Positions 1 to 64,000 of a DNA stretch of 64,000 nt are shown piece by piece (the first letter of the stretch is position 1; each line of letters begins with the position of its first letter). The notes under the pieces are model-generated. The model saw nothing but the letters and a program-made list of their open reading frames with translations, ran no database searches and had not been told where the DNA came from. The stretch covers positions 27,391 to 91,390 of the forward strand of contig NZ_CADIJR010000017.1 of assembly GCF_902859645.1 (NCBI RefSeq), written 5' to 3'. The DNA is from Achromobacter insuavis (GTDB lineage Bacteria > Pseudomonadota > Gammaproteobacteria > Burkholderiales > Burkholderiaceae_B). A program made the position numbers and the translations under genes.

Positions 1-1
1 G

Positions 2-1186
2 ATCGGCGCCGGCCTGATCCTGCTGCTGGCGCTGCTGACCGCGCTCGACGCCATGGCGATCGACATGTACCTGCCGGGCATGCCCGCCATCGCCGAGGAC
101 TTCGGCGTATCGGCCGGACGCATCCAGCAGACGCTTTCCGTATTCCTGGCGGGGCTGGCCATCGGCCAGGCCCTGTACGGCCCGCTGCTGGACCGCTACG
201 GCCGCCGCCTGCCGCTGCTGGCCGGCGTGGCCATCTTCGTCGCGGGCTCGGTGATGGCGGCCCTCGCGTCGACGGTGGAATGGCTGCTGGCCGCCCGCTT
301 CGTGCAGGCGCTGGGCGCGGCGGCGGGCCTGGTGACGCCGCGCGCCATCGTCGCCGACCTGTGCGGCGTGACCGAGTCGGCGCGCATCTTCTCGCTCTTG
401 ATGCAGGTCATGATGATCGCCCCCATCGCCGCGCCGATCCTGGGCGGCAGCCTGCTCGCGCATGGCGGCTGGCGCGGCATCTTCTGGGTGTTGGCGGGCC
501 TGGGCGCGGCCGGACTGGCGTGGGGCTGGCGCGCGCTGCCCGACTCGCTGCCGGCCGAGCGCCGCGCGCCGCTGCATGCCGGCGCCATCCTGCGCGCCTA
601 TGGCCGGCAGCTGCGGCATCCGGCCTTCATGGCCTATACGCTGGCCGGCGGCTTCATCCTGGGGTCGCTGTTCAACTACATCAGCGCGTCGGCCTTCGTG
701 TTCACCGGCCACTTCGGGCTGAGCGCCACGCAGTTCAGCTATCTGTTCGCCGGCAACTCGGTGGCGCTGGTGCTGGGCGGCATGATCAGCAACCGGCTGC
801 TTGACCAAAGACGCTCCGCCGCTGCCATCCTGCTGGCGGGCATCGCGGCACACGCGCTGGCGGGGCTGGTCCTGTTCCTGCTGGCGCGGGCCGGCCAGGC
901 GTCGTTCGCCGTGTACGCGGGCCTGCTGGCCGTCGCCGTCGGCGCGCTCGGGCTGGTCTTCGGCAACCTCACCGCCCTGACCATGAGCCACGCCGGCAAG
1001 CAGGCGGGCGTGGCGTCGGCGCTGATGGGCACGCTGCACTACCTGATGTCGGCCGCCATCGGCTACTCCGTCAGCCTGGCGCCGCAAGGGCCCGCGCTGC
1101 TGCCGCTGGCGATCTGCGCCTGCGGCGCGCTGGCCGCGGGCCTGTGCATGATCGCCATGGCGTCGGCCAAATCGCAGCACCGGTAA
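2..1186 (+). CDS. MFS drug-efflux transporter, Bcr/CflA type (5' partial)
   Basis: This inner-membrane 12-helix proton antiporter resembles the Bcr/CflA (bicyclomycin/chloramphenicol) branch of the major facilitator superfamily. The frame is open to the first bases of the window, so the true start lies upstream; an internal ATG at 53 is not convincing because hydrophobic helix-1 residues precede it. The family hallmark DMYLPGMPAI occurs at the end of helix 1, and LDRYGRRLPLL matches the loop 2-3 motif GxLxDRxGRRxxLL. The C-terminus is complete, with a stop at 1184-1186. The exported compound cannot be told from sequence. Confidence 0.85.
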   Translation: MGAGLILLLALLTALDAMAIDMYLPGMPAIAEDFGVSAGRIQQTLSVFLAGLAIGQALYGPLLDRYGRRLPLLAGVAIFVAGSVMAALASTVEWLLAARFVQALGAAAGLVTPRAIVADLCGVTESARIFSLLMQVMMIAPIAAPILGGSLLAHGGWRGIFWVLAGLGAAGLAWGWRALPDSLPAERRAPLHAGAILRAYGRQLRHPAFMAYTLAGGFILGSLFNYISASAFVFTGHFGLSATQFSYLFAGNSVALVLGGMISNRLLDQRRSAAAILLAGIAAHALAGLVLFLLARAGQASFAVYAGLLAVAVGALGLVFGNLTALTMSHAGKQAGVASALMGTLHYLMSAAIGYSVSLAPQGPALLPLAICACGALAAGLCMIAMASAKSQHR

Positions 1187-1253
1187 ACTGAGCCGGCTTC
1201 CCGGCGCCAACGATGCCGGCCGAACGTTCACGCAATCCGGAGAGCTTCATTCC

Positions 1254-1928
1254 ATGATCCGTCATCTGGTCTCTGCCGCAGCCCTCGCCGTGGCAGGCAG
1301 CGCCACCGCAGCCAGCCCCTCCTTCAACTGCGCCAAAGCCACCACCCCCGTCGAAAAATCCCTATGCGCCAACTCGGCGCTGGCAGACCAGGACGCGGCC
1401 ATCGCGCAGCAATACAAAGCGGTGCGCGGCAAGCTCGACGCCGAGGCCGCCAAGTCGCTGACCAACGACCAGCGCTACTTCCTGGCGGTGCGCGACCAGA
1501 TCTATGCCGACCCCTACTCCGGCAGCACGCCGGCCAAGGCGATCGGCGCCAGCATGCGGTCCCGCCTGGCGTTCCTGAAGGCCATCAACCCGCAGCCACC
1601 CGCCGGCTTCGTCGGCAAGTGGAAGAACATCGAAGGCGAAATCGAGATCAAGCAGGGCGCCGATGGCCAGTTGTTCGTGGAAGCCAACTCGGCCCAGCCC
1701 TACAACGGCCGCTGGGTCTGCGACCTGAGCGGCAAGGGGGTCGTCTCCGGCGACAGCCTGCACGTCACCTACCAGGATGGCCCGCCCTGGGTGCTGTCGC
1801 TGACGCGCCGCGGCGCGGTGCTGGCGGCCCGCGAGATACCGCCCCCCGGCGTCAAGCAGGACGGCTTCGGCCCGCCCTTCTGCGGCATGAACGGCAGCCT
1901 GGGCGAGGACTGGTTCGCGGTGCGCTGA
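1254..1928 (+). CDS. LprI-like (DUF1311) secreted protein
   Basis: This 224-residue protein has a signal peptide of about 20 residues ending near GSATAAS. An LprI/DUF1311 domain follows (about residues 23-105), recognisable from the pattern FNCAKATTPVEKSLCANSALADQD, a cysteine pair with an alpha-helical repeat. Some family members inhibit lysozyme or act in the envelope; most are uncharacterised. The C-terminal half (about 115-224) looks like a separate beta-rich domain with two cysteines (VCDL, PFCGM). It stands alone between the MFS gene and a VOC gene. A second LprI-type gene lies at 23373-24110. Confidence 0.7.
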   Translation: MIRHLVSAAALAVAGSATAASPSFNCAKATTPVEKSLCANSALADQDAAIAQQYKAVRGKLDAEAAKSLTNDQRYFLAVRDQIYADPYSGSTPAKAIGASMRSRLAFLKAINPQPPAGFVGKWKNIEGEIEIKQGADGQLFVEANSAQPYNGRWVCDLSGKGVVSGDSLHVTYQDGPPWVLSLTRRGAVLAAREIPPPGVKQDGFGPPFCGMNGSLGEDWFAVR

Positions 1929-1957
1929 CCAACGACAACACGCAAGGAGCACGCATC

Positions 1958-2365
1958 ATGTTCAGTCATATCACCGTCGGCGTCAGCGACCTGGCGCGCG
2001 CCTCGGACTTCTACGACGCCATCCTCGAGCCGCTCGGCCTGCGCCAGCGGCCGGTCACGCCGGACGGCGGTCCCGCATCGCGCTGCTGGATCGTTCCCGG
2101 CGCGACATTGCCGCGCTTCTATGCCTATGCGCCGTTCAACGGGCAACCCCCGAGCGCCGGCAACGGCAGCATGGTGGCTTTCCTCGCACCCGACGCACAG
2201 GCAGTGGACCGCGCCCATGCCGCCGGCCTGGCCGCGGGCGGCGCGGATGAGGGAGCTCCCGGTCCCCGGCCGCATTACGGCGACGGCTACTACGGCGCCT
2301 ATCTGCGCGACCCCGACGGCAACAAGATCCATCTCGTGTATCGCGGGGATCTTCCCCGGCGTTGA
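1958..2365 (+). CDS. VOC/glyoxalase-fold family protein
   Basis: This is a 135-residue single-domain vicinal-oxygen-chelate protein. The N-terminal FSHITVGVSDLARASDFYDAIL is the typical first beta-alpha-beta unit with a metal-ligand His near residue 4. The C-terminal YLRDPDGNKIHLVYRG is the classic last strand. The ATG at 1958 is preceded by AAGGAGC, a good ribosome-binding site. Related proteins include glyoxalase I-like isomerases, dioxygenases and fosfomycin-resistance enzymes, so the substrate is unknown. It sits 29 bp after the LprI-like gene. Confidence 0.8.
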   Translation: MFSHITVGVSDLARASDFYDAILEPLGLRQRPVTPDGGPASRCWIVPGATLPRFYAYAPFNGQPPSAGNGSMVAFLAPDAQAVDRAHAAGLAAGGADEGAPGPRPHYGDGYYGAYLRDPDGNKIHLVYRGDLPRR

Positions 2366-2390
2366 GGTATCACATATCGCGATAACGGAG

Positions 2391-2426
2391 TTCATATGAC
2401 CGCCGCGGCCGCGGCGGTTATATGAA
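2391..2426. repeat. 36-bp near-perfect palindrome upstream of the CMD/ABC operon
   Basis: The 18-bp core CCGCCGCGGCCGCGGCGG is a perfect palindrome. It is flanked by A/T and TTCATAT/ATATGAA arms, so 36 bp are symmetric except for one mismatched pair. Two shorter dyads lie nearby: TATCGCGATA at 2375-2384 and ACATATGT at 2433-2440. There is no following T-tract, which argues against a simple terminator. An operator or a cruciform-forming element before the gene starting at 2501 is possible. Confidence 0.6.
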
Positions 2427-2500
2427 TATGGGACATATGTATTTCTCCCGGCGCGCCGCGCTGGCTAGGATGCAGGCGTCAGTCAATCACCGTATCCATC

Positions 2501-3052
2501 GTGTCCCGCCTTTCTCCCCCGGATCCGAGCAAGCTCGATCCCGACACCGCCGCCCTCTACCAACAGCTGCTCAAAGACTACGGCCCCTACGCCAACATGC
2601 TTGGCGCGTTCCTGCCGCGGCCGCCGGCGCTCAGGCATCTGTTCTCCTATCTCGTCGCGTCCAAGAAGGATGGCCTGATTTCGCCGCGCCATCTCGAAAT
2701 CGCCTTGCTGGCCGCCTCCAAGGCGCATGCCTGCCACTACTGCGTGGCGCTGCATGAACCCAAGCTGGCGTCGCAGGGCATTTCGCAGGAGGCCATCGAC
2801 CGCCTGCTGGAACCGCAGGTGCCGGGCCTGGACGACCATGATCTGGCCGTGCGCGACTACGCCGTGGCGGTGACGCTGGACGCCGCGCGCATCAGCGACG
2901 AACTGCGCGCCCGCGTCAGCCGCTATTACGACGAAGCCGGCGTGGTCGAATTGACGATCCGCATCGCGCTGTGCAGTTTCTTCAAGCGATTCAACGAAGC
3001 CCTGGAAGTGCCGGCCGAAGACGTGGTGGCTTTCGAACTGTCGTCCACCTGA
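2501..3052 (+). CDS. Carboxymuconolactone decarboxylase/AhpD-like family protein
   Basis: This 183-residue all-helical protein carries HACHYCVALHE at about residues 78-88. That is the AhpD-type CxxC with a downstream His that serves peroxidase/disulfide chemistry in alkylhydroperoxidase D-like proteins. The start is a GTG at 2501. No good ribosome-binding site is visible, so the start is somewhat uncertain. It lies 11 bp upstream of the ABC ATPase gene and probably shares its operon. A thiol-peroxidase or decarboxylase role linked to the imported substrate is inference; the family is broad. Confidence 0.7.
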   Translation: MSRLSPPDPSKLDPDTAALYQQLLKDYGPYANMLGAFLPRPPALRHLFSYLVASKKDGLISPRHLEIALLAASKAHACHYCVALHEPKLASQGISQEAIDRLLEPQVPGLDDHDLAVRDYAVAVTLDAARISDELRARVSRYYDEAGVVELTIRIALCSFFKRFNEALEVPAEDVVAFELSST

Positions 3053-3063
3053 GCGGGTCCCGC

Positions 3064-3858
3064 ATGTCGAGCGTTTCCGTTCCCAAGCTGCAGGTCCGCG
3101 GCATCAGCAAGCATTTCCATGGCGACCAGGGCAGCGTGCAGGTGCTGGACGACATCAGCCTGGAGGCCGCCAGCGGCGAATTCGTCAGCATCATCGGCCC
3201 CTCGGGCTGCGGCAAATCCACCCTGTTCAACATCCTCACCGGCCTGCTGGAGCCCGACAGCGGCAGCATCGCGCTCGATGGCAAGCCGGTGGCCGACCTG
3301 CGCGGCCGCGTCGGCTACATGCTGCAGCGCGACCTGCTGATGCCCTGGCGCACGGTGCTGGACAACGTGATCGTCGGGCTGGAAGTGCGCGGCACGCCGC
3401 GCGCCGAATCGGTCGAGCGCGCCCGCGAATACCTGCACACCTTCGGCCTGCTGCAGTTCCAGGACAGCTACCCCAAGGCCCTGTCGGGCGGCATGCGGCA
3501 GCGCGTGGCGCTGGCCCGCACGCTGCTGCCCGATCCCGACGTGCTGCTGCTGGACGAACCCTTCTCCGCCCTGGACTACCAGACGCGCCTGTTCCTGGAA
3601 ACCATGCTCGCCGACACGGCGCGCAGGCAGGGCAAGACCGTGGTGCTGGTGACGCACGACATCGACGAAGCCATCGCGCTGTCGCAACGCATCTTCGTCC
3701 TGAGCGCCCGGCCCGGCCGCCTCAAGCGCGTCCATGACATCGCGCTGGGCGCGCAGGCATCGCCGCTGGCGGCGCGGCGCGATCCGCGCTTCTCTTCCTA
3801 TTTCGACACCCTCTGCCAGGAACTGGACATCCAGACCGGGCAGGCGGAGGCCGCATGA
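3064..3858 (+). CDS. ABC transporter ATPase, SsuB/TauB/NrtD type
   Basis: This 264-residue nucleotide-binding subunit has Walker A GPSGCGKST (residues 45-53), Q-loop MLQRDLLMPWRT, signature LSGGMRQRVALAR (140-152) and Walker B VLLLDEPFSALD (160-171). The H-loop is VTHDIDEA. The MPWRTVLDNV stretch is typical of the nitrate/sulfonate/taurine (NitT/TauT) class. Its last codons overlap the permease start by 4 bp, implying translational coupling. It powers import with the permease at 3855-4682 and the binding protein at 4692-5651. Confidence 0.9.
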   Translation: MSSVSVPKLQVRGISKHFHGDQGSVQVLDDISLEAASGEFVSIIGPSGCGKSTLFNILTGLLEPDSGSIALDGKPVADLRGRVGYMLQRDLLMPWRTVLDNVIVGLEVRGTPRAESVERAREYLHTFGLLQFQDSYPKALSGGMRQRVALARTLLPDPDVLLLDEPFSALDYQTRLFLETMLADTARRQGKTVVLVTHDIDEAIALSQRIFVLSARPGRLKRVHDIALGAQASPLAARRDPRFSSYFDTLCQELDIQTGQAEAA

Positions 3859-4682
3859 GCACCACCCTGTCCACGCCCGCGCCCGCCGCGCCGCGTCCGC
3901 GCCGCTTGCGCCCGCCCGTGCTGGTCGCCCAGCTCGCCATCCTGGTCATCCTGTTCGGCAGCTGGGAACTGGGCGTGCGCGCGGGCTACATCAACGGCTT
4001 CCTGTTCGGCTCGCCGGCCGGCGTGGTGGACGCCGCCTGGAAGCTGATCCGCTCCGGCGAACTGGCCGAACATGCGGCCTACACGCTGTGGGCGTCGGCC
4101 CTGGGCTTCGTGGTCGGCACCGCCCTGGGGACCGTGCCCGGCCTGTCGCTGTGGTATTCGCCCTACGCCGCCAAGGTAGTGGAGCCGATCCTGGTGGCCA
4201 TCAACAGCGTTCCCAAGATCGCCTTCGCCCCGCTGGTCATCCTGTGGTTCGGCACCGGCGTCATCTCCAAGGTGGCGCTGTCGATCTCGCTGACCGCCAT
4301 CGTCGCGCTGCTGGCCGCCTTCCAGGCCGCCAAGGACACCGACCCGGACATCCAGCGCATGATGGTGTCGCTGGGCGCCACCAAGGGCCAGGTGTTCGGC
4401 AAGGTGGTGGTGCCCGCCGCCCTGCCCTACATCATCAGCACCTTCCGCATCAATATCGGCTTCGCGCTGGTCGGCACCGTGGTGGGCGAATTCATTTCGT
4501 CCAAGTACGGCATCGGCCACGTCATCTTCGTGGCTTCGTCGCTGTATGACCTGAACACGGTCTGGGTCGGCATCTTCACGCTCATGCTGCTGGGCTTCGT
4601 GCTCTACGCCGGCGTGGACATCGCCGAGAAACGACTGCTGCGCTGGAAAGACCAGACCTACGCCACCCAATTCAAACTCTGA
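3855..4682 (+). CDS. ABC transporter permease, SsuC/TauC type
   Basis: This 275-residue inner-membrane subunit has about six helices and the BPD_transp_1 fold. The EAA-loop region reads VSLGATKGQVFGKVVVPAALPYIISTFRINIGFALVGTVVGEF, matching NitT/TauT permeases. The start overlaps the ATPase stop (ATGA arrangement). Together with its neighbours it completes an importer for an anionic or small organic substrate such as a sulfonate, nitrate or pyrimidine precursor. The exact substrate is not deducible. Confidence 0.9.
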   Translation: MSTTLSTPAPAAPRPRRLRPPVLVAQLAILVILFGSWELGVRAGYINGFLFGSPAGVVDAAWKLIRSGELAEHAAYTLWASALGFVVGTALGTVPGLSLWYSPYAAKVVEPILVAINSVPKIAFAPLVILWFGTGVISKVALSISLTAIVALLAAFQAAKDTDPDIQRMMVSLGATKGQVFGKVVVPAALPYIISTFRINIGFALVGTVVGEFISSKYGIGHVIFVASSLYDLNTVWVGIFTLMLLGFVLYAGVDIAEKRLLRWKDQTYATQFKL

Positions 4683-4691
4683 TCCCGCCCC

Positions 4692-5651
4692 ATGAAGCGT
4701 ACCCGCCTGGCGCTCGCCGCCGCCCTGTCTCTTTTCAGCCTGGCCGCCCACGCCAACGACAAAGCCGTGGTGTCCGCGGCGTTCAAGTCGGTCTTCTACC
4801 TGCCGGTGTACTTCGCCGAAGAGCACGGCTATTTCAAGGAAGAAGGCCTGGACGTACGCATCGACGTCGCCTCGTCCTCGACCAACGCCCTGGCCGCGGT
4901 CATCTCCAGGAGCGCCGACTTCTCGCTGCATGGCCCCGAATGGACCGCCATCTCGTTCGGCCGCGGCGCGCCCGTCAAGGTCGTGGGCGGCACGCTCAAC
5001 CGCCTGGGCGTCTGGCTGACGTGCAAGTCCTCCTTCGCCTTCAAGGACTTCACCAGCCTGAAGGGCGCCACGGTCGCCACCGGCGCCATGCCGACCACCA
5101 GCACCTCGGCCTTCCTGAAGATCGTCCGCAAGGCCGGCCTCGATCCGAAGCGCGACCTGAACCTGCTGGAAGTGCCGTTGGGCAACGAGGTCGGCCCGCT
5201 GGCGGCCGGCCAGGCCGACTGCGCCGTGCTGTACGAGCCGGGCGCCTCGCAGGCCGAGGCCCAGGGCTACAAGGTGGTGTCCGCCTTCTCGCGCGAGATC
5301 GGCCCCTACACCTTCTCGGCCATCTCGACCCGGCAGGATATCGACCCCAAGGTGTCGCAAAAGCTGGTCTCGGGACTGGACCGCGCGCTCAAGGCCATCC
5401 GCAAGGATCCCGAGGCGGCGGTGCAGAGCGGCCTGAAGCTGTTCCCCAACCTGCCGCCCGAGGTGGTGCGCAAGTCGGTGACGCGCCTGATCGAGGACGG
5501 CGTGTTCGCCGACTCCGTGGCCATCCCGCCGCAGGCGCTGACCGATGCGCTGCAGACGCAGGTGGACCTGGGCAACCTGGACAAGATCCCCGCCGATCCG
5601 CGCTGGCTGGACCTGGACTGGGCCAACCGCATCGCGGGCAAGGCCTACTGA
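4692..5651 (+). CDS. ABC transporter substrate-binding protein, NMT1/SsuA-like
   Basis: This 319-residue periplasmic binding protein has a signal peptide cleaved after about residue 21 (LFSLAAHA). The mature part has the NMT1/ThiY/SsuA profile: VFYLPVYFAEEHGYFKEEGLDV at the N-terminus and SADFSLHGPEW for the first ligand loop. The gene follows the permease by 9 bp and closes the operon. No catabolic enzyme is encoded immediately downstream to reveal the ligand. Confidence 0.88.
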   Translation: MKRTRLALAAALSLFSLAAHANDKAVVSAAFKSVFYLPVYFAEEHGYFKEEGLDVRIDVASSSTNALAAVISRSADFSLHGPEWTAISFGRGAPVKVVGGTLNRLGVWLTCKSSFAFKDFTSLKGATVATGAMPTTSTSAFLKIVRKAGLDPKRDLNLLEVPLGNEVGPLAAGQADCAVLYEPGASQAEAQGYKVVSAFSREIGPYTFSAISTRQDIDPKVSQKLVSGLDRALKAIRKDPEAAVQSGLKLFPNLPPEVVRKSVTRLIEDGVFADSVAIPPQALTDALQTQVDLGNLDKIPADPRWLDLDWANRIAGKAY

Positions 5652-5822
5652 GCGCTGGCGGCGCCGAGCCCGCCGCCGGGCGCGGATGCGGGCCGGCGAT
5701 CCCCCCGGCGGCCTGCCCCCGCCGGCTCTTAACAATTCGTTGACGCCACCCGGCCTACAGTCCATCATCATCAATCGAAAGCGGGCCCCCGCCGCTCGCC
5801 GTCGACAGGAGCCCATCCTGGT

Positions 5823-7130
5823 ATGAATGAAGCGCCGGCTGACGATCCCCCCGCATCCCTCCCCCGATTCCTGCTCGCCATCCTCCTGACCGGCCTGACC
5901 GCCGGCCTGGGCGGCATGCTGCTGGGCATGTTGCTGCACGCCGTGCAGCACCTGGCGTACGGCTACAGCCTGGACCGCATCGTCGGGACCGAAACCTTCC
6001 TCCAGGGCGTCGAAGCCGCCAGCGACGTCCGCCGCCTGGCGGTGTTGATGCTGTGCGGCCTGGTGGCCGGCGGCGGCTGGTGGCTGGTCTACCGCTTCGG
6101 ACGGCCGCTGGTCAGCGTGACACAGGCGGTGCAGGACCCCGCCGCCCGCATGCCGGCCAGGACCACCCTGGCGCATGCCCTGCTGCAGATCGTGACCGTC
6201 GGGCTGGGATCGCCCCTGGGGCGCGAAGTGGCGCCGCGCGAGGTCGGCGCGCTGGCGGCCGGCGGCGTATCGGCATGGCTGCGCCTGCCGCCCGACCAGC
6301 GCCGGTTGATCGTCGCGTGCGGCGCGGGCGCGGGCCTGGCCGCCGTGTACAACGTGCCGCTGGGCGCGGCGCTGTTCGTGCTGGAAGTATTGCTGGGCAC
6401 GTTCGCGTGGCCCGCGGCGGCCGTGGCACTGGCCACATGCAGCATCGGCGCCGTCGTCGCCTGGATCGGGCTGGGCAACGAAATCCAATACGCGGTGCCG
6501 CCGATGACGGCGGGCGCCAGCCTGATCGTCTGGGCGGTGCTGGCCGGGCCGGTCTTCGGCGTGGCGGCGCACGCTTTCGTGCAACTGACATCGGCCGCGC
6601 GGCGCCAGGCGGCGCGCGGCTGGCGGCTGCCGCTGGCGGCACTGGTGAACTTCACGCTGATCGGCGTCCTGGCGGTCTTCCTGCCGGCGCTGCTGGGCAA
6701 CGGCAAGGGCCCGGCCCAGCTGGGCTTCAGCAGCGAACTGACCCTGGGCATGGCGGCCCTGCTGCTGGTGTTGAAGGTGGCGATCACCAGCGGTTCGCTG
6801 CGCGCCGGCGCGTCCGGCGGCCTGCTGACGCCGGGCATCGCCATCGGCGCCCTGCTGGCGGTGGTGCTGGGCGGCGCCTGGAACCTGATCTGGCCCGACG
6901 CGCCGCCCGGCGCCTACGCCGTGGTGGGCGCGGCGGCCTTCCTGGCGGCCTCGATGCGCATGCCGCTGACGGCCACCGTCCTGCTCCTGGAATTCACGCG
7001 CGTGGACCAGGGGTTCCTGGTGCCGATGATCCTGGCGGTGGCCGGCGCCACCGCCACCCACCATTTTTGCGCGGCCCGGACCGCCCGGACGCCGGCAGCG
7101 GCTGGCGCGCCGCTGCGCGGCTCGACATGA
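5823..7130 (+). CDS. ClC family chloride channel/antiporter
   Basis: This 435-residue, roughly 10-12-helix membrane protein contains GSPLGREVAPREVGAL (about residues 123-138). This corresponds to the ClC filter segment GREGP, here altered to GREVAP as in one bacterial subgroup. Further motifs are AGAGLAAVYNVPLGAALFVLE and GASGGLLTPGIAIGALL near the C-terminus. No CBS domains follow. It lies 10 bp upstream of the YdeP-type oxidoreductase, suggesting co-transcription. ClC antiporters support acid tolerance in some bacteria; transport direction and stoichiometry here are unknown. Confidence 0.88.
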   Translation: MNEAPADDPPASLPRFLLAILLTGLTAGLGGMLLGMLLHAVQHLAYGYSLDRIVGTETFLQGVEAASDVRRLAVLMLCGLVAGGGWWLVYRFGRPLVSVTQAVQDPAARMPARTTLAHALLQIVTVGLGSPLGREVAPREVGALAAGGVSAWLRLPPDQRRLIVACGAGAGLAAVYNVPLGAALFVLEVLLGTFAWPAAAVALATCSIGAVVAWIGLGNEIQYAVPPMTAGASLIVWAVLAGPVFGVAAHAFVQLTSAARRQAARGWRLPLAALVNFTLIGVLAVFLPALLGNGKGPAQLGFSSELTLGMAALLLVLKVAITSGSLRAGASGGLLTPGIAIGALLAVVLGGAWNLIWPDAPPGAYAVVGAAAFLAASMRMPLTATVLLLEFTRVDQGFLVPMILAVAGATATHHFCAARTARTPAAAGAPLRGST

Positions 7131-7140
7131 AGAGGCTCAC

Positions 7141-9408
7141 ATGACATCACGCAACCTGACCGGCATCCAACGCTACGACGCGCCCGCCGGCGGCTGGGGC
7201 GCGCTCAAGGCCACCGCGCAAGCCATCGCGGACCAGATGCGGATCGCCGAGGCGCCGGTGCTGCTGTTTCGCACCAACAAGCCCGACGGTTTCGACTGTC
7301 CCGGCTGCGCGTGGCCGGACAAGGCCCACACCTCGACCTTCCAGTTCTGCGAAAACGGCGCCAAGGCCGTGACCTGGGAAGCCACCAAGAAACGCGTGAC
7401 GCCGGAATTCTTCGCCGCGCACACCGTGACCGAGCTGCTGACCTGGTCCGATCACGACCTGGAAGACGCCGGCCGGCTGACGCACCCGCTGCGCTACGAT
7501 GCCGCCACCGACACCTATCAGCCGATTGAATGGGACGCCGCGTTCCAGCACATCGGGCGCACCCTCGCCAACCTGTCCGATCCGGATTCGGTCGAGTTCT
7601 ACACCTCGGGCCGCGCCTCGAACGAAGCGGCGTTCCTGTTCAGCCTGTATGCCCGCGAGTACGGCACCAACAATTTCCCCGATTGCTCGAACATGTGCCA
7701 CGAGGCCACCAGCGTCGGGCTGCCGCAGACCATCGGCATCGGCAAGGGCACGGTATCGCTGGACGACTTCGACGCCTGCGACCTGATCATCTCGATGGGC
7801 CACAACCCCGGCACGAACCATCCGCGCATGATGGGCACGCTGCACGAATGCGCCCGCCGCGGCGTGCCCATCATCGTCTTCAACCCGCTGCGCGAGCGCG
7901 CGCTGGAACGCTTCGCCGATCCGCAGAACCCGATCGAGATGGGCACGCTGGGCTCGACCCGCATCGCGTCCACGTACTACCAGGTGCGCGTGGGCGGGGA
8001 CGCCGCCGCGCTCAAGGGCATCATGAAGGCGCTGCTGACGCTGGACCGGCAGGCGCCCGGCGCGATCGACCACGCCTTCATCGCCGAACACACCCACGGC
8101 TTCGACGCCTACGTCGCGGACCTGGACGCCACCGCGTGGGCCGACATCGAGTGCGCCAGCGGGCTGACGCGCGCCAACCTGGAGCAGGTCGCCGCGGCCT
8201 ACGCCAAGTCCAACGCCACCATCGTGACCTACGGCATGGGCATCACCCAGCACGCGCGCGGCACCCAGAACGTGCAGCAGATCGCCGCGCTGCTGCTCAT
8301 GCGCGGCAACTTCGGCCGGCCGGGCGCCGGCATCTGCCCGCTGCGCGGCCACTCCAACGTGCAGGGCAACCGCACCGTCGGCATCACCGAGAAGATCGAC
8401 CCGGTGATGTTCGACAACATCGAGAAGACCTTCGGCTTCCGGCCGCCCGAGCGCCACGGACACGACGCGGTCGACGCCATGAAGGCGATGGTGAACGGCG
8501 ACGCCCGCGTGCTGATCTGCCTGGGCGGCAATATCGCCATGGCGCTGTCCGACACCGAACAATGCGAGACGGGCATGCGCCGGCTGGACCTGGCGGTGCA
8601 CATGAACACCAAGCTGAACCGCTCGCACCTGCTGATCGGCCGCGACGCCATCATCCTGCCGGTGCTGGGCCGCACCGAAAGCGACGTGCAGGCCAGCGGC
8701 GCGCAATCCATCACCGTCGAGGACTCGATGTCGATGGTGCACGCCTCGCGCGGCAAGCTCGCGCCGGCCTCCGAACACCTGCGGTCCGAACCCGCCATCA
8801 TCGCCGGCATGGCGGCGGCGACGCTACCGGACACGCGCGTGCCGTGGCTCCACCTGGTCGAGGACTACAGCCGCATCCGCGACCTGATCGAAAAGGTCTA
8901 CCCGGACTTTCGCGGCTACAACGAACGCATCCTCAAGCCGGGCGGATTCCGCCTGCCGCTGCCGCCCACCGAACGCATCTGGAAAACGAAGTCGGGCAAG
9001 GCCGAGTTCCTGCCGTTCAAGGGCCTGCAAGAGGATCCGGGCGCGGTCGCGGCGGGCGCGCTGACGTTGACCACGCTGCGCAGCCACGACCAGTACAACA
9101 CCACCATCTACGGCCTGGACGACCGCTATCGCGGCGTGTTCGGCCGGCGCGACGTGCTGTTCATGCATGCCGACGACCTGGCGCGCCACGGCCTGAAGCA
9201 CGGCGACAAGGTGGACCTGCACAGCGGCCTGCCGGGCCAGGCGCACCGCCACCTGCAACTGACCGCGATCGCCTACGACATCGCGCCCGGCTCGGTCGGC
9301 GCCTACTACCCCGAGGCCAACAACCTGTGCCCGCTGGACTACCAGGACAAGCAGAGCGGCACGCCCAGCTACAAGTCGATTCCGGTGGTGATCAGGAAGG
9401 CCGCGTGA
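7141..9408 (+). CDS. YdeP-type molybdopterin oxidoreductase (FdhF family)
   Basis: This 755-residue member of the DMSO-reductase superfamily is about the length of E. coli YdeP. It has DCPGCAWPD near the N-terminus (C53, C56) rather than a full 4Fe-4S motif. The segment NMCHEATSVGL places C186 where formate dehydrogenase H has its selenocysteine/Cys Mo ligand. Cofactor-binding motifs such as SMGHNPGTNHPRMM and RGHSNVQGNRTVG follow, and a molydop-binding domain forms the C-terminus (about residues 640-755). Substrate is unknown; YdeP is associated with acid resistance in E. coli. It is probably co-transcribed with the ClC gene. Confidence 0.88.
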   Translation: MTSRNLTGIQRYDAPAGGWGALKATAQAIADQMRIAEAPVLLFRTNKPDGFDCPGCAWPDKAHTSTFQFCENGAKAVTWEATKKRVTPEFFAAHTVTELLTWSDHDLEDAGRLTHPLRYDAATDTYQPIEWDAAFQHIGRTLANLSDPDSVEFYTSGRASNEAAFLFSLYAREYGTNNFPDCSNMCHEATSVGLPQTIGIGKGTVSLDDFDACDLIISMGHNPGTNHPRMMGTLHECARRGVPIIVFNPLRERALERFADPQNPIEMGTLGSTRIASTYYQVRVGGDAAALKGIMKALLTLDRQAPGAIDHAFIAEHTHGFDAYVADLDATAWADIECASGLTRANLEQVAAAYAKSNATIVTYGMGITQHARGTQNVQQIAALLLMRGNFGRPGAGICPLRGHSNVQGNRTVGITEKIDPVMFDNIEKTFGFRPPERHGHDAVDAMKAMVNGDARVLICLGGNIAMALSDTEQCETGMRRLDLAVHMNTKLNRSHLLIGRDAIILPVLGRTESDVQASGAQSITVEDSMSMVHASRGKLAPASEHLRSEPAIIAGMAAATLPDTRVPWLHLVEDYSRIRDLIEKVYPDFRGYNERILKPGGFRLPLPPTERIWKTKSGKAEFLPFKGLQEDPGAVAAGALTLTTLRSHDQYNTTIYGLDDRYRGVFGRRDVLFMHADDLARHGLKHGDKVDLHSGLPGQAHRHLQLTAIAYDIAPGSVGAYYPEANNLCPLDYQDKQSGTPSYKSIPVVIRKAA

Positions 9409-9453
9409 CGCCTTGCCCGCCGCGCGCACCAGCGCAGGCGGGCGCCCCTGATC

Positions 9454-10551
9454 TCATCGCCCGACCACCGGGCAGCTCGCCGGCAGCGGCCGGTCGAACA
9501 GCACCGCGATGCCGCATGCCGAGGTGAACATCCCCAGGTTGTCATGGCCCACGCCCGGCACTTCCACGACCTTCTGGTTCAAGCCGGCGGGATGCCTGCG
9601 CGTCAGGTAATCGAAATAGGCGCGGCCCCGCTCCAGCCGGTTGGGGCCTTGCGCCATGCCGCCGCAGGAGCGGTCGATGAAGTGGGTGTAGGGATCGGTG
9701 TCCGCCTGGCCCAGCAGGTACACCACGTTCCGCGCGGCGTATCTCGATTCCACCGCCGCGGGGTCCTGCGAGGCGACATAAGGCGGACCGCCTTCGAGCT
9801 GGTACTTCCATCTGGTCGCGGCGGGACAGGCGCCGCCGGCCGGCAACGCGGGGCGGTCATCGCTGAAGTACACGTAGCTGGAGGGATTGGCGACCACGTA
9901 GCGCAGGGGAATGCCGCGCCGCGCCAATGCGCCGCCGCCCCGCCCCACGGCCGCATAGCGTTGCAGGATCTGCGCGCCCGCGGAATGCCCCATCACGACC
10001 ACGCGCTTCAGGGCGGGATAGCGCTTCTTGTCCGCGAAGTGATCCAGCAGCGCGTCGATCGCCTCGAACGAGCTGAGCGGCGCCGGACCGATGGCCGGCT
10101 CGCCGCTTTTCCAGCCTTCCTGGGTCCACCTCAGGGTCTGCGCCGGCATCGAGAATTTCTCGACATCCGGCGCGGTCAGGAACTGGGGCGCGACGACCAT
10201 CACGCCGCCCGCCGACCGGCCCGCCCCCGCCACGATCTCCTTGCCGGTGCCGAAATACGTATCCGCGTTGCGCAGCGTGCCATGGATCACGATCATCACC
10301 GTCGAGATCGTCGGCGCCGGCGCATGGATATCGGCGGAGGCATAGAGCGGCAACGCGCCTTCTCCGGCGGCGCCCTTGACCGCCAGCGCCTGGTCCGCCA
10401 CGTGTTTCACGGGCGCCTCCAGCTTCGACGCCTTGGGTGCGGCAGGCGCGACAGGCGCGGCCTGGCGCGTGCCACAGCCAGCCGCCGCCAGCAGCAGCGG
10501 GCCGCACAACAGGCTCCATTTGATAACCGAAAGGCACTTTGCCGCTCTCAT
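9454..10551 (-). CDS. Alpha/beta-hydrolase, putative lipoprotein
   Basis: This 365-residue exported protein has a signal sequence ending LLLAAAGC, a plausible lipobox with C26, so it is likely a lipoprotein. The hydrolase core shows MIVIHGTLRNADTYF (oxyanion region) and VVMGHSAGAQ with the nucleophile Ser. GQADTDPYTHF may contain the acid, and VPGVGHDNLGMF the catalytic His. It is divergent from the fecI gene across 152 bp. A siderophore-esterase role is conceivable from that context but unsupported by specific motifs. The substrate is unknown. Confidence 0.75.
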   Translation of the reverse strand: MRAAKCLSVIKWSLLCGPLLLAAAGCGTRQAAPVAPAAPKASKLEAPVKHVADQALAVKGAAGEGALPLYASADIHAPAPTISTVMIVIHGTLRNADTYFGTGKEIVAGAGRSAGGVMVVAPQFLTAPDVEKFSMPAQTLRWTQEGWKSGEPAIGPAPLSSFEAIDALLDHFADKKRYPALKRVVVMGHSAGAQILQRYAAVGRGGGALARRGIPLRYVVANPSSYVYFSDDRPALPAGGACPAATRWKYQLEGGPPYVASQDPAAVESRYAARNVVYLLGQADTDPYTHFIDRSCGGMAQGPNRLERGRAYFDYLTRRHPAGLNQKVVEVPGVGHDNLGMFTSACGIAVLFDRPLPASCPVVGR

Positions 10552-10703
10552 GGGTCCACTCCTGGTCGACTGCGAAGACTGACGATTGGCAGGGATTATG
10601 CCCCCGTCTCCTGTTTGCCACGAGTGCTGGCGAACCGGTATGGCTACATGCTACGCTTTGCCACCCGGAATCAGCACCCGCCGCTTTTTTTTGGCATTTT
10701 TCC

Positions 10704-11186
10704 ATGCGCAAATTCGCGGAGCTATACGAACAGAATCATTCCTGGCTGAAGGCTTGGCTCAGAAAGCGCCTTGGCAACCCGGACACCGCCGCCGACCTGG
10801 CACACGATACGTTCGAACGCGTATTGACCAAGCCTCCCGCCGAGGAACTGAACGAGCCTCGGGCCTACCTCACCGTGGTCGCCAAGGGCCTGGTCGCGCA
10901 TTGGTATCGCCGCAAGGCGATCGAGCAAACGTACCTGGATGCACTCGCGCTTGAACCCGAAGACTACGTTCCTTCAGTCGAGTCCCAGGCGGAAATCCTG
11001 GAGCGCCTGTTCGAGATCGATGCCATGCTGAGTAAACTTCCGGGCAAGGCCCGAGAGGCCTTTCTGATGTCCCAGGTCGATGGACTGACCTACCAGGAAA
11101 TTGCCGACAAGCTGAACGTATCGCTTAGCACCGTGAAGCGTTACATGGTGATGGGTTTCGCTCAATGCCTGGCCACTCTGACATGA
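10704..11186 (+). CDS. FecI-like ECF sigma factor (cassette 1)
   Basis: This 160-residue extracytoplasmic-function sigma factor has region 2 in NPDTAADLAHDTFERVL and a region 4 helix-turn-helix in MSQVDGLTYQEIADKLNVSLSTVKRYMV. It should direct RNA polymerase to iron-uptake genes after a signal relayed by FecR from the TonB receptor. The chosen ATG gives the normal FecI N-terminus (FAELYEQNHSWLKAWLRKRLG). The stop overlaps the FecR start (ATGA). No clear Fur box is visible upstream, unlike cassette 2. Confidence 0.9.
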   Translation: MRKFAELYEQNHSWLKAWLRKRLGNPDTAADLAHDTFERVLTKPPAEELNEPRAYLTVVAKGLVAHWYRRKAIEQTYLDALALEPEDYVPSVESQAEILERLFEIDAMLSKLPGKAREAFLMSQVDGLTYQEIADKLNVSLSTVKRYMVMGFAQCLATLT

Positions 11187-12142
11187 CACAAGCAACGACC
11201 CGAGCCAACCTGATCCAGGAAGCGGCGACCTGGATGATGCGGCTTTCCGACGAAGGCGCCACCGAGGCCGACTGGACGGCCTGGCGTCAATGGACGCAGC
11301 AAAGCGACGAACACCGCAAGTACGCGCACCTGACGGAATCGCTGACGGCGAAGCTGCAGACCGTGCCGGGAAGCGTCGGCCGCGCTGCGTTGAACGCGCC
11401 CAAGGCCGCGGCAAGACGGACGGCGCTCAAGACACTTGCGTTCCTTTTGCTGGCCGCGCCGACGGGCTACGTGGTCACCCGCCTGCCCTGGCAAGCCTGG
11501 AATGCCGAGTACCGCTCCAGCACCGGCGAACAGCGCCTGATCGCGCTGCCGGACGGCGGCACCTTGACACTGGACACCGCCAGCGCGGCCAATGTCGTCT
11601 ACGACGATCAGCGTCGCAGCGTGCAAGTCGTGGCGGGCAGGGCCTACATCGTCACGGCCGCCGACAGCGCCCAGCCGCCCCGGCCGTTCCTGGTACAGAC
11701 CCGGTTTGGACAGGTGCGCGCCCTGGGCACACGTTTCGAAGTGCAGTTGGGCGACCGCGAAGAGCAGGTCGCCGTTTTCGAGGGCGCGGTGGAGATCACG
11801 CCGAAAGATTCCGCGACCTCGGCACAGGTTCTGCAGGCCGGATGGAAAACGACGTTCACGCGGAACCAGGTGCAACCGGCGGCGCGTTCACTCTCTCAGG
11901 CCGATCCGCTCTGGCTGCAAAAGCGCATCCAGGTCGACAACGTGCCGCTGGGACAATTGATCGAGGAACTGGGACGCTACCGGCCGGGCATCCTGCGCTG
12001 CGACCCCGACGTGGCGGCGCTGCCCGTTTCGGGAACGTACCGCCTGGACGATACGGACCTTGCGTTGCGGTTGCTGGCCGAGGCGCTGCCGGTCCGCGTC
12101 ACGCGGCGCACCGCCTACTGGGTCACGGTCGGTCCCCGCTAG
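11183..12142 (+). CDS. FecR family anti-sigma/sigma regulator (cassette 1)
   Basis: This 319-residue inner-membrane signal relay protein has an N-terminal DUF4880 cytoplasmic region (EAATWMMRLSDEGATEADWTAWRQW). One membrane helix lies at about residues 81-100, followed by a periplasmic FecR domain (STGEQRLIALPDGGTLTLDTASA...). The C-terminal part (LIEELGRYRPG) resembles an STN-like contact domain. The start at 11183 overlaps the fecI stop by 4 bp; an in-frame ATG at 11165 would lengthen it slightly. Confidence 0.88.
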   Translation: MTQATTRANLIQEAATWMMRLSDEGATEADWTAWRQWTQQSDEHRKYAHLTESLTAKLQTVPGSVGRAALNAPKAAARRTALKTLAFLLLAAPTGYVVTRLPWQAWNAEYRSSTGEQRLIALPDGGTLTLDTASAANVVYDDQRRSVQVVAGRAYIVTAADSAQPPRPFLVQTRFGQVRALGTRFEVQLGDREEQVAVFEGAVEITPKDSATSAQVLQAGWKTTFTRNQVQPAARSLSQADPLWLQKRIQVDNVPLGQLIEELGRYRPGILRCDPDVAALPVSGTYRLDDTDLALRLLAEALPVRVTRRTAYWVTVGPR

Positions 12143-12153
12143 GCCGAGGCCGC

Positions 12154-14481
12154 ATGCGTTCCTGCCGGCCCGCCGCGGCACTGCCACCCTTGAGGCTACC
12201 GCTGAGGCGGGTCCTGCTCGCCAGTTTCCTGGCGACAGCCTGTGCCCTGCCAGCCATCGGTCACGCCCAACCGCGAGCGGCCATCCCTGGGCCTGCGGTC
12301 TTTTCCATTCCCGCCGGGCCGCTGTCGGCCGCGCTGGATCGATTCGCCAATGCCGCCGATCTCTCCCTGTCCTACGATCCCGCGCTGATACGGGACAAGC
12401 ACAGCCCTGGCCTGTCCGGCGCCTACACCGTCGATGCGGCGTTCGCGGAATTGTTGCGCGGTACCGGCCTGACCGCGACGGCATTGGGACAGGCCGGCTA
12501 TGTATTGCGGACCACCGCAGCGGCAAAGGACGGCGTTTCGGGGGCTGCCACGTTGCGTCCGGTGCAGGTCGAGGGCATTCCGCCTGAAGAAGGCTATGCC
12601 GCGTCGACAAGCACTCTGGCCACCGGAACCGACACGCCGATCAAACAGATCCCCCAATCCATCCACATACTGACCCGGCAGATCATCGAAGACCAGCAGC
12701 CCCAGACGCTCTTCGATTTGCTGCGCAACGTGCCGGGCGTCAGCAACAACCCGCAGTTCTACGGCTTTGACAACGACGCCTACGACATGCGCGGCTACGG
12801 CTCGCGCCTTCTGCTGGACGGCATCGCGCCACAGTTCGGCTTCCGTATCCCCGCCATCGGCGTGGAACGGGTGGAAGTGCTCAAGGGCATTGACTCGGCG
12901 GCGATGGGCGATATCACCCACGGCGGCGTGGTCAACGTCATGCTGAAGCGCCCGCAGGCCGAGTCCGTCCGGGAAATCCGCGCGGAGGCCGGATCCCGGG
13001 GCCGCGCGGGAGTGTCGATGGATGTCGCCGGCACCGCGCCCGACAACACCCGCCTGCAGTACCGCCTGATTCTTTCGACCACCCGGGCGGACGGCAATAC
13101 CGCGGGGTACCGGGGGTTGCGTGAAACCTACCTTGCTCCCTCTGCCGCGTGGGACGACGGTACGACGCGCATCGAACTGGGCCTGCAGTATTCGCAGGGC
13201 CGCCTGCCGACAAGCCCTTTCACGGTCACGGTGAACGGACGCCCGGCCACGTTGTCCGGCCCTATCGCCAACGCGGATGATCACACGAACTACGAACAAA
13301 CCCGCCCATACTTCGCACTGCGCCAGCAACTGAACGACAACTGGTCTTTCAACGGCAGCGCCAGCGTCACCCGGCAGCGCCATACGGAATACGCCTACCG
13401 GCTGGGGCCCGCCAATCCGCAGGGCGGGGCCTACTACCTGCCATTCCGCGAGGACAGCAGCCAGCGCAACACCGTCGTCGACGGCCATCTGCAGGGCAGG
13501 TTCGACACCGGCCGCGCCACCCACGACGTCACGACCGGCCTGTCCTATTACGCAAGCTCGGTCGACACCACGATCGCGTCGGGGGATCTTTTCCCGGGCA
13601 ACGTCTTCTCCCCCCGGGTCCCGTTCCCGTCTTCGGACATCACGCCCAATATCGAGCGCCTGTCCAATTCGCCGCTGCGCTCCTCGCGCGCCTATGCCCA
13701 GGATTTCATGACCCTGGACAAGCGCTGGCATGTGATGGCCGGGATTGCGCTGAATCAATTGCCGCAAGAGGGCGGACCGACCGAGCGCGCCTGGACGCCA
13801 AAGCTGGGCCTGAGCTTCGACGTCTCAGACACGATGTCGCTCTACGGCGCGTACTCGCGCGGCTTCTCCACCTACCAGCCCGCGGCGCAAGGCACCGCGA
13901 GCGTACGGCCCATCCGCAGCAAGACCCTCGAAGCGGGAATGAAGTTCGACTGGCCCGACCGCCCGCTCAACGCGTCCATTGCCCTTTTTCAGACATCGCT
14001 CGACCATTACCTCGAACCCATACCGGACTCTCCCCTGTACCGACAGGTTGACAGCGGCAGAAGCCGAGGATTGGAACTCAGCCTGCAGGGTCAATTGACG
14101 GCAGCCTGGCAAACCGTCGCCAGCTATACGTACACGGACTTCCGGCCCGCGGCCAACCAGGTGAATCCCATACCCAGGCACATGGCCAGCCTGTGGGCCA
14201 AATACACGTTCCTGGACCCGGCCTGGAGCGGTTGGGGTCTGGGCGCCGGCGTGTATGTACAGAGCGGATATGCCGGCGACGGCCAGGGATTCGGCGACTT
14301 CCGCATCGCGGGGCAGGCCCGCACCGATGTCAGTCTGTTCTACCGTCGCGACCGTTTCAGCGCCACCCTGGGCGTGCGAAACCTGTTCGACCGGACCCTG
14401 TACGCCGGCCATGCCGTGGCCACACGCATCTACCTGGATCCAGGGAGAACGGTGCTGCTGACAACGGCCTACCGGTTCTGA
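12154..14481 (+). CDS. TonB-dependent siderophore receptor with STN signalling domain (cassette 1)
   Basis: This 775-residue outer-membrane receptor has a signal peptide of about 38 residues and an N-terminal STN domain (about 48-125; IPAGPLSAALDRFANAADLS). A plug follows (TPIKQIPQSIHILTRQIIEDQ, LRNVPGVSNN), then a 22-strand barrel ending in aromatic F (TTAYRF). The STN domain implies that ligand binding is signalled to FecR. It lies 11 bp after fecR, so the three genes form one operon. The siderophore is unknown; homology is to ferric-hydroxamate/pyoverdine-type receptors. Confidence 0.9.
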   Translation: MRSCRPAAALPPLRLPLRRVLLASFLATACALPAIGHAQPRAAIPGPAVFSIPAGPLSAALDRFANAADLSLSYDPALIRDKHSPGLSGAYTVDAAFAELLRGTGLTATALGQAGYVLRTTAAAKDGVSGAATLRPVQVEGIPPEEGYAASTSTLATGTDTPIKQIPQSIHILTRQIIEDQQPQTLFDLLRNVPGVSNNPQFYGFDNDAYDMRGYGSRLLLDGIAPQFGFRIPAIGVERVEVLKGIDSAAMGDITHGGVVNVMLKRPQAESVREIRAEAGSRGRAGVSMDVAGTAPDNTRLQYRLILSTTRADGNTAGYRGLRETYLAPSAAWDDGTTRIELGLQYSQGRLPTSPFTVTVNGRPATLSGPIANADDHTNYEQTRPYFALRQQLNDNWSFNGSASVTRQRHTEYAYRLGPANPQGGAYYLPFREDSSQRNTVVDGHLQGRFDTGRATHDVTTGLSYYASSVDTTIASGDLFPGNVFSPRVPFPSSDITPNIERLSNSPLRSSRAYAQDFMTLDKRWHVMAGIALNQLPQEGGPTERAWTPKLGLSFDVSDTMSLYGAYSRGFSTYQPAAQGTASVRPIRSKTLEAGMKFDWPDRPLNASIALFQTSLDHYLEPIPDSPLYRQVDSGRSRGLELSLQGQLTAAWQTVASYTYTDFRPAANQVNPIPRHMASLWAKYTFLDPAWSGWGLGAGVYVQSGYAGDGQGFGDFRIAGQARTDVSLFYRRDRFSATLGVRNLFDRTLYAGHAVATRIYLDPGRTVLLTTAYRF

Positions 14482-14518
14482 CGTCACCGTCGCCGCCCCC
14501 AACGCCCGCCGACGGCGC

Positions 14519-17134
14519 TCACTCGCAGCGACTGTCTACGGCCGTCCACATCCGCGCGGCCGGCGCCGGCGGCGTCGCCGGCAACGTCACCGCCAGGCGG
14601 CATTGGCCGCCCTCGCCTTGCGCCCAGACGACCCGGTACGTCGACGCCCCCGCCGCCGCGTTGCGCAGCAGCAGCCGGCCGGCCTGCGCCACCGTGCCGA
14701 CGTCGTTGCCCGCCGAGTCGACGACCCGTGCGCCGAACGGCACCGGGTCGCCGCCGGACAACCGCGCCCGCACCAGCACGGCCTGGCCGCCGCCCTCGGT
14801 CTCGAACGTCACCGGCACGACCGCGCCCGCGGTCGGCGCCACGTGCTGAATGGTCGACTTCAGCGCCACGCTCAAGGGCAGGCCCTTGGGATCGACTTCG
14901 ATTTCATTGCTGGCGAACGGTGTCAGATTGGAGACGACCGCGCGGCCCCAGGGATCGATGCGCAACCCGCTGCCGCTGGCCACCCGCGCGCCGGCGGCAT
15001 GCCGGGCTTCGACCACGACGGCGGTATCGCCCAGCGCGGGCGTGAATACGACGCCACCGCCATATGCCACCACGCCTCCCGACACCGTGGCGCCATACTG
15101 CGAGAACCCGCGTCCGCCCGATGCATTTGCCGCCATGGTGGCGTAGGGCGATGCGTAAGCCGCGCTGCCCCCCGCCACGGAGGACGCTGCCGCCCCCCCC
15201 AGGCTGCGACTCGCATTCACGCCATAGGTCAGGGCGCCGTCCTCGCCCGTCGCCCCGGTGACCGACTGTTGAACATCGGTGCGGCCGCGGAAATTGTTCT
15301 GCACGTTCGTCGAGGCATACAACTGCCGTGCGCCGCTGCCGATGGGGATGCCGATATTGAGCATCGCCACGTTGTCCCAGCGCTGCGATGAGGCATCGTA
15401 CTGACGGGCAAGCGACAGGCCGGCGCTGACCCGGCCGATGCTGGTGCTGTAGCCCGCCTGGAACTGCGTGTCCCGGCCCGGGCGGTTCCAGTAGTCCTGC
15501 GAAGACCCGCTCAGGTAGAAAGATCCCCAGCCCGACGGCAGCTGCTGATTCACCGTCAATTGCAGACGGCCGCGCAGGAATCCCCCGGTCGGATTGCCGC
15601 CGGAGAGACTGTCGGCGCTGTCGCGGCGGGCGTCGCGGTCGCCGTGGCGCAGCGACATCGCATCGCGCAGGTCGAGATAACCGCGGCTGGAGTAACGGTA
15701 GGCCGCCACGGTGATGTTGGTGTCGGTCGGCGCGATCAGCTTGCTATACGACAAGCGCACGCTGTGACCGGATCGCTTTCCTTGCGCGCCCAGCTCGGCG
15801 CGCGACTGCGTCGCGTCCAGGCCCACCGCGCCCCACTCCAGGTTCAACGCCACGCCGGCCATGCCCGCGGCGTAATCGCGGCTGGCGATCACGCCGCCAT
15901 AGCCCGTCAGCATGTTGGTGAATCCGTGCTGCAGCGTGGCCTGCATCACATAGGGCCGATCGCCTCGCATCAAGGGATCCCGGTACGCGCCCGCCACCAA
16001 CCCGTAACGGGTCACGCCGGGCCGCAAGGCATTCACCGCCGCCGCATAAGGCACGCTCGCCTGGTGCACACTGCCATCCGCCTCCGTGACCTCGACGATC
16101 AACTCGCCGCCATATCCCATCGGATACAGGTCGTCGATGACGAAAGCCCCCGGCGCCACGTTGGTTTCATAGATGACGCTGCCGTTCTGCCGCACGCGCA
16201 CCACGGCATTGCTGCGCGCGATACCTGTCACGCGGGGCGCATAGCCGCGCTGGCTCTGCGGCAACATCCGGTCATCGGTCGACAGTTGCACGCCGCGAAA
16301 GCCGAAACTGTCGAACAGCGCGCCGTCCGTGTACGCGTCACCCATCACCAACTGGCTGCCCATCGACCGGATCGCGCGCTGCACGTTCGTCTGCACGCTT
16401 CGATAGCGCGAATCCGCGGCGGAGCCGGTCGTCAGGTTGCCGCTATGGCGCAGGCGCCAGGGCCCGGCGTTCAACCCGCCGGACAGTCCCAGGTATCCCT
16501 GCGACACCGCATGCCCCTGCTGGTCGGACCGGAAATAGTTGGCGTTGTACTGCAACAGGCCGGCGGGCACGCCGTCCGTCCAATAGCGCGGGTCGATGTA
16601 GCCGCGCGGCTGGCGCTTCATCGCCGCCTGCGGGACCGTCACGTCCAGCCGCTGCTCGCCCGTATCGAAGGCCGCCGTCGCGCCGGGCACCCAGGCATCG
16701 ACCGGCGCACAGGCCTGCGGCGTCTCCCTGCCCGGCGCCGCAGCCGGAATCGCGCCGCCCGCCCGCGCGTCAACCGCATTCAAATCGACGCCGGCGCGCT
16801 CGAGCAGCTCCCGATCAAAGCAGGGCAGCGCATTGCCGTGGCGAGCGCCGACCGGCTTGAGCGTGACCTGGACGCTCCCCAACTGCATGCCATTGACGGA
16901 AAGATCCGCTCGATACGTACCCGGCGCGGCGACGTTGCCGCGGTTGTAGCGGGCCAGGTCCACGGGCGCGCCGCGGTTCACGAGGAACTGCGGATTGAAT
17001 TCCACCTCGGCCATCTGCATGGGTTCGCCCTCGGCCGCCCCGAACGCTTGCGCGGTTGCCAGAGCCAGCAGGGCCGCCAGGCGGCATGGGTGCGGCACGC
17101 GCCGCGCGTCATTCTGTGTTTTTCTCGTTTTCAC
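14519..17134 (-). CDS. Fimbrial outer-membrane usher (FimD/PapC family)
   Basis: This 871-residue usher has an N-terminal signal and an NTD beginning VEFNPQFLVNRGAPVDLARYNRGN. The central barrel includes the FGFRGVQLSTDDRMLPQSQRGYAPRVTGIARSNA motif. The plug region is YETNVAPGAFVIDDLYPMGYGGEL, and C-terminal domains include LPFGARVVDSAGNDVGTV. The start codon is GTG at 17132-17134. It secretes and polymerises subunits delivered by the chaperone encoded just upstream. It is the last gene of the minus-strand fimbrial cluster. Confidence 0.92.
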   Translation of the reverse strand: MKTRKTQNDARRVPHPCRLAALLALATAQAFGAAEGEPMQMAEVEFNPQFLVNRGAPVDLARYNRGNVAAPGTYRADLSVNGMQLGSVQVTLKPVGARHGNALPCFDRELLERAGVDLNAVDARAGGAIPAAAPGRETPQACAPVDAWVPGATAAFDTGEQRLDVTVPQAAMKRQPRGYIDPRYWTDGVPAGLLQYNANYFRSDQQGHAVSQGYLGLSGGLNAGPWRLRHSGNLTTGSAADSRYRSVQTNVQRAIRSMGSQLVMGDAYTDGALFDSFGFRGVQLSTDDRMLPQSQRGYAPRVTGIARSNAVVRVRQNGSVIYETNVAPGAFVIDDLYPMGYGGELIVEVTEADGSVHQASVPYAAAVNALRPGVTRYGLVAGAYRDPLMRGDRPYVMQATLQHGFTNMLTGYGGVIASRDYAAGMAGVALNLEWGAVGLDATQSRAELGAQGKRSGHSVRLSYSKLIAPTDTNITVAAYRYSSRGYLDLRDAMSLRHGDRDARRDSADSLSGGNPTGGFLRGRLQLTVNQQLPSGWGSFYLSGSSQDYWNRPGRDTQFQAGYSTSIGRVSAGLSLARQYDASSQRWDNVAMLNIGIPIGSGARQLYASTNVQNNFRGRTDVQQSVTGATGEDGALTYGVNASRSLGGAAASSVAGGSAAYASPYATMAANASGGRGFSQYGATVSGGVVAYGGGVVFTPALGDTAVVVEARHAAGARVASGSGLRIDPWGRAVVSNLTPFASNEIEVDPKGLPLSVALKSTIQHVAPTAGAVVPVTFETEGGGQAVLVRARLSGGDPVPFGARVVDSAGNDVGTVAQAGRLLLRNAAAGASTYRVVWAQGEGGQCRLAVTLPATPPAPAARMWTAVDSRCE

Positions 17135-17216
17135 GGCAATCCGCCATCGACAGGACGCACGGCTCCCCGACGCGCCGACAGCGCGCCGTGATCCGACATC
17201 AATCAGGGAAAAAGGA

Positions 17217-17969
17217 TCAGTGCATGACGCGGGGCCGCGTCGAGGCCTCGCCAGTAACGAGGCCGCCGTAATCGTTCACGACTTCGTAGCGCACCTGGAC
17301 GCCCGCCGGCGCCGTAAGCCTGCCCTTGAGCGGCACCCGGCGCGTTTCGCCCGGCGCCACCATCAGGCCGTCATCGAACAAGGCCTTTTCGCCGCCAGCG
17401 GCGGCCTGGATCGTCGTGAACGTCACGTGATAGGCGCTGGGGTTGTGCACGCTCAGCACATAGCCGCCGGCCTCGCCATCGAGCGACCACACCGCTTGCG
17501 CCGGCGCATCGACCGCCTGCCCCGGCAACTGGCCAGGCCGGAAGAACACTTTGATCCGCGAGCGGAACGCGAACTGCAGATGATTGGCGGTCTGCGCATC
17601 CGACGGCTTCGGCGGAATCTCCAGCACGTTGAGCCAAAAGACGGACTCCCGGTCCTGCGGCAACGGTTCCCCGGTATAGGCCACGCGCAACGTCTGGCCT
17701 TTCTCGGGATCGATGCGCGATACGGGCGGTGTTATCAGGAATGGCGCGCTGGCCTCGGACGGTGCGGCGTCCGCATCGCCGCTATCGGCCCAGACCTGCA
17801 CCAACGCGGGGGTCTTGCCTTCGTTGGACAGCTTGACGGTGACCTCCTGGTCGCCCGCCGGATAAACGACACGCGTGCCCGAGATCACGACGGACGCCAC
17901 GGCCGGAATACTGATCGAGGCCAGCGCAGCGGCGGCGAAGGCCAACGAACGGAACAGAAAAGTACGCAC
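17217..17969 (-). CDS. Periplasmic pilus-assembly chaperone (PapD family)
   Basis: This 250-residue PapD-like protein has a signal peptide ending ISIPAVAS and two Ig domains. Domain 1 shows the family signature GTRVVYPAGDQEVTVKLSNEGKTPALVQVW. It also has FLITPPVSRIDPEKGQTLRV and FWLNVLEIPPKP, which include the conserved subunit-binding strands. Domain 2 runs from about residue 145 to the end. It binds fimbrial subunits by donor-strand complementation and hands them to the usher encoded 82 bp downstream. Confidence 0.92.
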   Translation of the reverse strand: MRTFLFRSLAFAAAALASISIPAVASVVISGTRVVYPAGDQEVTVKLSNEGKTPALVQVWADSGDADAAPSEASAPFLITPPVSRIDPEKGQTLRVAYTGEPLPQDRESVFWLNVLEIPPKPSDAQTANHLQFAFRSRIKVFFRPGQLPGQAVDAPAQAVWSLDGEAGGYVLSVHNPSAYHVTFTTIQAAAGGEKALFDDGLMVAPGETRRVPLKGRLTAPAGVQVRYEVVNDYGGLVTGEASTRPRVMH

Positions 17970-18037
17970 GATTTCTCAACTCTTTTCGTCTTGGAGGACC
18001 ATGCCGGCGCAGCGCCCGCCGCGCCGGCGCGCCCGCC

Positions 18038-18574
18038 TTACTGATAGGCCAGCGTGTACGTGACCGTGGTGGTGACCGGGCCGGCATCCACCGCGCCCGC
18101 CGCGAAGTACTGGGCAACGTACGACAGCGTGGCGCTGCCGCCGGTGAGGTTGACCGGCGCGCTGTTCTGCGCCGCCGCGGCCGCGCCGACAACAATGGGC
18201 GTGTTGTCCCCCTTGTTCAGCAACTGCACCTCGACGTTGGCGGCGCCGCCCGCGGCCGTGTTCTTCAGATTGCCGTTCGGGCGTACCGTGCTGCCGGGCT
18301 CGAAATACGTCGACACCTTCGTGGCGGAGCCGGTACAGTTGGTCAGCGAAATGCTGAACGCCGTGGGCCCGGCGGTCGCGCCCGGATTGGCCAGGCGCGT
18401 CTTCGACACGGAAGGCAAGGTCACCGTGAAATCGCCATTGTCCTGGCCGTTGATCTTGCAGGTGGTGTCCGTGATCGAACCGTTGAACGTGATCGTGCCG
18501 TCGACGGCGAACGCCGATTGCGATGCCAGCGCGCCGACAGCCAGGAACAGAGCGGAATAAAGAGAAGTCTTCAT
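18038..18574 (-). CDS. Major fimbrial subunit (FimA family)
   Basis: This 178-residue pilin has a signal peptide ending SQSAFA and a mature start of VDGTITFNGSITDTTC, typical of type-1-like fimbriae. The two cysteines lie in DTTCKIN and LTNCTGS and should form the subunit disulfide. The C-terminus TVTYTLAYQ has the penultimate tyrosine recognised by chaperone and usher. The start at 18574 was chosen for the signal peptide; an upstream in-frame ATG at 18679 would add unlikely residues and run through the 34-bp element at 18655-18688. Confidence 0.9.
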   Translation of the reverse strand: MKTSLYSALFLAVGALASQSAFAVDGTITFNGSITDTTCKINGQDNGDFTVTLPSVSKTRLANPGATAGPTAFSISLTNCTGSATKVSTYFEPGSTVRPNGNLKNTAAGGAANVEVQLLNKGDNTPIVVGAAAAAQNSAPVNLTGGSATLSYVAQYFAAGAVDAGPVTTTVTYTLAYQ

Positions 18575-18654
18575 ATCAATGAGGGATAGTGAGCCAGGAG
18601 AGGAGAGAACCGGGCAGCGCTCCCGTGTCGCTGCTTCTGCGTTGCAGGTTCTGT

Positions 18655-18688
18655 CTGGTAGGCCACTTGAGCCGATCAAAAAGGCTCA
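18655..18688 (-). promoter_or_regulatory. Shared 34-bp element, copy A (upstream of fimbrial subunit)
   Basis: Read on the minus strand this is TGAGCC-TTTTT-GATCGGCTCA-AGTGGCCTACCAG. It matches copy B (19950-19983) at 27 of 34 positions without gaps and ends 80 bp before the subunit ATG. This copy also has perfect TGAGCC/GGCTCA arms around a 9-bp spacer. It probably binds a regulator or is part of a promoter common to the fimbrial genes and the EAL gene. Confidence 0.6.
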
Positions 18689-18765
18689 GACTCGAACGGA
18701 TTAATTTGTAACGGCCATCGCGCCCAGCGTTCGCCGCGCGAAATGGCCGGCCGCCCCCGGGCGGC

Positions 18766-19875
18766 TTAACGGTAAAGCAACGTGAAAATCAGCGTGCCGT
18801 TCGCAGTCCCTGGCTTGATAGCCGCCCCTGTCTGGACATAGGACGCATAAAAGTCCGCACTGTAGGAGCCGCCCGTTGCCGGCGCGTACTGGGCGACTTC
18901 ATACCCAGGCGCTCCGAACGCCATCGGCTTGCCATTCGACACGCTGACGAGCTTGAGCCCCAGCCCCTGCGCCGTCGACTCCGCGCTCAGGGCGATGACG
19001 CCGTTGTTGGCGTCAACGACGCCCGATGGCGCGCTGAATTGCAGCCCGATGCGCTGCAGCCCGGCAGGGCAGTTATTGATGGGGACCGAGAATTTGACCC
19101 TGGGGGTCTCCGAGCCGACCCCCTTGAACGACTTCGTTGTGTACTGGCCCAGCGGCACGGTCACGTTCGACGTGGTGCAACTCTTCACGGAGACGGCTAC
19201 GGCGTTGACCCGAAAAGACGCATTGGGCCCCGGGCTGACGATGGGGTTGTTAATGTCGGCCCCTCCCATGATGGGGCGCGTCAGCAGCACGTCGCCGGGC
19301 AGGGAGACCATGCCCGGCTGGATATCTCCGGTTTTGACCAACATGGCGGTCATCGCATTGAAGCCGTACGGTTGCCGGCCATTGTTGTCCGGACCGGCGC
19401 AGGTCCGCCATCGCGATCCGCCGTTTCCCGTCATATCCACCCGTCCGGCCGGCGGTTGCGGGCCGCAGCCCCCGACGACAAACTGCCCGGAGAACGCAAT
19501 GCCGACCCCTGGCAGGTTGGTCGCATGGACCTTGTAGGTCCCGCCGCCATTGGCGGGGTTCTGAACCGTCACGTTGGTCTGTGTCAGCCCCACGATGCGG
19601 ATGTCGATGCCCGCGACCGAATTGGCCGTGATATCGCACGCATAGATGGTGTTCATTCCCGTCCAATCGGCCGTCGCCAGCAGCGTTCCCACCGGCGCAT
19701 CGCGGGGCACCGAGATCGCGCTGGGAAACGTCACTGAAAAGAGTCCGCCATTCGCGAGCGTGCACGTCGTTACGGCACCTGCCTGTAACGGCGCGCCGAA
19801 GAAAAGGATGATGGCCAGCGCCGCAAGCCAGCGCAACGGCGCGGCACGGGGTGGCAGAAGCGGGGTACTGAACAT
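18766..19875 (-). CDS. Fimbrial tip adhesin/minor pilin
   Basis: This 369-residue secreted protein has a signal region ending PLQAGA and a two-domain layout as in tip adhesins. A unique cysteine-containing N-terminal domain (about 37-210) includes CGPQPPAGRVDMTG and RTCAGPDNNGRQ. A pilin-like C-terminal domain (about 220-369) starts at VKSCTTSNVTVPLGQYTTKSFKGVG and ends TLIFTLLYR. It is encoded upstream of the major subunit instead of at the end of the operon. The receptor it binds is unknown. Confidence 0.82.
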   Translation of the reverse strand: MFSTPLLPPRAAPLRWLAALAIILFFGAPLQAGAVTTCTLANGGLFSVTFPSAISVPRDAPVGTLLATADWTGMNTIYACDITANSVAGIDIRIVGLTQTNVTVQNPANGGGTYKVHATNLPGVGIAFSGQFVVGGCGPQPPAGRVDMTGNGGSRWRTCAGPDNNGRQPYGFNAMTAMLVKTGDIQPGMVSLPGDVLLTRPIMGGADINNPIVSPGPNASFRVNAVAVSVKSCTTSNVTVPLGQYTTKSFKGVGSETPRVKFSVPINNCPAGLQRIGLQFSAPSGVVDANNGVIALSAESTAQGLGLKLVSVSNGKPMAFGAPGYEVAQYAPATGGSYSADFYASYVQTGAAIKPGTANGTLIFTLLYR

Positions 19876-19949
19876 GGATTGCCCTCTTGGCGACGCTTTG
19901 AAATCAGTGGAATCGCGACCCGGTCGGAAGTGCTTTCGAGCCGCTTGCC

Positions 19950-19983
19950 CTGGGATGCCACTTGAGACGCGAAAAAAGGTTCA
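19950..19983 (-). promoter_or_regulatory. Shared 34-bp element, copy B (upstream of adhesin)
   Basis: On the minus strand it reads TGAACC-TTTTTT-CGCGTCTCA-AGTGGCATCCCAG, ending 74 bp before the adhesin ATG. The distance and orientation mirror copy A relative to its gene. The constant parts are CCTTTTT, CTCAAGTGGC and CCAG. TCAAGT resembles a -35 of sigma-28-type promoters, but no GCCGATAA is found at the proper spacing. Confidence 0.6.
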
Positions 19984-20063
19984 TTGCGCGCCCACATCGA
20001 ACGCGCCCGCCTCCCGCAGGACCCGAGCCGATTTATCTGGTTACATATTTTTCGGCAAAAGCA

Positions 20064-20097
20064 CGGACCTTTTCGTTGCGCTGAAGTGGCATACCCG
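20064..20097 (+). promoter_or_regulatory. Shared 34-bp element, copy C (upstream of EAL gene)
   Basis: On the plus strand it reads CGGACC-TTTT-CGTTGCGCTG-AAGTGGCATACCCG. It aligns ungapped with copy B at 22 of 34 positions, including ACCTTTT and AAGTGGCAT, and similarity continues downstream (GG..AAGC.GC). It ends 40 bp before the EAL gene ATG and points at that gene. Copies B and C are therefore back to back in the adhesin-EAL intergenic region. Confidence 0.55.
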
Positions 20098-20137
20098 GAG
20101 AAGCCGCACCGCGGTCCACTACAAGCGAAAGGAAATC

Positions 20138-21523
20138 ATGGCGACGAAGTCCCGCCCAATCTCAAGAACACCGCGCCAAGGCGCTTCCGTCGACCGGCGT
20201 CATGAGACCTTCGGCCGCCAGAAAGAACCCGTGCCCGACCTCCTCGCAGCCGGGCAAGCCGCCATGCGCCCCACCGATGGCAATCCGTCGGCGATCCTGC
20301 TTGCGCCCTATACGGCGGTGCGCGCGGCGTGCATCTATATTGACGGCCTGCCCGATCTGTTCGCGGCCTACGGCACTGCCTGCGTGCAGCGAGCCATCGA
20401 TCGTGCATTGCCCGAACGGCTGGCCGCCATCGGCATTGACGCCCATCGCATTGCACGTATCGGTCAACATGCCGTTGTCACGCTGGCGGACCACGCGCCG
20501 CCCTGCTCGCCCGACGATGATGTGCTGCTTGAGCGGATCAAGGCGGCCGTCTCCTGCGAGCCGCTGGAGTGCGAAGGTCACCGCATCCTGCTCAAGGTAC
20601 TGGTCACCCTGGGGGTGCCCGAGACCTGTCTGGAGGCGTCTCCGTTCGATACGGCGCGCTATCCCGCTCACGCCTGGCCCCCGCTGCCGGAAACCACCCA
20701 ATCCCTGAACGCGCGGCTCACGGCGTTTCGCAACGACATGGACATGGCGACGGCGTTCTTCGACGATGTCCATTCCGGCCATGTCACCCTGGCCTTCCAG
20801 CCCGTCATCGTGTCGTCGAGCCTCCGGGTGCCGCTCTACCACGAAGCCCTGCTGCGTCGCATCGACGGCAACACCGCCACGACTTGCTATCCCGTCATCC
20901 AGGCGCTGGAACGGCTGGGCCTTGTCGCCCGACTGGACCGCAGCGTGCTTTGGACCGCCATCGGCCTGCTTGAACGCCACCCGGATATCTGCCTGGGAGC
21001 CAACGTATCGGCGCTGTCCTTGCAGCACGACGGTTGGTGGCGCGTCCTGCAGGATTATCTGGCGAGAAATCCCGGGATCGCCGAGCGCCTGACGCTCGAA
21101 ATCACCGAGACCAGCGCCATCACCAACGCCGAAGAGGCGGCCAATCTGTTGTTGTCATTGCGCGTGATGGGCTGCCGGATTGCCCTGGACGACATGGGCG
21201 CCGGCTACAGCACCATCAGCTTCCTGGCCGCAACGCGCCCGAATATCGTCAAGATCGACAAGACCTTCGTGACCCAGACGGAAGGCAAGCGCCAGCCCCA
21301 GACGCTGCTCAAGCACTTCGTGACACTGTGCTCGGACCTGAGCGCATGCGTCATCGCGGAAGGCATCGAAACCGAAGCTGACGTCGCCGCCGCCACGCAG
21401 GCGGGCGTGCACGCGCTGCAGGGCTACCATCTGGGACGCCCGGAGTTGGCGCCCGCGTGGCTGGTCGGGCCGGCCTGTGTCAAGGACAGCTTCGCGCACG
21501 ACCATCGGACCTGGCAGGCATGA
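20138..21523 (+). CDS. EAL-domain c-di-GMP phosphodiesterase
   Basis: This 461-residue cytoplasmic protein probably hydrolyses cyclic di-GMP to pGpG. The EAL domain (about 203-445) keeps the expected catalytic residues: EAL at 236-238, N289, E321, DDMGAGYS (D351, D352), K372, AEGIE (E408) and QGY (Q428). Residues about 55-165 look like a degenerate GGDEF-like fold without a GGDEF or RxxD motif. No membrane segment is seen. The start has a strong GAAAGGAAA ribosome-binding site. It is divergent from the fimbrial genes and shares their 34-bp element. Confidence 0.88.
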   Translation: MATKSRPISRTPRQGASVDRRHETFGRQKEPVPDLLAAGQAAMRPTDGNPSAILLAPYTAVRAACIYIDGLPDLFAAYGTACVQRAIDRALPERLAAIGIDAHRIARIGQHAVVTLADHAPPCSPDDDVLLERIKAAVSCEPLECEGHRILLKVLVTLGVPETCLEASPFDTARYPAHAWPPLPETTQSLNARLTAFRNDMDMATAFFDDVHSGHVTLAFQPVIVSSSLRVPLYHEALLRRIDGNTATTCYPVIQALERLGLVARLDRSVLWTAIGLLERHPDICLGANVSALSLQHDGWWRVLQDYLARNPGIAERLTLEITETSAITNAEEAANLLLSLRVMGCRIALDDMGAGYSTISFLAATRPNIVKIDKTFVTQTEGKRQPQTLLKHFVTLCSDLSACVIAEGIETEADVAAATQAGVHALQGYHLGRPELAPAWLVGPACVKDSFAHDHRTWQA

Positions 21524-21617
21524 AATTGAATGAGCGCCGACAACCAGGTGGGCGGTGGAATCGTGCGGCGATGGGCTCCGCCCCCCCGTGGCGGCGCGGG
21601 AGAGATGTCTTGTCTTT

Positions 21618-21753
21618 ATGTATGGTTTTTTTGCTGCAAAATCTCTCTCAGAAAGACATACAAATCAAACGATTCAAGCATTTGTATGGATAGCTGAGGT
21701 AGAATTTCCATTCTTGTATGGGATTTTTCTATAAAATCTGCCTTCTTGTATGG
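21618..21753. repeat. Phased 32-bp degenerate direct repeats (TTGTATGG array)
   Basis: The octamer TTGTATGG occurs at 21682, 21714 and 21746, exactly 32 bp apart. A variant ATGTATGG lies at 21618, exactly 64 bp before the first. Unit ends also match: AAAATCTCTCTC, GAATTTCCATTC and AAATCTGCCTTC. The unit at 21650-21681 is poorly conserved. Spacing close to three helical turns would put all octamers on one DNA face. The stretch is AT-rich relative to its surroundings and lies about 90 bp before the microprotein at 21845. Confidence 0.65.
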
Positions 21754-21844
21754 AAATGGGCGCTCGCCGCGCCCGATGTGCCTGGATGCGCAGAGGCCGG
21801 CCCACAGGTCGTAAACAATGCTGCTGAAGCAGCGTTTTGAGGAA

Positions 21845-21994
21845 ATGATGAATTTTTGGGTCCCCGTAATCTTCGGTACGTTCAAGCTCCTCGTGTTGGG
21901 CACGGGCATGTTCCTCGCCATCAAGTCGCATTACGACGGAGAAAAGAAGGACAAGGAAAAGCAGAAGGCGCAAGAGGAGACGAAGGCTCCGTAG
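21845..21994 (+). CDS. 49-residue single-span membrane microprotein
   Basis: A short open frame encodes 49 residues: MMNFWVPVIFGTFKLLVL, the rest of a hydrophobic helix to about residue 27, then a highly charged Lys/Glu tail (DGEKKDKEKQKAQEE). GAGG lies 3-6 bp before the start ATGATG. The hydrophobic-then-charged layout suggests a real small inner-membrane protein with a cytoplasmic tail. I do not recognise a named family. It is preceded by the 32-bp repeat array and a small hairpin (GCTGCTGAAGCAGC at 21820-21833). Confidence 0.6.
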   Translation: MMNFWVPVIFGTFKLLVLGTGMFLAIKSHYDGEKKDKEKQKAQEETKAP

Positions 21995-22240
21995 TGGAGA
22001 GCTGGATGCTGCCGGGGACGTCCCGATCGAGACGCTCGATGCGGCCATCATGCGCGAACGTCATTGACGGAATGGAATTTGATGCGGATACACGCTAGCC
22101 CCCCGCAATGGCAGTCGGCATCTGGGCGGAAGCGCGCTTTCTAGGCGGATGGAGAAACTGGACGAACAGTTCTGCGAAGCGGCAGCATGAGACCGTCCAT
22201 TGCGTTGAAGAGGATAACGATTGTAAGTCGCTGCGGGACG
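21995..22240. other. Intergenic stretch without a convincing gene
   Basis: About 250 bp between the microprotein and the 3' end of the DUF4272 gene. Short open frames here lack a ribosome-binding site and recognisable composition, and their ends run into the opposite-strand gene. I see no RNA gene or strong terminator. Confidence 0.4.
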
Positions 22241-23119
22241 TCAGGTATTTACAGGCACGTCGTCCCACGACTCGCCGTAGCCCACCATCCAGCTCAATGC
22301 ATAGCGGCGCTCCGTGACCACGCCAGCGTCCAGGTGGGCGGGGGTGGGTCGACCGCGCAGTTGTGCGTCGTGCACGTGCCAGTGCTCATCCTGCAGTCGG
22401 TGTTCCTCGTCCGCCACCTCATCGAGTGACCGCAGACACGCATTGGCGACGAAGTCGGCCGGAGCGGCTTTGGCCACTTGCACCAGCGGGATCGCCCAGA
22501 TGTCCGCACGCTGGCAAGACGGCGGCAGCTCAGGCATGCCGCCCAGGGCCCACGCCAGCGGCACGATGGCCTCGGCGCGCCAACTGAAATTCACAAGGTC
22601 CTGATGCGCAGGCCGCTGCGCTTGTCCCAGGTAGAGGGCTTCTGCCGGGGAAAGCAATGCGATGACATCGTTTTGCTCGGCCCAGGCAATGCCTTCCACC
22701 GCAACGTCTTCACGTTCATCGGCACGCCACACCACGGCGATCAATGCCAGCAGTCGCTGCGCCACTTGCTCTGCGGTGCGGAACTCCGGTTCACGCCATT
22801 GACTCACTGGCGGCGGGCTCAACAGATTCCGCAACGATTTCTCGATGATCAGGTCGCGTTCATCGGGCCTCTTCTGGCAGACGGAGAAGAGAATGAAAAG
22901 AGGCCATCGCCACTTGCGGCCCGCGCCGTCCGTCCACACGATCCGTGAGTGCGTTGGGTCGCCGTACCAAACGCCCCGGACGCGAGGGCGGCGGGCATCG
23001 GGCACATGCCGGCCCACGGCCAGCAGACAATCCTTGCTGAACGCGATCAAGTCATTCTTGATGGCGTTCCGTTCGTTCTGCCGATCCCACCAGCGACGGA
23101 AAATATTGGGGGTTCTCAT
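22241..23119 (-). CDS. DUF4272 domain-containing protein
   Basis: This is a 292-residue cytoplasmic protein with no signal or membrane segment. The C-terminal half (about 120-290) fits DUF4272: RTAEQVAQRLLALIAVVWRA, WRAEAIVPLAWALG and the ending TERRYALSWMVGYGESWDDVPVNT, where RxYALxWxxG...WDDVxxxT is the family trademark. Function is unknown. The N-terminal 100 residues (RRWWDRQNERNAIKN...) are not recognised. It is isolated on the minus strand in a lower-GC stretch between the EAL gene and groES. Confidence 0.7.
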   Translation of the reverse strand: MRTPNIFRRWWDRQNERNAIKNDLIAFSKDCLLAVGRHVPDARRPRVRGVWYGDPTHSRIVWTDGAGRKWRWPLFILFSVCQKRPDERDLIIEKSLRNLLSPPPVSQWREPEFRTAEQVAQRLLALIAVVWRADEREDVAVEGIAWAEQNDVIALLSPAEALYLGQAQRPAHQDLVNFSWRAEAIVPLAWALGGMPELPPSCQRADIWAIPLVQVAKAAPADFVANACLRSLDEVADEEHRLQDEHWHVHDAQLRGRPTPAHLDAGVVTERRYALSWMVGYGESWDDVPVNT

Positions 23120-23372
23120 CGTGCGAACTGTAGTTGCCTATCTGAATGGCCAGTCCCGCCATCACGCATAGTAATCATCTTTCCGACCTGTGCTGCTCCA
23201 CGAACATAGCCTCTGCGCCTGAACAAGATAGAAGGCCGCATCACCCTCCTGTTCACACAATTGCTACTTTTCAAATTGAGCGACCAAATTTCCAGGTTTG
23301 TTGAACTTCTACAGGAGATGTATTGTGCTGTACGCAAGATACCATCGACATACAACCTGAGAAGTTAGGATC

Positions 23373-24110
23373 ATGACCCAGCCGCATTCAACACGCCCAC
23401 CCGCTTACGCACGGAAGACACGGTATGCACATGCGATGAAGCTGCTCTTTACGTTGGGCCTTGCAACGCTATGGACTGGCGCCCAAGCCGCCAGTTTTGA
23501 TTGCAACAAGGCCGTGAGCGCTACGGAAAGGTTGATCTGCAGCGATGCCGAGACATCCGCGCTGGATGGAAAATTGCACGGGGCCTATGAAACGGCACTC
23601 GCCGCAACCGATGCCTATGGCAAGAAAGAGTTGGCCAAAGAACAGCGCAACTGGATTAAATACGCTCGTGACATTTGCCAAGACAGCGCCTGCCTGCGGC
23701 AAGCATACACAACCCGCATCGCTATGCTGGCGCGTAATGAGAAACATATTGCCAATGGCGAGGTGTACTCAGACTGCAAGCTGCCGGGCAACCAAACCGA
23801 ATGCGTTAATGTTGTGCCGATTCGCGATCCCAACTCCCGTGTTGAATCGTTCAACCAATCGTTGGCGCAGCAGAAGCAAAGCGGCCGAATCATCGGTTGT
23901 AGCCAGCTGGTTGACCTACCGGTTGGCGTCGCTGGGGGTAATCACAGTTTTGGCGGCTCCTGCGTATTGCAGGAAGGTACGCAGCGCAAGAACGTGAGGA
24001 TCTGCAACGACGATATGTTCGGGCATTTCCAAGTAGAGCCGTCCACGCCACAAGATGTCTCAGACAAGCGCTTGGTCGACTTTACTTACGCGCAATGCTA
24101 TGGCGGTTGA
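23373..24110 (+). CDS. LprI-like (DUF1311) secreted protein, second copy
   Basis: The product is 245 residues. ATG 23373 is preceded by TTAGGA, a fair ribosome-binding site. An in-frame ATG at 23436 would give a more standard signal peptide (MKLLFTLGLATLWTGAQAA) and 224 residues, so the start is uncertain. The DUF1311 pattern is FDCNKAVSATERLICSDAETSALDGKL, followed by KEQRNWIKYARDICQDSACLRQAY. The C-terminal half has six further cysteines, likely in disulfides. Family members include lysozyme-inhibitor-like proteins. GC content is lower than in most neighbours. Confidence 0.7.
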   Translation: MTQPHSTRPPAYARKTRYAHAMKLLFTLGLATLWTGAQAASFDCNKAVSATERLICSDAETSALDGKLHGAYETALAATDAYGKKELAKEQRNWIKYARDICQDSACLRQAYTTRIAMLARNEKHIANGEVYSDCKLPGNQTECVNVVPIRDPNSRVESFNQSLAQQKQSGRIIGCSQLVDLPVGVAGGNHSFGGSCVLQEGTQRKNVRICNDDMFGHFQVEPSTPQDVSDKRLVDFTYAQCYGG

Positions 24111-24487
24111 TGGTAAGCCCCCGGGCCTATCCGTGATTTTGTGTGCGAGGCATATCATGAGGACTAAGGATCATGGATATGCCGATGACGAAGATACGCA
24201 CAGCAGCCGCCCAGGCGGCGGCCCGTGGGCCGCTGCCTGAAGTACCGGCCGAGGCTGCCTGAGAAACGGCGCGTCACCCTGAACTTGACGCAGGAAATCG
24301 GACCTCCAGAGGCGAAATCCGGCTGGAGGCCGTGCCAGTCCTTGCATATCGAAGATTCTCGATTCCCAAACCGGATGACGTAAATCCCAAGTTGGGTGAA
24401 TTTCGACACCTGATATTAGGGACGAATGCTTCCGCACAAATTCCAGGATCCCCCCCTGGCCATATGTAACAGCGGCCTGCCCCCCCC
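24111..24487. other. Intergenic region with strong dyads and two C-tracts
   Basis: No convincing gene is visible. An imperfect inverted repeat GGCATATCATGA/TCATGGATATGCC spans 24149-24183. A very strong hairpin with 13-bp arms (12 of 13 paired) and a 2-bp centre lies at 24212-24239 (CAGGCGGCGGCCC arm). C-runs lie at 24450-24456 and 24480-24487, the latter touching the groES -35. The hairpins have no T-tract. The 3' end could carry a leader or small RNA, but nothing proves it. Confidence 0.4.
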
Positions 24488-24515
24488 TTGAACCCCGCGA
24501 CATCATCCCTATAAT
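24488..24515 (+). promoter_or_regulatory. groESL sigma-70-type promoter
   Basis: TTGAAC (24488-24493) is separated by 16 bp from a perfect TATAAT (24510-24515). The last base of the -10 is the first base of the CIRCE operator, so repressor binding would block polymerase directly. An 8-C run abuts the -35. Confidence 0.75.
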
Positions 24516-24541
24516 TAGCACTCGACTCCGGTGAGTGCTAA
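24515..24541. promoter_or_regulatory. CIRCE operator (HrcA binding site)
   Basis: TTAGCACTC-N9-GAGTGCTAA is a perfect match to the CIRCE inverted repeat bound by the heat-shock repressor HrcA. It overlaps the -10 and start region of groESL, 58 bp before the groES ATG. This indicates HrcA control of the chaperonin operon. Confidence 0.95.
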
Positions 24542-24598
24542 CAGTCCTCCCGGGCCTAACCGATCATTCACTTTCTTCTTTAGTAACAGGAGTTCCTC

Positions 24599-24886
24599 AT
24601 GGCCTTGCGTCCCCTGGGCGATCGCGTGATCGTCAAACGCCTCGAAAACGAGCGTAAGACTGCGTCGGGCATCGTCATCCCCGACAGCGCCGCTGAAAAG
24701 CCTGACCAAGGTGAAGTCGTGGCCGTCGGCCCCGGCAAGAAGACCGAAGACGGCAAGATCCTGCCGGTCGACCTGAAGGCTGGCGACAAGGTTCTGTTCG
24801 GCAAGTACGCCGGCCAGTCCGTCAAGGTTGACGGCGAAGAACTGCTCGTCATCCGCGAGGACGAAATCCTCGCCGTGGTCCAGTAA
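24599..24886 (+). CDS. groES: Co-chaperonin GroES
   Basis: This 95-residue 10-kDa chaperonin begins [31 protein letters not shown] and ends [15 protein letters not shown], standard for the family. A heptamer caps GroEL and closes the folding chamber. The mobile loop (about 17-32) contains the GIVIPD anchor. It lies 38 bp before groEL, and the two form one HrcA-controlled operon. Confidence 0.98.
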
Positions 24887-24920
24887 ACCCTGCCTCAAAC
24901 GAATTTTCGAAGGAAGCTAA

Positions 24921-26564
<1,644 letters not shown>

Positions 26565-26624
26565 GTCCCGCTTCCCCTGCAAGGCCTCCCCGGCTCCGGC
26601 CGGGGAACGCAGTACCCCGAAAGA

Positions 26625-26652
26625 CCCCCGGACCTTCGCCCCGGGGGTTTTT
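26625..26652 (+). terminator. Rho-independent terminator after groESL
   Basis: The stem CCCCCGG (26625-26631)/CCGGGGG (26641-26647) has a 9-nt loop and is followed directly by TTTTT and a further T-rich stretch. A second GC dyad (CCCCGGC/GCCGGGG) lies just upstream at 26588-26605. Confidence 0.85.
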
Positions 26653-26765
26653 CTTTTTGTGGACCGGCCATCGCACCAGGCCTCGGAACGTTTGCCAACA
26701 AGTTCATGGTTTCGCGCCGGCGCATGCGTCCCTACAATGAAGGCTCCCTAGCCCGAGCCAGCCCC

Positions 26766-27743
26766 ATGCGCCTTCCCAATAGCCTGCGTGCCCTGCGTCC
26801 GTCGGAGATCGGCGGCCTGTTGATGGATTCCGCCAACCAGTGGTCGACCCATCGCGCCTCCAGCAAGGGCGCGGCGCTGGCCTTGTACATGGTGTTCTCG
26901 CTGGCGCCGATGCTGATCCTGGTGATCGCGGTGGCCGGCGCTTTCTTCGGCGAGGACGCGGTGCGTTCGGAGCTGTTCGCGTCGCTGCGCGACCTGACCG
27001 GCGAGCGCGGCGCCGAGGTGATCCAGACGGTGCTGGCCAGCGCCCATGAATCGGGCGGCGGCTGGATCGCGGCGCTGATCTCGATCTTCGTGCTGATCTT
27101 CAGCGCCACCACGGCCTTCGCCGAGCTCAAGGCCAGCCTGGACGACCTGTGGGAGGTGTCCGGCAACCAGAAGGGCGGCATCCAGGGCATGGTGCGCAGC
27201 CGCATGCTGTCGTTCGGCCTGGTGCTGGTGCTGGCGCTGTTCCTGCTGATTTCATTGACCGTGAACGCGGGCCTGGGCGCCGCGCGCAAGTACTACGGCG
27301 ACCTGTGGACGGCGTCGGCCTTCGCCACGGCGGCCGACTGGGCGTCGAGCCTGTTTTCGTTCTCGGTGGTGGTGGCGCTGTTCGCGGTGATCTTCAAGCT
27401 GCTGCCGAGCGCGCGGATCTCCTGGCGCGACGTGATTCCCGGCGCCATCGTCACGGCGGCGCTGTTCCTGGTGGGCAAGTGGGGCATCGGCGTGTACCTG
27501 AGCCGGGGCGCGGCGGTGTCGGCCTACGGCGCGGCCGGGTCGCTGATCGCGTTGCTGCTGTGGATCTATTACTCGGCGCAGATCTTCTTTTTCGGGGCGG
27601 TGTTCACGCGGCAGTTCGCGCTGCGCTTCGGCCGCGCGGCTCAGCCCAAGGCGCCCGCGGCCTCCACGGCGTCGAGTCCGGATTCGGCGCCGGCCGCGCC
27701 GGCATCCGCTCCCCCGGCATCACCGCCGTCGGACAGGCCTTAA
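26766..27743 (+). CDS. YihY/BrkB family inner-membrane protein
   Basis: This 325-residue membrane protein has about six helices. The BrkB/YihY pattern is visible in SSKGAALALYMVFSLAPMLILVIAVAGAFFG, SATTAFAELKASLDDLWEV and YGAAGSLIALLLWIYYSAQIFFFGAVFTRQF. The tail (about 285-325) is Pro/Ala-rich. BrkB was named in Bordetella for a serum-resistance locus, but the general function is unsettled. An in-frame ATG at 26706 would add 20 residues; neither start has a clear ribosome-binding site. Confidence 0.85.
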   Translation: MRLPNSLRALRPSEIGGLLMDSANQWSTHRASSKGAALALYMVFSLAPMLILVIAVAGAFFGEDAVRSELFASLRDLTGERGAEVIQTVLASAHESGGGWIAALISIFVLIFSATTAFAELKASLDDLWEVSGNQKGGIQGMVRSRMLSFGLVLVLALFLLISLTVNAGLGAARKYYGDLWTASAFATAADWASSLFSFSVVVALFAVIFKLLPSARISWRDVIPGAIVTAALFLVGKWGIGVYLSRGAAVSAYGAAGSLIALLLWIYYSAQIFFFGAVFTRQFALRFGRAAQPKAPAASTASSPDSAPAAPASAPPASPPSDRP

Positions 27744-27790
27744 CCAGGCGCCGCCTCCTCCGATCCGCCAGGCGCGGGCCTTTCCCGCCC

Positions 27791-28276
27791 TCACGGCGCC
27801 TCGGACGATTCCAGCCCCGCCATCAGGCGCAGGCAGCGCAGGAACACGGGCCGCAGTTCCTCCGGGATCGGCGCCAGCACCTGCGCCTCCACCTGCGCAT
27901 CACGCGGCAGCACCCGCGCCAGCAGCGCCATGCCCTCGTCCGTGATCTCCAGCGCATAGGCGCGGCCGTCCTCGGCCGAGCGCGTGCGCCGCACATAGCC
28001 CTTGGCGGTCATGCGGGCGATCATTTCGGCGAAGGAATTGCGGTCCAGCGCGATCAGTTCGGCGATGCGGCTCTGGGTCGCGCCCGGATTCTGGTGGACG
28101 GTGATCAGCAGGGCCTTCTGGCGCGGCGTCAGGTCCTCGTCCGGAAAGGCCTGCGCGAACAGCGCCTCGGCCCGGAAGTGGGCGCGGCGCAGCAGGTGCG
28201 AAGCCACCTGGGTCAGGTCGAATTGCTGAAGGGCCCGGGCGCTGGCCGGGCGGACGGATCGGGCGGGAGGAGTCAT
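27791..28276 (-). CDS. MarR family transcriptional regulator
   Basis: This 161-residue winged-helix repressor has a DNA-binding region at about residues 50-110. It includes LTPRQKALLITVHQNPGATQSRIAELIALDRNSFAEMIARMTAKGYVRRTRSAEDGRAYALEITDEG, which is textbook MarR. Start 28276 was chosen over 28357 because it begins just before the family helix 1. It is convergent with brkB and divergent from the fecI cassette 2. Targets and ligand are unknown. Confidence 0.85.
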   Translation of the reverse strand: MTPPARSVRPASARALQQFDLTQVASHLLRRAHFRAEALFAQAFPDEDLTPRQKALLITVHQNPGATQSRIAELIALDRNSFAEMIARMTAKGYVRRTRSAEDGRAYALEITDEGMALLARVLPRDAQVEAQVLAPIPEELRPVFLRCLRLMAGLESSEAP

Positions 28277-28367
28277 CGGGGATCCACGGAGTCGGCCCGC
28301 CGATTGTAGTGGGCCGGGAACCCTCGGGGCTGGCGCTGCCGGCGAAGGCACGTACAATCCGCAGGGT

Positions 28368-28386
28368 GATAACGATTCTCACTTCC
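28368..28386. promoter_or_regulatory. Fur-box-like site upstream of fecI (cassette 2)
   Basis: GATAACGATTCTCACTTCC matches the 19-bp Fur consensus at 13 of 19 positions. It lies 13 bp before the sigma-factor ATG and just after a TACAAT -10-like hexamer (28353-28358). This supports iron-dependent repression of the cassette. Confidence 0.65.
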
Positions 28387-28399
28387 TGATATATCCACC

Positions 28400-28933
28400 A
28401 TGTCCGGACCGAACGTCCTGCCGGCCTTCCACAGTCTTTATGCGGCGCATCACGGCTGGTTGCGCGCCTGGCTGCTGCGCAAGCTGAAATGCCGTTTCCA
28501 CGCCGAGGACATTGCCCACGACGCGTTCCTGCGCCTGCTGCGGCGTGGCGGCCTGGAAACTGCGGACCAGCCGCGCGCCCTGCTCGCCACCACGGCGAAC
28601 CGGCTGGTGATCGATGAACGGCGCCGCCGGGACATCGAACAGGCCTACCTGGCGCTGCACGCCGAGCAGCACGCAATGGCCACGGAGGCCTCAGCCGAAC
28701 AGGTCGCCATGGCCGTGCAGGCCCTGGCGGCGATCAGCCAGGCCATCGAGCGCCTGCCGCACAATGCGGCGCAGGCCTTTCTCATGAGCCTGTACGACGG
28801 CATGTCCCAACATGACATCGCGCGGGTCCTGCGGGTGTCGGAACGCTCGGTCAAGCTGTACATCGCCCAGGCCTTGCTGGCCTGCCACGACGTGCTGGCC
28901 GACTCGGCCCCACTCAGCGGCCATGCTGTTTGA
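28400..28933 (+). CDS. FecI-like ECF sigma factor (cassette 2)
   Basis: This 177-residue ECF sigma factor has region 2 at HAEDIAHDAFLRLLRRGG and region 4 at MSLYDGMSQHDIARVLRVSERSVKLYIAQALLAC. It should transcribe the receptor gene downstream when the siderophore is present. The stop overlaps the fecR start (ATG at 28923). The Fur-like site just upstream indicates repression under iron-replete conditions. Confidence 0.9.
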   Translation: MSGPNVLPAFHSLYAAHHGWLRAWLLRKLKCRFHAEDIAHDAFLRLLRRGGLETADQPRALLATTANRLVIDERRRRDIEQAYLALHAEQHAMATEASAEQVAMAVQALAAISQAIERLPHNAAQAFLMSLYDGMSQHDIARVLRVSERSVKLYIAQALLACHDVLADSAPLSGHAV

Positions 28934-29918
28934 CGAGGCCGCCGGCCCGTCCGGCGAAGCGGCACTGCCTCGCGCCGCGCTGGAACAGGCGGCGCATTGG
29001 CACAGCGTGATGGACGGGGCTCCGAGCGCCGAAGAGACCCGCGCGTTCGAGCAATGGCGCGCCGCCCACCCCGATCACGAGCGCGCCTGGCAACGCATGC
29101 AGGCGCTGTGGGGCCTGCTGGCTGCGCCGGCTCGACAAGCTCCTGGGCCCCGCTTGAGCGCCCTGCTGCACGAAACCCGCGCGCGGCGCCGCAAGCGTCG
29201 CGGCCCGGCCGTGCGCGCGGCGGCGTTCGCCCTGGCCGCGTTGGCGCCTGCGTGGTGGGCCCTGCATGCCCAACTGCCGTGGCTGGCCGCCGACCTGCGC
29301 AGTGGCGTGGGCGAACACCGCACGATCGAACTGAGCGACGGCAGCCGCCTGACGCTCAACACCGACAGCGCAGTCGACATCGTCTATAGCGCACAGGAAC
29401 GCCGCATCGTACTTCGGCAGGGCGAGATCCTGGCGGAAGTGGCACCGGGCCAGGCCAGCCGGCCCTTCGTCGTCGACACCCGCGACGGCAGCGCCACGGC
29501 GCTGGGCACGCGCTACATTGTCCGCCTGCTGCCCGATGCCACCCGCGTGACGGTGACCGAATCACACGTCAAGGCGTGTCCTGCGCGGCCCGGCGCAGCC
29601 TGCCAGGATGCCGCGGCCGGCCAGACGCTCGACATCCGTCCCGACGCGGTCGGCCCGCCGCGGACCGCCCCGCGCGATGCCGAGGCCTGGACCCAGGGCC
29701 GCCTGTCGGTCAGCGATACGCCCTTGCCGCAGGTGCTCGACGAACTGGCGCGCCACCGCCGCGGCCTGCTGCTTTACGACGCGCGGGCGCTGGCCGACTT
29801 GCGGGTGTCGGCGGTGCTGCCGCTGGACGGCGACGCCGCACTGGCGTCGCTGCAGGAGAACCTGCCCATCCGCGTGCGCCACTACGGCCCCTGGGTGCAG
29901 CGGATCGAACGCCGCTAG
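28923..29918 (+). CDS. FecR family sigma regulator (cassette 2)
   Basis: This is a 331-residue membrane-anchored relay. The N-terminal DUF4880 region reads ALEQAAHWHSVMDGAPSAEETRAFEQWRAAHPDHERAWQRM. One membrane helix lies at about residues 97-118, followed by a periplasmic FecR domain (GVGEHRTIELSDGSRLTLNTDSAVDIVYS) and a C-terminal STN-like stretch (LDELARHRRGLLLYD). It overlaps fecI by 11 bp. Confidence 0.88.
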   Translation: MLFDEAAGPSGEAALPRAALEQAAHWHSVMDGAPSAEETRAFEQWRAAHPDHERAWQRMQALWGLLAAPARQAPGPRLSALLHETRARRRKRRGPAVRAAAFALAALAPAWWALHAQLPWLAADLRSGVGEHRTIELSDGSRLTLNTDSAVDIVYSAQERRIVLRQGEILAEVAPGQASRPFVVDTRDGSATALGTRYIVRLLPDATRVTVTESHVKACPARPGAACQDAAAGQTLDIRPDAVGPPRTAPRDAEAWTQGRLSVSDTPLPQVLDELARHRRGLLLYDARALADLRVSAVLPLDGDAALASLQENLPIRVRHYGPWVQRIERR

Positions 29919-30027
29919 CGCGGGCGACAACCGGATATCGGTATTCCGAACAAAGTTGTAACCGCCATTTCCCTTTTTGACGCGTGGCTCGTCATCTCCT
30001 CCATGCACAACCGCATGGAGCATTGCG

Positions 30028-32412
30028 ATGTACCCGAGACGATTGCGCCGGTCGCTGGCCGGCCTGACCCTGTTGCTGCAGACGGTGGCCCATGCTGCCG
30101 GCGAGGCGCCGATTCCGGCCGGACCGCTGGACGACGCGCTGGGCGCCTATGCCCAGCGCCACGGACTGGTGATTTCCTACGATGCCGCGCTGACGCGCGG
30201 CCTGCGCAGCCCGGGCCTGCCGGCGCCGACGGGCTCCGATGCGGACCTGTCCGGCCTGCTGCAAGGCACCGGCCTGTCGGCGCGCCGTAACGCCGAAGGC
30301 CGGTTGCAGGTCTTCCGCACGCCTGCGCCGGGCGCGGTGGAACTGGCGCCGATCACGGTGCCGGGCCTGCGCGAATCCGCGTTCGGACCGGTGGACGGAC
30401 TGGTCGCCACCCGCAGCGCCTCCGGCTCCAAGACCGATGCCGCGCTGCTGGAAACCCCGCAGGCCATCAACGTCGTCAGCCGCGCCGAGATGGATCGTCG
30501 ACCGGTTCGCAGCACCGCCGAGGCGCTGGCCTACACCCCCGGCGTCAATGCCGCCTGGGCGGGCTATGACGTGCGCTTCGACGTGATCCAGTTGCGCGGC
30601 TTCAACGCCAACTACGCCACATACCAGGACGGCTTGCGCACCGCCACCGGCGAATACGTGATTCCCCGGCTCAACCCGTACGGCGCCGAACGCATCGAAG
30701 TGCTCAAGGGGCCGGCCTCGGTCCTCTACGGCCAGAATACGCCGGGCGGCCTGGTCAACTACGTCACCAAGGCGCCGCCCGATGCGCGCCAGGGCGAGGT
30801 CCAGCTCGAAGGCGGCAACAACGGCCACAAGCAAGGCGCCTTCGACCTGGGCGGCCCGCTGAACGAGGCGGCGACGCTGCGCTACCGGCTGACCGGGCTG
30901 TATCGCGATGCCGACGCCTCGCTCGACCATGTGTCCGAGACCAACCGCTATATCGCCCCGGCCTTCACCTGGGCGCCGAATGCCGACACCAGCTTCACCC
31001 TGCGCCTGCAATACCAGCGCGACCGCGTGGATGGCTGGACCGGTTATTTCCTGCCGGCCGAGGGCACGCTGTACGACAACCCGAACGGCGGCCTGAAGCG
31101 TTCGCGCTTTCCGGGCGAACCGGGCGTGGATCGCTGGGACGTGGAACAACGCTCGGTCGGATACCGCCTGGATCATCGCCTGGACTCGACCTGGAAGGTC
31201 AGCCAGAACCTGCGCTACGCCGAGATCGACTTCAGCGCCCGCAACAGTTTCCTGAACGGCTTCCTCGACGCCGACAGGCGGCTGGTTGATCGCAGCTATG
31301 TCGGCTGGAAGGAACAGGTCTACGCCTTCTCCGTCGACAACCAAGTGCAGGCCGATTTCGACACCGGCCCGCTGTCGCACACCGTGCTGGCCGGGCTGGA
31401 CCTGCGCCGCACCAACAACGGCTACCGCTTCTACATGGGGTCTCTGGGTCCGCTGGACCTGTACCGCCCCGTCTATGGCCAACGGCCGCAGGACATCGCC
31501 GAATACACCAACACCCGCACCCGCGCCACGCAGATCGGCTACTACCTGCAGGACCAGATCCGCGCGGGCCAATGGGCCTTCACCGGCGGCGTGCGCCACG
31601 ACCACGCCTGGAATCGCAAGCAGGGCATCAACTTCGGCAGCGACGCGGCCAATGCCCAGGACGACACGGCCTGGACCGGACGCGCCGGCGTGGTCTACCT
31701 GGCGCGTAACGGCCTGGCGCCCTATATCAGTTATTCAACGTCGTTCGACCCCGCCATCGGCGCGACCCGCTCCGGCACGCCGTTCAAGCCGACCAAGGGC
31801 GAGCAGTACGAAGCGGGTATCAAGTACGAGCCGCCCGGCCAGAAGGCCTTGATCACCCTGTCCGTGTTCCAGCTGACGCAGAAGAACGTGATCGCCACCG
31901 ATCCGGCCAACCCCGCCTTCAGCGTGCAGACGGGCGAAGCGCGCGTGCGCGGTCTGGAACTGGAAGGCAAGGCGGAACTGGGTGGCGGCTGGAACGTGAT
32001 CGCCTCCTATGGCTACAGCCAGGGCGAAGTCACCCGCAACACGCCCGATGCGATGGGCATCAACACCGAGGGCAACGCGCTGCAGAATCTGCCACGCCAC
32101 CAGGCCGCGCTGTGGGCCGACCACCGCTTTGGTGGCATCGCCCAGGGCCTGAGCGCCGGCCTGGGGGTGCGCTATCGCGGCAGCACCTATGGCGATGCCA
32201 ACAACACCCTCGCGATGAAACCGGTGACGTTGGTGGACGCGCGCCTGGCCTACGACCTGGGCGCGCTGGACCCGTCGTTCAAAGGCTTGGCCGTTGCCCT
32301 GTCCGCCACCAACCTGTTCGACCGCCGCTACGTGGCCAGTTGCGGCAGCACGACATCGTGCTACTGGGGCCAGGAGCGCCAGGTGTACGGCACGCTGAGC
32401 TACCGCTGGTAA
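30028..32412 (+). CDS. TonB-dependent siderophore receptor with STN domain (cassette 2)
   Basis: This 794-residue outer-membrane receptor has a signal peptide of about 24 residues and an STN signalling domain (about 28-105; IPAGPLDDALGAYAQRHGLVIS). The plug includes ETPQAINVVSRAEMDRRPVRS and RIEVLKGPASVLYGQNTPGGLVNYVTK. The barrel ends TLSYRW. A C-terminal cysteine pair (ASCGSTTSCYWG), as in FhuA/FpvA-type receptors, is present. A 109-bp gap after fecR leaves room for its own FecI-dependent promoter. The siderophore is unknown. Confidence 0.92.
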   Translation: MYPRRLRRSLAGLTLLLQTVAHAAGEAPIPAGPLDDALGAYAQRHGLVISYDAALTRGLRSPGLPAPTGSDADLSGLLQGTGLSARRNAEGRLQVFRTPAPGAVELAPITVPGLRESAFGPVDGLVATRSASGSKTDAALLETPQAINVVSRAEMDRRPVRSTAEALAYTPGVNAAWAGYDVRFDVIQLRGFNANYATYQDGLRTATGEYVIPRLNPYGAERIEVLKGPASVLYGQNTPGGLVNYVTKAPPDARQGEVQLEGGNNGHKQGAFDLGGPLNEAATLRYRLTGLYRDADASLDHVSETNRYIAPAFTWAPNADTSFTLRLQYQRDRVDGWTGYFLPAEGTLYDNPNGGLKRSRFPGEPGVDRWDVEQRSVGYRLDHRLDSTWKVSQNLRYAEIDFSARNSFLNGFLDADRRLVDRSYVGWKEQVYAFSVDNQVQADFDTGPLSHTVLAGLDLRRTNNGYRFYMGSLGPLDLYRPVYGQRPQDIAEYTNTRTRATQIGYYLQDQIRAGQWAFTGGVRHDHAWNRKQGINFGSDAANAQDDTAWTGRAGVVYLARNGLAPYISYSTSFDPAIGATRSGTPFKPTKGEQYEAGIKYEPPGQKALITLSVFQLTQKNVIATDPANPAFSVQTGEARVRGLELEGKAELGGGWNVIASYGYSQGEVTRNTPDAMGINTEGNALQNLPRHQAALWADHRFGGIAQGLSAGLGVRYRGSTYGDANNTLAMKPVTLVDARLAYDLGALDPSFKGLAVALSATNLFDRRYVASCGSTTSCYWGQERQVYGTLSYRW

Positions 32413-32467
32413 TGCCGCGCGATCCCGGCAGCCGGCCCGCGGGGGCTGGCCCCGAGGGTTGCCCCCA

Positions 32468-32496
32468 TTGACTTGCGCTCGGCCGCTGCCTACTAT
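32468..32496 (+). promoter_or_regulatory. Sigma-70 promoter of the aminomuconate gene cluster
   Basis: TTGACT (32468-32473) and TACTAT (32491-32496) are separated by exactly 17 bp. Transcription would begin near 32503, about 44 bp before the aldehyde dehydrogenase ATG. Confidence 0.65.
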
Positions 32497-32507
32497 CGCC
32501 CAATATC

Positions 32508-32521
32508 GTACGTATACGTAC
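32508..32521. promoter_or_regulatory. 14-bp perfect palindrome, probable operator
   Basis: GTACGTATACGTAC is a perfect palindrome located about 5-19 bp downstream of the predicted transcription start. This position suits a repressor. The binding protein is unknown; it need not be the LysR protein encoded in the cluster. Confidence 0.6.
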
Positions 32522-32546
32522 TTAATTTGGCACGAGAAGACAGGCC

Positions 32547-34004
32547 ATGACGATCCGCCAGCTGCGCAACTACATCGACGGCCGCTTCGAAGACGGCGCG
32601 TCCACCTTCGACAAACACAGTCCGGTGGATCACGCGCTGATCGCCCAGGCGCACGAAGCCAGCCGCGAGCAGGTCGACCGGGCCGTCGCCGCCGCCCATC
32701 GCGCCCTGCCCGCCTGGGCCGCGCTGCCGGTGGTCCAGCGCACCGACCACCTGCTGGCGCTGGCCGACGGCATCAACCGCCGCTTCGATGATTTCCTGCA
32801 GGCCGAGATCGGCGACACCGGCAAGCCGGTGTCCTGGGCCGGCCAGATCGACATTCCGCGCGGCGCCGCCAACTTCCGCGCCTTCGCCGAGCTGGCGCGC
32901 ACGCTGGACATGGAAAGCTACATGACCGACACGCCCGACGGCCGCCAGGCGCTGAACTACGCCTACCGCAAGCCGCTGGGCGTGGTCGGCGTGATCTCGC
33001 CGTGGAACCTGCCGCTGCTGCTGCTGACCTGGAAGGTGGCGCCGGCGCTGGCGTTCGGCAACACCGTCATCATGAAGCCGTCGGAGGTCACGCCCTCCAC
33101 CGCCACGCTGCTGGCCGAGGTCGCGCACGACACGGGTCTTCCGCCCGGCGTGCTGAACCTGACGCATGGCTTCGGGCCGGGCTCGGCGGGCGAGTTCATC
33201 ACCACGCATCCGGACATCGACGGCATCACCTTCACCGGCGAATCGGCCACCGGCGCGGCCATCATGCGCGCCGTGGCGCCGGGCGTGAAGCCGGTGTCGT
33301 TCGAGCTGGGCGGCAAGAACGCGGCGCTGGTGTTCGCCGACGCCGATTTCGAGGCGGCGGTCGACGGCACCGCGCGCTCGGTGTTCGCCAACTGCGGCCA
33401 GGTCTGCCTGTGCACCGAACGCGTGTACGTGCAGCGCCCGATCTACGAACGCTTCGTCGCCGCGCTGGCCGAGCACGCGCGGGCGCTGCGCATCGGCTGG
33501 CCCGATGATGCCGACACCGGCATGGGGCCGCTGGTGTCGCGCGAACACCGGGACAAGGTGCTGTCGTATTTCGCCCTGGCGCGCGAGGAAGGCGCGACGG
33601 TCGTCACCGGCGGCGGCGTGCCGGTGTTCGGCGATGCGCGCGACGCCGGCGCCTACGTGCAGCCGACCATCTGGACCGGCCTGCCCGAGAGCGCGCGCTG
33701 CATCAAGGAAGAAGTGTTCGGCCCGGTCTGCCACGTGGCGCCGTTCGACACCGAGGAAGAGGCCATCCGCCTGGCCAACGACACCCGCTACGGCCTGGCC
33801 GCCGCCGTCTGGACCCGGGACCTGACCCGCGGCCACCGCGTCGCGCAGGCCATGAAGGTGGGGCTGGCCTGGGTCAACTGCTGGTTCCTGCGCGACCTGC
33901 GCACGCCGTTCGGCGGCAGCGGCCTGTCCGGCATCGGCCGCGAAGGCGGCCGCCATTCGCTGCATTTCTACACCGAACCCACCAACGTCTGCATCAAGCT
34001 GTGA
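32547..34004 (+). CDS. nbaE: 2-aminomuconic (2-hydroxymuconic) 6-semialdehyde dehydrogenase
   Basis: This 485-residue NAD-dependent aldehyde dehydrogenase has SPWNLP (N154), the general base in SFELGGKN (E253) and the nucleophile C287 in [12 protein letters not shown]. The GQVCLC form is typical of hydroxymuconic/aminomuconic semialdehyde dehydrogenases (DmpC/AmnC/NbaE). It would oxidise 2-aminomuconate semialdehyde to 2-aminomuconate. The genes for the previous two steps lie downstream. The symbol follows the 2-nitrobenzoate pathway. Confidence 0.85.
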
Positions 34005-34030
34005 GCCACAGCGCCTTCAAGGACACCGCC

Positions 34031-34462
34031 ATGACCCAATCCTCCACCCGCGCCACCGTCGTCGCCGGCAAGGCCACGCCGCGCGGCAAGTATCCCCACA
34101 TCAAGCGCGCCGGCGACTTCCTGTTCGTCTCCGGCACCAGCTCGCGCCTGCCCGACAACCGCATCGCCGGCGCCGAGGTCGACGCCATGGGCACCACCAC
34201 GCTCGACATCCGGGCGCAGACGCGCGCGGTGATCGAGAACATCCGCGACATCCTGGCCAGCGCCGGCGCGGACCTGGCGGACGTGGTCGAGATCAGTACT
34301 TTCCTGGTCAACATGAACGACTTCGGTGGCTACAATCAGGTCTACGGCGAGTTCTTCGACGCCGATGGGCCGGCACGCACCACCGTGGCGGTGCATCAGT
34401 TGCCGCACCCGCAATTGCTGATTGAGATCAAGGCGGTCGCCTACAAGCCGCTGGCGCGCTGA
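34031..34462 (+). CDS. nbaF: RidA-family 2-aminomuconate deaminase
   Basis: This 143-residue RidA/YjgF-fold enzyme begins [43 protein letters not shown] and ends [18 protein letters not shown], with the active-site-type Glu in the last strand. By context it should deaminate 2-aminomuconate to 4-oxalocrotonate plus ammonia. The ATG at 34031 has AAGGA 7 bp upstream; a GTG at 34001 overlapping the previous stop is an alternative. Length matches AmnD/NbaF-like deaminases. Confidence 0.8.
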
Positions 34463-34557
34463 CCGGCACCCGCGCGGCCATGGCGCCAGACCGCCTCCCG
34501 GCTTTTCCCTCGGAACAGGATCGCCGCCCCGGCCGCCGCGCCGGGACGGCCGCGCGC

Positions 34558-35523
34558 ATGTCGAACTTCCGCATCACGCCCAACGCGCTCAGCCACAAAC
34601 TGAAGCTGCACCAGCTGCAGATCTTCGAACGCGTGCTGGCGCGCCGCTCGCTGTCGCGCGCCGCCAGCGAAATGCACCTGACCCAGCCCACCGTCACCAA
34701 GGCCATCCACGACCTGGAAGCGTTCTTCGGCGCGACGCTGTTCGAGCGCTCCAACCGCGGCGTCACGCCGACCGAACTGGCGCTGGTGCTGGGCCGCCGC
34801 GTGCACGCCATGATGGCCGAGATCCGCTACATGGCCGACGACATCGACGCGGTGCTGGGCGGCGCCAGCGGCCACGTGGTGGTGGGCACGCTGATCGCGG
34901 CCTCGGCCAAGCTGCTGCCCGAGGCCATCGCGAGGCTGATGACCGAGCACCCCGGCATCCAGGTCACGGTGCGCGAGGGGCCGTCGGCGCAGTTGCTGCC
35001 GGCGCTGGCCACCGGCGACGTCGACATCGTGGTGGGCCGCCTGCCGGGCGCCGACATGGCGTCGATCTCGGGCGTCGCCGTCGACCACCACAAGCTCTAC
35101 CGCGAGGACCTGTGCCTGGTGGCCGGCGCGCGCCACCCGCTGGCGGGCGCCGCGCGCGTGACGCTGGCCGAGCTGGCCGACCACATCTGGATCCTGCCCG
35201 CGCCCACCTCGCCGCTGCGCGCCTCGATCGAGCGCAGCTTCTTCGATGCCGGCGTGCGGCTGCCCACGCGCCACGTCGAATCGCTGTCGCTGCTGACCAA
35301 TATCGGCATCCTGATGCACAGCGACGCGCTGGCCCTGATGCCCTACGACGCCGCGGCCCAGTTCCTGGCCATGGGCGTGCTGACGCGCCTGCCCACCGAC
35401 GCCTTCGGCGCGTTCGGCGACGTCGGCTATTCGATCCGCGCCGACCGGCCGTTGACGCCGGCCTGCCTGCGGCTGGTCGACTACCTGAAACAGATCGCGG
35501 CGCAGCGCCCCGCCAGCGCCTGA
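34558..35523 (+). CDS. LysR-type transcriptional regulator
   Basis: This 321-residue regulator has an N-terminal helix-turn-helix (about 15-75; LHQLQIFERVLARRSLSRAASEMHLTQPTVTKAIHDLEAFFGATLFERSNRGVTPT). A substrate-binding domain follows from about residue 100 (VVVGTLIAASAKLLPEAIARL). It probably controls the surrounding catabolic genes in response to a pathway intermediate. It is embedded co-directionally between deaminase and dioxygenase instead of divergent, which is unusual for LysR genes. An upstream ATG at 34480 would add 26 low-complexity residues. Confidence 0.88.
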   Translation: MSNFRITPNALSHKLKLHQLQIFERVLARRSLSRAASEMHLTQPTVTKAIHDLEAFFGATLFERSNRGVTPTELALVLGRRVHAMMAEIRYMADDIDAVLGGASGHVVVGTLIAASAKLLPEAIARLMTEHPGIQVTVREGPSAQLLPALATGDVDIVVGRLPGADMASISGVAVDHHKLYREDLCLVAGARHPLAGAARVTLAELADHIWILPAPTSPLRASIERSFFDAGVRLPTRHVESLSLLTNIGILMHSDALALMPYDAAAQFLAMGVLTRLPTDAFGAFGDVGYSIRADRPLTPACLRLVDYLKQIAAQRPASA

Positions 35524-35540
35524 GCGCCGACCACGGCATC

Positions 35541-35552
35541 CGGGATATCCCG
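35541..35552. promoter_or_regulatory. Palindrome upstream of dioxygenase gene
   Basis: CGGGATATCCCG is a perfect 12-bp palindrome in the 152-bp gap after the LysR gene. Two direct repeats, ACCCCGCGATA and ACCCCGCATAT, follow at about 35561-35587. Such an array could be the LysR binding region for a second promoter serving the dioxygenase and decarboxylase genes. Confidence 0.4.
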
Positions 35553-35573
35553 TTCAGGGAAACCCCGCGATAG

Positions 35574-36227
<654 letters not shown>

Positions 36228-36255
36228 CGCCCCCAACCTGTCATCCGCCCTCTTT

Positions 36256-37257
36256 ATGACCCTGAAAATCGATATGCACGCGCACTTCTTCCCGCCCATC
36301 ACGCGGCAGGAAGCGGCCGCGCTGGACCCGGTGGACGCGCCCTGGCTGCGGCGCGACGGCGATGGCTCGACCGGCCAGATCATGGCCGGCGACCGCCCCT
36401 TCCGCCCGGTCGATGCCACGTTGTGGGACCCGGCCCTGCGCATTGCACAGATGGACCGCCACGGCGTCGACCTGCAGATCCTGTGCGCCACGCCGGTGAT
36501 GTTCGGCTACACCTATCCCGCGCAGGCCGCGGCCGACTGGGCCGCGCGCATGAACGACCTGGCGCTGGAACATTGCGCCTTCGCGCCCGGCCGCCTCAAG
36601 GCGCTGGCGCAGGTGCCGCTGCAGGACCTGGAGCTGGCCTGCCGCGAGGCCTCGCGCGCCCGCGCCGCCGGCCACCTGGGCGTGCAGATCGGCAACCACG
36701 TCGGCCCGCGCGACCTGGACGACGACACGCTGGTGCAGTTCCTGGTGCATTGCGCCAACGACGGCATCCCGGTGCTGGTGCACCCCTGGGACATGATGAC
36801 CGACGGCCGCATGAAGCGCTGGATGCTGCCGTGGCTGGTCGCCATGCCCGCCGAAACCCAGCTGGGCATCCTGTCGCTGATCCTGTCCGGCGCGTTCGAG
36901 CGCATTCCGCGCAGCCTGAAGCTGTGCTTCGCCCACGGCGGCGGCAGCTTCGCCTTCCTGCTGGGGCGCGTGGACAACGCCTGGCGCCACCGCGACATCG
37001 TGCGCCAGGACTGTCCGCAGCCGCCCTCGTCGTACACCGACCGCTTCTACGTCGACAGCGCCGTGTTCGATCCGCGCTCGCTGCGGCTGTTGATCGACGT
37101 GATGGGCGAGGACCGCGTGCTGCTCGGTTCCGACTATCCGTATCCGCTGGGCGAGCAGGAGGTCGGCCGGCTGGTGTCGAATTCCGACCTGCTGCCCGCG
37201 GTGCAGCACAAGATCCTGTCGGCCAACACACAGACGTTCTTCGGGCTGGACCGCTGA
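36256..37257 (+). CDS. nbaD: 2-amino-3-carboxymuconate 6-semialdehyde decarboxylase
   Basis: This 333-residue amidohydrolase-fold Zn enzyme (ACMSD) decarboxylates the dioxygenase product to 2-aminomuconate 6-semialdehyde. The metal ligands are H8 and H10 (DMHAH), H176 (LVHPWDMM) and D293 ([12 protein letters not shown]), with catalytic H227 (FAHGGGSF). These are offset by one from the Pseudomonas enzyme. Its position directly after the dioxygenase gene confirms the assignment. Confidence 0.95.
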
Positions 37258-37307
37258 GCCGCCCGCCAACCATGACCGTGAGACACGGCAACGCAAGGGG
37301 ATTCACC

Positions 37308-38483
37308 ATGAAACGCATCCATCTGCTGGCCGCCGCCGCGGCCGTCGCCCTGGCGCCCGGCGCCGCCGCCTGGGCCGATGTGAAGATCGGCCTGTTAACC
37401 ACCCTGACCGGGCCCGGCTCGGTGCTGGGGCAGGACCAGCTCGACGGCTTCATGTTGGCCGTCGAACAGGGCGGCGGCAAGCTCGGCGGCGTGCCGGTGC
37501 AGGTCATCAAGGAAGACGACCAGTTCAAGCCCGAGGTCGGCGTGCAGGCCGCGCGCAAGCTGGTGCAGAGCGACAAGGTGCCGATCATCACCGGCGTGGT
37601 GTATTCCAACGTGATGCTGGCGGTGGCGCGGCCGGTCACCGGCGCCGGCGTGTTCCTGGTGGGCTCGAACGCCGGCCCCACCAACCTGGCCGGCAAGGAC
37701 TGTTCGCCGTTCTTCTTCTCGACCTCGTGGAACAACACCCAGCGCCACGAAGGCAGCGGCGAGATGGCCAACCAGATGGGCTTCAAGAAGGTCTACCTGC
37801 TGGCGCCCAACTACCAGGCCGGCAAGGACGCCATGGCCGGCTTCAAGCGCTTCTTCAAGGGCGAGGTGGTCAACGAGGTCTTCACCCAGGTCAACCAGCC
37901 CGACTACTCGGTCGAGCTGGCGGCGCTGGCCGATGCCAAGCCCGATGCCGCCTATGTGTTCTTTCCCGGCGGCATGGGCGTGAACTTCATCAAGCAGTAC
38001 CGCCAGGCCGGCCTGTTCGACAAGATCCCGCTGCTGTCGGTCGACACCATCGACGGCGCCACCCTGCCCGCGCTGCAGAAGGACGCGCTCGGCGCGGTCA
38101 CCAACGTGCCGTACTCGCCCGACCTGGACAACGCCGCCAACAAGGACTTCGCCGCCGCCTTCCGCCAGAAGTACGGCCGCGAGCCGTCCAGCTACGCGGC
38201 CCAGTCGTGGGACGCGGCGCAGCTGATCGGCTCGGCGCTCAAGCGCACCGGCGGCAAGACCGACGACAAGGAAGCCTTGCGCAAGGCGCTGGAGGCGGCC
38301 GATTTCCAGTCGGTGCGCGGCGAATTCCGCTACCAGCCGAACCACTTCCCGGCGGCCGGCTTCTTCCGCGCCGACGTGGCGGCGGGCGCGGACGGCAAGG
38401 TCGGCTTCGTCAACAAGGGCCCGATCTTCGCCGACCTGTCCAAGGTCTCGGATCAGTACGCCGCCCAGTGCGCCATGAAATGA
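37308..38483 (+). CDS. Branched-chain-type ABC substrate-binding protein (LivJ-like)
   Basis: This 391-residue periplasmic binding protein (Peripla_BP_6 fold) has a signal peptide ending AAWADV. Its start DVKIGLLTTLTGPGSVLGQDQLDGFMLAVEQGGGKLGG is typical of aromatic-acid and amino-acid binding proteins of this family. AAGGGGA precedes the chosen ATG. It heads a complete five-gene Liv-type importer directly after the aminomuconate genes, suggesting that the ligand is the pathway substrate. Which aromatic is imported is unproven. Confidence 0.88.
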   Translation: MKRIHLLAAAAAVALAPGAAAWADVKIGLLTTLTGPGSVLGQDQLDGFMLAVEQGGGKLGGVPVQVIKEDDQFKPEVGVQAARKLVQSDKVPIITGVVYSNVMLAVARPVTGAGVFLVGSNAGPTNLAGKDCSPFFFSTSWNNTQRHEGSGEMANQMGFKKVYLLAPNYQAGKDAMAGFKRFFKGEVVNEVFTQVNQPDYSVELAALADAKPDAAYVFFPGGMGVNFIKQYRQAGLFDKIPLLSVDTIDGATLPALQKDALGAVTNVPYSPDLDNAANKDFAAAFRQKYGREPSSYAAQSWDAAQLIGSALKRTGGKTDDKEALRKALEAADFQSVRGEFRYQPNHFPAAGFFRADVAAGADGKVGFVNKGPIFADLSKVSDQYAAQCAMK

Positions 38484-38518
38484 CGCCGGCCTGCCGGGCA
38501 AGAACGAGGTAAGGCGCC

Positions 38519-39439
38519 ATGTCCGCGACATTGCTGCTGGTGCAGGCCCTGAACGGCCTGCAGCTGGGTATCCTGCTTTTCCTGCTGGCCGCCGGCCTGA
38601 CGCTGGTGTTCGGCATCATGAACTTCATCAACCTGGCGCACGGCTCGCTGTACATGATGGGCGCCTTCATCGCGGCCACCGTGTTCCGCCACAGCGGCTC
38701 GTTCCTGCTGGCCGCGGCCGCCGTGGTGGCGGGCATGGCGCTGCTGGGCCTGCTGCTGGACCGCATCGCGCTGGCGCGGCTGTATCCGCGCGAGCACCTG
38801 GACCAGGTGCTCGCCACCTTCGGTTTCATCCTGTTCTTCAACGAGCTGACCCGCATCATCTGGGGCCCGGCGCCCATCAGCATGGGCCTGCCATCGTGGC
38901 TGTCGGGCACCATCGATCTGCTCGGCGTCACCTACCCGCTGTACCGCTTTCTCATCATCGTGGCCGGGCTGGCGGTGGCGGCGGGCTGCTACGCGCTGAT
39001 CCACCGCACGCGGCTGGGCATGCTGATCCGCGCCGGCTCCACCGACCGCATGATGGTGGGCGCGCTGGGCGTGAACATCGCGCGCCTGAACACGTTGCTG
39101 TTCGTGCTGGGCGCGGTGCTGGCCGGCGTGGCCGGCCTGATGGCCGGGCCGATCCTGTCGGCGCAGACCGGCATGGGCGAACCGATCCTGATCCTGACGC
39201 TGGTGGTGATCGTCATCGGTGGCATCGGCTCGGTGCGCGGCGCCTTCCTGGCGGCGCTGATGGTGGGGCTGGTCGACACGCTCGGCCGCGCGCTGCTGCC
39301 GGCCTTGCTGCGCGCCGCGCTGCCGCCGGCCGCCGCCAACGCGGCCGGCCCGGCGATCGCCTCGATGCTGATCTACATCGTCATGGCGCTGGTGCTGGCG
39401 CTGCGGCCGCAGGGCCTGTTTCCCGTGCGGCACGGATAG
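38519..39439 (+). CDS. Branched-chain-type ABC permease (LivH-like)
   Basis: This 306-residue membrane subunit has about eight helices. LTLVFGIMNFINLAHGSLYMMGAFIA near the N-terminus and VVIVIGGIGSVRGAFLAALMVGLVDTLG near the C-terminus are LivH hallmarks. It pairs with the LivM-like protein encoded 19 bp downstream. Confidence 0.92.
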   Translation: MSATLLLVQALNGLQLGILLFLLAAGLTLVFGIMNFINLAHGSLYMMGAFIAATVFRHSGSFLLAAAAVVAGMALLGLLLDRIALARLYPREHLDQVLATFGFILFFNELTRIIWGPAPISMGLPSWLSGTIDLLGVTYPLYRFLIIVAGLAVAAGCYALIHRTRLGMLIRAGSTDRMMVGALGVNIARLNTLLFVLGAVLAGVAGLMAGPILSAQTGMGEPILILTLVVIVIGGIGSVRGAFLAALMVGLVDTLGRALLPALLRAALPPAAANAAGPAIASMLIYIVMALVLALRPQGLFPVRHG

Positions 39440-39458
39440 CGCCCAAGGAGGCCCCGAC

Positions 39459-40441
39459 ATGCTTCGACTCTCTCCCCGCACGCTCGCCGCCGGCGCGCTG
39501 TTGCTGCTCCTGGCGCTGGTGCCGCTGTATGCGCAATGGCAGGGCGAACCGTTCCTGCTGGCGCTGTTCGGCCGCGTGCTGGTGTACGGCATCGCCGCGC
39601 TGGCGCTGAACCTGCTGCTGGGCTACGGCGGCATGGTCAGCTTCGGCCACGCGCTGTACCTGGGCCTGGGCGCCTATGCCGTCGGCGTGCTGAACCACTA
39701 CGGCATCGAGAACGGCTGGCTGCACCTGCTGGCCGCGCTGGGCGCCTGCGCCGTGGTCGGCCTGGTGAGCGGCTACGTGGTGATGCGCACGTCCGGCATC
39801 GCCTTCATCATGATCACGCTGGCGTTCGCGCAGATGTTCTATTTCCTGGCCACGGGGCTGGAGGGCTTCGGCGGCGATGACGGCATGTCGCTGTTCGCCG
39901 GCAGCGACTTCGGCCTGTTCCGGCTCGATACGCCGCTGGCGCTGTACTACACCGCGTTCGGCGTGCTGCTGCTGGCGCTGGCCGCGCTGCACCGGCTGGT
40001 GCACGCGCCGTTCGGCATGGTCCTGCGCGGCTGCCAGGCCAACGAGCGGCGCATGCGCGCGCTGGGCTTCGCGACGCTGCGCTATCGCCTGGCGGCCTAT
40101 GTGCTGTCGGCCATGGTGTGCGGCGTGGCCGGCGTGCTGCTGGCCAACCTGACGCTGTATGTGTCGCCCTCGTACCTGGCCTGGACCACCTCCGGCGAGC
40201 TGATCGTGATGGTGGCGCTGGGCGGACTGGGCACGGTGGTCGGCCCGGTTGCCGGGGCGCTGGCCTTCCTGTTGCTGGAGGAAGGCCTGAAGCTGCTGAC
40301 CGACCATTGGATGCTGGTGATGGGCCTGCTGATCGTGGGCGTGGTGCTGGTGTCGCGCCGCGGCCTCTATGGCGGCCTGCCGGACGCGCCGCTGCGCCTG
40401 CGCGCCGCGCGTCCCCTGCCCCACCCCACCGGAGAACCGCG

Positions 40442-40445
<4 letters not shown>
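39459..40445 (+). CDS. Branched-chain-type ABC permease (LivM-like)
   Basis: This 328-residue membrane subunit has LivM-type motifs ALNLLLGYGGMVSFGHALYLGLGAYAVG and LTLYVSPSYLAWTTSGELIVMVALGGLGTVVGPVAGALAF. Its stop overlaps the start of the LivG-like ATPase by 4 bp. It is part of the putative aromatic-substrate importer. Confidence 0.92.
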
Positions 40446-41928
<1,483 letters not shown>

Positions 41929-41958
41929 CGCGGCGGCCGCCGGCGCCGCGCCGCGAGG

Positions 41959-43602
41959 TCACATGCCCACGCCCGCCGCTTCCCGCGGCTGCGCCGCCGC
42001 ATCGGCGTCAGCCGCATCCATGGCGTCGGCCAGCGCCAGGCTGTCTGACGGGACGATGGCCTCGGGTTCGCGCGCCACGGCTTCCAGCGCATGCAGCACG
42101 CCGTGTTCGCGCAGGGTCTCCAGCTGCGCGGCCAGCGCGGCCACGAACACCGGCTTCTCGCCCAGGTCGCCGAACACCGGCCGATAGCCGGCCAGCACCA
42201 GCGCGCGGCGATAGGCGGCCTGCTTGGGCGCCGCCGCCCGCGCCGCGACGTCGGCGCGGGCCACCAGCCTGGCCAGCGGCCTGGCCAGCGGATCCTGGAT
42301 CGCATGGCTGGCGCCGTTCTCGTCCTCGCCGCGCAGATAGTGCAGCCAGGCCGCCACCGCCAGCGCCAGGCGGCGGATGTCGTCACCGCCGCGCAGGCGG
42401 TCGCGGATGGTGGCCAGCAGCCGCTGCGGCAGCTTCTGCGAACCGTCCATCGCGACCTGGCGCGTCGGCTGCGGCAGCGCCGGGTTGTCCACGCGCGCCA
42501 GGAAGCGCTGGCGATAGCCTTCCAGCCCCGAGTCCGGAATGCCCTTGAGCGTCGGCGCGATCTCGTGGCGCATCATGTCATCGAGGTACGCGCGCAGCGC
42601 CGGCAGGATCGCGGCTTCGCGGATGGTCTCGATGCCCAGCAGCGCGCCCAGGTAGGCCAGCGCCGAATGCGGACCGTTGACCATGCGCAGCTTCAGGCGT
42701 TCGTAGGGCGCGGCGTTGGCCACGAAGGTCACGCCCGCCGCTTCCCAGGCGGGACGGCCGGCCGCGAACTTGTCCTCGATCACCCAGTTCAGGTAGGGCT
42801 CGCCGACCACCGGCCAGGCGTCTTCCATGCCCAGCCGCTGCGTGATGCGCGCGCGGTCCTCGTCGCGGGTGGCCGGCACGATGCGGTCGACCATGGAATT
42901 GGGAAAGGTGCAGTGCGCGTCGATCCAGCCGGTCAGCGCCACGTCCAGCCGCAGCGCGAAGGCCAGCACCAGGCTGCGCAGGGTGTCGCCGTTGGCCTGC
43001 AGGTTGTCGCAGGACAGCAGCGTCAGCGCCGGCAGGCCGCGTTCGCGCCGCAGCGCCAGGCCGTAGACCAGCATGCCGATGGCGCTGCGCGGGCGGATCG
43101 GGTTTTCCAGGTCATGCAGGATGTCGGGGTCGTCCCAGCGCAGGTGGCCGGTGGCCGGCTCGTGGCAATAGCCCTTCTCGGTGATGGTCAGGCTGACGAT
43201 GCGCGTCTGCGGATAGGCGATGCGTTCGAGCACGGCGTTGGGGTCTTCCTCGGCCACCATCACGCGCTGCACCGCGCCCACCACGCGCAGTTGCTCGCGC
43301 GGCTGGCCGTCGGCGTCATGGTCGCGCAGCGCCAGCGTATAGAGGCCGTCCTGCGGCGCCAGCGCGTCGCGGGTGGCGGGGCTGCGCAACGACACGCCCA
43401 GGATGCCCCAGCTGAGGTCCTGGCTGGCCGCCATCGCCATGTCCGTCACCACCGCCTGGTGCGCGCGGTGAAAGGCGCCCAGCCCCAGGTGCACGATGCC
43501 CGGCGTGAGCCGGCTGCGATCGTAGGCGGGTTTTTCCACGTCTGCGGGAAGACGCGCCAAAGACTCCGTATTCAAGCGTTCGAGCATGGATTGCCGTGCC
43601 AT
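41959..43602 (-). CDS. Mannitol dehydrogenase family polyol/hexuronate oxidoreductase
   Basis: This 547-residue long-chain dehydrogenase has the NAD-binding entry GIVHLGLGAFHRAHQA. KLRMVNGPHSALAYLG matches the K-x4-N-x2-H catalytic motif of mannitol 2-dehydrogenase/fructuronate reductase. It is longer than usual (about 490) because of a C-terminal Ala/Asp-rich tail. D-mannitol, D-arabinitol or fructuronate/mannonate are possible substrates. No sugar transporter is adjacent. ATG 43587 is an alternative start. Confidence 0.85.
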   Translation of the reverse strand: MARQSMLERLNTESLARLPADVEKPAYDRSRLTPGIVHLGLGAFHRAHQAVVTDMAMAASQDLSWGILGVSLRSPATRDALAPQDGLYTLALRDHDADGQPREQLRVVGAVQRVMVAEEDPNAVLERIAYPQTRIVSLTITEKGYCHEPATGHLRWDDPDILHDLENPIRPRSAIGMLVYGLALRRERGLPALTLLSCDNLQANGDTLRSLVLAFALRLDVALTGWIDAHCTFPNSMVDRIVPATRDEDRARITQRLGMEDAWPVVGEPYLNWVIEDKFAAGRPAWEAAGVTFVANAAPYERLKLRMVNGPHSALAYLGALLGIETIREAAILPALRAYLDDMMRHEIAPTLKGIPDSGLEGYRQRFLARVDNPALPQPTRQVAMDGSQKLPQRLLATIRDRLRGGDDIRRLALAVAAWLHYLRGEDENGASHAIQDPLARPLARLVARADVAARAAAPKQAAYRRALVLAGYRPVFGDLGEKPVFVAALAAQLETLREHGVLHALEAVAREPEAIVPSDSLALADAMDAADADAAAQPREAAGVGM

Positions 43603-43740
43603 AGAGCGCCGTCATGCGTCTGCCGCGTGGCCTGCAGATAGGCGCGTTGGTAGGGAAATTGCACACGGCGGGCGGGGTCGATGCCCCGCCGCGGGTCCGC
43701 GCGTCGCAAGGGTATCGCATGGGCGTGACGAAGGCAAAAC

Positions 43741-43755
43741 GTAACTCGACGTTAC
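43741..43755. promoter_or_regulatory. Inverted repeat in the divergent intergenic region
   Basis: GTAAC-TCGAC-GTTAC is a perfect 5-bp-arm inverted repeat in the 250-bp region between the mannitol dehydrogenase gene and dgkA. It could be an operator for either gene. Apart from this dyad I see nothing coding in the gap. Confidence 0.35.
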
Positions 43756-43852
43756 CAAGACATGCCCGGCCGGCCTGCCCGCCCCTCGCCGCGCCACGCC
43801 GGCAATCCATATCTGTTAAAAAGCCGCCACACCCGGCCTTATTACATTCCCC

Positions 43853-44251
43853 ATGTCGACCGATCCGCATCACTCGCCCTACAAAAGCACCGGCGGCCTG
43901 CGCCGCATCCTGAATGCGCTGCGCTACTCGCTGCAGGGTCTGCAGGCCGCCATCAAGTACGAAGCGGCCTTCCGCCAGGAACTGGCGCTGGCCGTGCTGC
44001 TGATCCCGGCCGCGTTCTTCCTGGGCCGCACCACGGTCGAGGTATTCTTCCTCATCGGCACCGTGGTGCTGGTGCTGGCGGTGGAACTGCTGAATTCGGC
44101 GGTCGAGGCGCTGGCCGACGCCTTGTCGGTGGACACCCATCCGCTGCTGGGCCGGGCCAAGGACCTGGGCAGCGCCGCCGTCATGCTGCTGTTGCTGTTC
44201 ACCGTGGCTGTCTGGGTCGGCGTGGCGGTCAGCCGCTTCGTGATGCACTGA
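43853..44251 (+). CDS. dgkA: Diacylglycerol kinase
   Basis: This 132-residue, three-helix inner-membrane enzyme phosphorylates diacylglycerol produced by membrane-derived turnover. The conserved elements are ALRYSLQGLQAAIKYEAAFRQELAL and the catalytic VELLNSAVEALADALS, followed by KDLGSAAV. Length and topology fit the family. Confidence 0.92.
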   Translation: MSTDPHHSPYKSTGGLRRILNALRYSLQGLQAAIKYEAAFRQELALAVLLIPAAFFLGRTTVEVFFLIGTVVLVLAVELLNSAVEALADALSVDTHPLLGRAKDLGSAAVMLLLLFTVAVWVGVAVSRFVMH

Positions 44252-44303
44252 ACCCCGGCGCAGGCTTGCCCGTCCGGGGGCCCGCGCCTCTATACTGGGA
44301 GCC

Positions 44304-45623
44304 ATGATGCCCAACTCGACGCCAGCCACCTCGGAACGTATCGTCATCGTCGGCGGAGGGGCCGGCGGCCTCGAACTGGCCGCCAAGCTCGGCCGCGTCC
44401 ATGGCCGCCAGCACGTCACGCTGGTCGACAGCCGCCCGTTCCACATCTGGAAGCCGTCGCTGCATGAAGCGGCGGCCGGCACACTGGACATCCACCAGGA
44501 AGGCCTGTCCTACCTGATGCTGGCGCACCTGAACGGCTTTTCCTTCGCGCAGGGCCAACTGGTCGGCGTCGACCGCGAACGCCGCCAGGTCACCGTGGAC
44601 GCCGTGGCCGACGCGCAAGGCCAGGAAGTGCTGCCGCGCCGCGAACTGGCCTACGACACGCTGGTGCTGGCGCTGGGCAGCACCTCCAACTTCTTCAATA
44701 CCCCGGGCGCGGCCGAACACGCCGTCACGCTCGACACCACCGAGAACGCCGAGCAGTTCCGCCTGACCATGCTCAAGGCCATGGCGCTGGTCGACCAGGC
44801 CAAGGTGCGCGACCCGTCGGCGCGGCTGGACCTGGTGATCGTCGGCGGCGGCGCCACCGGCGTCGAGCTGGCGGTGGAACTGGTCGAGGCCAGCCACGTG
44901 GTCAGCGCCTACGGCCTGCCGAATTTCCGTGCCGAGCGCGACCTGGCGATCACGCTGGTCGAGGGCGCGCCGCGCATCCTGTCGGCGCTGCCCGAGAAGA
45001 TCTCCACCGCCGCCACCGCGCGGCTCACCGAGCTCGGCATCCGCGTCGAAACCGCCTGCCGGGTCTCGGAAGTCACCGCCGATTCGGTCAAGACCGCCGA
45101 CGGCCGCGAATTCCCCGCGCGGCTGTGCATGTGGGCCGCCGGCATCAAGGGCCCGGCCCTGCTGGCCGAGCTGGACCTGCCGCTGAACAAGCTGGGCCAG
45201 CTCGAAGTCAACGAACGGCTCGAAACCGCCGATCCGCACATCCTGGCGCTGGGCGACTGCTGCGCCGCGCCCTGGCGCGACGGCCGCACCGTGCCGGCGC
45301 GCGCCCAGGCCGCGCACCAGCAGGCCGACTACCTGTGCAAGAAGCTCACCGCGCGCCTGCGCCGCGCGGCCGAGCCCACCGCCCCCTACGTCTACGAGGA
45401 CCACGGCTCGCTGGTCTCGCTGGGCCAGGACGCCGGCGTGGGCAGCCTGATGGGCAAGCTGGCCGGACGGGGACTGTTCGTAAGCGGTACACTGGCGCGC
45501 CTGATGTACATGAGCCTGCACCTGATGCACCACAAAGCGGTGCTGGGCATCTCACGCACCGCCTCCCTGGCCCTGGCGCGCCTGCTCATGCGGCGCACGC
45601 GCCCCCGGGTCAAACTGCACTGA
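44304..45623 (+). CDS. NADH dehydrogenase, type II (NDH-2-like FAD oxidoreductase)
   Basis: This 439-residue pyridine nucleotide-disulfide-type flavoprotein has the FAD site [18 protein letters not shown] and the NADH site [20 protein letters not shown] second FAD motif, [14 protein letters not shown], precedes the quinone-side [15 protein letters not shown]. The C-terminal amphipathic region ([19 protein letters not shown]) should anchor it to the membrane. It oxidises NADH to reduce quinone without proton pumping. An ATG at 44307 is an equivalent start. Confidence 0.88.
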
Positions 45624-45631
45624 ACCTCCCC

Positions 45632-46450
45632 ATGAATTTCCTCCAAAGACTCGAACACGCCTGGACCACCAGCAACTCGCTCCTGCAAGTCGGGCTCGAT
45701 CCCGACCCGCAGCGCTTCCCGCGCGAACTGCAGGACAAGCCGGACGCGATCTTCCAGTTCTGCCGCGACATCGTCGACGCCACCGCGCCGTACGCCTGCA
45801 GCTTCAAGCCGCAGATCGCCTACTTCGCCGCGCACCGCGCCGAAGAGCAGCTCGAAGCGCTGTGCCAGCACATCCGCGACAAGCATCCCGACCTGCCCAT
45901 CGTGCTGGACGCCAAGCGCGGCGACATCGGCTCCACCGCCGAGAACTACGCCCGCGAAGCCTACGAGCGCTATCAGGCGCACGCGCTGACGGTCAGCCCG
46001 TACATGGGGCTGGACTCGGTCGAGCCCTACCTGGCCTGGCGCGACCGCGGCGTGATCGTGCTGTGCCGCACCTCCAACCCCGGCGGTTCGGACCTGCAGT
46101 TCCTCAAGATGGATAACGGCGAGCCCCTGTACCTGCACGTGGCGGGGCTGGTGGCCGACAAGTGGAATGCCAACGGCCAATGCGGCCTGGTGGTGGGCGC
46201 GACCTTCCCGAACGAGCTGGCCGCGGTGCGCCAGCGCATCGGCGACGCGGTGCCGCTGCTGGTGCCCGGCATCGGCGCCCAGGGCGGCGACATCACCGCC
46301 ACGGTCAACGCCGGCGCCAACGCCGCGCGCAACGGCATGATGATCAACTCGTCGCGCGCCATCATCTACGCCAGCGGCGGCGACGACTGGCGCGAAGCCG
46401 CCGGCAAGGCGGCGCGCGGCCTGCGCGACGCCATCAACGCGGTGCGCTGA
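45632..46450 (+). CDS. pyrF: Orotidine 5'-phosphate decarboxylase
   Basis: This 272-residue TIM-barrel enzyme makes UMP from OMP in pyrimidine synthesis. The catalytic motif is [18 protein letters not shown], with the paired Lys and Asp. Its length fits the longer (type 2) bacterial form. The phosphate-binding end is [10 protein letters not shown]. It is 8 bp downstream of the NDH-2 gene and likely co-transcribed. Confidence 0.95.
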
Positions 46451-46459
46451 GCGCCGCTT

Positions 46460-46481
46460 GCGGGGGCCGCCCGGCCCCCGC
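46460..46481. terminator. GC-rich hairpin between convergent pyrF and cinA genes
   Basis: GCGGGGGCC (46460-46468) pairs with GGCCCCCGC (46473-46481) across a 4-nt loop, just after the pyrF stop. There is no T-tract, so it is a weak or factor-assisted terminator at best. Confidence 0.4.
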
Positions 46482-46519
46482 CGCGATATTCCCGGGCCGC
46501 GCCATGACGCGCGGCCTCT

Positions 46520-47086
46520 TCAACGCCGGTTGACCGGCGCTCCCAGCAGTTCCAGCACGCCGCGCAGCGCGAATTCAACCGCCTGCTGGCGCACCTGCGC
46601 GCGGTCGCCGCTGAACACGTGGGTGACGGCGCGGCTGCTGATGCCGTCGCCGACGCGCTGCGCGAAGCCGAAGCACACCATGCCCACCGGCTTGCCCGGC
46701 GTGGCGCCGCCCGGGCCGGCGATGCCGGTGGTGGACACCGCCACCTGCGCCGCCGGCGACGCCAGCAGCACGCCGTTGGCCATCTCCAGCGCCACCGGTT
46801 CGCTGACCGCGCCGAAGTGATGCAAGGCATCCGGCGACACGTCCAGCTCGGCGACCTTGGCGTCGTTGCTGTACGTGATGAAGCCGCGGTCGAACCATTC
46901 GCTGGAGCCCGGCACCGCGGTCACGGCGCCGGCCAGCAGGCCGCCGGTGCACGATTCGGCGGTGCCCAGGATCAGGCCCAGGCGCCGCAGGGTATCGCCC
47001 AGCCGCTCGGCCAGGCCGTAGGCGGTGGCCTGCGCCAGTTGTTCGGCCGACAGATTGGACCGCGTGCTTTCGTGTTGCTGGTTCAT
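46520..47086 (-). CDS. Nicotinamide-nucleotide amidase, CinA C-terminal type
   Basis: This 188-residue single-domain PncC-like enzyme deamidates nicotinamide mononucleotide. Motifs are ILGTAESCTGGLLAGAVTAVPGSSEWFDRGFITYSNDAK and STTGIAGPGGATPGKPVGMVCFGF. It lacks the N-terminal molybdopterin-like domain of full CinA, as is normal for PncC. The start at 47086 overlaps the pgpA stop by 4 bp. Confidence 0.9.
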   Translation of the reverse strand: MNQQHESTRSNLSAEQLAQATAYGLAERLGDTLRRLGLILGTAESCTGGLLAGAVTAVPGSSEWFDRGFITYSNDAKVAELDVSPDALHHFGAVSEPVALEMANGVLLASPAAQVAVSTTGIAGPGGATPGKPVGMVCFGFAQRVGDGISSRAVTHVFSGDRAQVRQQAVEFALRGVLELLGAPVNRR

Positions 47087-47619
47087 CCCAAGACTCCTGT
47101 GCGCACGGCCAGCGCCATGATCAGCAAGGCGTATCCGGCCGCGACGATATCGTCCCACATTACCCCGAAACCGCCCTTCAGGCGGGCATCGAAGAACTTG
47201 ATGGGCGGCGGCTTGACGATGTCGAACGTGCGGAACAGCACGAACGCCAGCGCCTGCGACAACCAGCCGGCCGGCGTCAGCCACAGCACCAGCCAGAACG
47301 CCACCATCTCGTCCCACACCATTCCGACATGATCGGGCTGCTGGAGTTCGCGGCCGACGCGGTCGCAGGCCCAGCAGCCGTACAGGAAGGCCAGCGCCAG
47401 GAAGATGCCGATAGCCAGGTCGGAAGCGGCCGGCGCGGCCGCGACCCAGATGATCCAGGCCAGCAGCGTGCCCCAAGTGCCCGAGGCGGGCCGGATCAGG
47501 CCGCTGCCCAGGCCGAAGGCGATCAGCCGGCCGGGATCGCGGCAGACCCAGGACAGCGAGGGATAGACCGCGCGCGAGCGTTCGCGCATCGACGGGGAAT
47601 GGGGGGCAGAGGACGGCAT
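47083..47619 (-). CDS. pgpA: Phosphatidylglycerophosphatase A
   Basis: This 178-residue membrane phosphatase makes phosphatidylglycerol. Family motifs are FGLGSGLIRPASGTWGTLLAW, DHVGMVWDEMVAFWLV and PPIKFFDARLKGGFGVMWDDIVAAGYA. Three or four hydrophobic helices are present. It lies between thiL and the cinA-type gene, a standard proteobacterial arrangement (thiL-pgpA). Confidence 0.95.
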   Translation of the reverse strand: MPSSAPHSPSMRERSRAVYPSLSWVCRDPGRLIAFGLGSGLIRPASGTWGTLLAWIIWVAAAPAASDLAIGIFLALAFLYGCWACDRVGRELQQPDHVGMVWDEMVAFWLVLWLTPAGWLSQALAFVLFRTFDIVKPPPIKFFDARLKGGFGVMWDDIVAAGYALLIMALAVRTGVLG

Positions 47620-47724
47620 GGATGAGGGCCTGGTGATGGCTGGAGAATGGCGGCGTGGAAGGCGATGCCTGTGGCAGCGATTGTGCCAGGGTTTGGCGAC
47701 GCGCCTCGCCAGGCCGGCGGCCGC

Positions 47725-48690
47725 TCAGGCCGCGGGGAAATGATCGAAACCGGCGGGCAGCTGGGCCAGCGCTTGCCCGTCGGCGTCCAGCACCGCCAAT
47801 CCCGGCTGGGCCACGATGCGGCCCACCCGGGTCACGCGCGCGCCCACCGCCTGCGCGGCGGCCAGCACGGCGTCGCGGCGGGCGGCCGGCGCGGTGAAAC
47901 AAAGCTGGTAGACGTCGCCGCCGCCCAGCACGGCGCGGCGCACCGGATCGGCGGGCATGCCGGCCAGCGCGGCGGCCACGGGCATGCGGTCTTCCCGCAG
48001 CACCGCGCCCACGCGGCTGGCCGCGAGGATATGGCCCAGGTCCTGCAGCAGGCCGTCGGAAATATCGATGGCGGCGTGCGCGGTGCCGCGCAGCGCCAGC
48101 CCCAGCGCCACCTGCGGCTCGGGCCATTCCAGCGCGCCGCGGGTCGCGGCCAGCCGCGCCGCGTCGGCCGGGTACTGTCCGTCGAGCAGGCGATAGGCCA
48201 CGTCGGCCGCGCCCAGCTCGCCGGACACCCAGATATCGTCATCCGCCCGCGCGCCATCGCGGCGCAGCGCGGCGCCGGCCGGCACGGCGCCGAACACGGT
48301 CACGCTGATGGCCAGGTCATGGGCGCTGCGGGTGGTGTCGCCGCCGATCAACGGGCAGCCATGGACCGCGGCCAGCGCATGGAACCCGTCGGCAAACGCC
48401 GCCAGCCAAGGCTCATCCAGCCGCGGCAGCGCCAGCCCCAGCACGCAACCAATCGGCCGCGCACCCATGGCGGCCAGATCCGACAGGTTCACCGCCAGGG
48501 CCTTGTGCCCCAGCGCCTTCGGATCGACATCGGGAAAGAAATGCCGGCCTTCCAGCAGCAGATCCGTGCTGGTGGCCACCTGTTCGCCGGGCGGCACGGG
48601 AAACAACGCGCAGTCATCCCCCACGCCCAGCAGCCCCGCCGGCGCGGAGCGCGTGAAATAGCGCGCGATCAGATCGAATTCGGACGCCAC
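47725..48690 (-). CDS. thiL: Thiamine-monophosphate kinase
   Basis: This 321-residue ATP-dependent kinase makes thiamine diphosphate from the monophosphate. Motifs are SEFDLIARYF at the start, GVGDDCALFP (Mg-ATP site), SDLAAMGARP, GGDTTRS and DISDGLLQDLGHIL. The GTG at 48690 gives the usual N-terminus; an ATG at 48786 would add 32 atypical residues. It is transcribed in the same direction as nusB and ribH, about 250 bp downstream of nusB. Confidence 0.93.
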   Translation of the reverse strand: MASEFDLIARYFTRSAPAGLLGVGDDCALFPVPPGEQVATSTDLLLEGRHFFPDVDPKALGHKALAVNLSDLAAMGARPIGCVLGLALPRLDEPWLAAFADGFHALAAVHGCPLIGGDTTRSAHDLAISVTVFGAVPAGAALRRDGARADDDIWVSGELGAADVAYRLLDGQYPADAARLAATRGALEWPEPQVALGLALRGTAHAAIDISDGLLQDLGHILAASRVGAVLREDRMPVAAALAGMPADPVRRAVLGGGDVYQLCFTAPAARRDAVLAAAQAVGARVTRVGRIVAQPGLAVLDADGQALAQLPAGFDHFPAA

Positions 48691-48942
48691 GACAACTCCG
48701 CAGTCCGGCGCAACAGCCGGTATTGACTCCCAAACAGGAGCCCCGCTCCAAAGGGAGGATCGCCAAAGGAACGAGGGAAAGCTCACCGCAATAGGAAGCT
48801 TGCCCCAGGAAGCTCACCCCAAAAAAATGGGCTCCCCAAATGAAATAGGCCTCCCCAGACCCGGGCCGCGCGGATCCGGCTCCGCCGGTCCGCAGCGGCG
48901 CCCCCCTGGGGGGGAAGCGCGCAGCGCTTCGGGGGGGAAGAT
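48691..48942. repeat. GC-rich composite repeat region between nusB and thiL
   Basis: There is no gene. The stretch nearest nusB has a CCCCCC/GGGGGG dyad (48901-48914) next to a perfect hairpin GAAGCGC-GCA-GCGCTTC (48914-48930), then a G7 run. Further along are near-repeats of GGAAGCTTGCCCC/GGAAGCTCACCCC (about 48792-48820). From memory this resembles intergenic repeats common in Achromobacter and related genomes; that cannot be verified here. It may end the ribH-nusB transcript. Confidence 0.5.
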
Positions 48943-49434
48943 CTACTTCTTGATTTCGTGCGCGCGCACGTCCGCAGCCAGCTTGTCGAGCACGCCGTTG
49001 ACGAACTTGAAGCCGTCGGTGCCGCCGAACGACTTGGCCAGTTCCACGGCTTCATTGATGGCGACCTTGTACGGCACTTCGACATGATGGATCAGTTCGA
49101 AGCTGCCGATCAGCAGGATGCCATGCTCGACCGGCGACAGCTCGGCCAGCGGGCGGTCGACGTAGGGCGTGAAACGCTCGCGCAGCGCGGGCGCTTCGCG
49201 CAGGACGCCATGCAGCAAGGTCTTGAACCACTGCGCGTCGGCCTCGGAGAATTCCTCGGTGTCGCGCAGGTGGGCGTCGATCTCGCCGGCGTCCTGCGTG
49301 CCTTCGCCGCCGCGCAGCAGCCACGCGTACACGCCCTGCAGCGCGAATTCGCGCGCACGGCGGCGCGCGCTGCGGGCGTTGGCGCGGGCTTGCGCCGCGC
49401 TATCAGCGCTGGTCGTCGTCTTCTTCGTCGTCAA
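48943..49434 (-). CDS. nusB: Transcription antitermination factor NusB
   Basis: This 163-residue all-helical protein acts with NusE (S10) in rRNA antitermination. Motifs are [18 protein letters not shown] at the N-terminus and the conserved [23 protein letters not shown] and [34 protein letters not shown]. Its first 32 bp overlap the 3' end of ribH in another frame, so the two are translationally linked. Confidence 0.95.
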
Positions 49435-49933
49435 AATCTTCGTCCTCGTCTTCGTCGTCTTCGTCTTCTTCCTCGGGCTCCAGGGCCGCCACCAGGTTGG
49501 CCATTTCGACGGCCACCTGGGCGCAGTCGCGGCCCTTGCCGGCGGCGCGGGCTTGCGCCTGCTCGTCGGTGTCCACGGTCAGCACGCCGTTGGCGACCGG
49601 GATGCCGGTCTCGAGGGAGATGCGGGTGATAGCAGTGGCCATTTCGTTGCTGACCACTTCAAAGTGATAGGTCTCGCCGCGGATGACCGCGCCCAGCGCG
49701 ATCAGGGCGTCGAACTCGAACGTCTCGGCCATGTGCGACAGGGCCACGCCCAGTTCCAGGGCGCCGGGCACGGTGGCGACCATCACGTCGCGCTCGTCCA
49801 CGCCGAGTTCGGCCAGTTCCTTCAGGCACGCTTCGAGCTCGGCCTGGCCGATCTCTTCGTTGAAGCGGGCGCGTACGATGCCGATGTGCAGCCCTTCGCC
49901 GTTCAGGTCGGGGGTAAGGATGTAAGGGTTCAT
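49403..49933 (-). CDS. ribH: 6,7-Dimethyl-8-ribityllumazine synthase
   Basis: This 176-residue lumazine synthase performs the penultimate step of riboflavin synthesis. Motifs are [46 protein letters not shown] and [12 protein letters not shown]. The C-terminus is an unusual strongly acidic tail of about 25 residues ([18 protein letters not shown]...), in the segment that overlaps nusB. It is directly downstream of ribB, 10 bp apart. Confidence 0.95.
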
Positions 49934-49943
49934 GTGTCGGCCT

Positions 49944-51119
49944 TCAGTGTGTTGCGGGAGTGTTCAGAGGGTCGCAATCGTAACCCGTAATGGTGAGCGA
50001 GAAGCCCGCCATGCTGGGCATCTTGCGCGGCCGGGCCAGCAGCCTCATCTGGCCCACGTTCAGGTCGCGCAGGATCTGGGCGCCGATGCCGTAGGTGCGC
50101 AGGCCGAAACGGTCGGCGTTGGCGGGGTTGGCATTGGCCTTGGGGTCGTTCCAGCCGGCGATCTGCGCGAACAGGTGTTCGGTGGAGGACTGGCAGTTCA
50201 TCAGCACCAGCACGCCGGCCGGCGCCTGCGAAATGGTCTGCAGGGCCTGCGCCACGCCCCAGCTGTGCGGGCTGGCGCCGGTATCCAGCACGTCCAGCAC
50301 CGAGGCCGGCTCGTGCACGCGCACCAGGGTCTCGACGTCAGGCGTCACGGTACCATGCACCAGCGCCAGGTGGGCCGAGCCGGTGGCCGCGTCTTCGTAG
50401 GCCACGGCCTCGAACGTGCCCCAGGCGGTCTGCATGCTGCGCTTGCCGACGCGCTTGACGATGGATTCGTGCTCGCTGCGGTATTGGATCAGGTCGGCGA
50501 TGGTGCCGATCTTCAGGCCGTGTTCGCGGGCGAATTCGACCAGGTCGGGCAGGCGCGCCATGGTGCCGTCCGGCTTGAGGATCTCGCAGATCACGGCGGC
50601 CGGGGTCAGGCCGGCCATGGCGGTCAGGTCGCAGCCCGCCTCGGTGTGGCCGGCGCGCACCAGCACGCCGCCGGGCACGGCGCGTACCGGGAAGATATGG
50701 CCGGGTTGGACCAGGTCGGACGGCTTGGCGTCGCGCGCCACCGCCACCTGGATGGTGCGGGCGCGGTCGGCGGCCGAAATGCCGGTCTCGACGCCTTCGG
50801 CGGCCTCGATCGACTGGGTGAAATTGGTGCCGTATCGCGTGCCGTTGCGGGCCGCCATCAGGGGCAGGTCCAGCTGGCGGCAGCGCTCTTCGGTCAGGGT
50901 CAGGCACACCAGCCCGCGGCCGTGGGTGACCATGAAGTTGATGGCTTCGGGCGTGACGAATTCGGCGGCCATGACGAGGTCGCCTTCATTTTCACGGTCT
51001 TCCTCGTCAACCAGGATGACGATGCGGCCGGCGCGCAGCTCGGCGATGATCTCGGCGACCGAGGCGATATCGAAGGATTCCGGCTCGGAGCCGGGCAACG
51101 GGGACAACTGGACGGACAT
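49944..51119 (-). CDS. ribB: 3,4-Dihydroxy-2-butanone 4-phosphate synthase with degenerate GTP cyclohydrolase II-like domain
   Basis: This 391-residue two-domain protein has an N-terminal DHBP synthase domain (about 15-215) with [10 protein letters not shown] (38-47), [11 protein letters not shown] and [11 protein letters not shown] intact. The C-terminal half (about 228-385) is related to GTP cyclohydrolase II. However, the Zn-binding cysteine cluster expected after RVH is replaced by [18 protein letters not shown], with no cysteines. [10 protein letters not shown] is retained. This matches the RibBX pattern, so only RibB activity is expected and a separate RibA should exist elsewhere. Confidence 0.9.
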
Positions 51120-51266
51120 GGCGGGCACGCAAACCAGGCGGGAAAGCCCGGATTTTACCGCCCCTGGCGCCATATCCCCTACCGGACCGCGCCGCCCCCG
51201 CCCAAACAGGGCCGTCCGGTTAAACTTTCGGCCGGAGAACACCCCATAAAACCAAGGAAAAACGCC

Positions 51267-52073
51267 ATGCAAGCCCTTGCGGCCATGCCTTCGACCGTCG
51301 CGGCGGGGATCCGCGTCGTGCTCACCGACATCGACGACACCCTGACCACCGAAGGCCGGCTGCCGGCCGACGCCTACGCCGCCCTGGAACGCCTGGAACA
51401 GGCCGGCATCCAGGTGGTGCCGATCACCGGCCGCCCGGCCGGCTGGTGCGACCACATCGCCCGCATGTGGCCGGTGCGCGCGGTGGTCGGCGAGAACGGC
51501 GCGTTCTACTACGCCTACGACCGCCAGGCGCGCCGCATGGTCACGCACTACTGGACCGACGCGGCCTCGCGCCAGGCCAGCCGCAAGCAGCTGGACGCCA
51601 TCCGCGACCGGGTGCTGGCCGAGGTGCCCGGCGCCGCCGTCGCCAGCGACCAGGACTACCGCGTGGCCGACCTGGCCATCGACTTCTGCGAGGACGTGCC
51701 GCCCCTGCCCGAGGCCGACATCGGCCGCATCGTGCGCATCTTCGAAGACGCCGGCGCCCAGGCCAAGGTCAGCTCCATCCACGTCAACGGCTGGTTCGGC
51801 GACTACGACAAGCTGACCATGACGCGCACCCTGTTCCAGCGCGAATTCGGCATCGACGTGGCCAGCGCGCTCGACAGCACGCTCTTCATCGGCGACTCGC
51901 CCAACGACGAACCGATGTTCGCCTACTTCCCGGTCTCGGTCGGCGTGGCCAACATCCAGTCGCAGCTGCACCGCCTGACGCGCCGGCCCGCCTACGTGGC
52001 CGCGTTCCATGGCGGCGCCGGCTTCACCGAGATGGCCGACCGCCTGCTGGCCGCCCGCGCCGTCACCGCCTGA
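51267..52073 (+). CDS. HAD superfamily phosphatase (class IIB-like)
   Basis: This 268-residue hydrolase has motif I LTDIDDTLTTEG with the DxD nucleophile pair, motif II in VVPITGRPAGW and motif IV GDSPNDEPMFAYF. The cap lies between motifs II and III (about 85-190), as in Cof-type enzymes. It lies 10 bp before the IclR gene and upstream of the phosphonate-type importer. Dephosphorylation of an imported or derived organophosphate is a reasonable inference, but the substrate is not known. Confidence 0.82.
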   Translation: MQALAAMPSTVAAGIRVVLTDIDDTLTTEGRLPADAYAALERLEQAGIQVVPITGRPAGWCDHIARMWPVRAVVGENGAFYYAYDRQARRMVTHYWTDAASRQASRKQLDAIRDRVLAEVPGAAVASDQDYRVADLAIDFCEDVPPLPEADIGRIVRIFEDAGAQAKVSSIHVNGWFGDYDKLTMTRTLFQREFGIDVASALDSTLFIGDSPNDEPMFAYFPVSVGVANIQSQLHRLTRRPAYVAAFHGGAGFTEMADRLLAARAVTA

Positions 52074-52083
52074 GGCACGCACC

Positions 52084-52899
52084 GTGGCCACCACCAAACC
52101 CGCCGCCCCCGCCGCCAACGACGGCCGCCGCAGCATCCAGTCCATCGAAGTCGGCGTGCCGCTGCTGGCCGCGCTGGTCGACGCCGCCAAGCCGTTGACG
52201 CTGCGCGACCTGGCCGCCGGCGCCGGCATGACCTCGGCCAAGGCCCACCCCTACCTGGTCAGCTTCATCCGCGTCGGCCTGGTGCAGCAGGACAGCATCA
52301 CCGGCCAGTACGAGCTGGGGCCGTTCGCCCTGCAGATGGGACTGGTCAGCCTGCAGCGGCTGGATCCGGTGCGCATCGCCATGCCCGAGATCGCCAAGCT
52401 GCAATCCGAGATCGGCCACACCCTGGGGATCGCGGTGCTGGGCTCGCACGGCCCCACCATGATCCACATGACCGAGGCCAGCTACCCGGTGCACGTGAAC
52501 ATGCGCAAGGGCACCGTGATGTCCATGCTGCACACCGCCACCGGCCTGGTGTTCGCGGCCTGGCTGCCGCCCAAGGTCAGCGAGCACTACATCGCCCGCG
52601 AGGAAGGCGACACCGCCGTCATCGCCAGCGTGCCGCCGCCGCGCAAGGCCACCCGCGCCAACATCGAGGCGCAACTGGCCGACATCCGCGTGCACGGCAT
52701 GGCGCGCGCCCTGGGCAACCCGCTGCCGGGCGTCGACGCCCTGTCGGTGCCGGTATTCGACAACACCGGCAACATCGTGCTGGCGCTGACCAGCCTGGGC
52801 CCCACCGGCCTGTTCGACGTGTCCTGGGACGGCGCCATCGCCCGCCCCCTGCTGGCCTGCGCGCAGGAAATCTCGCGCAAGCTCGGCTACCGCGCCTGA
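52084..52899 (+). CDS. IclR family transcriptional regulator
   Basis: This 271-residue regulator has a winged-helix N-terminus (about 18-85; SIQSIEVGVPLLAALVDAAKPLTLRDLAAGAGMTSAKAHPYLVSFIRVGLV). An IclR effector domain follows (about 95-270). The start is GTG at 52084. It probably controls the phnDCEE' genes downstream, whose leader has several CGAAC half-sites. Confidence 0.88.
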   Translation: MATTKPAAPAANDGRRSIQSIEVGVPLLAALVDAAKPLTLRDLAAGAGMTSAKAHPYLVSFIRVGLVQQDSITGQYELGPFALQMGLVSLQRLDPVRIAMPEIAKLQSEIGHTLGIAVLGSHGPTMIHMTEASYPVHVNMRKGTVMSMLHTATGLVFAAWLPPKVSEHYIAREEGDTAVIASVPPPRKATRANIEAQLADIRVHGMARALGNPLPGVDALSVPVFDNTGNIVLALTSLGPTGLFDVSWDGAIARPLLACAQEISRKLGYRA

Positions 52900-52964
52900 C
52901 CTGTCTCCCCGCCTGACCCACGCCCCGCGGCGGATCTCCCGATCCGCCCGCGGGCCGTCGCCTC

Positions 52965-53002
52965 GTTCGCGCAGAAACGAATTCCAAGCGAACAAAACGA
53001 AC
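52965..53002. promoter_or_regulatory. Cluster of GTTCG/CGAAC half-sites upstream of phnD
   Basis: GTTCG (52965), CGAAT (52978), CGAAC (52989) and CGAAC (52998) lie within 38 bp, the last two in a 9-bp direct repeat CGAACAAAA/CGAACAAAT. This is a candidate binding region for the adjacent IclR regulator. A stem GCGGATC-TCCC-GATCCGC lies just upstream (about 52930-52947) after the iclR stop. Nothing coding is seen in the 207-bp gap. Confidence 0.4.
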
Positions 53003-53106
53003 AAATCCCGAAAAAAAAGGCAGGGACTTTCCCAAGTGTCCGTCCCCCGCTTGTATGTTTGAATTCAGTTACCAGTCATATTCAGACCTATAAGAGGAGA
53101 CATACG

Positions 53107-54114
53107 ATGCGCGCATTGCGTCACCTGCAAGCGGCCTCGCTGGCCGCGCTCGCGGTCGGAGCGTTCGGGGCGTCCACCGCCCACGCCGCCGACACCTGCC
53201 CGAACCGGGGCGACCTGGACCAGATGTACTGCGACGCCAACAAGGACCTGGTGGCCGACACGCCCACCGATCCGGCCAAGCTCAAGACGCCGTCGACCCT
53301 GGTGTTCACCTACACCCCGGTGGAAGACCCGGCGGTGTACGAAGACATCTTCAAGCCGTTCACCAAGCACCTGTCCGAATGCACCGGCAAGCGCGTGGTG
53401 TTCTACCAGGTGCAGAGCAACGCCGCCGAGATCGAGGCCATGCGCTCGGGCCGCCTGCACGTGGGCGGCTTCTCCACCGGCCCCACCGCCTTCGCCGTGA
53501 ACATCGCCGGCGCGGTGCCGTTCGCCGTCAAGGGCTACGCCGATGGCTTCCAGGGCTACAACCTGATCGTCATCGTCAAGAAGGACAGCCCCTACCAGAA
53601 GCTCACCGACCTCAAGGGCAAGAAGCTGGCGCACACCGCGCCGTCGTCGAACTCCGGCCACATGGCGCCCGTGGCGCTGTTCCCCAAGGAAGGCCTGACG
53701 CCCGACAAGGACTACAAGGTGGTGTTCTCGGGCAAGCACGACCAGTCCGTCATGGGCGTGAACTCGGGCGACTACGACGCCGCCGCCGTGGCCTCGGACG
53801 TGTTCAAGCGCATGATCGAGCGCGGCCAGGTCAAGGAAGCCGACTTCCGCGTCATCTACAAGAGCGAGAAATTCCCCACCTCGTCGTTCGCCTACGCGCA
53901 TGACCTGGAGCCGAAGTTCCGCGACCAGATGCTCAAGTGCTTCTACGACTACCGCTTCCCGGCCGAGATGTCCAAGGCCTTCGACGGCGCCGACCGCTTC
54001 TATCCGGTGACCTATCAGAAGGACTGGGCCATCGTGCGCCAGGTCGCCGAATCCGGCGGCGAAAGCTTCAACCGCGCCGCCTACGACCGCGAATCCGCCA
54101 AGAGCAAGAAGTAA
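53107..54114 (+). CDS. phnD: Phosphonate-type ABC substrate-binding protein
   Basis: This 335-residue periplasmic protein has a signal peptide ending STAHAAD. The PhnD-like fold is seen in [55 protein letters not shown] and [18 protein letters not shown]. The ligand may be a phosphonate, phosphite or phosphate ester; the sequence does not tell. It has a good AGAGGAGA ribosome-binding site. It is the first gene of the four-gene importer. Confidence 0.87.
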
Positions 54115-54119
54115 TCAGC

Positions 54120-54890
54120 ATGACGACGTCGCTACGCATTTCCGGCCTGGTCAAGGAATACCGGGCCGGCCGGCCGGTACTGAACGGCATCGACCTGCAG
54201 ATCGCGGGACGCGGCCTGACCGCCATCATCGGCCCCTCCGGCACCGGCAAGAGCACGCTCCTGCGCTGCATCAACCGGCTGATCGAGCCGACCCGCGGCG
54301 AGATCGTGCTGGAGTCCGGCGACGGCGCGGTCGACCTGGCCCGGGTGCGTGGCGCGTCGCTGCGGCGCGCGCGCCGGCGCATCGGCATGGTGTTCCAGGA
54401 ATACAACCTGGTCGAACGCCTGACCGTGATGGAAAACCTGCTGACCGGACGGCTGGGCTACACCGGCGCCTTCAAGGCCTGGACCCGCCGCTTCGAGGCC
54501 GAGGACATCGAGCACGCCTACCAGCTGCTCGATACCGTCGGCCTGGCGGGTTTCGCCGACCAGCGCGCCGACGCCCTGTCGGGCGGCCAGCGCCAGCGCG
54601 TGGGCATCGCCCGCGCGCTGATGCAGCGTCCGCAACTGCTGCTGGCCGATGAGCCGACCTCGTCGCTCGACCCCAAGACCTCGGTCGAGATCATGGAGCT
54701 GCTGGCGGCGCAGGGCGACGCCAGCGGCATCCCCGTGATCGTGAACATCCATGACGTCGAACTGGCGCGGCGCTACGCCGGCCGCATCGTCGGCATGTCG
54801 GGCGGCCACGTGGTCTATGACGGCGACGGCCATGGCCTGGACGCCAACATGCTCAAGACCATCTACGGAGGCGAGTCTTGGCTGGCGTAA
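54120..54890 (+). CDS. phnC: Phosphonate-type ABC transporter ATPase
   Basis: This 256-residue ATPase has Walker [10 protein letters not shown], signature [15 protein letters not shown] and Walker [13 protein letters not shown]. PhnC-specific stretches are [23 protein letters not shown] and [18 protein letters not shown]. It begins 5 bp after phnD and its stop overlaps the next start. Confidence 0.92.
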
Positions 54891-55789
54891 TGACTCCTCG
54901 TCCGTCCCACCCGCGTCCCTTCGCGCTGTCCGGCCGCGCCAAGGCCGGCGTGCTGCTGCTGGTGCTGTACACGGTCTACGCGGCCGCGCAGCTGGACTTC
55001 AGCTGGGCCCGCTTCGAAAGCGGCATGGGCCATGCGTCGACCTTCCTGGCGCGCATGTTCCCGCCCAATTTCGAGAAGCCCGCCACGCTGTGGAAGGGCA
55101 TCGCCGAGAGCCTGGAGATCGCCGTGCTGGCCTCGGTGCTGGGCATCCTGTTCGCGCTGCCCGTGGGCCTGCTGGGCGCGCGCAACCTGATGCCGGCGTG
55201 GGTCTCGTGGCCTGCCCGTTCGCTCGTGGCGCTGTGCCGCGCCCTGCATCCGGTGATCGTCGCCATCCTGTTCGTCAAGGCCGTGGGCTTTGGCGCGCTG
55301 GCCGGCATCCTGGCGCTGACGGTGGCCTCGATCGGCTTCATCGGCAAGCTGTTCACCGAGGCCATCGAGGAAATCTCGCTCAAGCAGGTCGAAGCGGTGC
55401 GCGCCACCGGCGCCTCGTTCGCCAACGTGCTCGCCTTCGGCGTGCTGCCGCAGGTGTTCGCGCGCTTCATCGGCTTTGCCACTTACCAGTTCGACTCGAA
55501 CCTGCGCAACTCCACCATGGTCGGCATCGTCGGCGCCGGCGGCGTGGGCGGCACGCTGTTCTCGGCCTTCCAGCGCTTCGACTACGACTTCGTCAGCGCC
55601 ATCCTGCTGACCCTGATCGCCATCATCATGCTGGGCGAGATCCTGGCGGGCTTCGTGCGCGCCGTGTTCCTGGACAACCTGGGCTTCGACCGCATCCTGC
55701 AGGGCCGCTTCGCCGGCGCCCGCGGCCTGGGCTCCAGCGCCTCCAAGGCGGCCTACCGGGCCGCGCGCAAGACGGAGGCGGACAAATGA
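54890..55789 (+). CDS. phnE: Phosphonate-type ABC permease (PhnE, first)
   Basis: This 299-residue membrane subunit has about six helices. Motifs are FPPNFEKPATLWKGIAESLEIAVLASVLGILFALPVGLLGARNL and VEAVRATGASFANVLAFGVLPQV. The ATG at 54890 overlaps the phnC stop by one base; a TTG at 54878 is possible. It likely forms a heterodimer with the second PhnE-type subunit. Confidence 0.9.
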   Translation: MTPRPSHPRPFALSGRAKAGVLLLVLYTVYAAAQLDFSWARFESGMGHASTFLARMFPPNFEKPATLWKGIAESLEIAVLASVLGILFALPVGLLGARNLMPAWVSWPARSLVALCRALHPVIVAILFVKAVGFGALAGILALTVASIGFIGKLFTEAIEEISLKQVEAVRATGASFANVLAFGVLPQVFARFIGFATYQFDSNLRNSTMVGIVGAGGVGGTLFSAFQRFDYDFVSAILLTLIAIIMLGEILAGFVRAVFLDNLGFDRILQGRFAGARGLGSSASKAAYRAARKTEADK

Positions 55790-56610
55790 ACACGCACGCC
55801 CCCACCCTGCCCACCGCCAACGCGCCGCGCGTCTGGCACCGCTACAGCCTGGGCCAGCGGCTGCTGCGCTTCGCCCTCTACCTGCTGCTGGTGGCCGCCA
55901 TCGTGCAGGCCATCCGCGGCGTCGAGGTCATCCCGGAGTTCCTGTACGACGCGCCCGAGCAGATGGCCGACCTGTTCCAGCGCATGTGGCCGGTGGACTG
56001 GGCCCACTATCGCGGCGGCGTGCACGACGCGCTGATCGAGACCCTGCACATCGCCACGCTCGGCACCATCCTGTCGGTCATCATGGCGGTGCCCGTGGGC
56101 CTGCTGGCGGCCAACAACCTCACGCCCAGCAAGACCATCAACATGCTCGCGCGCCTGGTCCTGGTGTCCAGCCGCTCGGTCAACTCGCTGGTCTGGGCGC
56201 TGCTGTTCATCGCCATCTTCGGCCCCGGCGCGCTGGCCGGCACGCTGGCCATCGCGTTCCGCTCCATCGGCTTCGTCGGCAAGCTGGTGGGCGAAGCGAT
56301 CGAGGAAGCGCAGCGCGGCCCGATCGAGGCCGTCACCGCCACCGGCGCCAGCAAGGCCTCGGTGATCTGGTACGCCTACTGGCCGCAGATCCGCCCGGCG
56401 TTCTGGTCCATCGTGCTGCTACGCTGGGACATCAACGTGCGCGAATCCGCCGTGCTCGGCCTGGTCGGCGCCGGCGGCATCGGCATGGCGCTGGACACCG
56501 CGCTCAACCTGTTCCAGTGGGACCGCGTCGCGCTGGTGCTGGCCGCCATCTTCGTGGTGGTGGTGCTGGCCGAGATCCTCATCACCCAGGCGCGCAAGCG
56601 CATCCTCTGA
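55786..56610 (+). CDS. phnE: Phosphonate-type ABC permease (PhnE, second)
   Basis: This 274-residue subunit is paralogous to the preceding one. It contains DALIETLHIATLGTILSVIMAVPVGLLAANNLTPSK and IEAVTATGASKASVIWYAYWPQI. It overlaps the previous gene by 4 bp. It is the last gene of the importer operon and is followed by a strong terminator at 56637. Confidence 0.9.
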   Translation: MNTHAPTLPTANAPRVWHRYSLGQRLLRFALYLLLVAAIVQAIRGVEVIPEFLYDAPEQMADLFQRMWPVDWAHYRGGVHDALIETLHIATLGTILSVIMAVPVGLLAANNLTPSKTINMLARLVLVSSRSVNSLVWALLFIAIFGPGALAGTLAIAFRSIGFVGKLVGEAIEEAQRGPIEAVTATGASKASVIWYAYWPQIRPAFWSIVLLRWDINVRESAVLGLVGAGGIGMALDTALNLFQWDRVALVLAAIFVVVVLAEILITQARKRIL

Positions 56611-56636
56611 CGCGCCCGCAAACGACGTTCCTTTGC

Positions 56637-56663
56637 GCCGCCTGGCAACGGGCGGTTTTTTTT
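56637..56663 (+). terminator. Rho-independent terminator after the phn-type operon
   Basis: The stem CCGCC (56638-56642)/GGCGG (56651-56655) has a 7-nt loop and is followed by eight T residues. It sits between the convergent permease and autotransporter genes. Confidence 0.85.
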
Positions 56664-56679
56664 GCCCGCGCGGGACGCA

Positions 56680-59600
56680 TCAGAAGCGGATCGCGAGATT
56701 GGCCCGCACCCCATGATCCCGCGCCGCGCTGGCTAACTGCCCCTGGTAGGCCAGGCCGAAGCTGGTGCTGCGCGTGACCTGCAGATCCAGGCCCGCCTCG
56801 ATCACCGCGCTGTCACGGGCGATGGCCACGCCCGCCACCGTGAACGCGTCGCCGGCCGAGAAGGCCTGCGTCGTCACCGGCGTGACGTCGCCCAGCGCAT
56901 GACGCCAGCCGAGCGACCCGCGCGCCATGGCCTGCGCCCGGCCCAACGCGAAGCCGGACGCGGCCCGCAGGCCCAGCGTCGTGAAGCGGGTCTCGGTGGT
57001 CTGCCCGCTGGCGTGCAGCGCGGCGGGGCCGCCGCTTTCACGATAGCCGTCGGTGCGCAGGTTGACGTAGGCCAGGCTGGCGAACGGTTCGAGCGCGACG
57101 GCCGCCATCTCGATGCGATACCCCAGGTCGATGAAGGCCTGCGCGGTGCCGCCGTCATAGCTGGCCTTGAGGCGGTCGGCCAAGCCCGGCATGGCGACCG
57201 AGCGGCGCGTGGCGATGTCGTGCCAGCTATAGGCCAGCCCGCCGCGCAGGCCCCACGCGCCCCATTGGCCGCCGCCGTAGGCGCCCAGGTGGTAGTTGTC
57301 GCTGTGGCCGGACGACGCGCGGTCGTTGACGTCGAAGTCGGTGCGGCTGTAGCCCGCCATCAGGCCAAGCCGCCAGGCGTCGCCGACCGGCGCGTCGACT
57401 CCCATCAGGAAGCCGCCGGTCGAACTCTTGGCGCGGGCGGCATTGCCGTCGCCGTCGATCCGGCTCCAGCTGCCCGTGCCCTGGATCCAGCTGGCGGGCC
57501 CGTTCAGGTCGGCCGGCAATGGCGCGCCGCCGCCGAGCGCCGCCACCAATGGCGCGGGACCGGTGCCGTTGCCGGCGGCCGCGCGCAGGCGGCCGCTCAT
57601 GGCGTCGCGCAGGTAACGGCTGTCCTGCAGCAGCAAGGTCTTGGCCGAGGCGTGCAGCTCGCCGGACAACTGATCGAAGCCGGCTCGCAGCGCGCCCGCA
57701 TCGTCCGGCAGGCGCACGACGGCGTCATACAGCGCATGCCCGCCGGCCAGGCCGATGCTGTCGATGGCCGCGGCCGCGGCGCGCTGATTGCGCGTCGCGC
57801 CCTTCGACGCCATGCCGGCCTGGTTGCGCGCCAGGTTCAGCGACACGCGGCCCGCGCCGTAGTCGTAGTCCAGGCTGGGCGTGAGGAACGCGAAATCGGA
57901 CGACACGGTATCGAAGCGGCCGGACAGCGTGCCGTCCACTTCCATGATCGTGTAGCTGGCGCGCAGACCGTAGTTGCCGCTGGCGCCGATGTGCACGACC
58001 GAACCGCCGTTGAGCGTGGCGTTGCCGGTGACGTGGACGCGGTCGGCGCTACCGCCCGCGGGATCCGCCTCGACCAGATAACGCGCCCCCGGCTGCATCA
58101 CCAGGTCGCCGTCGATGGTCAGCATGCCGATCGAATTGCCCGGTGACAACACGCCGCCATTGGCCACGGTGACCCTCGACCCCACGCCAGCGCCGATCGT
58201 GCCATTGCCGCCCAGCACGCCGCCATCGGCCACCGTGAACGAACCGCCCAGCCGGCCGTTGATCGCCAGCCGGCCGCCATTGACGAGCGTGCGGCCGGTG
58301 AAGCCGGAACCGTCGCCCTTCAGGTCGAGCACGCCCTCGCCGGCCTTGATCAGGTCGCCGCTGCCCGACAGCGCACCGGTCAGGCCCAGCGTGGTGTTGG
58401 CGGCCACGTCGAAGCCGCCCGACTGCGTCACGGTAACGGCGCGCGCCGTATCGAACGTCGCGGTGGTCGCCAGCATGCCACCGCCCTCGAGCGCCAGGCC
58501 ACCGGCGACGGCGCCCAGGTTGGCGTCGCGCTCGACCTCCAGCGCGCCACCCGTGACGCGCGTGCCGCCGCTGTAGGTGTTGGCGCCACTCAACACCAGC
58601 GTCCCGGCGCCGGCCTTGGTCAGCGTCCTGCCATTCCAGCCGGTCGCCGCGTTGGCGGCCTGGTCGGCCAGCGCCGCGCCCACCGTGAACCGATCCGTGG
58701 CGTTGGCCAGCGTGAACGTGCCATGCGCCAGGCTGTTGCCGGCGGTCCAGGTCAGGCCGTAGCTGGCCAGGTATTGGCGGCTGTCGGCCGACTTGCGCGT
58801 GTTGACGCTCAGATAGTCCACCGCGCCAGCGAAGCCGCCGGTGCTCAGCGTGGCGAAGTCGCCGTTGATGGCGGTGGCGGCGTCGATCAGCACGACATCG
58901 GTAAGGGTCGTGCTTGCAATGCCGCCCAGCCGGAAGGTCACGTCGGCGCCGAGCGTGACGATGTTGGCGCGCAGCGGCACGTTCCCGCCCGCCATGATGT
59001 CCAGCACCGTGTGGTCCGCCATGTCGAGTTCCCCCGACACCGCCAGCGTCGCCGGCCCCCGCAGCGCCAGCGTGCTGCCGGCGCCCGACACTTTCAGATC
59101 GGCGGCCACCCGGTTGGCCGCGCCAACGCCGCCATCGCCGTATTGCAGCGTCCCGCCCGTCACTTCCGCCGCCCCGCCCAACTGGCCCAGCACCACCAGC
59201 CGACCGCCCGACACCGTGGTCTTGCCCAGGAAGGCGCCATTGGCGCCCGTCAGCAGGGTGGTGCCGGCCACCTGGTTCAGGCCGTGGATGCCGCTGCCCA
59301 CGCTCGACAGCCGCGTCGCGAAGCGATAGGCCGTGTCGGTATGGTTGAAGTTCAGCGTGGCGCGGCCGGCGCCGAACTCGAGCGCGGCCGCATTGAGCGT
59401 GCCGGCGCCCGCCGCCGGCTCGGACACGGGCGCGCCGATGTTCAGCGTGCCCGAGCCGCCGAACGGGAATATCGCGCCGTTGACCAGCGAGACGGTGCCG
59501 TTGCCGCCCACGCCGACATTGACGCTGCCGCCGTCGGCGATGGTCAGCGTGCCGGCGCCTGCGCCCAGACCGAACCCCAGGTTCATCGCGCCGGCATTGT

Positions 59601-60894
59601 TCCAGGTCGCGCCGGCGCCGCTGACCACCACATCGCCGCTGCCGCCCACGCTGCCCACGAAACTGTCGGTGTTCGACACCAGGCCGCCCGCGCCGATGTT
59701 CAGCACGCCCCGACCCGACACATCGCCCACCCGCAGCATGCCGCCGTTGACCCAGGCCGAACCGGATCCCGACACGTTGACGGTCCCGCTGCCATTCTGG
59801 TTGCGCCCGATGTAGCCGTCGTTGCTGGTCACATACCCGCCAGCCAGGATCGATACGCGGCCCTGCCCGCCTTCCGACCCGACCAGCAGCGCCGCGCGAT
59901 TGCTCCAGAGCGACCCGGCATCGGCCACCGTCACTGTCGCCACGCCGTTCTGCAGCGCATCGACCGTGGCGAACTGGTTCGAGACCGTGCCGCTGTTGGA
60001 GACGCTCAATTCAGCAGGCCCGGCGCCGCCGACGAACAGATTGCCGGTGAGGGCCCAGGTCGACCCGGAATTGGATACCTTGACCCTGGCCGTGGCGCCG
60101 GCCGCCACGCCGGCATCGATCCGCCCTTCCTCCGTGCCCAGTACGTTGAGGATCCGCAGTTCGCCGCCGCTGACGGTGGTATCGCCGTTGAAGCGCGCGC
60201 TGTCGCCCAGCAATTGCGTGATGCCGGCGTAATGATTGAGCTGGTGGCGGCCCGCCGCGCTGCTGACCAGCGCCGAACTGAAGAGCACCGTGCTCACCGA
60301 GTTGAAGTTCAGCGAGCCCCTGCCCGCGCCAAAGCGGACCTCCGCCGCGTCCAGCACGCCCGCGGCATCGGTGGACACGCTGCCGGGCGCGCTGCCGATG
60401 TTGATGACGCCGACCGCGCCGGGATTGCGGGCCAGCTCGGCAAACCCCTGGCCATTCGCGCCCACCGTGACCGAGCCGTGGTTGGCGAGCGTCAGCGTGC
60501 CGCTGCCGCTGGCGCCGACGACCAGGCTGCCGTTCATGATCCAGTACGCGCCCAGGCCCGAGACCTTCGCCGTGCCCACGCCGCCCGTCGTCAACCCCAG
60601 CCACCCACTGGCGCTGCGCACGGCCGCCCCCGGGGGTTCGATCTGCAGCGAACCGGCCGCGGTATTGCCGACGATGAGGTCATTGGCATCGCCCCAGTTC
60701 ACCACGGGCGTCACGTCGCCGGTCACCGCCGCGCCGGCCACCGCCTGCGCGGCGGGCACGGCGCAGGCCAGCGCCAGGACGGCCGCCAGCGCCATGGCGG
60801 GCGCCCCGCCCTTGGCCCGCCCCCGGGCGTGCTCGCTGGCCACCTGCCACTGGCCCGTGGCTCGGCTCTGGACGATGCGATAGGTGCGGTTCAT
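56680..60894 (-). CDS. Autotransporter (type Va secretion) with ESPR signal and pertactin-like barrel
   Basis: This 1404-residue protein starts with the extended signal region MNRTYRIVQSRATGQWQVA, followed by a hydrophobic core ending in AVPAAQA. The passenger (about 50-1100) is a glycine-rich beta-helix. It has repeats of the type VSGSGSAWVNGGMLRVG..GRGVLNIGAGGLVS, then PATR units (GAGTLVLSGANTYSGGTRV). An autochaperone-like region precedes a 12-strand barrel of about 270 residues (from ASWIQGTGSWSRIDGD) ending ANLAIRF. No RGD or protease motif was noticed. Start 60894 was chosen because it begins the ESPR. Confidence 0.9.
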   Translation of the reverse strand: MNRTYRIVQSRATGQWQVASEHARGRAKGGAPAMALAAVLALACAVPAAQAVAGAAVTGDVTPVVNWGDANDLIVGNTAAGSLQIEPPGAAVRSASGWLGLTTGGVGTAKVSGLGAYWIMNGSLVVGASGSGTLTLANHGSVTVGANGQGFAELARNPGAVGVINIGSAPGSVSTDAAGVLDAAEVRFGAGRGSLNFNSVSTVLFSSALVSSAAGRHQLNHYAGITQLLGDSARFNGDTTVSGGELRILNVLGTEEGRIDAGVAAGATARVKVSNSGSTWALTGNLFVGGAGPAELSVSNSGTVSNQFATVDALQNGVATVTVADAGSLWSNRAALLVGSEGGQGRVSILAGGYVTSNDGYIGRNQNGSGTVNVSGSGSAWVNGGMLRVGDVSGRGVLNIGAGGLVSNTDSFVGSVGGSGDVVVSGAGATWNNAGAMNLGFGLGAGAGTLTIADGGSVNVGVGGNGTVSLVNGAIFPFGGSGTLNIGAPVSEPAAGAGTLNAAALEFGAGRATLNFNHTDTAYRFATRLSSVGSGIHGLNQVAGTTLLTGANGAFLGKTTVSGGRLVVLGQLGGAAEVTGGTLQYGDGGVGAANRVAADLKVSGAGSTLALRGPATLAVSGELDMADHTVLDIMAGGNVPLRANIVTLGADVTFRLGGIASTTLTDVVLIDAATAINGDFATLSTGGFAGAVDYLSVNTRKSADSRQYLASYGLTWTAGNSLAHGTFTLANATDRFTVGAALADQAANAATGWNGRTLTKAGAGTLVLSGANTYSGGTRVTGGALEVERDANLGAVAGGLALEGGGMLATTATFDTARAVTVTQSGGFDVAANTTLGLTGALSGSGDLIKAGEGVLDLKGDGSGFTGRTLVNGGRLAINGRLGGSFTVADGGVLGGNGTIGAGVGSRVTVANGGVLSPGNSIGMLTIDGDLVMQPGARYLVEADPAGGSADRVHVTGNATLNGGSVVHIGASGNYGLRASYTIMEVDGTLSGRFDTVSSDFAFLTPSLDYDYGAGRVSLNLARNQAGMASKGATRNQRAAAAAIDSIGLAGGHALYDAVVRLPDDAGALRAGFDQLSGELHASAKTLLLQDSRYLRDAMSGRLRAAAGNGTGPAPLVAALGGGAPLPADLNGPASWIQGTGSWSRIDGDGNAARAKSSTGGFLMGVDAPVGDAWRLGLMAGYSRTDFDVNDRASSGHSDNYHLGAYGGGQWGAWGLRGGLAYSWHDIATRRSVAMPGLADRLKASYDGGTAQAFIDLGYRIEMAAVALEPFASLAYVNLRTDGYRESGGPAALHASGQTTETRFTTLGLRAASGFALGRAQAMARGSLGWRHALGDVTPVTTQAFSAGDAFTVAGVAIARDSAVIEAGLDLQVTRSTSFGLAYQGQLASAARDHGVRANLAIRF

Positions 60895-61217
60895 GGGCCT
60901 CTCTTCTTTCTTGTCATGGCCCGTCGCCGGCAGTGCCGGGGCGGGCGCGAATGGGTCTCGAGGCCCCGCGAAAAGCGTCCGGCCCGCCAATTACAATTAG
61001 AAAAGTTCGACCCCGCTTTGCCTATCACTGAAACTGGGTAATTGAGCGGACGCAATCAACGCCCAGAATGTCGGTCGAACGGCTTGCGGACGATTGTTGA
61101 TGCACCGCAACCCGGTCTATGCTCGAACGAGCATTTGTGAAATAAATATGACCGGTCATCAAACATCCCTCCCCCTTTGATTAAGATCTCGGCTTTTGCC
61201 GTTGGACACCCGCCGCC
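60895..61217. promoter_or_regulatory. Divergent intergenic region with two perfect dyads
   Basis: This is 323 bp without a gene. ATGCTCG-AA-CGAGCAT (61119-61134) and ATGACCGGTCAT (61148-61159) are perfect inverted repeats 13 bp apart. An AT-rich stretch (ATTACAATTAGAAAAG, about 60989-61004) lies nearer the autotransporter gene. These are candidate operators; the regulators are unknown. Confidence 0.45.
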
Positions 61218-62876
61218 ATGTCGGAACAGGAACTAAAACTGCACGTGCCCACGGCTTCCCGCCAGGCCGTGCTGCGAGAGATCAAGCAACGCGAGGCGAC
61301 GCGCATCCGCCTGCATGCGATGTACTTCGACACGCCCGAGCGTGAGCTGGCCAAGGCCCGCATCGCCATTCGCCTGCGCCAGGAAGGCCGCGACTGGGTG
61401 CAGACCCTCAAGATGCCCGGCATCAACGCCATCACCCGCATCGAACTGAACCACCCGCGGCCCGGCCCCGTGCTCGACCTGTCGGTCTACGCCGGCACCG
61501 AAGTCGAGGCCGCGCTGGCCGCCATCAAGGGCGAACTCGGCCTGCGCTATGAAACCGACGTGCAGCGCATGCTGCGCAAGGTGCGCACCCGCTACGGCAC
61601 GGTCGAGCTGGCCTATGACACCGGCATCCTGCGCGCCGGCGCGCTGGAGCTGCCGATCTCCGAACTCGAATTCGAACTGGTCTCGGGCCGCCCCGCCGCC
61701 ATCTTCGCGGTCGCGCGCGGCTGGCAGCAGCGCCACAGCCTGGTGCTGGACCCGCGCAGCAAGTCCGAGCGCGGCGACGCGCTGGCCCAGCTGGCGCAGC
61801 GCCTGGCCGACGTCGACGCCATCCCCGGCGACGACCTCGACAGCCGCCGCGCCCAGGCCATCGCCCAGTTCTGGGCGCCGCGCGGCGCCGCCGCCGTCAA
61901 GCTGCGCGAAGACATGACCGCGCCCCAGGCCATGGGCCGCATCGCCGCCGAATGCCTGGACCAGATCGCGCGCAACGCCGCGGTGCTGGCCGAGGTCGAC
62001 ACCGAAGGCGTGTACCGCGCCGGCAACTCCGAACACGTGCACCAGCTGCGCGTCGGCATCCGCCGCCTGCGCTCGGGCTGGAAGCTGTTCGACGGCTGGA
62101 TCGCGCCGGTCCCCGACGCCATCATGCAGGGCGTGCGCGCGCACTTCGCCGCCTTCGGCGCCAACCGCGACCAGGACGTGCTGAACGAAACCGTGGCCCC
62201 CGCGCTGATGCGCGCCGGCATGCCGGTCATCCCCATGGAAGCGGCGCCGCCCGAACAGGACGCCCGCGCCATCGCCGGCGGCAAGGCCTTCCAGGCCTGG
62301 CTGCTGGAATTGCTGGAATGGAGCCTGGACGTGCCGCCCGCGGTGCCGACCAGCGACGGCCTGCCGATCGCCAACGGCATGCCCAGCGACGTCGCGCCCG
62401 AACCGGCCATCCGCCTGGAAGGCGGCGTCGCCGGTCCCAGCGTCAAGCCCACCATCATCCCGATGCTGGCGCCCGAGCCCGACACGCGGCAGCTGCACAA
62501 GCAGCTGGCGCGGCGCCTGCATCGCTGGCACAGCAAGGTGGCCGACCAGGGCACCCAGTTCGCCGCGCTCGACATCCCCACCCGCCACGACCTGCGCAAG
62601 CGCGGCAAGCGCCTGCGCTACAGCCTGGCCTTCGCCGAATCGCTGTTGCCGCCGACCAAGCTGCGCGGCTACCGCAAGCTGCTGTCGCGGGTGCAGGACA
62701 TCCTGGGCGAGATCAACGACCTGGCCGTCGCCAAGGACTACTACGAGTCGTGTACGGCCACGCATCCGCAGGCCTGGTTCGCGCTGGGCTGGATCAGCGC
62801 GCGCCTGGAGGAACTGGCGGTGGATGCGCAACGCGCCTTCGACGACCTGGCCGGCAGCAAGCCCTTCTGGAAATAA
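61218..62876 (+). CDS. CYTH and CHAD domain protein
   Basis: This 552-residue cytoplasmic protein has an N-terminal CYTH domain (about 1-205) with the ExExK motif at E3, E5 and K7. YFDTPERELAKARIAIRLRQEG and WVQTLKMPG are typical of triphosphate-tunnel enzymes. A C-terminal CHAD domain (about 225-550) is rich in His/Arg helices: VHQLRVGIRRLRSGWKLF and RHDLRKRGKRLRYSLAF. CHAD domains bind polyphosphate. An inorganic triphosphatase or polyphosphate-linked role is likely. A loop of about 60 residues (390-430) interrupts CHAD. Confidence 0.88.
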   Translation: MSEQELKLHVPTASRQAVLREIKQREATRIRLHAMYFDTPERELAKARIAIRLRQEGRDWVQTLKMPGINAITRIELNHPRPGPVLDLSVYAGTEVEAALAAIKGELGLRYETDVQRMLRKVRTRYGTVELAYDTGILRAGALELPISELEFELVSGRPAAIFAVARGWQQRHSLVLDPRSKSERGDALAQLAQRLADVDAIPGDDLDSRRAQAIAQFWAPRGAAAVKLREDMTAPQAMGRIAAECLDQIARNAAVLAEVDTEGVYRAGNSEHVHQLRVGIRRLRSGWKLFDGWIAPVPDAIMQGVRAHFAAFGANRDQDVLNETVAPALMRAGMPVIPMEAAPPEQDARAIAGGKAFQAWLLELLEWSLDVPPAVPTSDGLPIANGMPSDVAPEPAIRLEGGVAGPSVKPTIIPMLAPEPDTRQLHKQLARRLHRWHSKVADQGTQFAALDIPTRHDLRKRGKRLRYSLAFAESLLPPTKLRGYRKLLSRVQDILGEINDLAVAKDYYESCTATHPQAWFALGWISARLEELAVDAQRAFDDLAGSKPFWK

Positions 62877-62881
62877 GGCGA

Positions 62882-62902
62882 CGCGATCCTTCGCGGATCG
62901 CG
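62882..62902 (+). terminator. Hairpin after the CYTH-CHAD gene
   Basis: CGCGATCC (62882-62889)/GGATCGCG (62895-62902) forms a perfect 8-bp stem with a 5-nt loop, followed by only TTT. It is 6 bp after the stop. Confidence 0.6.
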
Positions 62903-62917
62903 TTTGCGCCCGCCACA

Positions 62918-62966
62918 AACACCGCGCCCCACGCCTCCGATACCGGAGACGTGGGGCGCGGTGTTT
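62918..62966. terminator. Long bidirectional hairpin between CYTH-CHAD and ftsY
   Basis: Arms of about 22 bp (AACACCGCGCCCCACG...CTCCG with CGGAG...CGTGGGGCGCGGTGTT) have one mismatch. TTTT follows on the plus strand and an AAAC start gives GTTTG on the minus strand. It could stop transcription from both convergent genes. Confidence 0.75.
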
Positions 62967-62991
62967 TCAGCGCGGGGCGCCGCGGCCGGGA

Positions 62992-64000
62992 TCAGTCGGC
63001 CAGCAAGGCGCCGGCGAATTCGTCGGCCACGAACGGCTGCAGGTCTTCCAGGCTCTCGCCCACGCCGATCCAGTACACCGGGATCGGCCGCACGCCCTGG
63101 CTGCCCGCCGCCACCGCCGCCAGCGTGCCGCCCTTGGCGGTGCCGTCCAGCTTGGTCACGACCAGGCCCGTCAGGGTGATGGCCGCGTCGAACGCGCGGA
63201 TCTGCGCCAGCGCGTTCTGGCCGGTGTTGCCGTCCACCACCAGCAGCACCTCGTGCGGCGCGGCCGGGTCGGCCTTGCCGATGACGCGGCGGATCTTCTT
63301 CAGTTCTTCCATCAGGTGCAGCTGGGTCGGCAGGCGGCCGGCCGTGTCCACCATCACCACGCCCACGCCGCGCGCGCGGCCGGCATTGACCGAGTCGAAC
63401 GCCACCGCCGCCGGATCGCCGCCGTCCTGCGAGATCACGGTGACGTTGTTGCGGCTGCCCCATTCGATCAGTTGCTCGCGCGCGGCGGCGCGGAACGTGT
63501 CGCCCGCGGCCAGCAGCACGCTGGCGCCCTGGCGCTGGAAGGTATGGGCCAGCTTGCCGATGGACGTCGTCTTGCCGGCGCCGTTGACGCCCGCGATCAT
63601 TACCACCAGCGGCTGCGTGCGCTTCAGGTCGAAGGCGCGCTCCAGCGGGCGCAGGTGATCGGCCAGCAGCTGGCGCAGCGCGGTCTTGACCTTGGCGGGG
63701 TCCTCGATGCGCTCTTTCTTGACCCGCGCGCGCAGCGCGGTCAGCAGCTTCTCGGTGGCCTCCAGGCCCGCATCGGCCATAATGAGCGCCGATTCGAGTT
63801 CCTCGAACAGGTTCTCGTCGACCTTGACGCCGACGAAGATGCCGCCAATGCTCTGGCCGGTGCGCGACAGGCCCTGCTTGAGCCGCGACAGCCAGGACGC
63901 CTTCTTGGGCGCGGCTTCCGGTTCGGGCGCGGCGGGCGCCGCGGCGACCGGCGCCGGAGGCGTGACGGCGGGCGGCGACGCCACCGGCGCGGGTGCAACC
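62992..64000 (-). CDS. ftsY: Signal recognition particle receptor FtsY (5' partial)
   Basis: This is the membrane-targeting GTPase that receives SRP-ribosome complexes. The visible part has an N domain (SRLKQGLSRTGQSIGGIF), G1 GVNGAGKTTSIGKLA, G3 DTAGRLPT and G4 TKLDGTAKGG. The C-terminus is GVGESLEDLQPFVADEFAGALL. The frame stays open through a Pro/Ala-rich linker to the window edge, so the real start is outside; a GTG at 63984 is not the start. It is convergent with the CYTH-CHAD gene. Confidence 0.95.
   Translation of the reverse strand, partial: VAPAPVASPPAVTPPAPVAAAPAAPEPEAAPKKASWLSRLKQGLSRTGQSIGGIFVGVKVDENLFEELESALIMADAGLEATEKLLTALRARVKKERIEDPAKVKTALRQLLADHLRPLERAFDLKRTQPLVVMIAGVNGAGKTTSIGKLAHTFQRQGASVLLAAGDTFRAAAREQLIEWGSRNNVTVISQDGGDPAAVAFDSVNAGRARGVGVVMVDTAGRLPTQLHLMEELKKIRRVIGKADPAAPHEVLLVVDGNTGQNALAQIRAFDAAITLTGLVVTKLDGTAKGGTLAAVAAGSQGVRPIPVYWIGVGESLEDLQPFVADEFAGALLAD

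Follow-up and report, generated by a model that had tools for sequence, protein, structure and literature searches.

A 34-bp element present in three copies in a fimbrial locus of Achromobacter insuavis is, judging by motif ranking, probably a promoter of the FecI-type ECF sigma class. The probability is put at about 0.68 that each copy is a core promoter for a sigma factor of this class, most likely for the FecI whose gene lies at 10704-11186 on the plus strand of the same window. The window is the whole stretch of 64,000 nucleotides that was analysed, from a genome of 6.82 Mb in 199 contigs. If this reading is correct, transducer signalling would directly control surface attachment and c-di-GMP, and the ligand of the transducer would be the next question. 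A fimbrial and c-di-GMP locus that had looked regulator-less would also gain a concrete candidate sensor, anti-sigma factor and sigma factor.

Copies A (18655-18688, minus strand), B (19950-19983, minus strand) and C (20064-20097, plus strand) stop 80, 74 and 40 bp short of the start codons (ATG) of fimA, an adhesin gene and an EAL gene, respectively. The sequences, strands, positions and distances given for them in an earlier note on this DNA were all reproduced, as was the agreement of A with B at 27 of 34 positions and of B with C at 22 of 34. In the same ungapped comparison A and C agree at 24 of 34. The best match to A elsewhere in the window is 21/34 and, as both A/B and A/C exceed this, the likeness of the copies is greater than chance; the best non-copy match to B (at 17186) reaches 22/34, equal to B/C. 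A point absent from the earlier note is the sequence GTTACA, which stands exactly 28 bp upstream of CCTTTT in copies A (18707-18712, minus strand) and C (20040-20045, plus strand). Inspection of the sequence upstream of copy B revealed no GTTACA.

The locus consists of fecI, fecR and a transducer gene on the plus strand (10704-14481), the usher, chaperone, fimA and adhesin genes on the minus strand (14519-19875) and the EAL gene on the plus strand (20138-21523). The proposed reader of A, B and C, FecI, has the ECF sigma factor domains Sigma70_r2 and Sigma70_r4_2. It is followed by the anti-sigma factor and sensor FecR (11165-12142, plus strand; FecR and DUF4880 domains) and by a TonB-dependent transducer with an STN signalling domain (12154-14481, plus strand; STN, Plug and beta-barrel). 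The domain content makes this a complete FecIRA cell-surface signalling set: an ECF sigma, an anti-sigma of the FecR type and a TonB receptor that carries STN at its N-terminus. Only 37 bp separate the cluster from the end of the usher gene, and the earlier statement that the regulator is not encoded next to the element is not supported.

On the minus strand lie the usher (14519-17134; Usher, PapC_N and PapC_C), the fimbrial chaperone (17217-17969; PapD_N and PapD_C), the fimbrial subunit FimA (18038-18574; FimA and Fimbrial) and a tip-adhesin-like fimbrial protein (18766-19875), presumably an adhesin, with a Fimbrial domain in its C-terminal half. The EAL gene (20138-21523, plus strand) encodes a predicted c-di-GMP phosphodiesterase (Pfam EAL, 153 bits). 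Its E-A-L, N, E, DD, K, EG(I/V)E and Q-G positions match those of the MucR EAL domain. These aligned positions include the catalytic residues, and the protein thus has an EAL domain with the residues of an active enzyme. The AT-rich stretch after this gene (21600-21760) contains several TTGTATGG-like repeats.

Hundreds of unrelated hits in the genome, seen beforehand as telling against a dedicated element, did not appear among exact matches. The core CCTTTT-N7-CTSAAGTGGC has 40 matches at up to three mismatches in the whole Achromobacter genome, whereas a backwards control pattern has 201 at the same tolerance. Three of the 40 are exact, and all of these are at this locus; none has one mismatch, two have two and 35 have three. 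One of the three-mismatch matches (C1:55533) is the FecI-type promoter of a paralogue (L223). The two-mismatch matches were judged to be chance: one is antisense in a CZB-like gene and the other lies between GMC-oxidoreductase-like and LysR-like genes (names read from translations). A search of 399 genomes of the order, a sample outside which A. pestifer falls, gave exact matches in the window's genome only and a single two-mismatch match in each of six others. Among 268 genomes of the family, exact matches were confined to the window's genome (three) and A. pestifer (one); the one-mismatch matches, one in each of 20 other genomes, were judged, without reference to their contexts, to be chance. 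When the pattern was extended to include GTTACA, the only exact matches in 43 congeneric genomes were at A, at C and at one site in A. pestifer. Three more, at three mismatches, were judged to be chance, the control pattern having given more.

A relative of the EAL protein at E ≤ 1e-30 was found in two of the 43 congeneric genomes besides the window's own. In one of them (G055), fimbrial genes of this kind are absent from the neighbourhood of the relative. In the other, A. pestifer LMG 3431 (G023, locus L128), fimA, chaperone, usher, adhesin and EAL genes form a single operon on one strand. The best match to the three-copy matrix in 19 kb of A. pestifer is TGAGCCATTTCCGATGGTTCGAGTGGCAAGCAGA, which ends 86 bp before fimA, is identical to A, B and C at 20, 19 and 17 of 34 positions, and has GTTACA at the identical 28-bp spacing. 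GTTACA is thus found 28 bp upstream of CCTTTT or CCATTT in three of the four promoters (A, C and the A. pestifer copy). The element is therefore kept before fimA in an orthologous locus, and this conservation supports the original proposal that a dedicated promoter-type element ties the fimbriae to a c-di-GMP phosphodiesterase. As A. pestifer has one operon with one copy and the window three units with three copies, it appears that a single promoter serves the unsplit operon and that, once the operon is divided, every unit carries a separate copy.

The FecI orthologue in A. pestifer is 69% identical and its gene is divergent from fimA; among the matches listed, those that score best in each of the remaining 41 genomes are at most 57% identical. 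The fecI-fecR-transducer cluster adjoins the fimbrial genes in both species (the STN match of the A. pestifer transducer, 27.2 bits, is slightly below the curated cut-off of 28.4), and, in the stretch from fecI to the EAL gene, no DNA-binding regulator other than FecI was seen in both. After the A. pestifer EAL gene there is a gene for an atypical OmpR-like response regulator (L128, 14677-15543), with a receiver match of 22.1 bits, below the Pfam cut-off of 30.2.

Conservation does not extend to all relatives of the fimbrial genes. In the stretches fetched, seven related fimbrial loci have neither the element nor the fecI cluster: two are congeneric (G020 and G014, both without an EAL gene) and five are from other genera (L129-L133, of which L129 has its own EAL gene). 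FecI-motif matches of 15-17 bits occur in L130 and L133, none of them before fim genes. The earlier note had held that loss of the element where the genes remain would speak against it; A. pestifer keeps it and these seven loci do not, so the element is not general to such fimbriae. The joint absence of cluster and element fits reading by FecI. In L129 (Paraburkholderia solisilvae, 3620-8294) an apparent histidine kinase, an OmpR-type regulator and a GGDEF-EAL protein, named from translations, precede the fimbrial operon. The EAL homologues of other genera showed no evident FecI-type site of at least 15 bits directly at the genes. Four EAL relatives in the same family (L108, L109, L111 and L112) lie beside large surface-protein-like genes and an opposite-strand resolvase-like gene. 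L109, the one of the four run through Pfam, has Autotransporter and Resolvase matches, and an OmpR-type Trans_reg_C protein is encoded between its EAL and autotransporter genes.

The assignment to the FecI class comes from a motif derived from other FecI systems of the same genome, which holds 38 FecI-like matches (3 to 31 per Achromobacter genome in 43 genomes at E ≤ 1e-25, among the matches listed). Thirty FecI loci were taken. Usable sequence from downstream of fecR came from 25 of them, and in 18 of these a TonB receptor was detected next; the fimbrial locus and its FecI were outside the training set. An EM search of these regions gave the 30-bp motif TTTTt.c..tCTCGTtCGGCaTa.cgGG, which provides a FecI-type promoter motif for Achromobacter, and 18 of the 25 regions score at least 15 bits. 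Downstream of fecR in one locus (L245) there is a long inverted repeat with AGGAGCCTCGC...GCGAGGCTCCT ends, resembling a small mobile element.

Over the 127,942 positions of the window, copy B ranks first (21.2 bits), A second (15.7) and C fourth (14.2). Rank 3 (15.5 bits, at 29974) is the training-set promoter of a second FecI system in the window, and after this region was dropped from the training A, B and C ranked 2, 1 and 3. The A. pestifer copy ranks first in its locus under the same motif. By the full 30-bp model, then, the element shares sequence with the promoters that follow fecR in other FecI systems of the genome, and the earlier remark that no known consensus was recognised is not supported. 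We infer a -35 box, TGARCCTTTT, and a -10 region, AAGTGGCAT: in copy A, the candidate promoter of fimA-chaperone-usher, these would be TGAGCCTTTT and AAGTGGCCT, in copy B (adhesin gene) TGAACCTTTT and AAGTGGCAT, and in copy C (EAL gene) CGGACCTTTT and AAGTGGCAT. The second FecI-FecR-TonB system includes 28427-28888 and has a FecI-type promoter at 29974-30003 between fecR and the receptor gene.

None of 12 shuffled and 30 random-region trainings put all three copies near the top. The best shuffle set ranked them 145, 136 and 6, and with random regions the worst rank of the three was at best 2322. When three of the 25 regions were left out (20 trials) the median ranks of A, B and C were 12, 1 and 9; two trials lost all three copies and two more lost A and C. 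The ranks depend on motif width, being 64/1/1005 for A/B/C at width 20, 27/21/968 at 24 and 4/1/12 at 27. Six training subsets of 12 regions spread the copies over ranks 1 to 2239. With regions from other genomes as the training set, A/B/C ranked 580/562/3305 (23 regions) and at best 205/60/74 (10 non-redundant regions), the EM search having locked onto orthologue-specific sequence or shifted register.

All four fimbrial copies have 18 nt between the point where the T-run begins and the GG of GTGGC, versus 16-17 nt in the paralogue promoters measured (a range taken without L220, about 16 by eye, and L239) and 16 nt in the closest paralogues. One extra spacer base, chosen after the sites had been seen, raises A, B and C to 22.1, 22.3 and 17.8 bits. 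Four untrained loci of the closest paralogues (56-58%) have top matches of 26-28 bits, of the form CTTTT-N5-CTC..CTGGCAT, lying 39 nt ahead of the ATG that opens a receptor frame of 803-804 aa. Likeness of a promoter to the fimbrial copies does not track the likeness of its FecI (Spearman 0.20, p 0.32, n 26; 0.26, p 0.29, n 19), and this comparison therefore does not single out which FecI acts. The controls were passed, but small or foreign training sets fail and the spacer is longer; the assignment to the FecI-type promoter class is thus fairly well supported, and that to an individual sigma less so.

A different FecI paralogue, or several, may then read these promoters, with the fimbriae answering to signals other than that of the neighbouring transducer. 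The 38 FecI-like matches offer many candidates, the most similar paralogue promoter (L223) goes with a FecI merely 51% identical, and the closest paralogues have the shorter spacer. The local FecI, however, adjoins the fimbrial genes in two species and its cluster is missing from the seven fimbrial loci that have no element, and we consider reading by other paralogues unlikely. It is quite improbable that the element serves, as operator or promoter, some regulator whose gene lies elsewhere, such as a response regulator of a two-component system acting at GTTACA, its likeness to FecI promoters being incidental. The equal spacing of GTTACA in A, C and the A. pestifer copy would suit such a regulator, as would the OmpR-like gene after the A. 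pestifer EAL gene and such genes by related EAL genes elsewhere, but copy B has no GTTACA and the FecI motif ranks the copies as described. The A. pestifer response regulator itself was rejected as the common regulator, as the genome of the window lacks an orthologue of it (best match 35% identical, E 9e-22, versus 4e-198 for the self match).

An RNA hairpin, a dyad operator or a DNA-inversion site would each make a very improbable explanation. Copy A and the A. pestifer copy can form six of six pairs between TGAGCC and GGCTCA (with a G-U pair in A. pestifer), but B retains four of the six and C two, and the best Rfam matches in 16500-22500 (E 0.74 and 2.5) are below gathering scores and away from the copies. 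Inversion is brought to mind by the resolvase-like gene near EAL relatives in other genera, yet the L109 resolvase has no match in the window and A. pestifer has one copy only. A sigma-70 promoter (TTGACA-N16-18-TATAAT-like) was also rejected: there is one site in 4.4 kb, at 18310, and none at the copies, while shuffles give 1.1. The sigma-54 and sigma-28 consensus sequences were also set aside, by visual comparison only.

Under the preferred reading, recognition by the local FecI, the transducer, with its periplasmic STN domain, would bind an outside signal and pass it to FecR, which would free FecI. RNA polymerase carrying FecI would start transcription of fimA-chaperone-usher, of the adhesin gene and, as a third unit, of the EAL phosphodiesterase gene, at points that are, like the signal, predicted. 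As the EAL protein keeps residues aligned with those of active enzymes, the regulon should lower c-di-GMP during fimbriation, and fimbriae would be made while c-di-GMP is lowered.

A FecI-type site before the system's own receptor was not found, scores reaching no more than 7.1 ahead of fecI and -5.4 where fecR meets the receptor gene. Leaving the fimA site aside, neither species showed one before fecI or the receptor gene. A weak receptor site could be missed, because 7 of the 25 training regions also score below 15 bits. A Fur box before fecI was considered and rejected (best 10/19; random windows average 9.6). As the receptor, unlike those of the paralogue systems, appears to have no such promoter, the fimbrial units are the visible targets. 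A broader picture, which we hold tentatively and at slightly less than even odds, is of a stand-alone surface-signalling module that visibly acts on adhesion instead of iron uptake. Its outer-membrane transducer would sense an outside ligand, FecI promoters would stand on the fimbrial, adhesin and phosphodiesterase units and not on its own receptor, attachment would be coupled to a drop in c-di-GMP, and the promoter would have been copied or kept for each unit as an ancestral single operon split.

Among literature titles, mostly outside subscription papers, none concerned FecI promoters at a fimbrial-phosphodiesterase locus. A precedent is Ecf7 of P. syringae B728a, a FecI-like sigma factor encoded with FecR and FecA-like genes, deletion of which lowers transcripts of the cupC chaperone-usher genes of the same region (PMC3597554). 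Ecf7, however, mainly drives its heme-type receptor and hemO, its fimbrial genes are about 24 loci away, and the accessible part of the report describes neither an EAL gene nor a shared promoter element (PMC3597554). Overexpression of the surface-signalling ECF sigma factor HxuI of P. aeruginosa likewise raises fimbrial cupE but, as far as the excerpted account goes, its regulon is broad, cupE does not adjoin hxuI and the reported motif is another (PMC8768829). Control of functions other than iron uptake by a transducer, anti-sigma and ECF sigma factor is described for PrhA-PrhR-PrhI of Ralstonia (PMC11925246) and VreA-VreR-VreI of P. aeruginosa, where the VreI targets adjoin its own genes (PMC2729926). 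In the sections available, these systems act on regulators of type III secretion, or on type II and two-partner secretion, in contrast to fimbriae with a phosphodiesterase (PMC11925246, PMC2729926). The type 3 fimbrial region of Klebsiella, like the present locus, includes a gene for an EAL phosphodiesterase, MrkJ, although control there is, in the portion of the paper at hand, through the c-di-GMP receptor MrkH and not a FecI system (PMC3161979).
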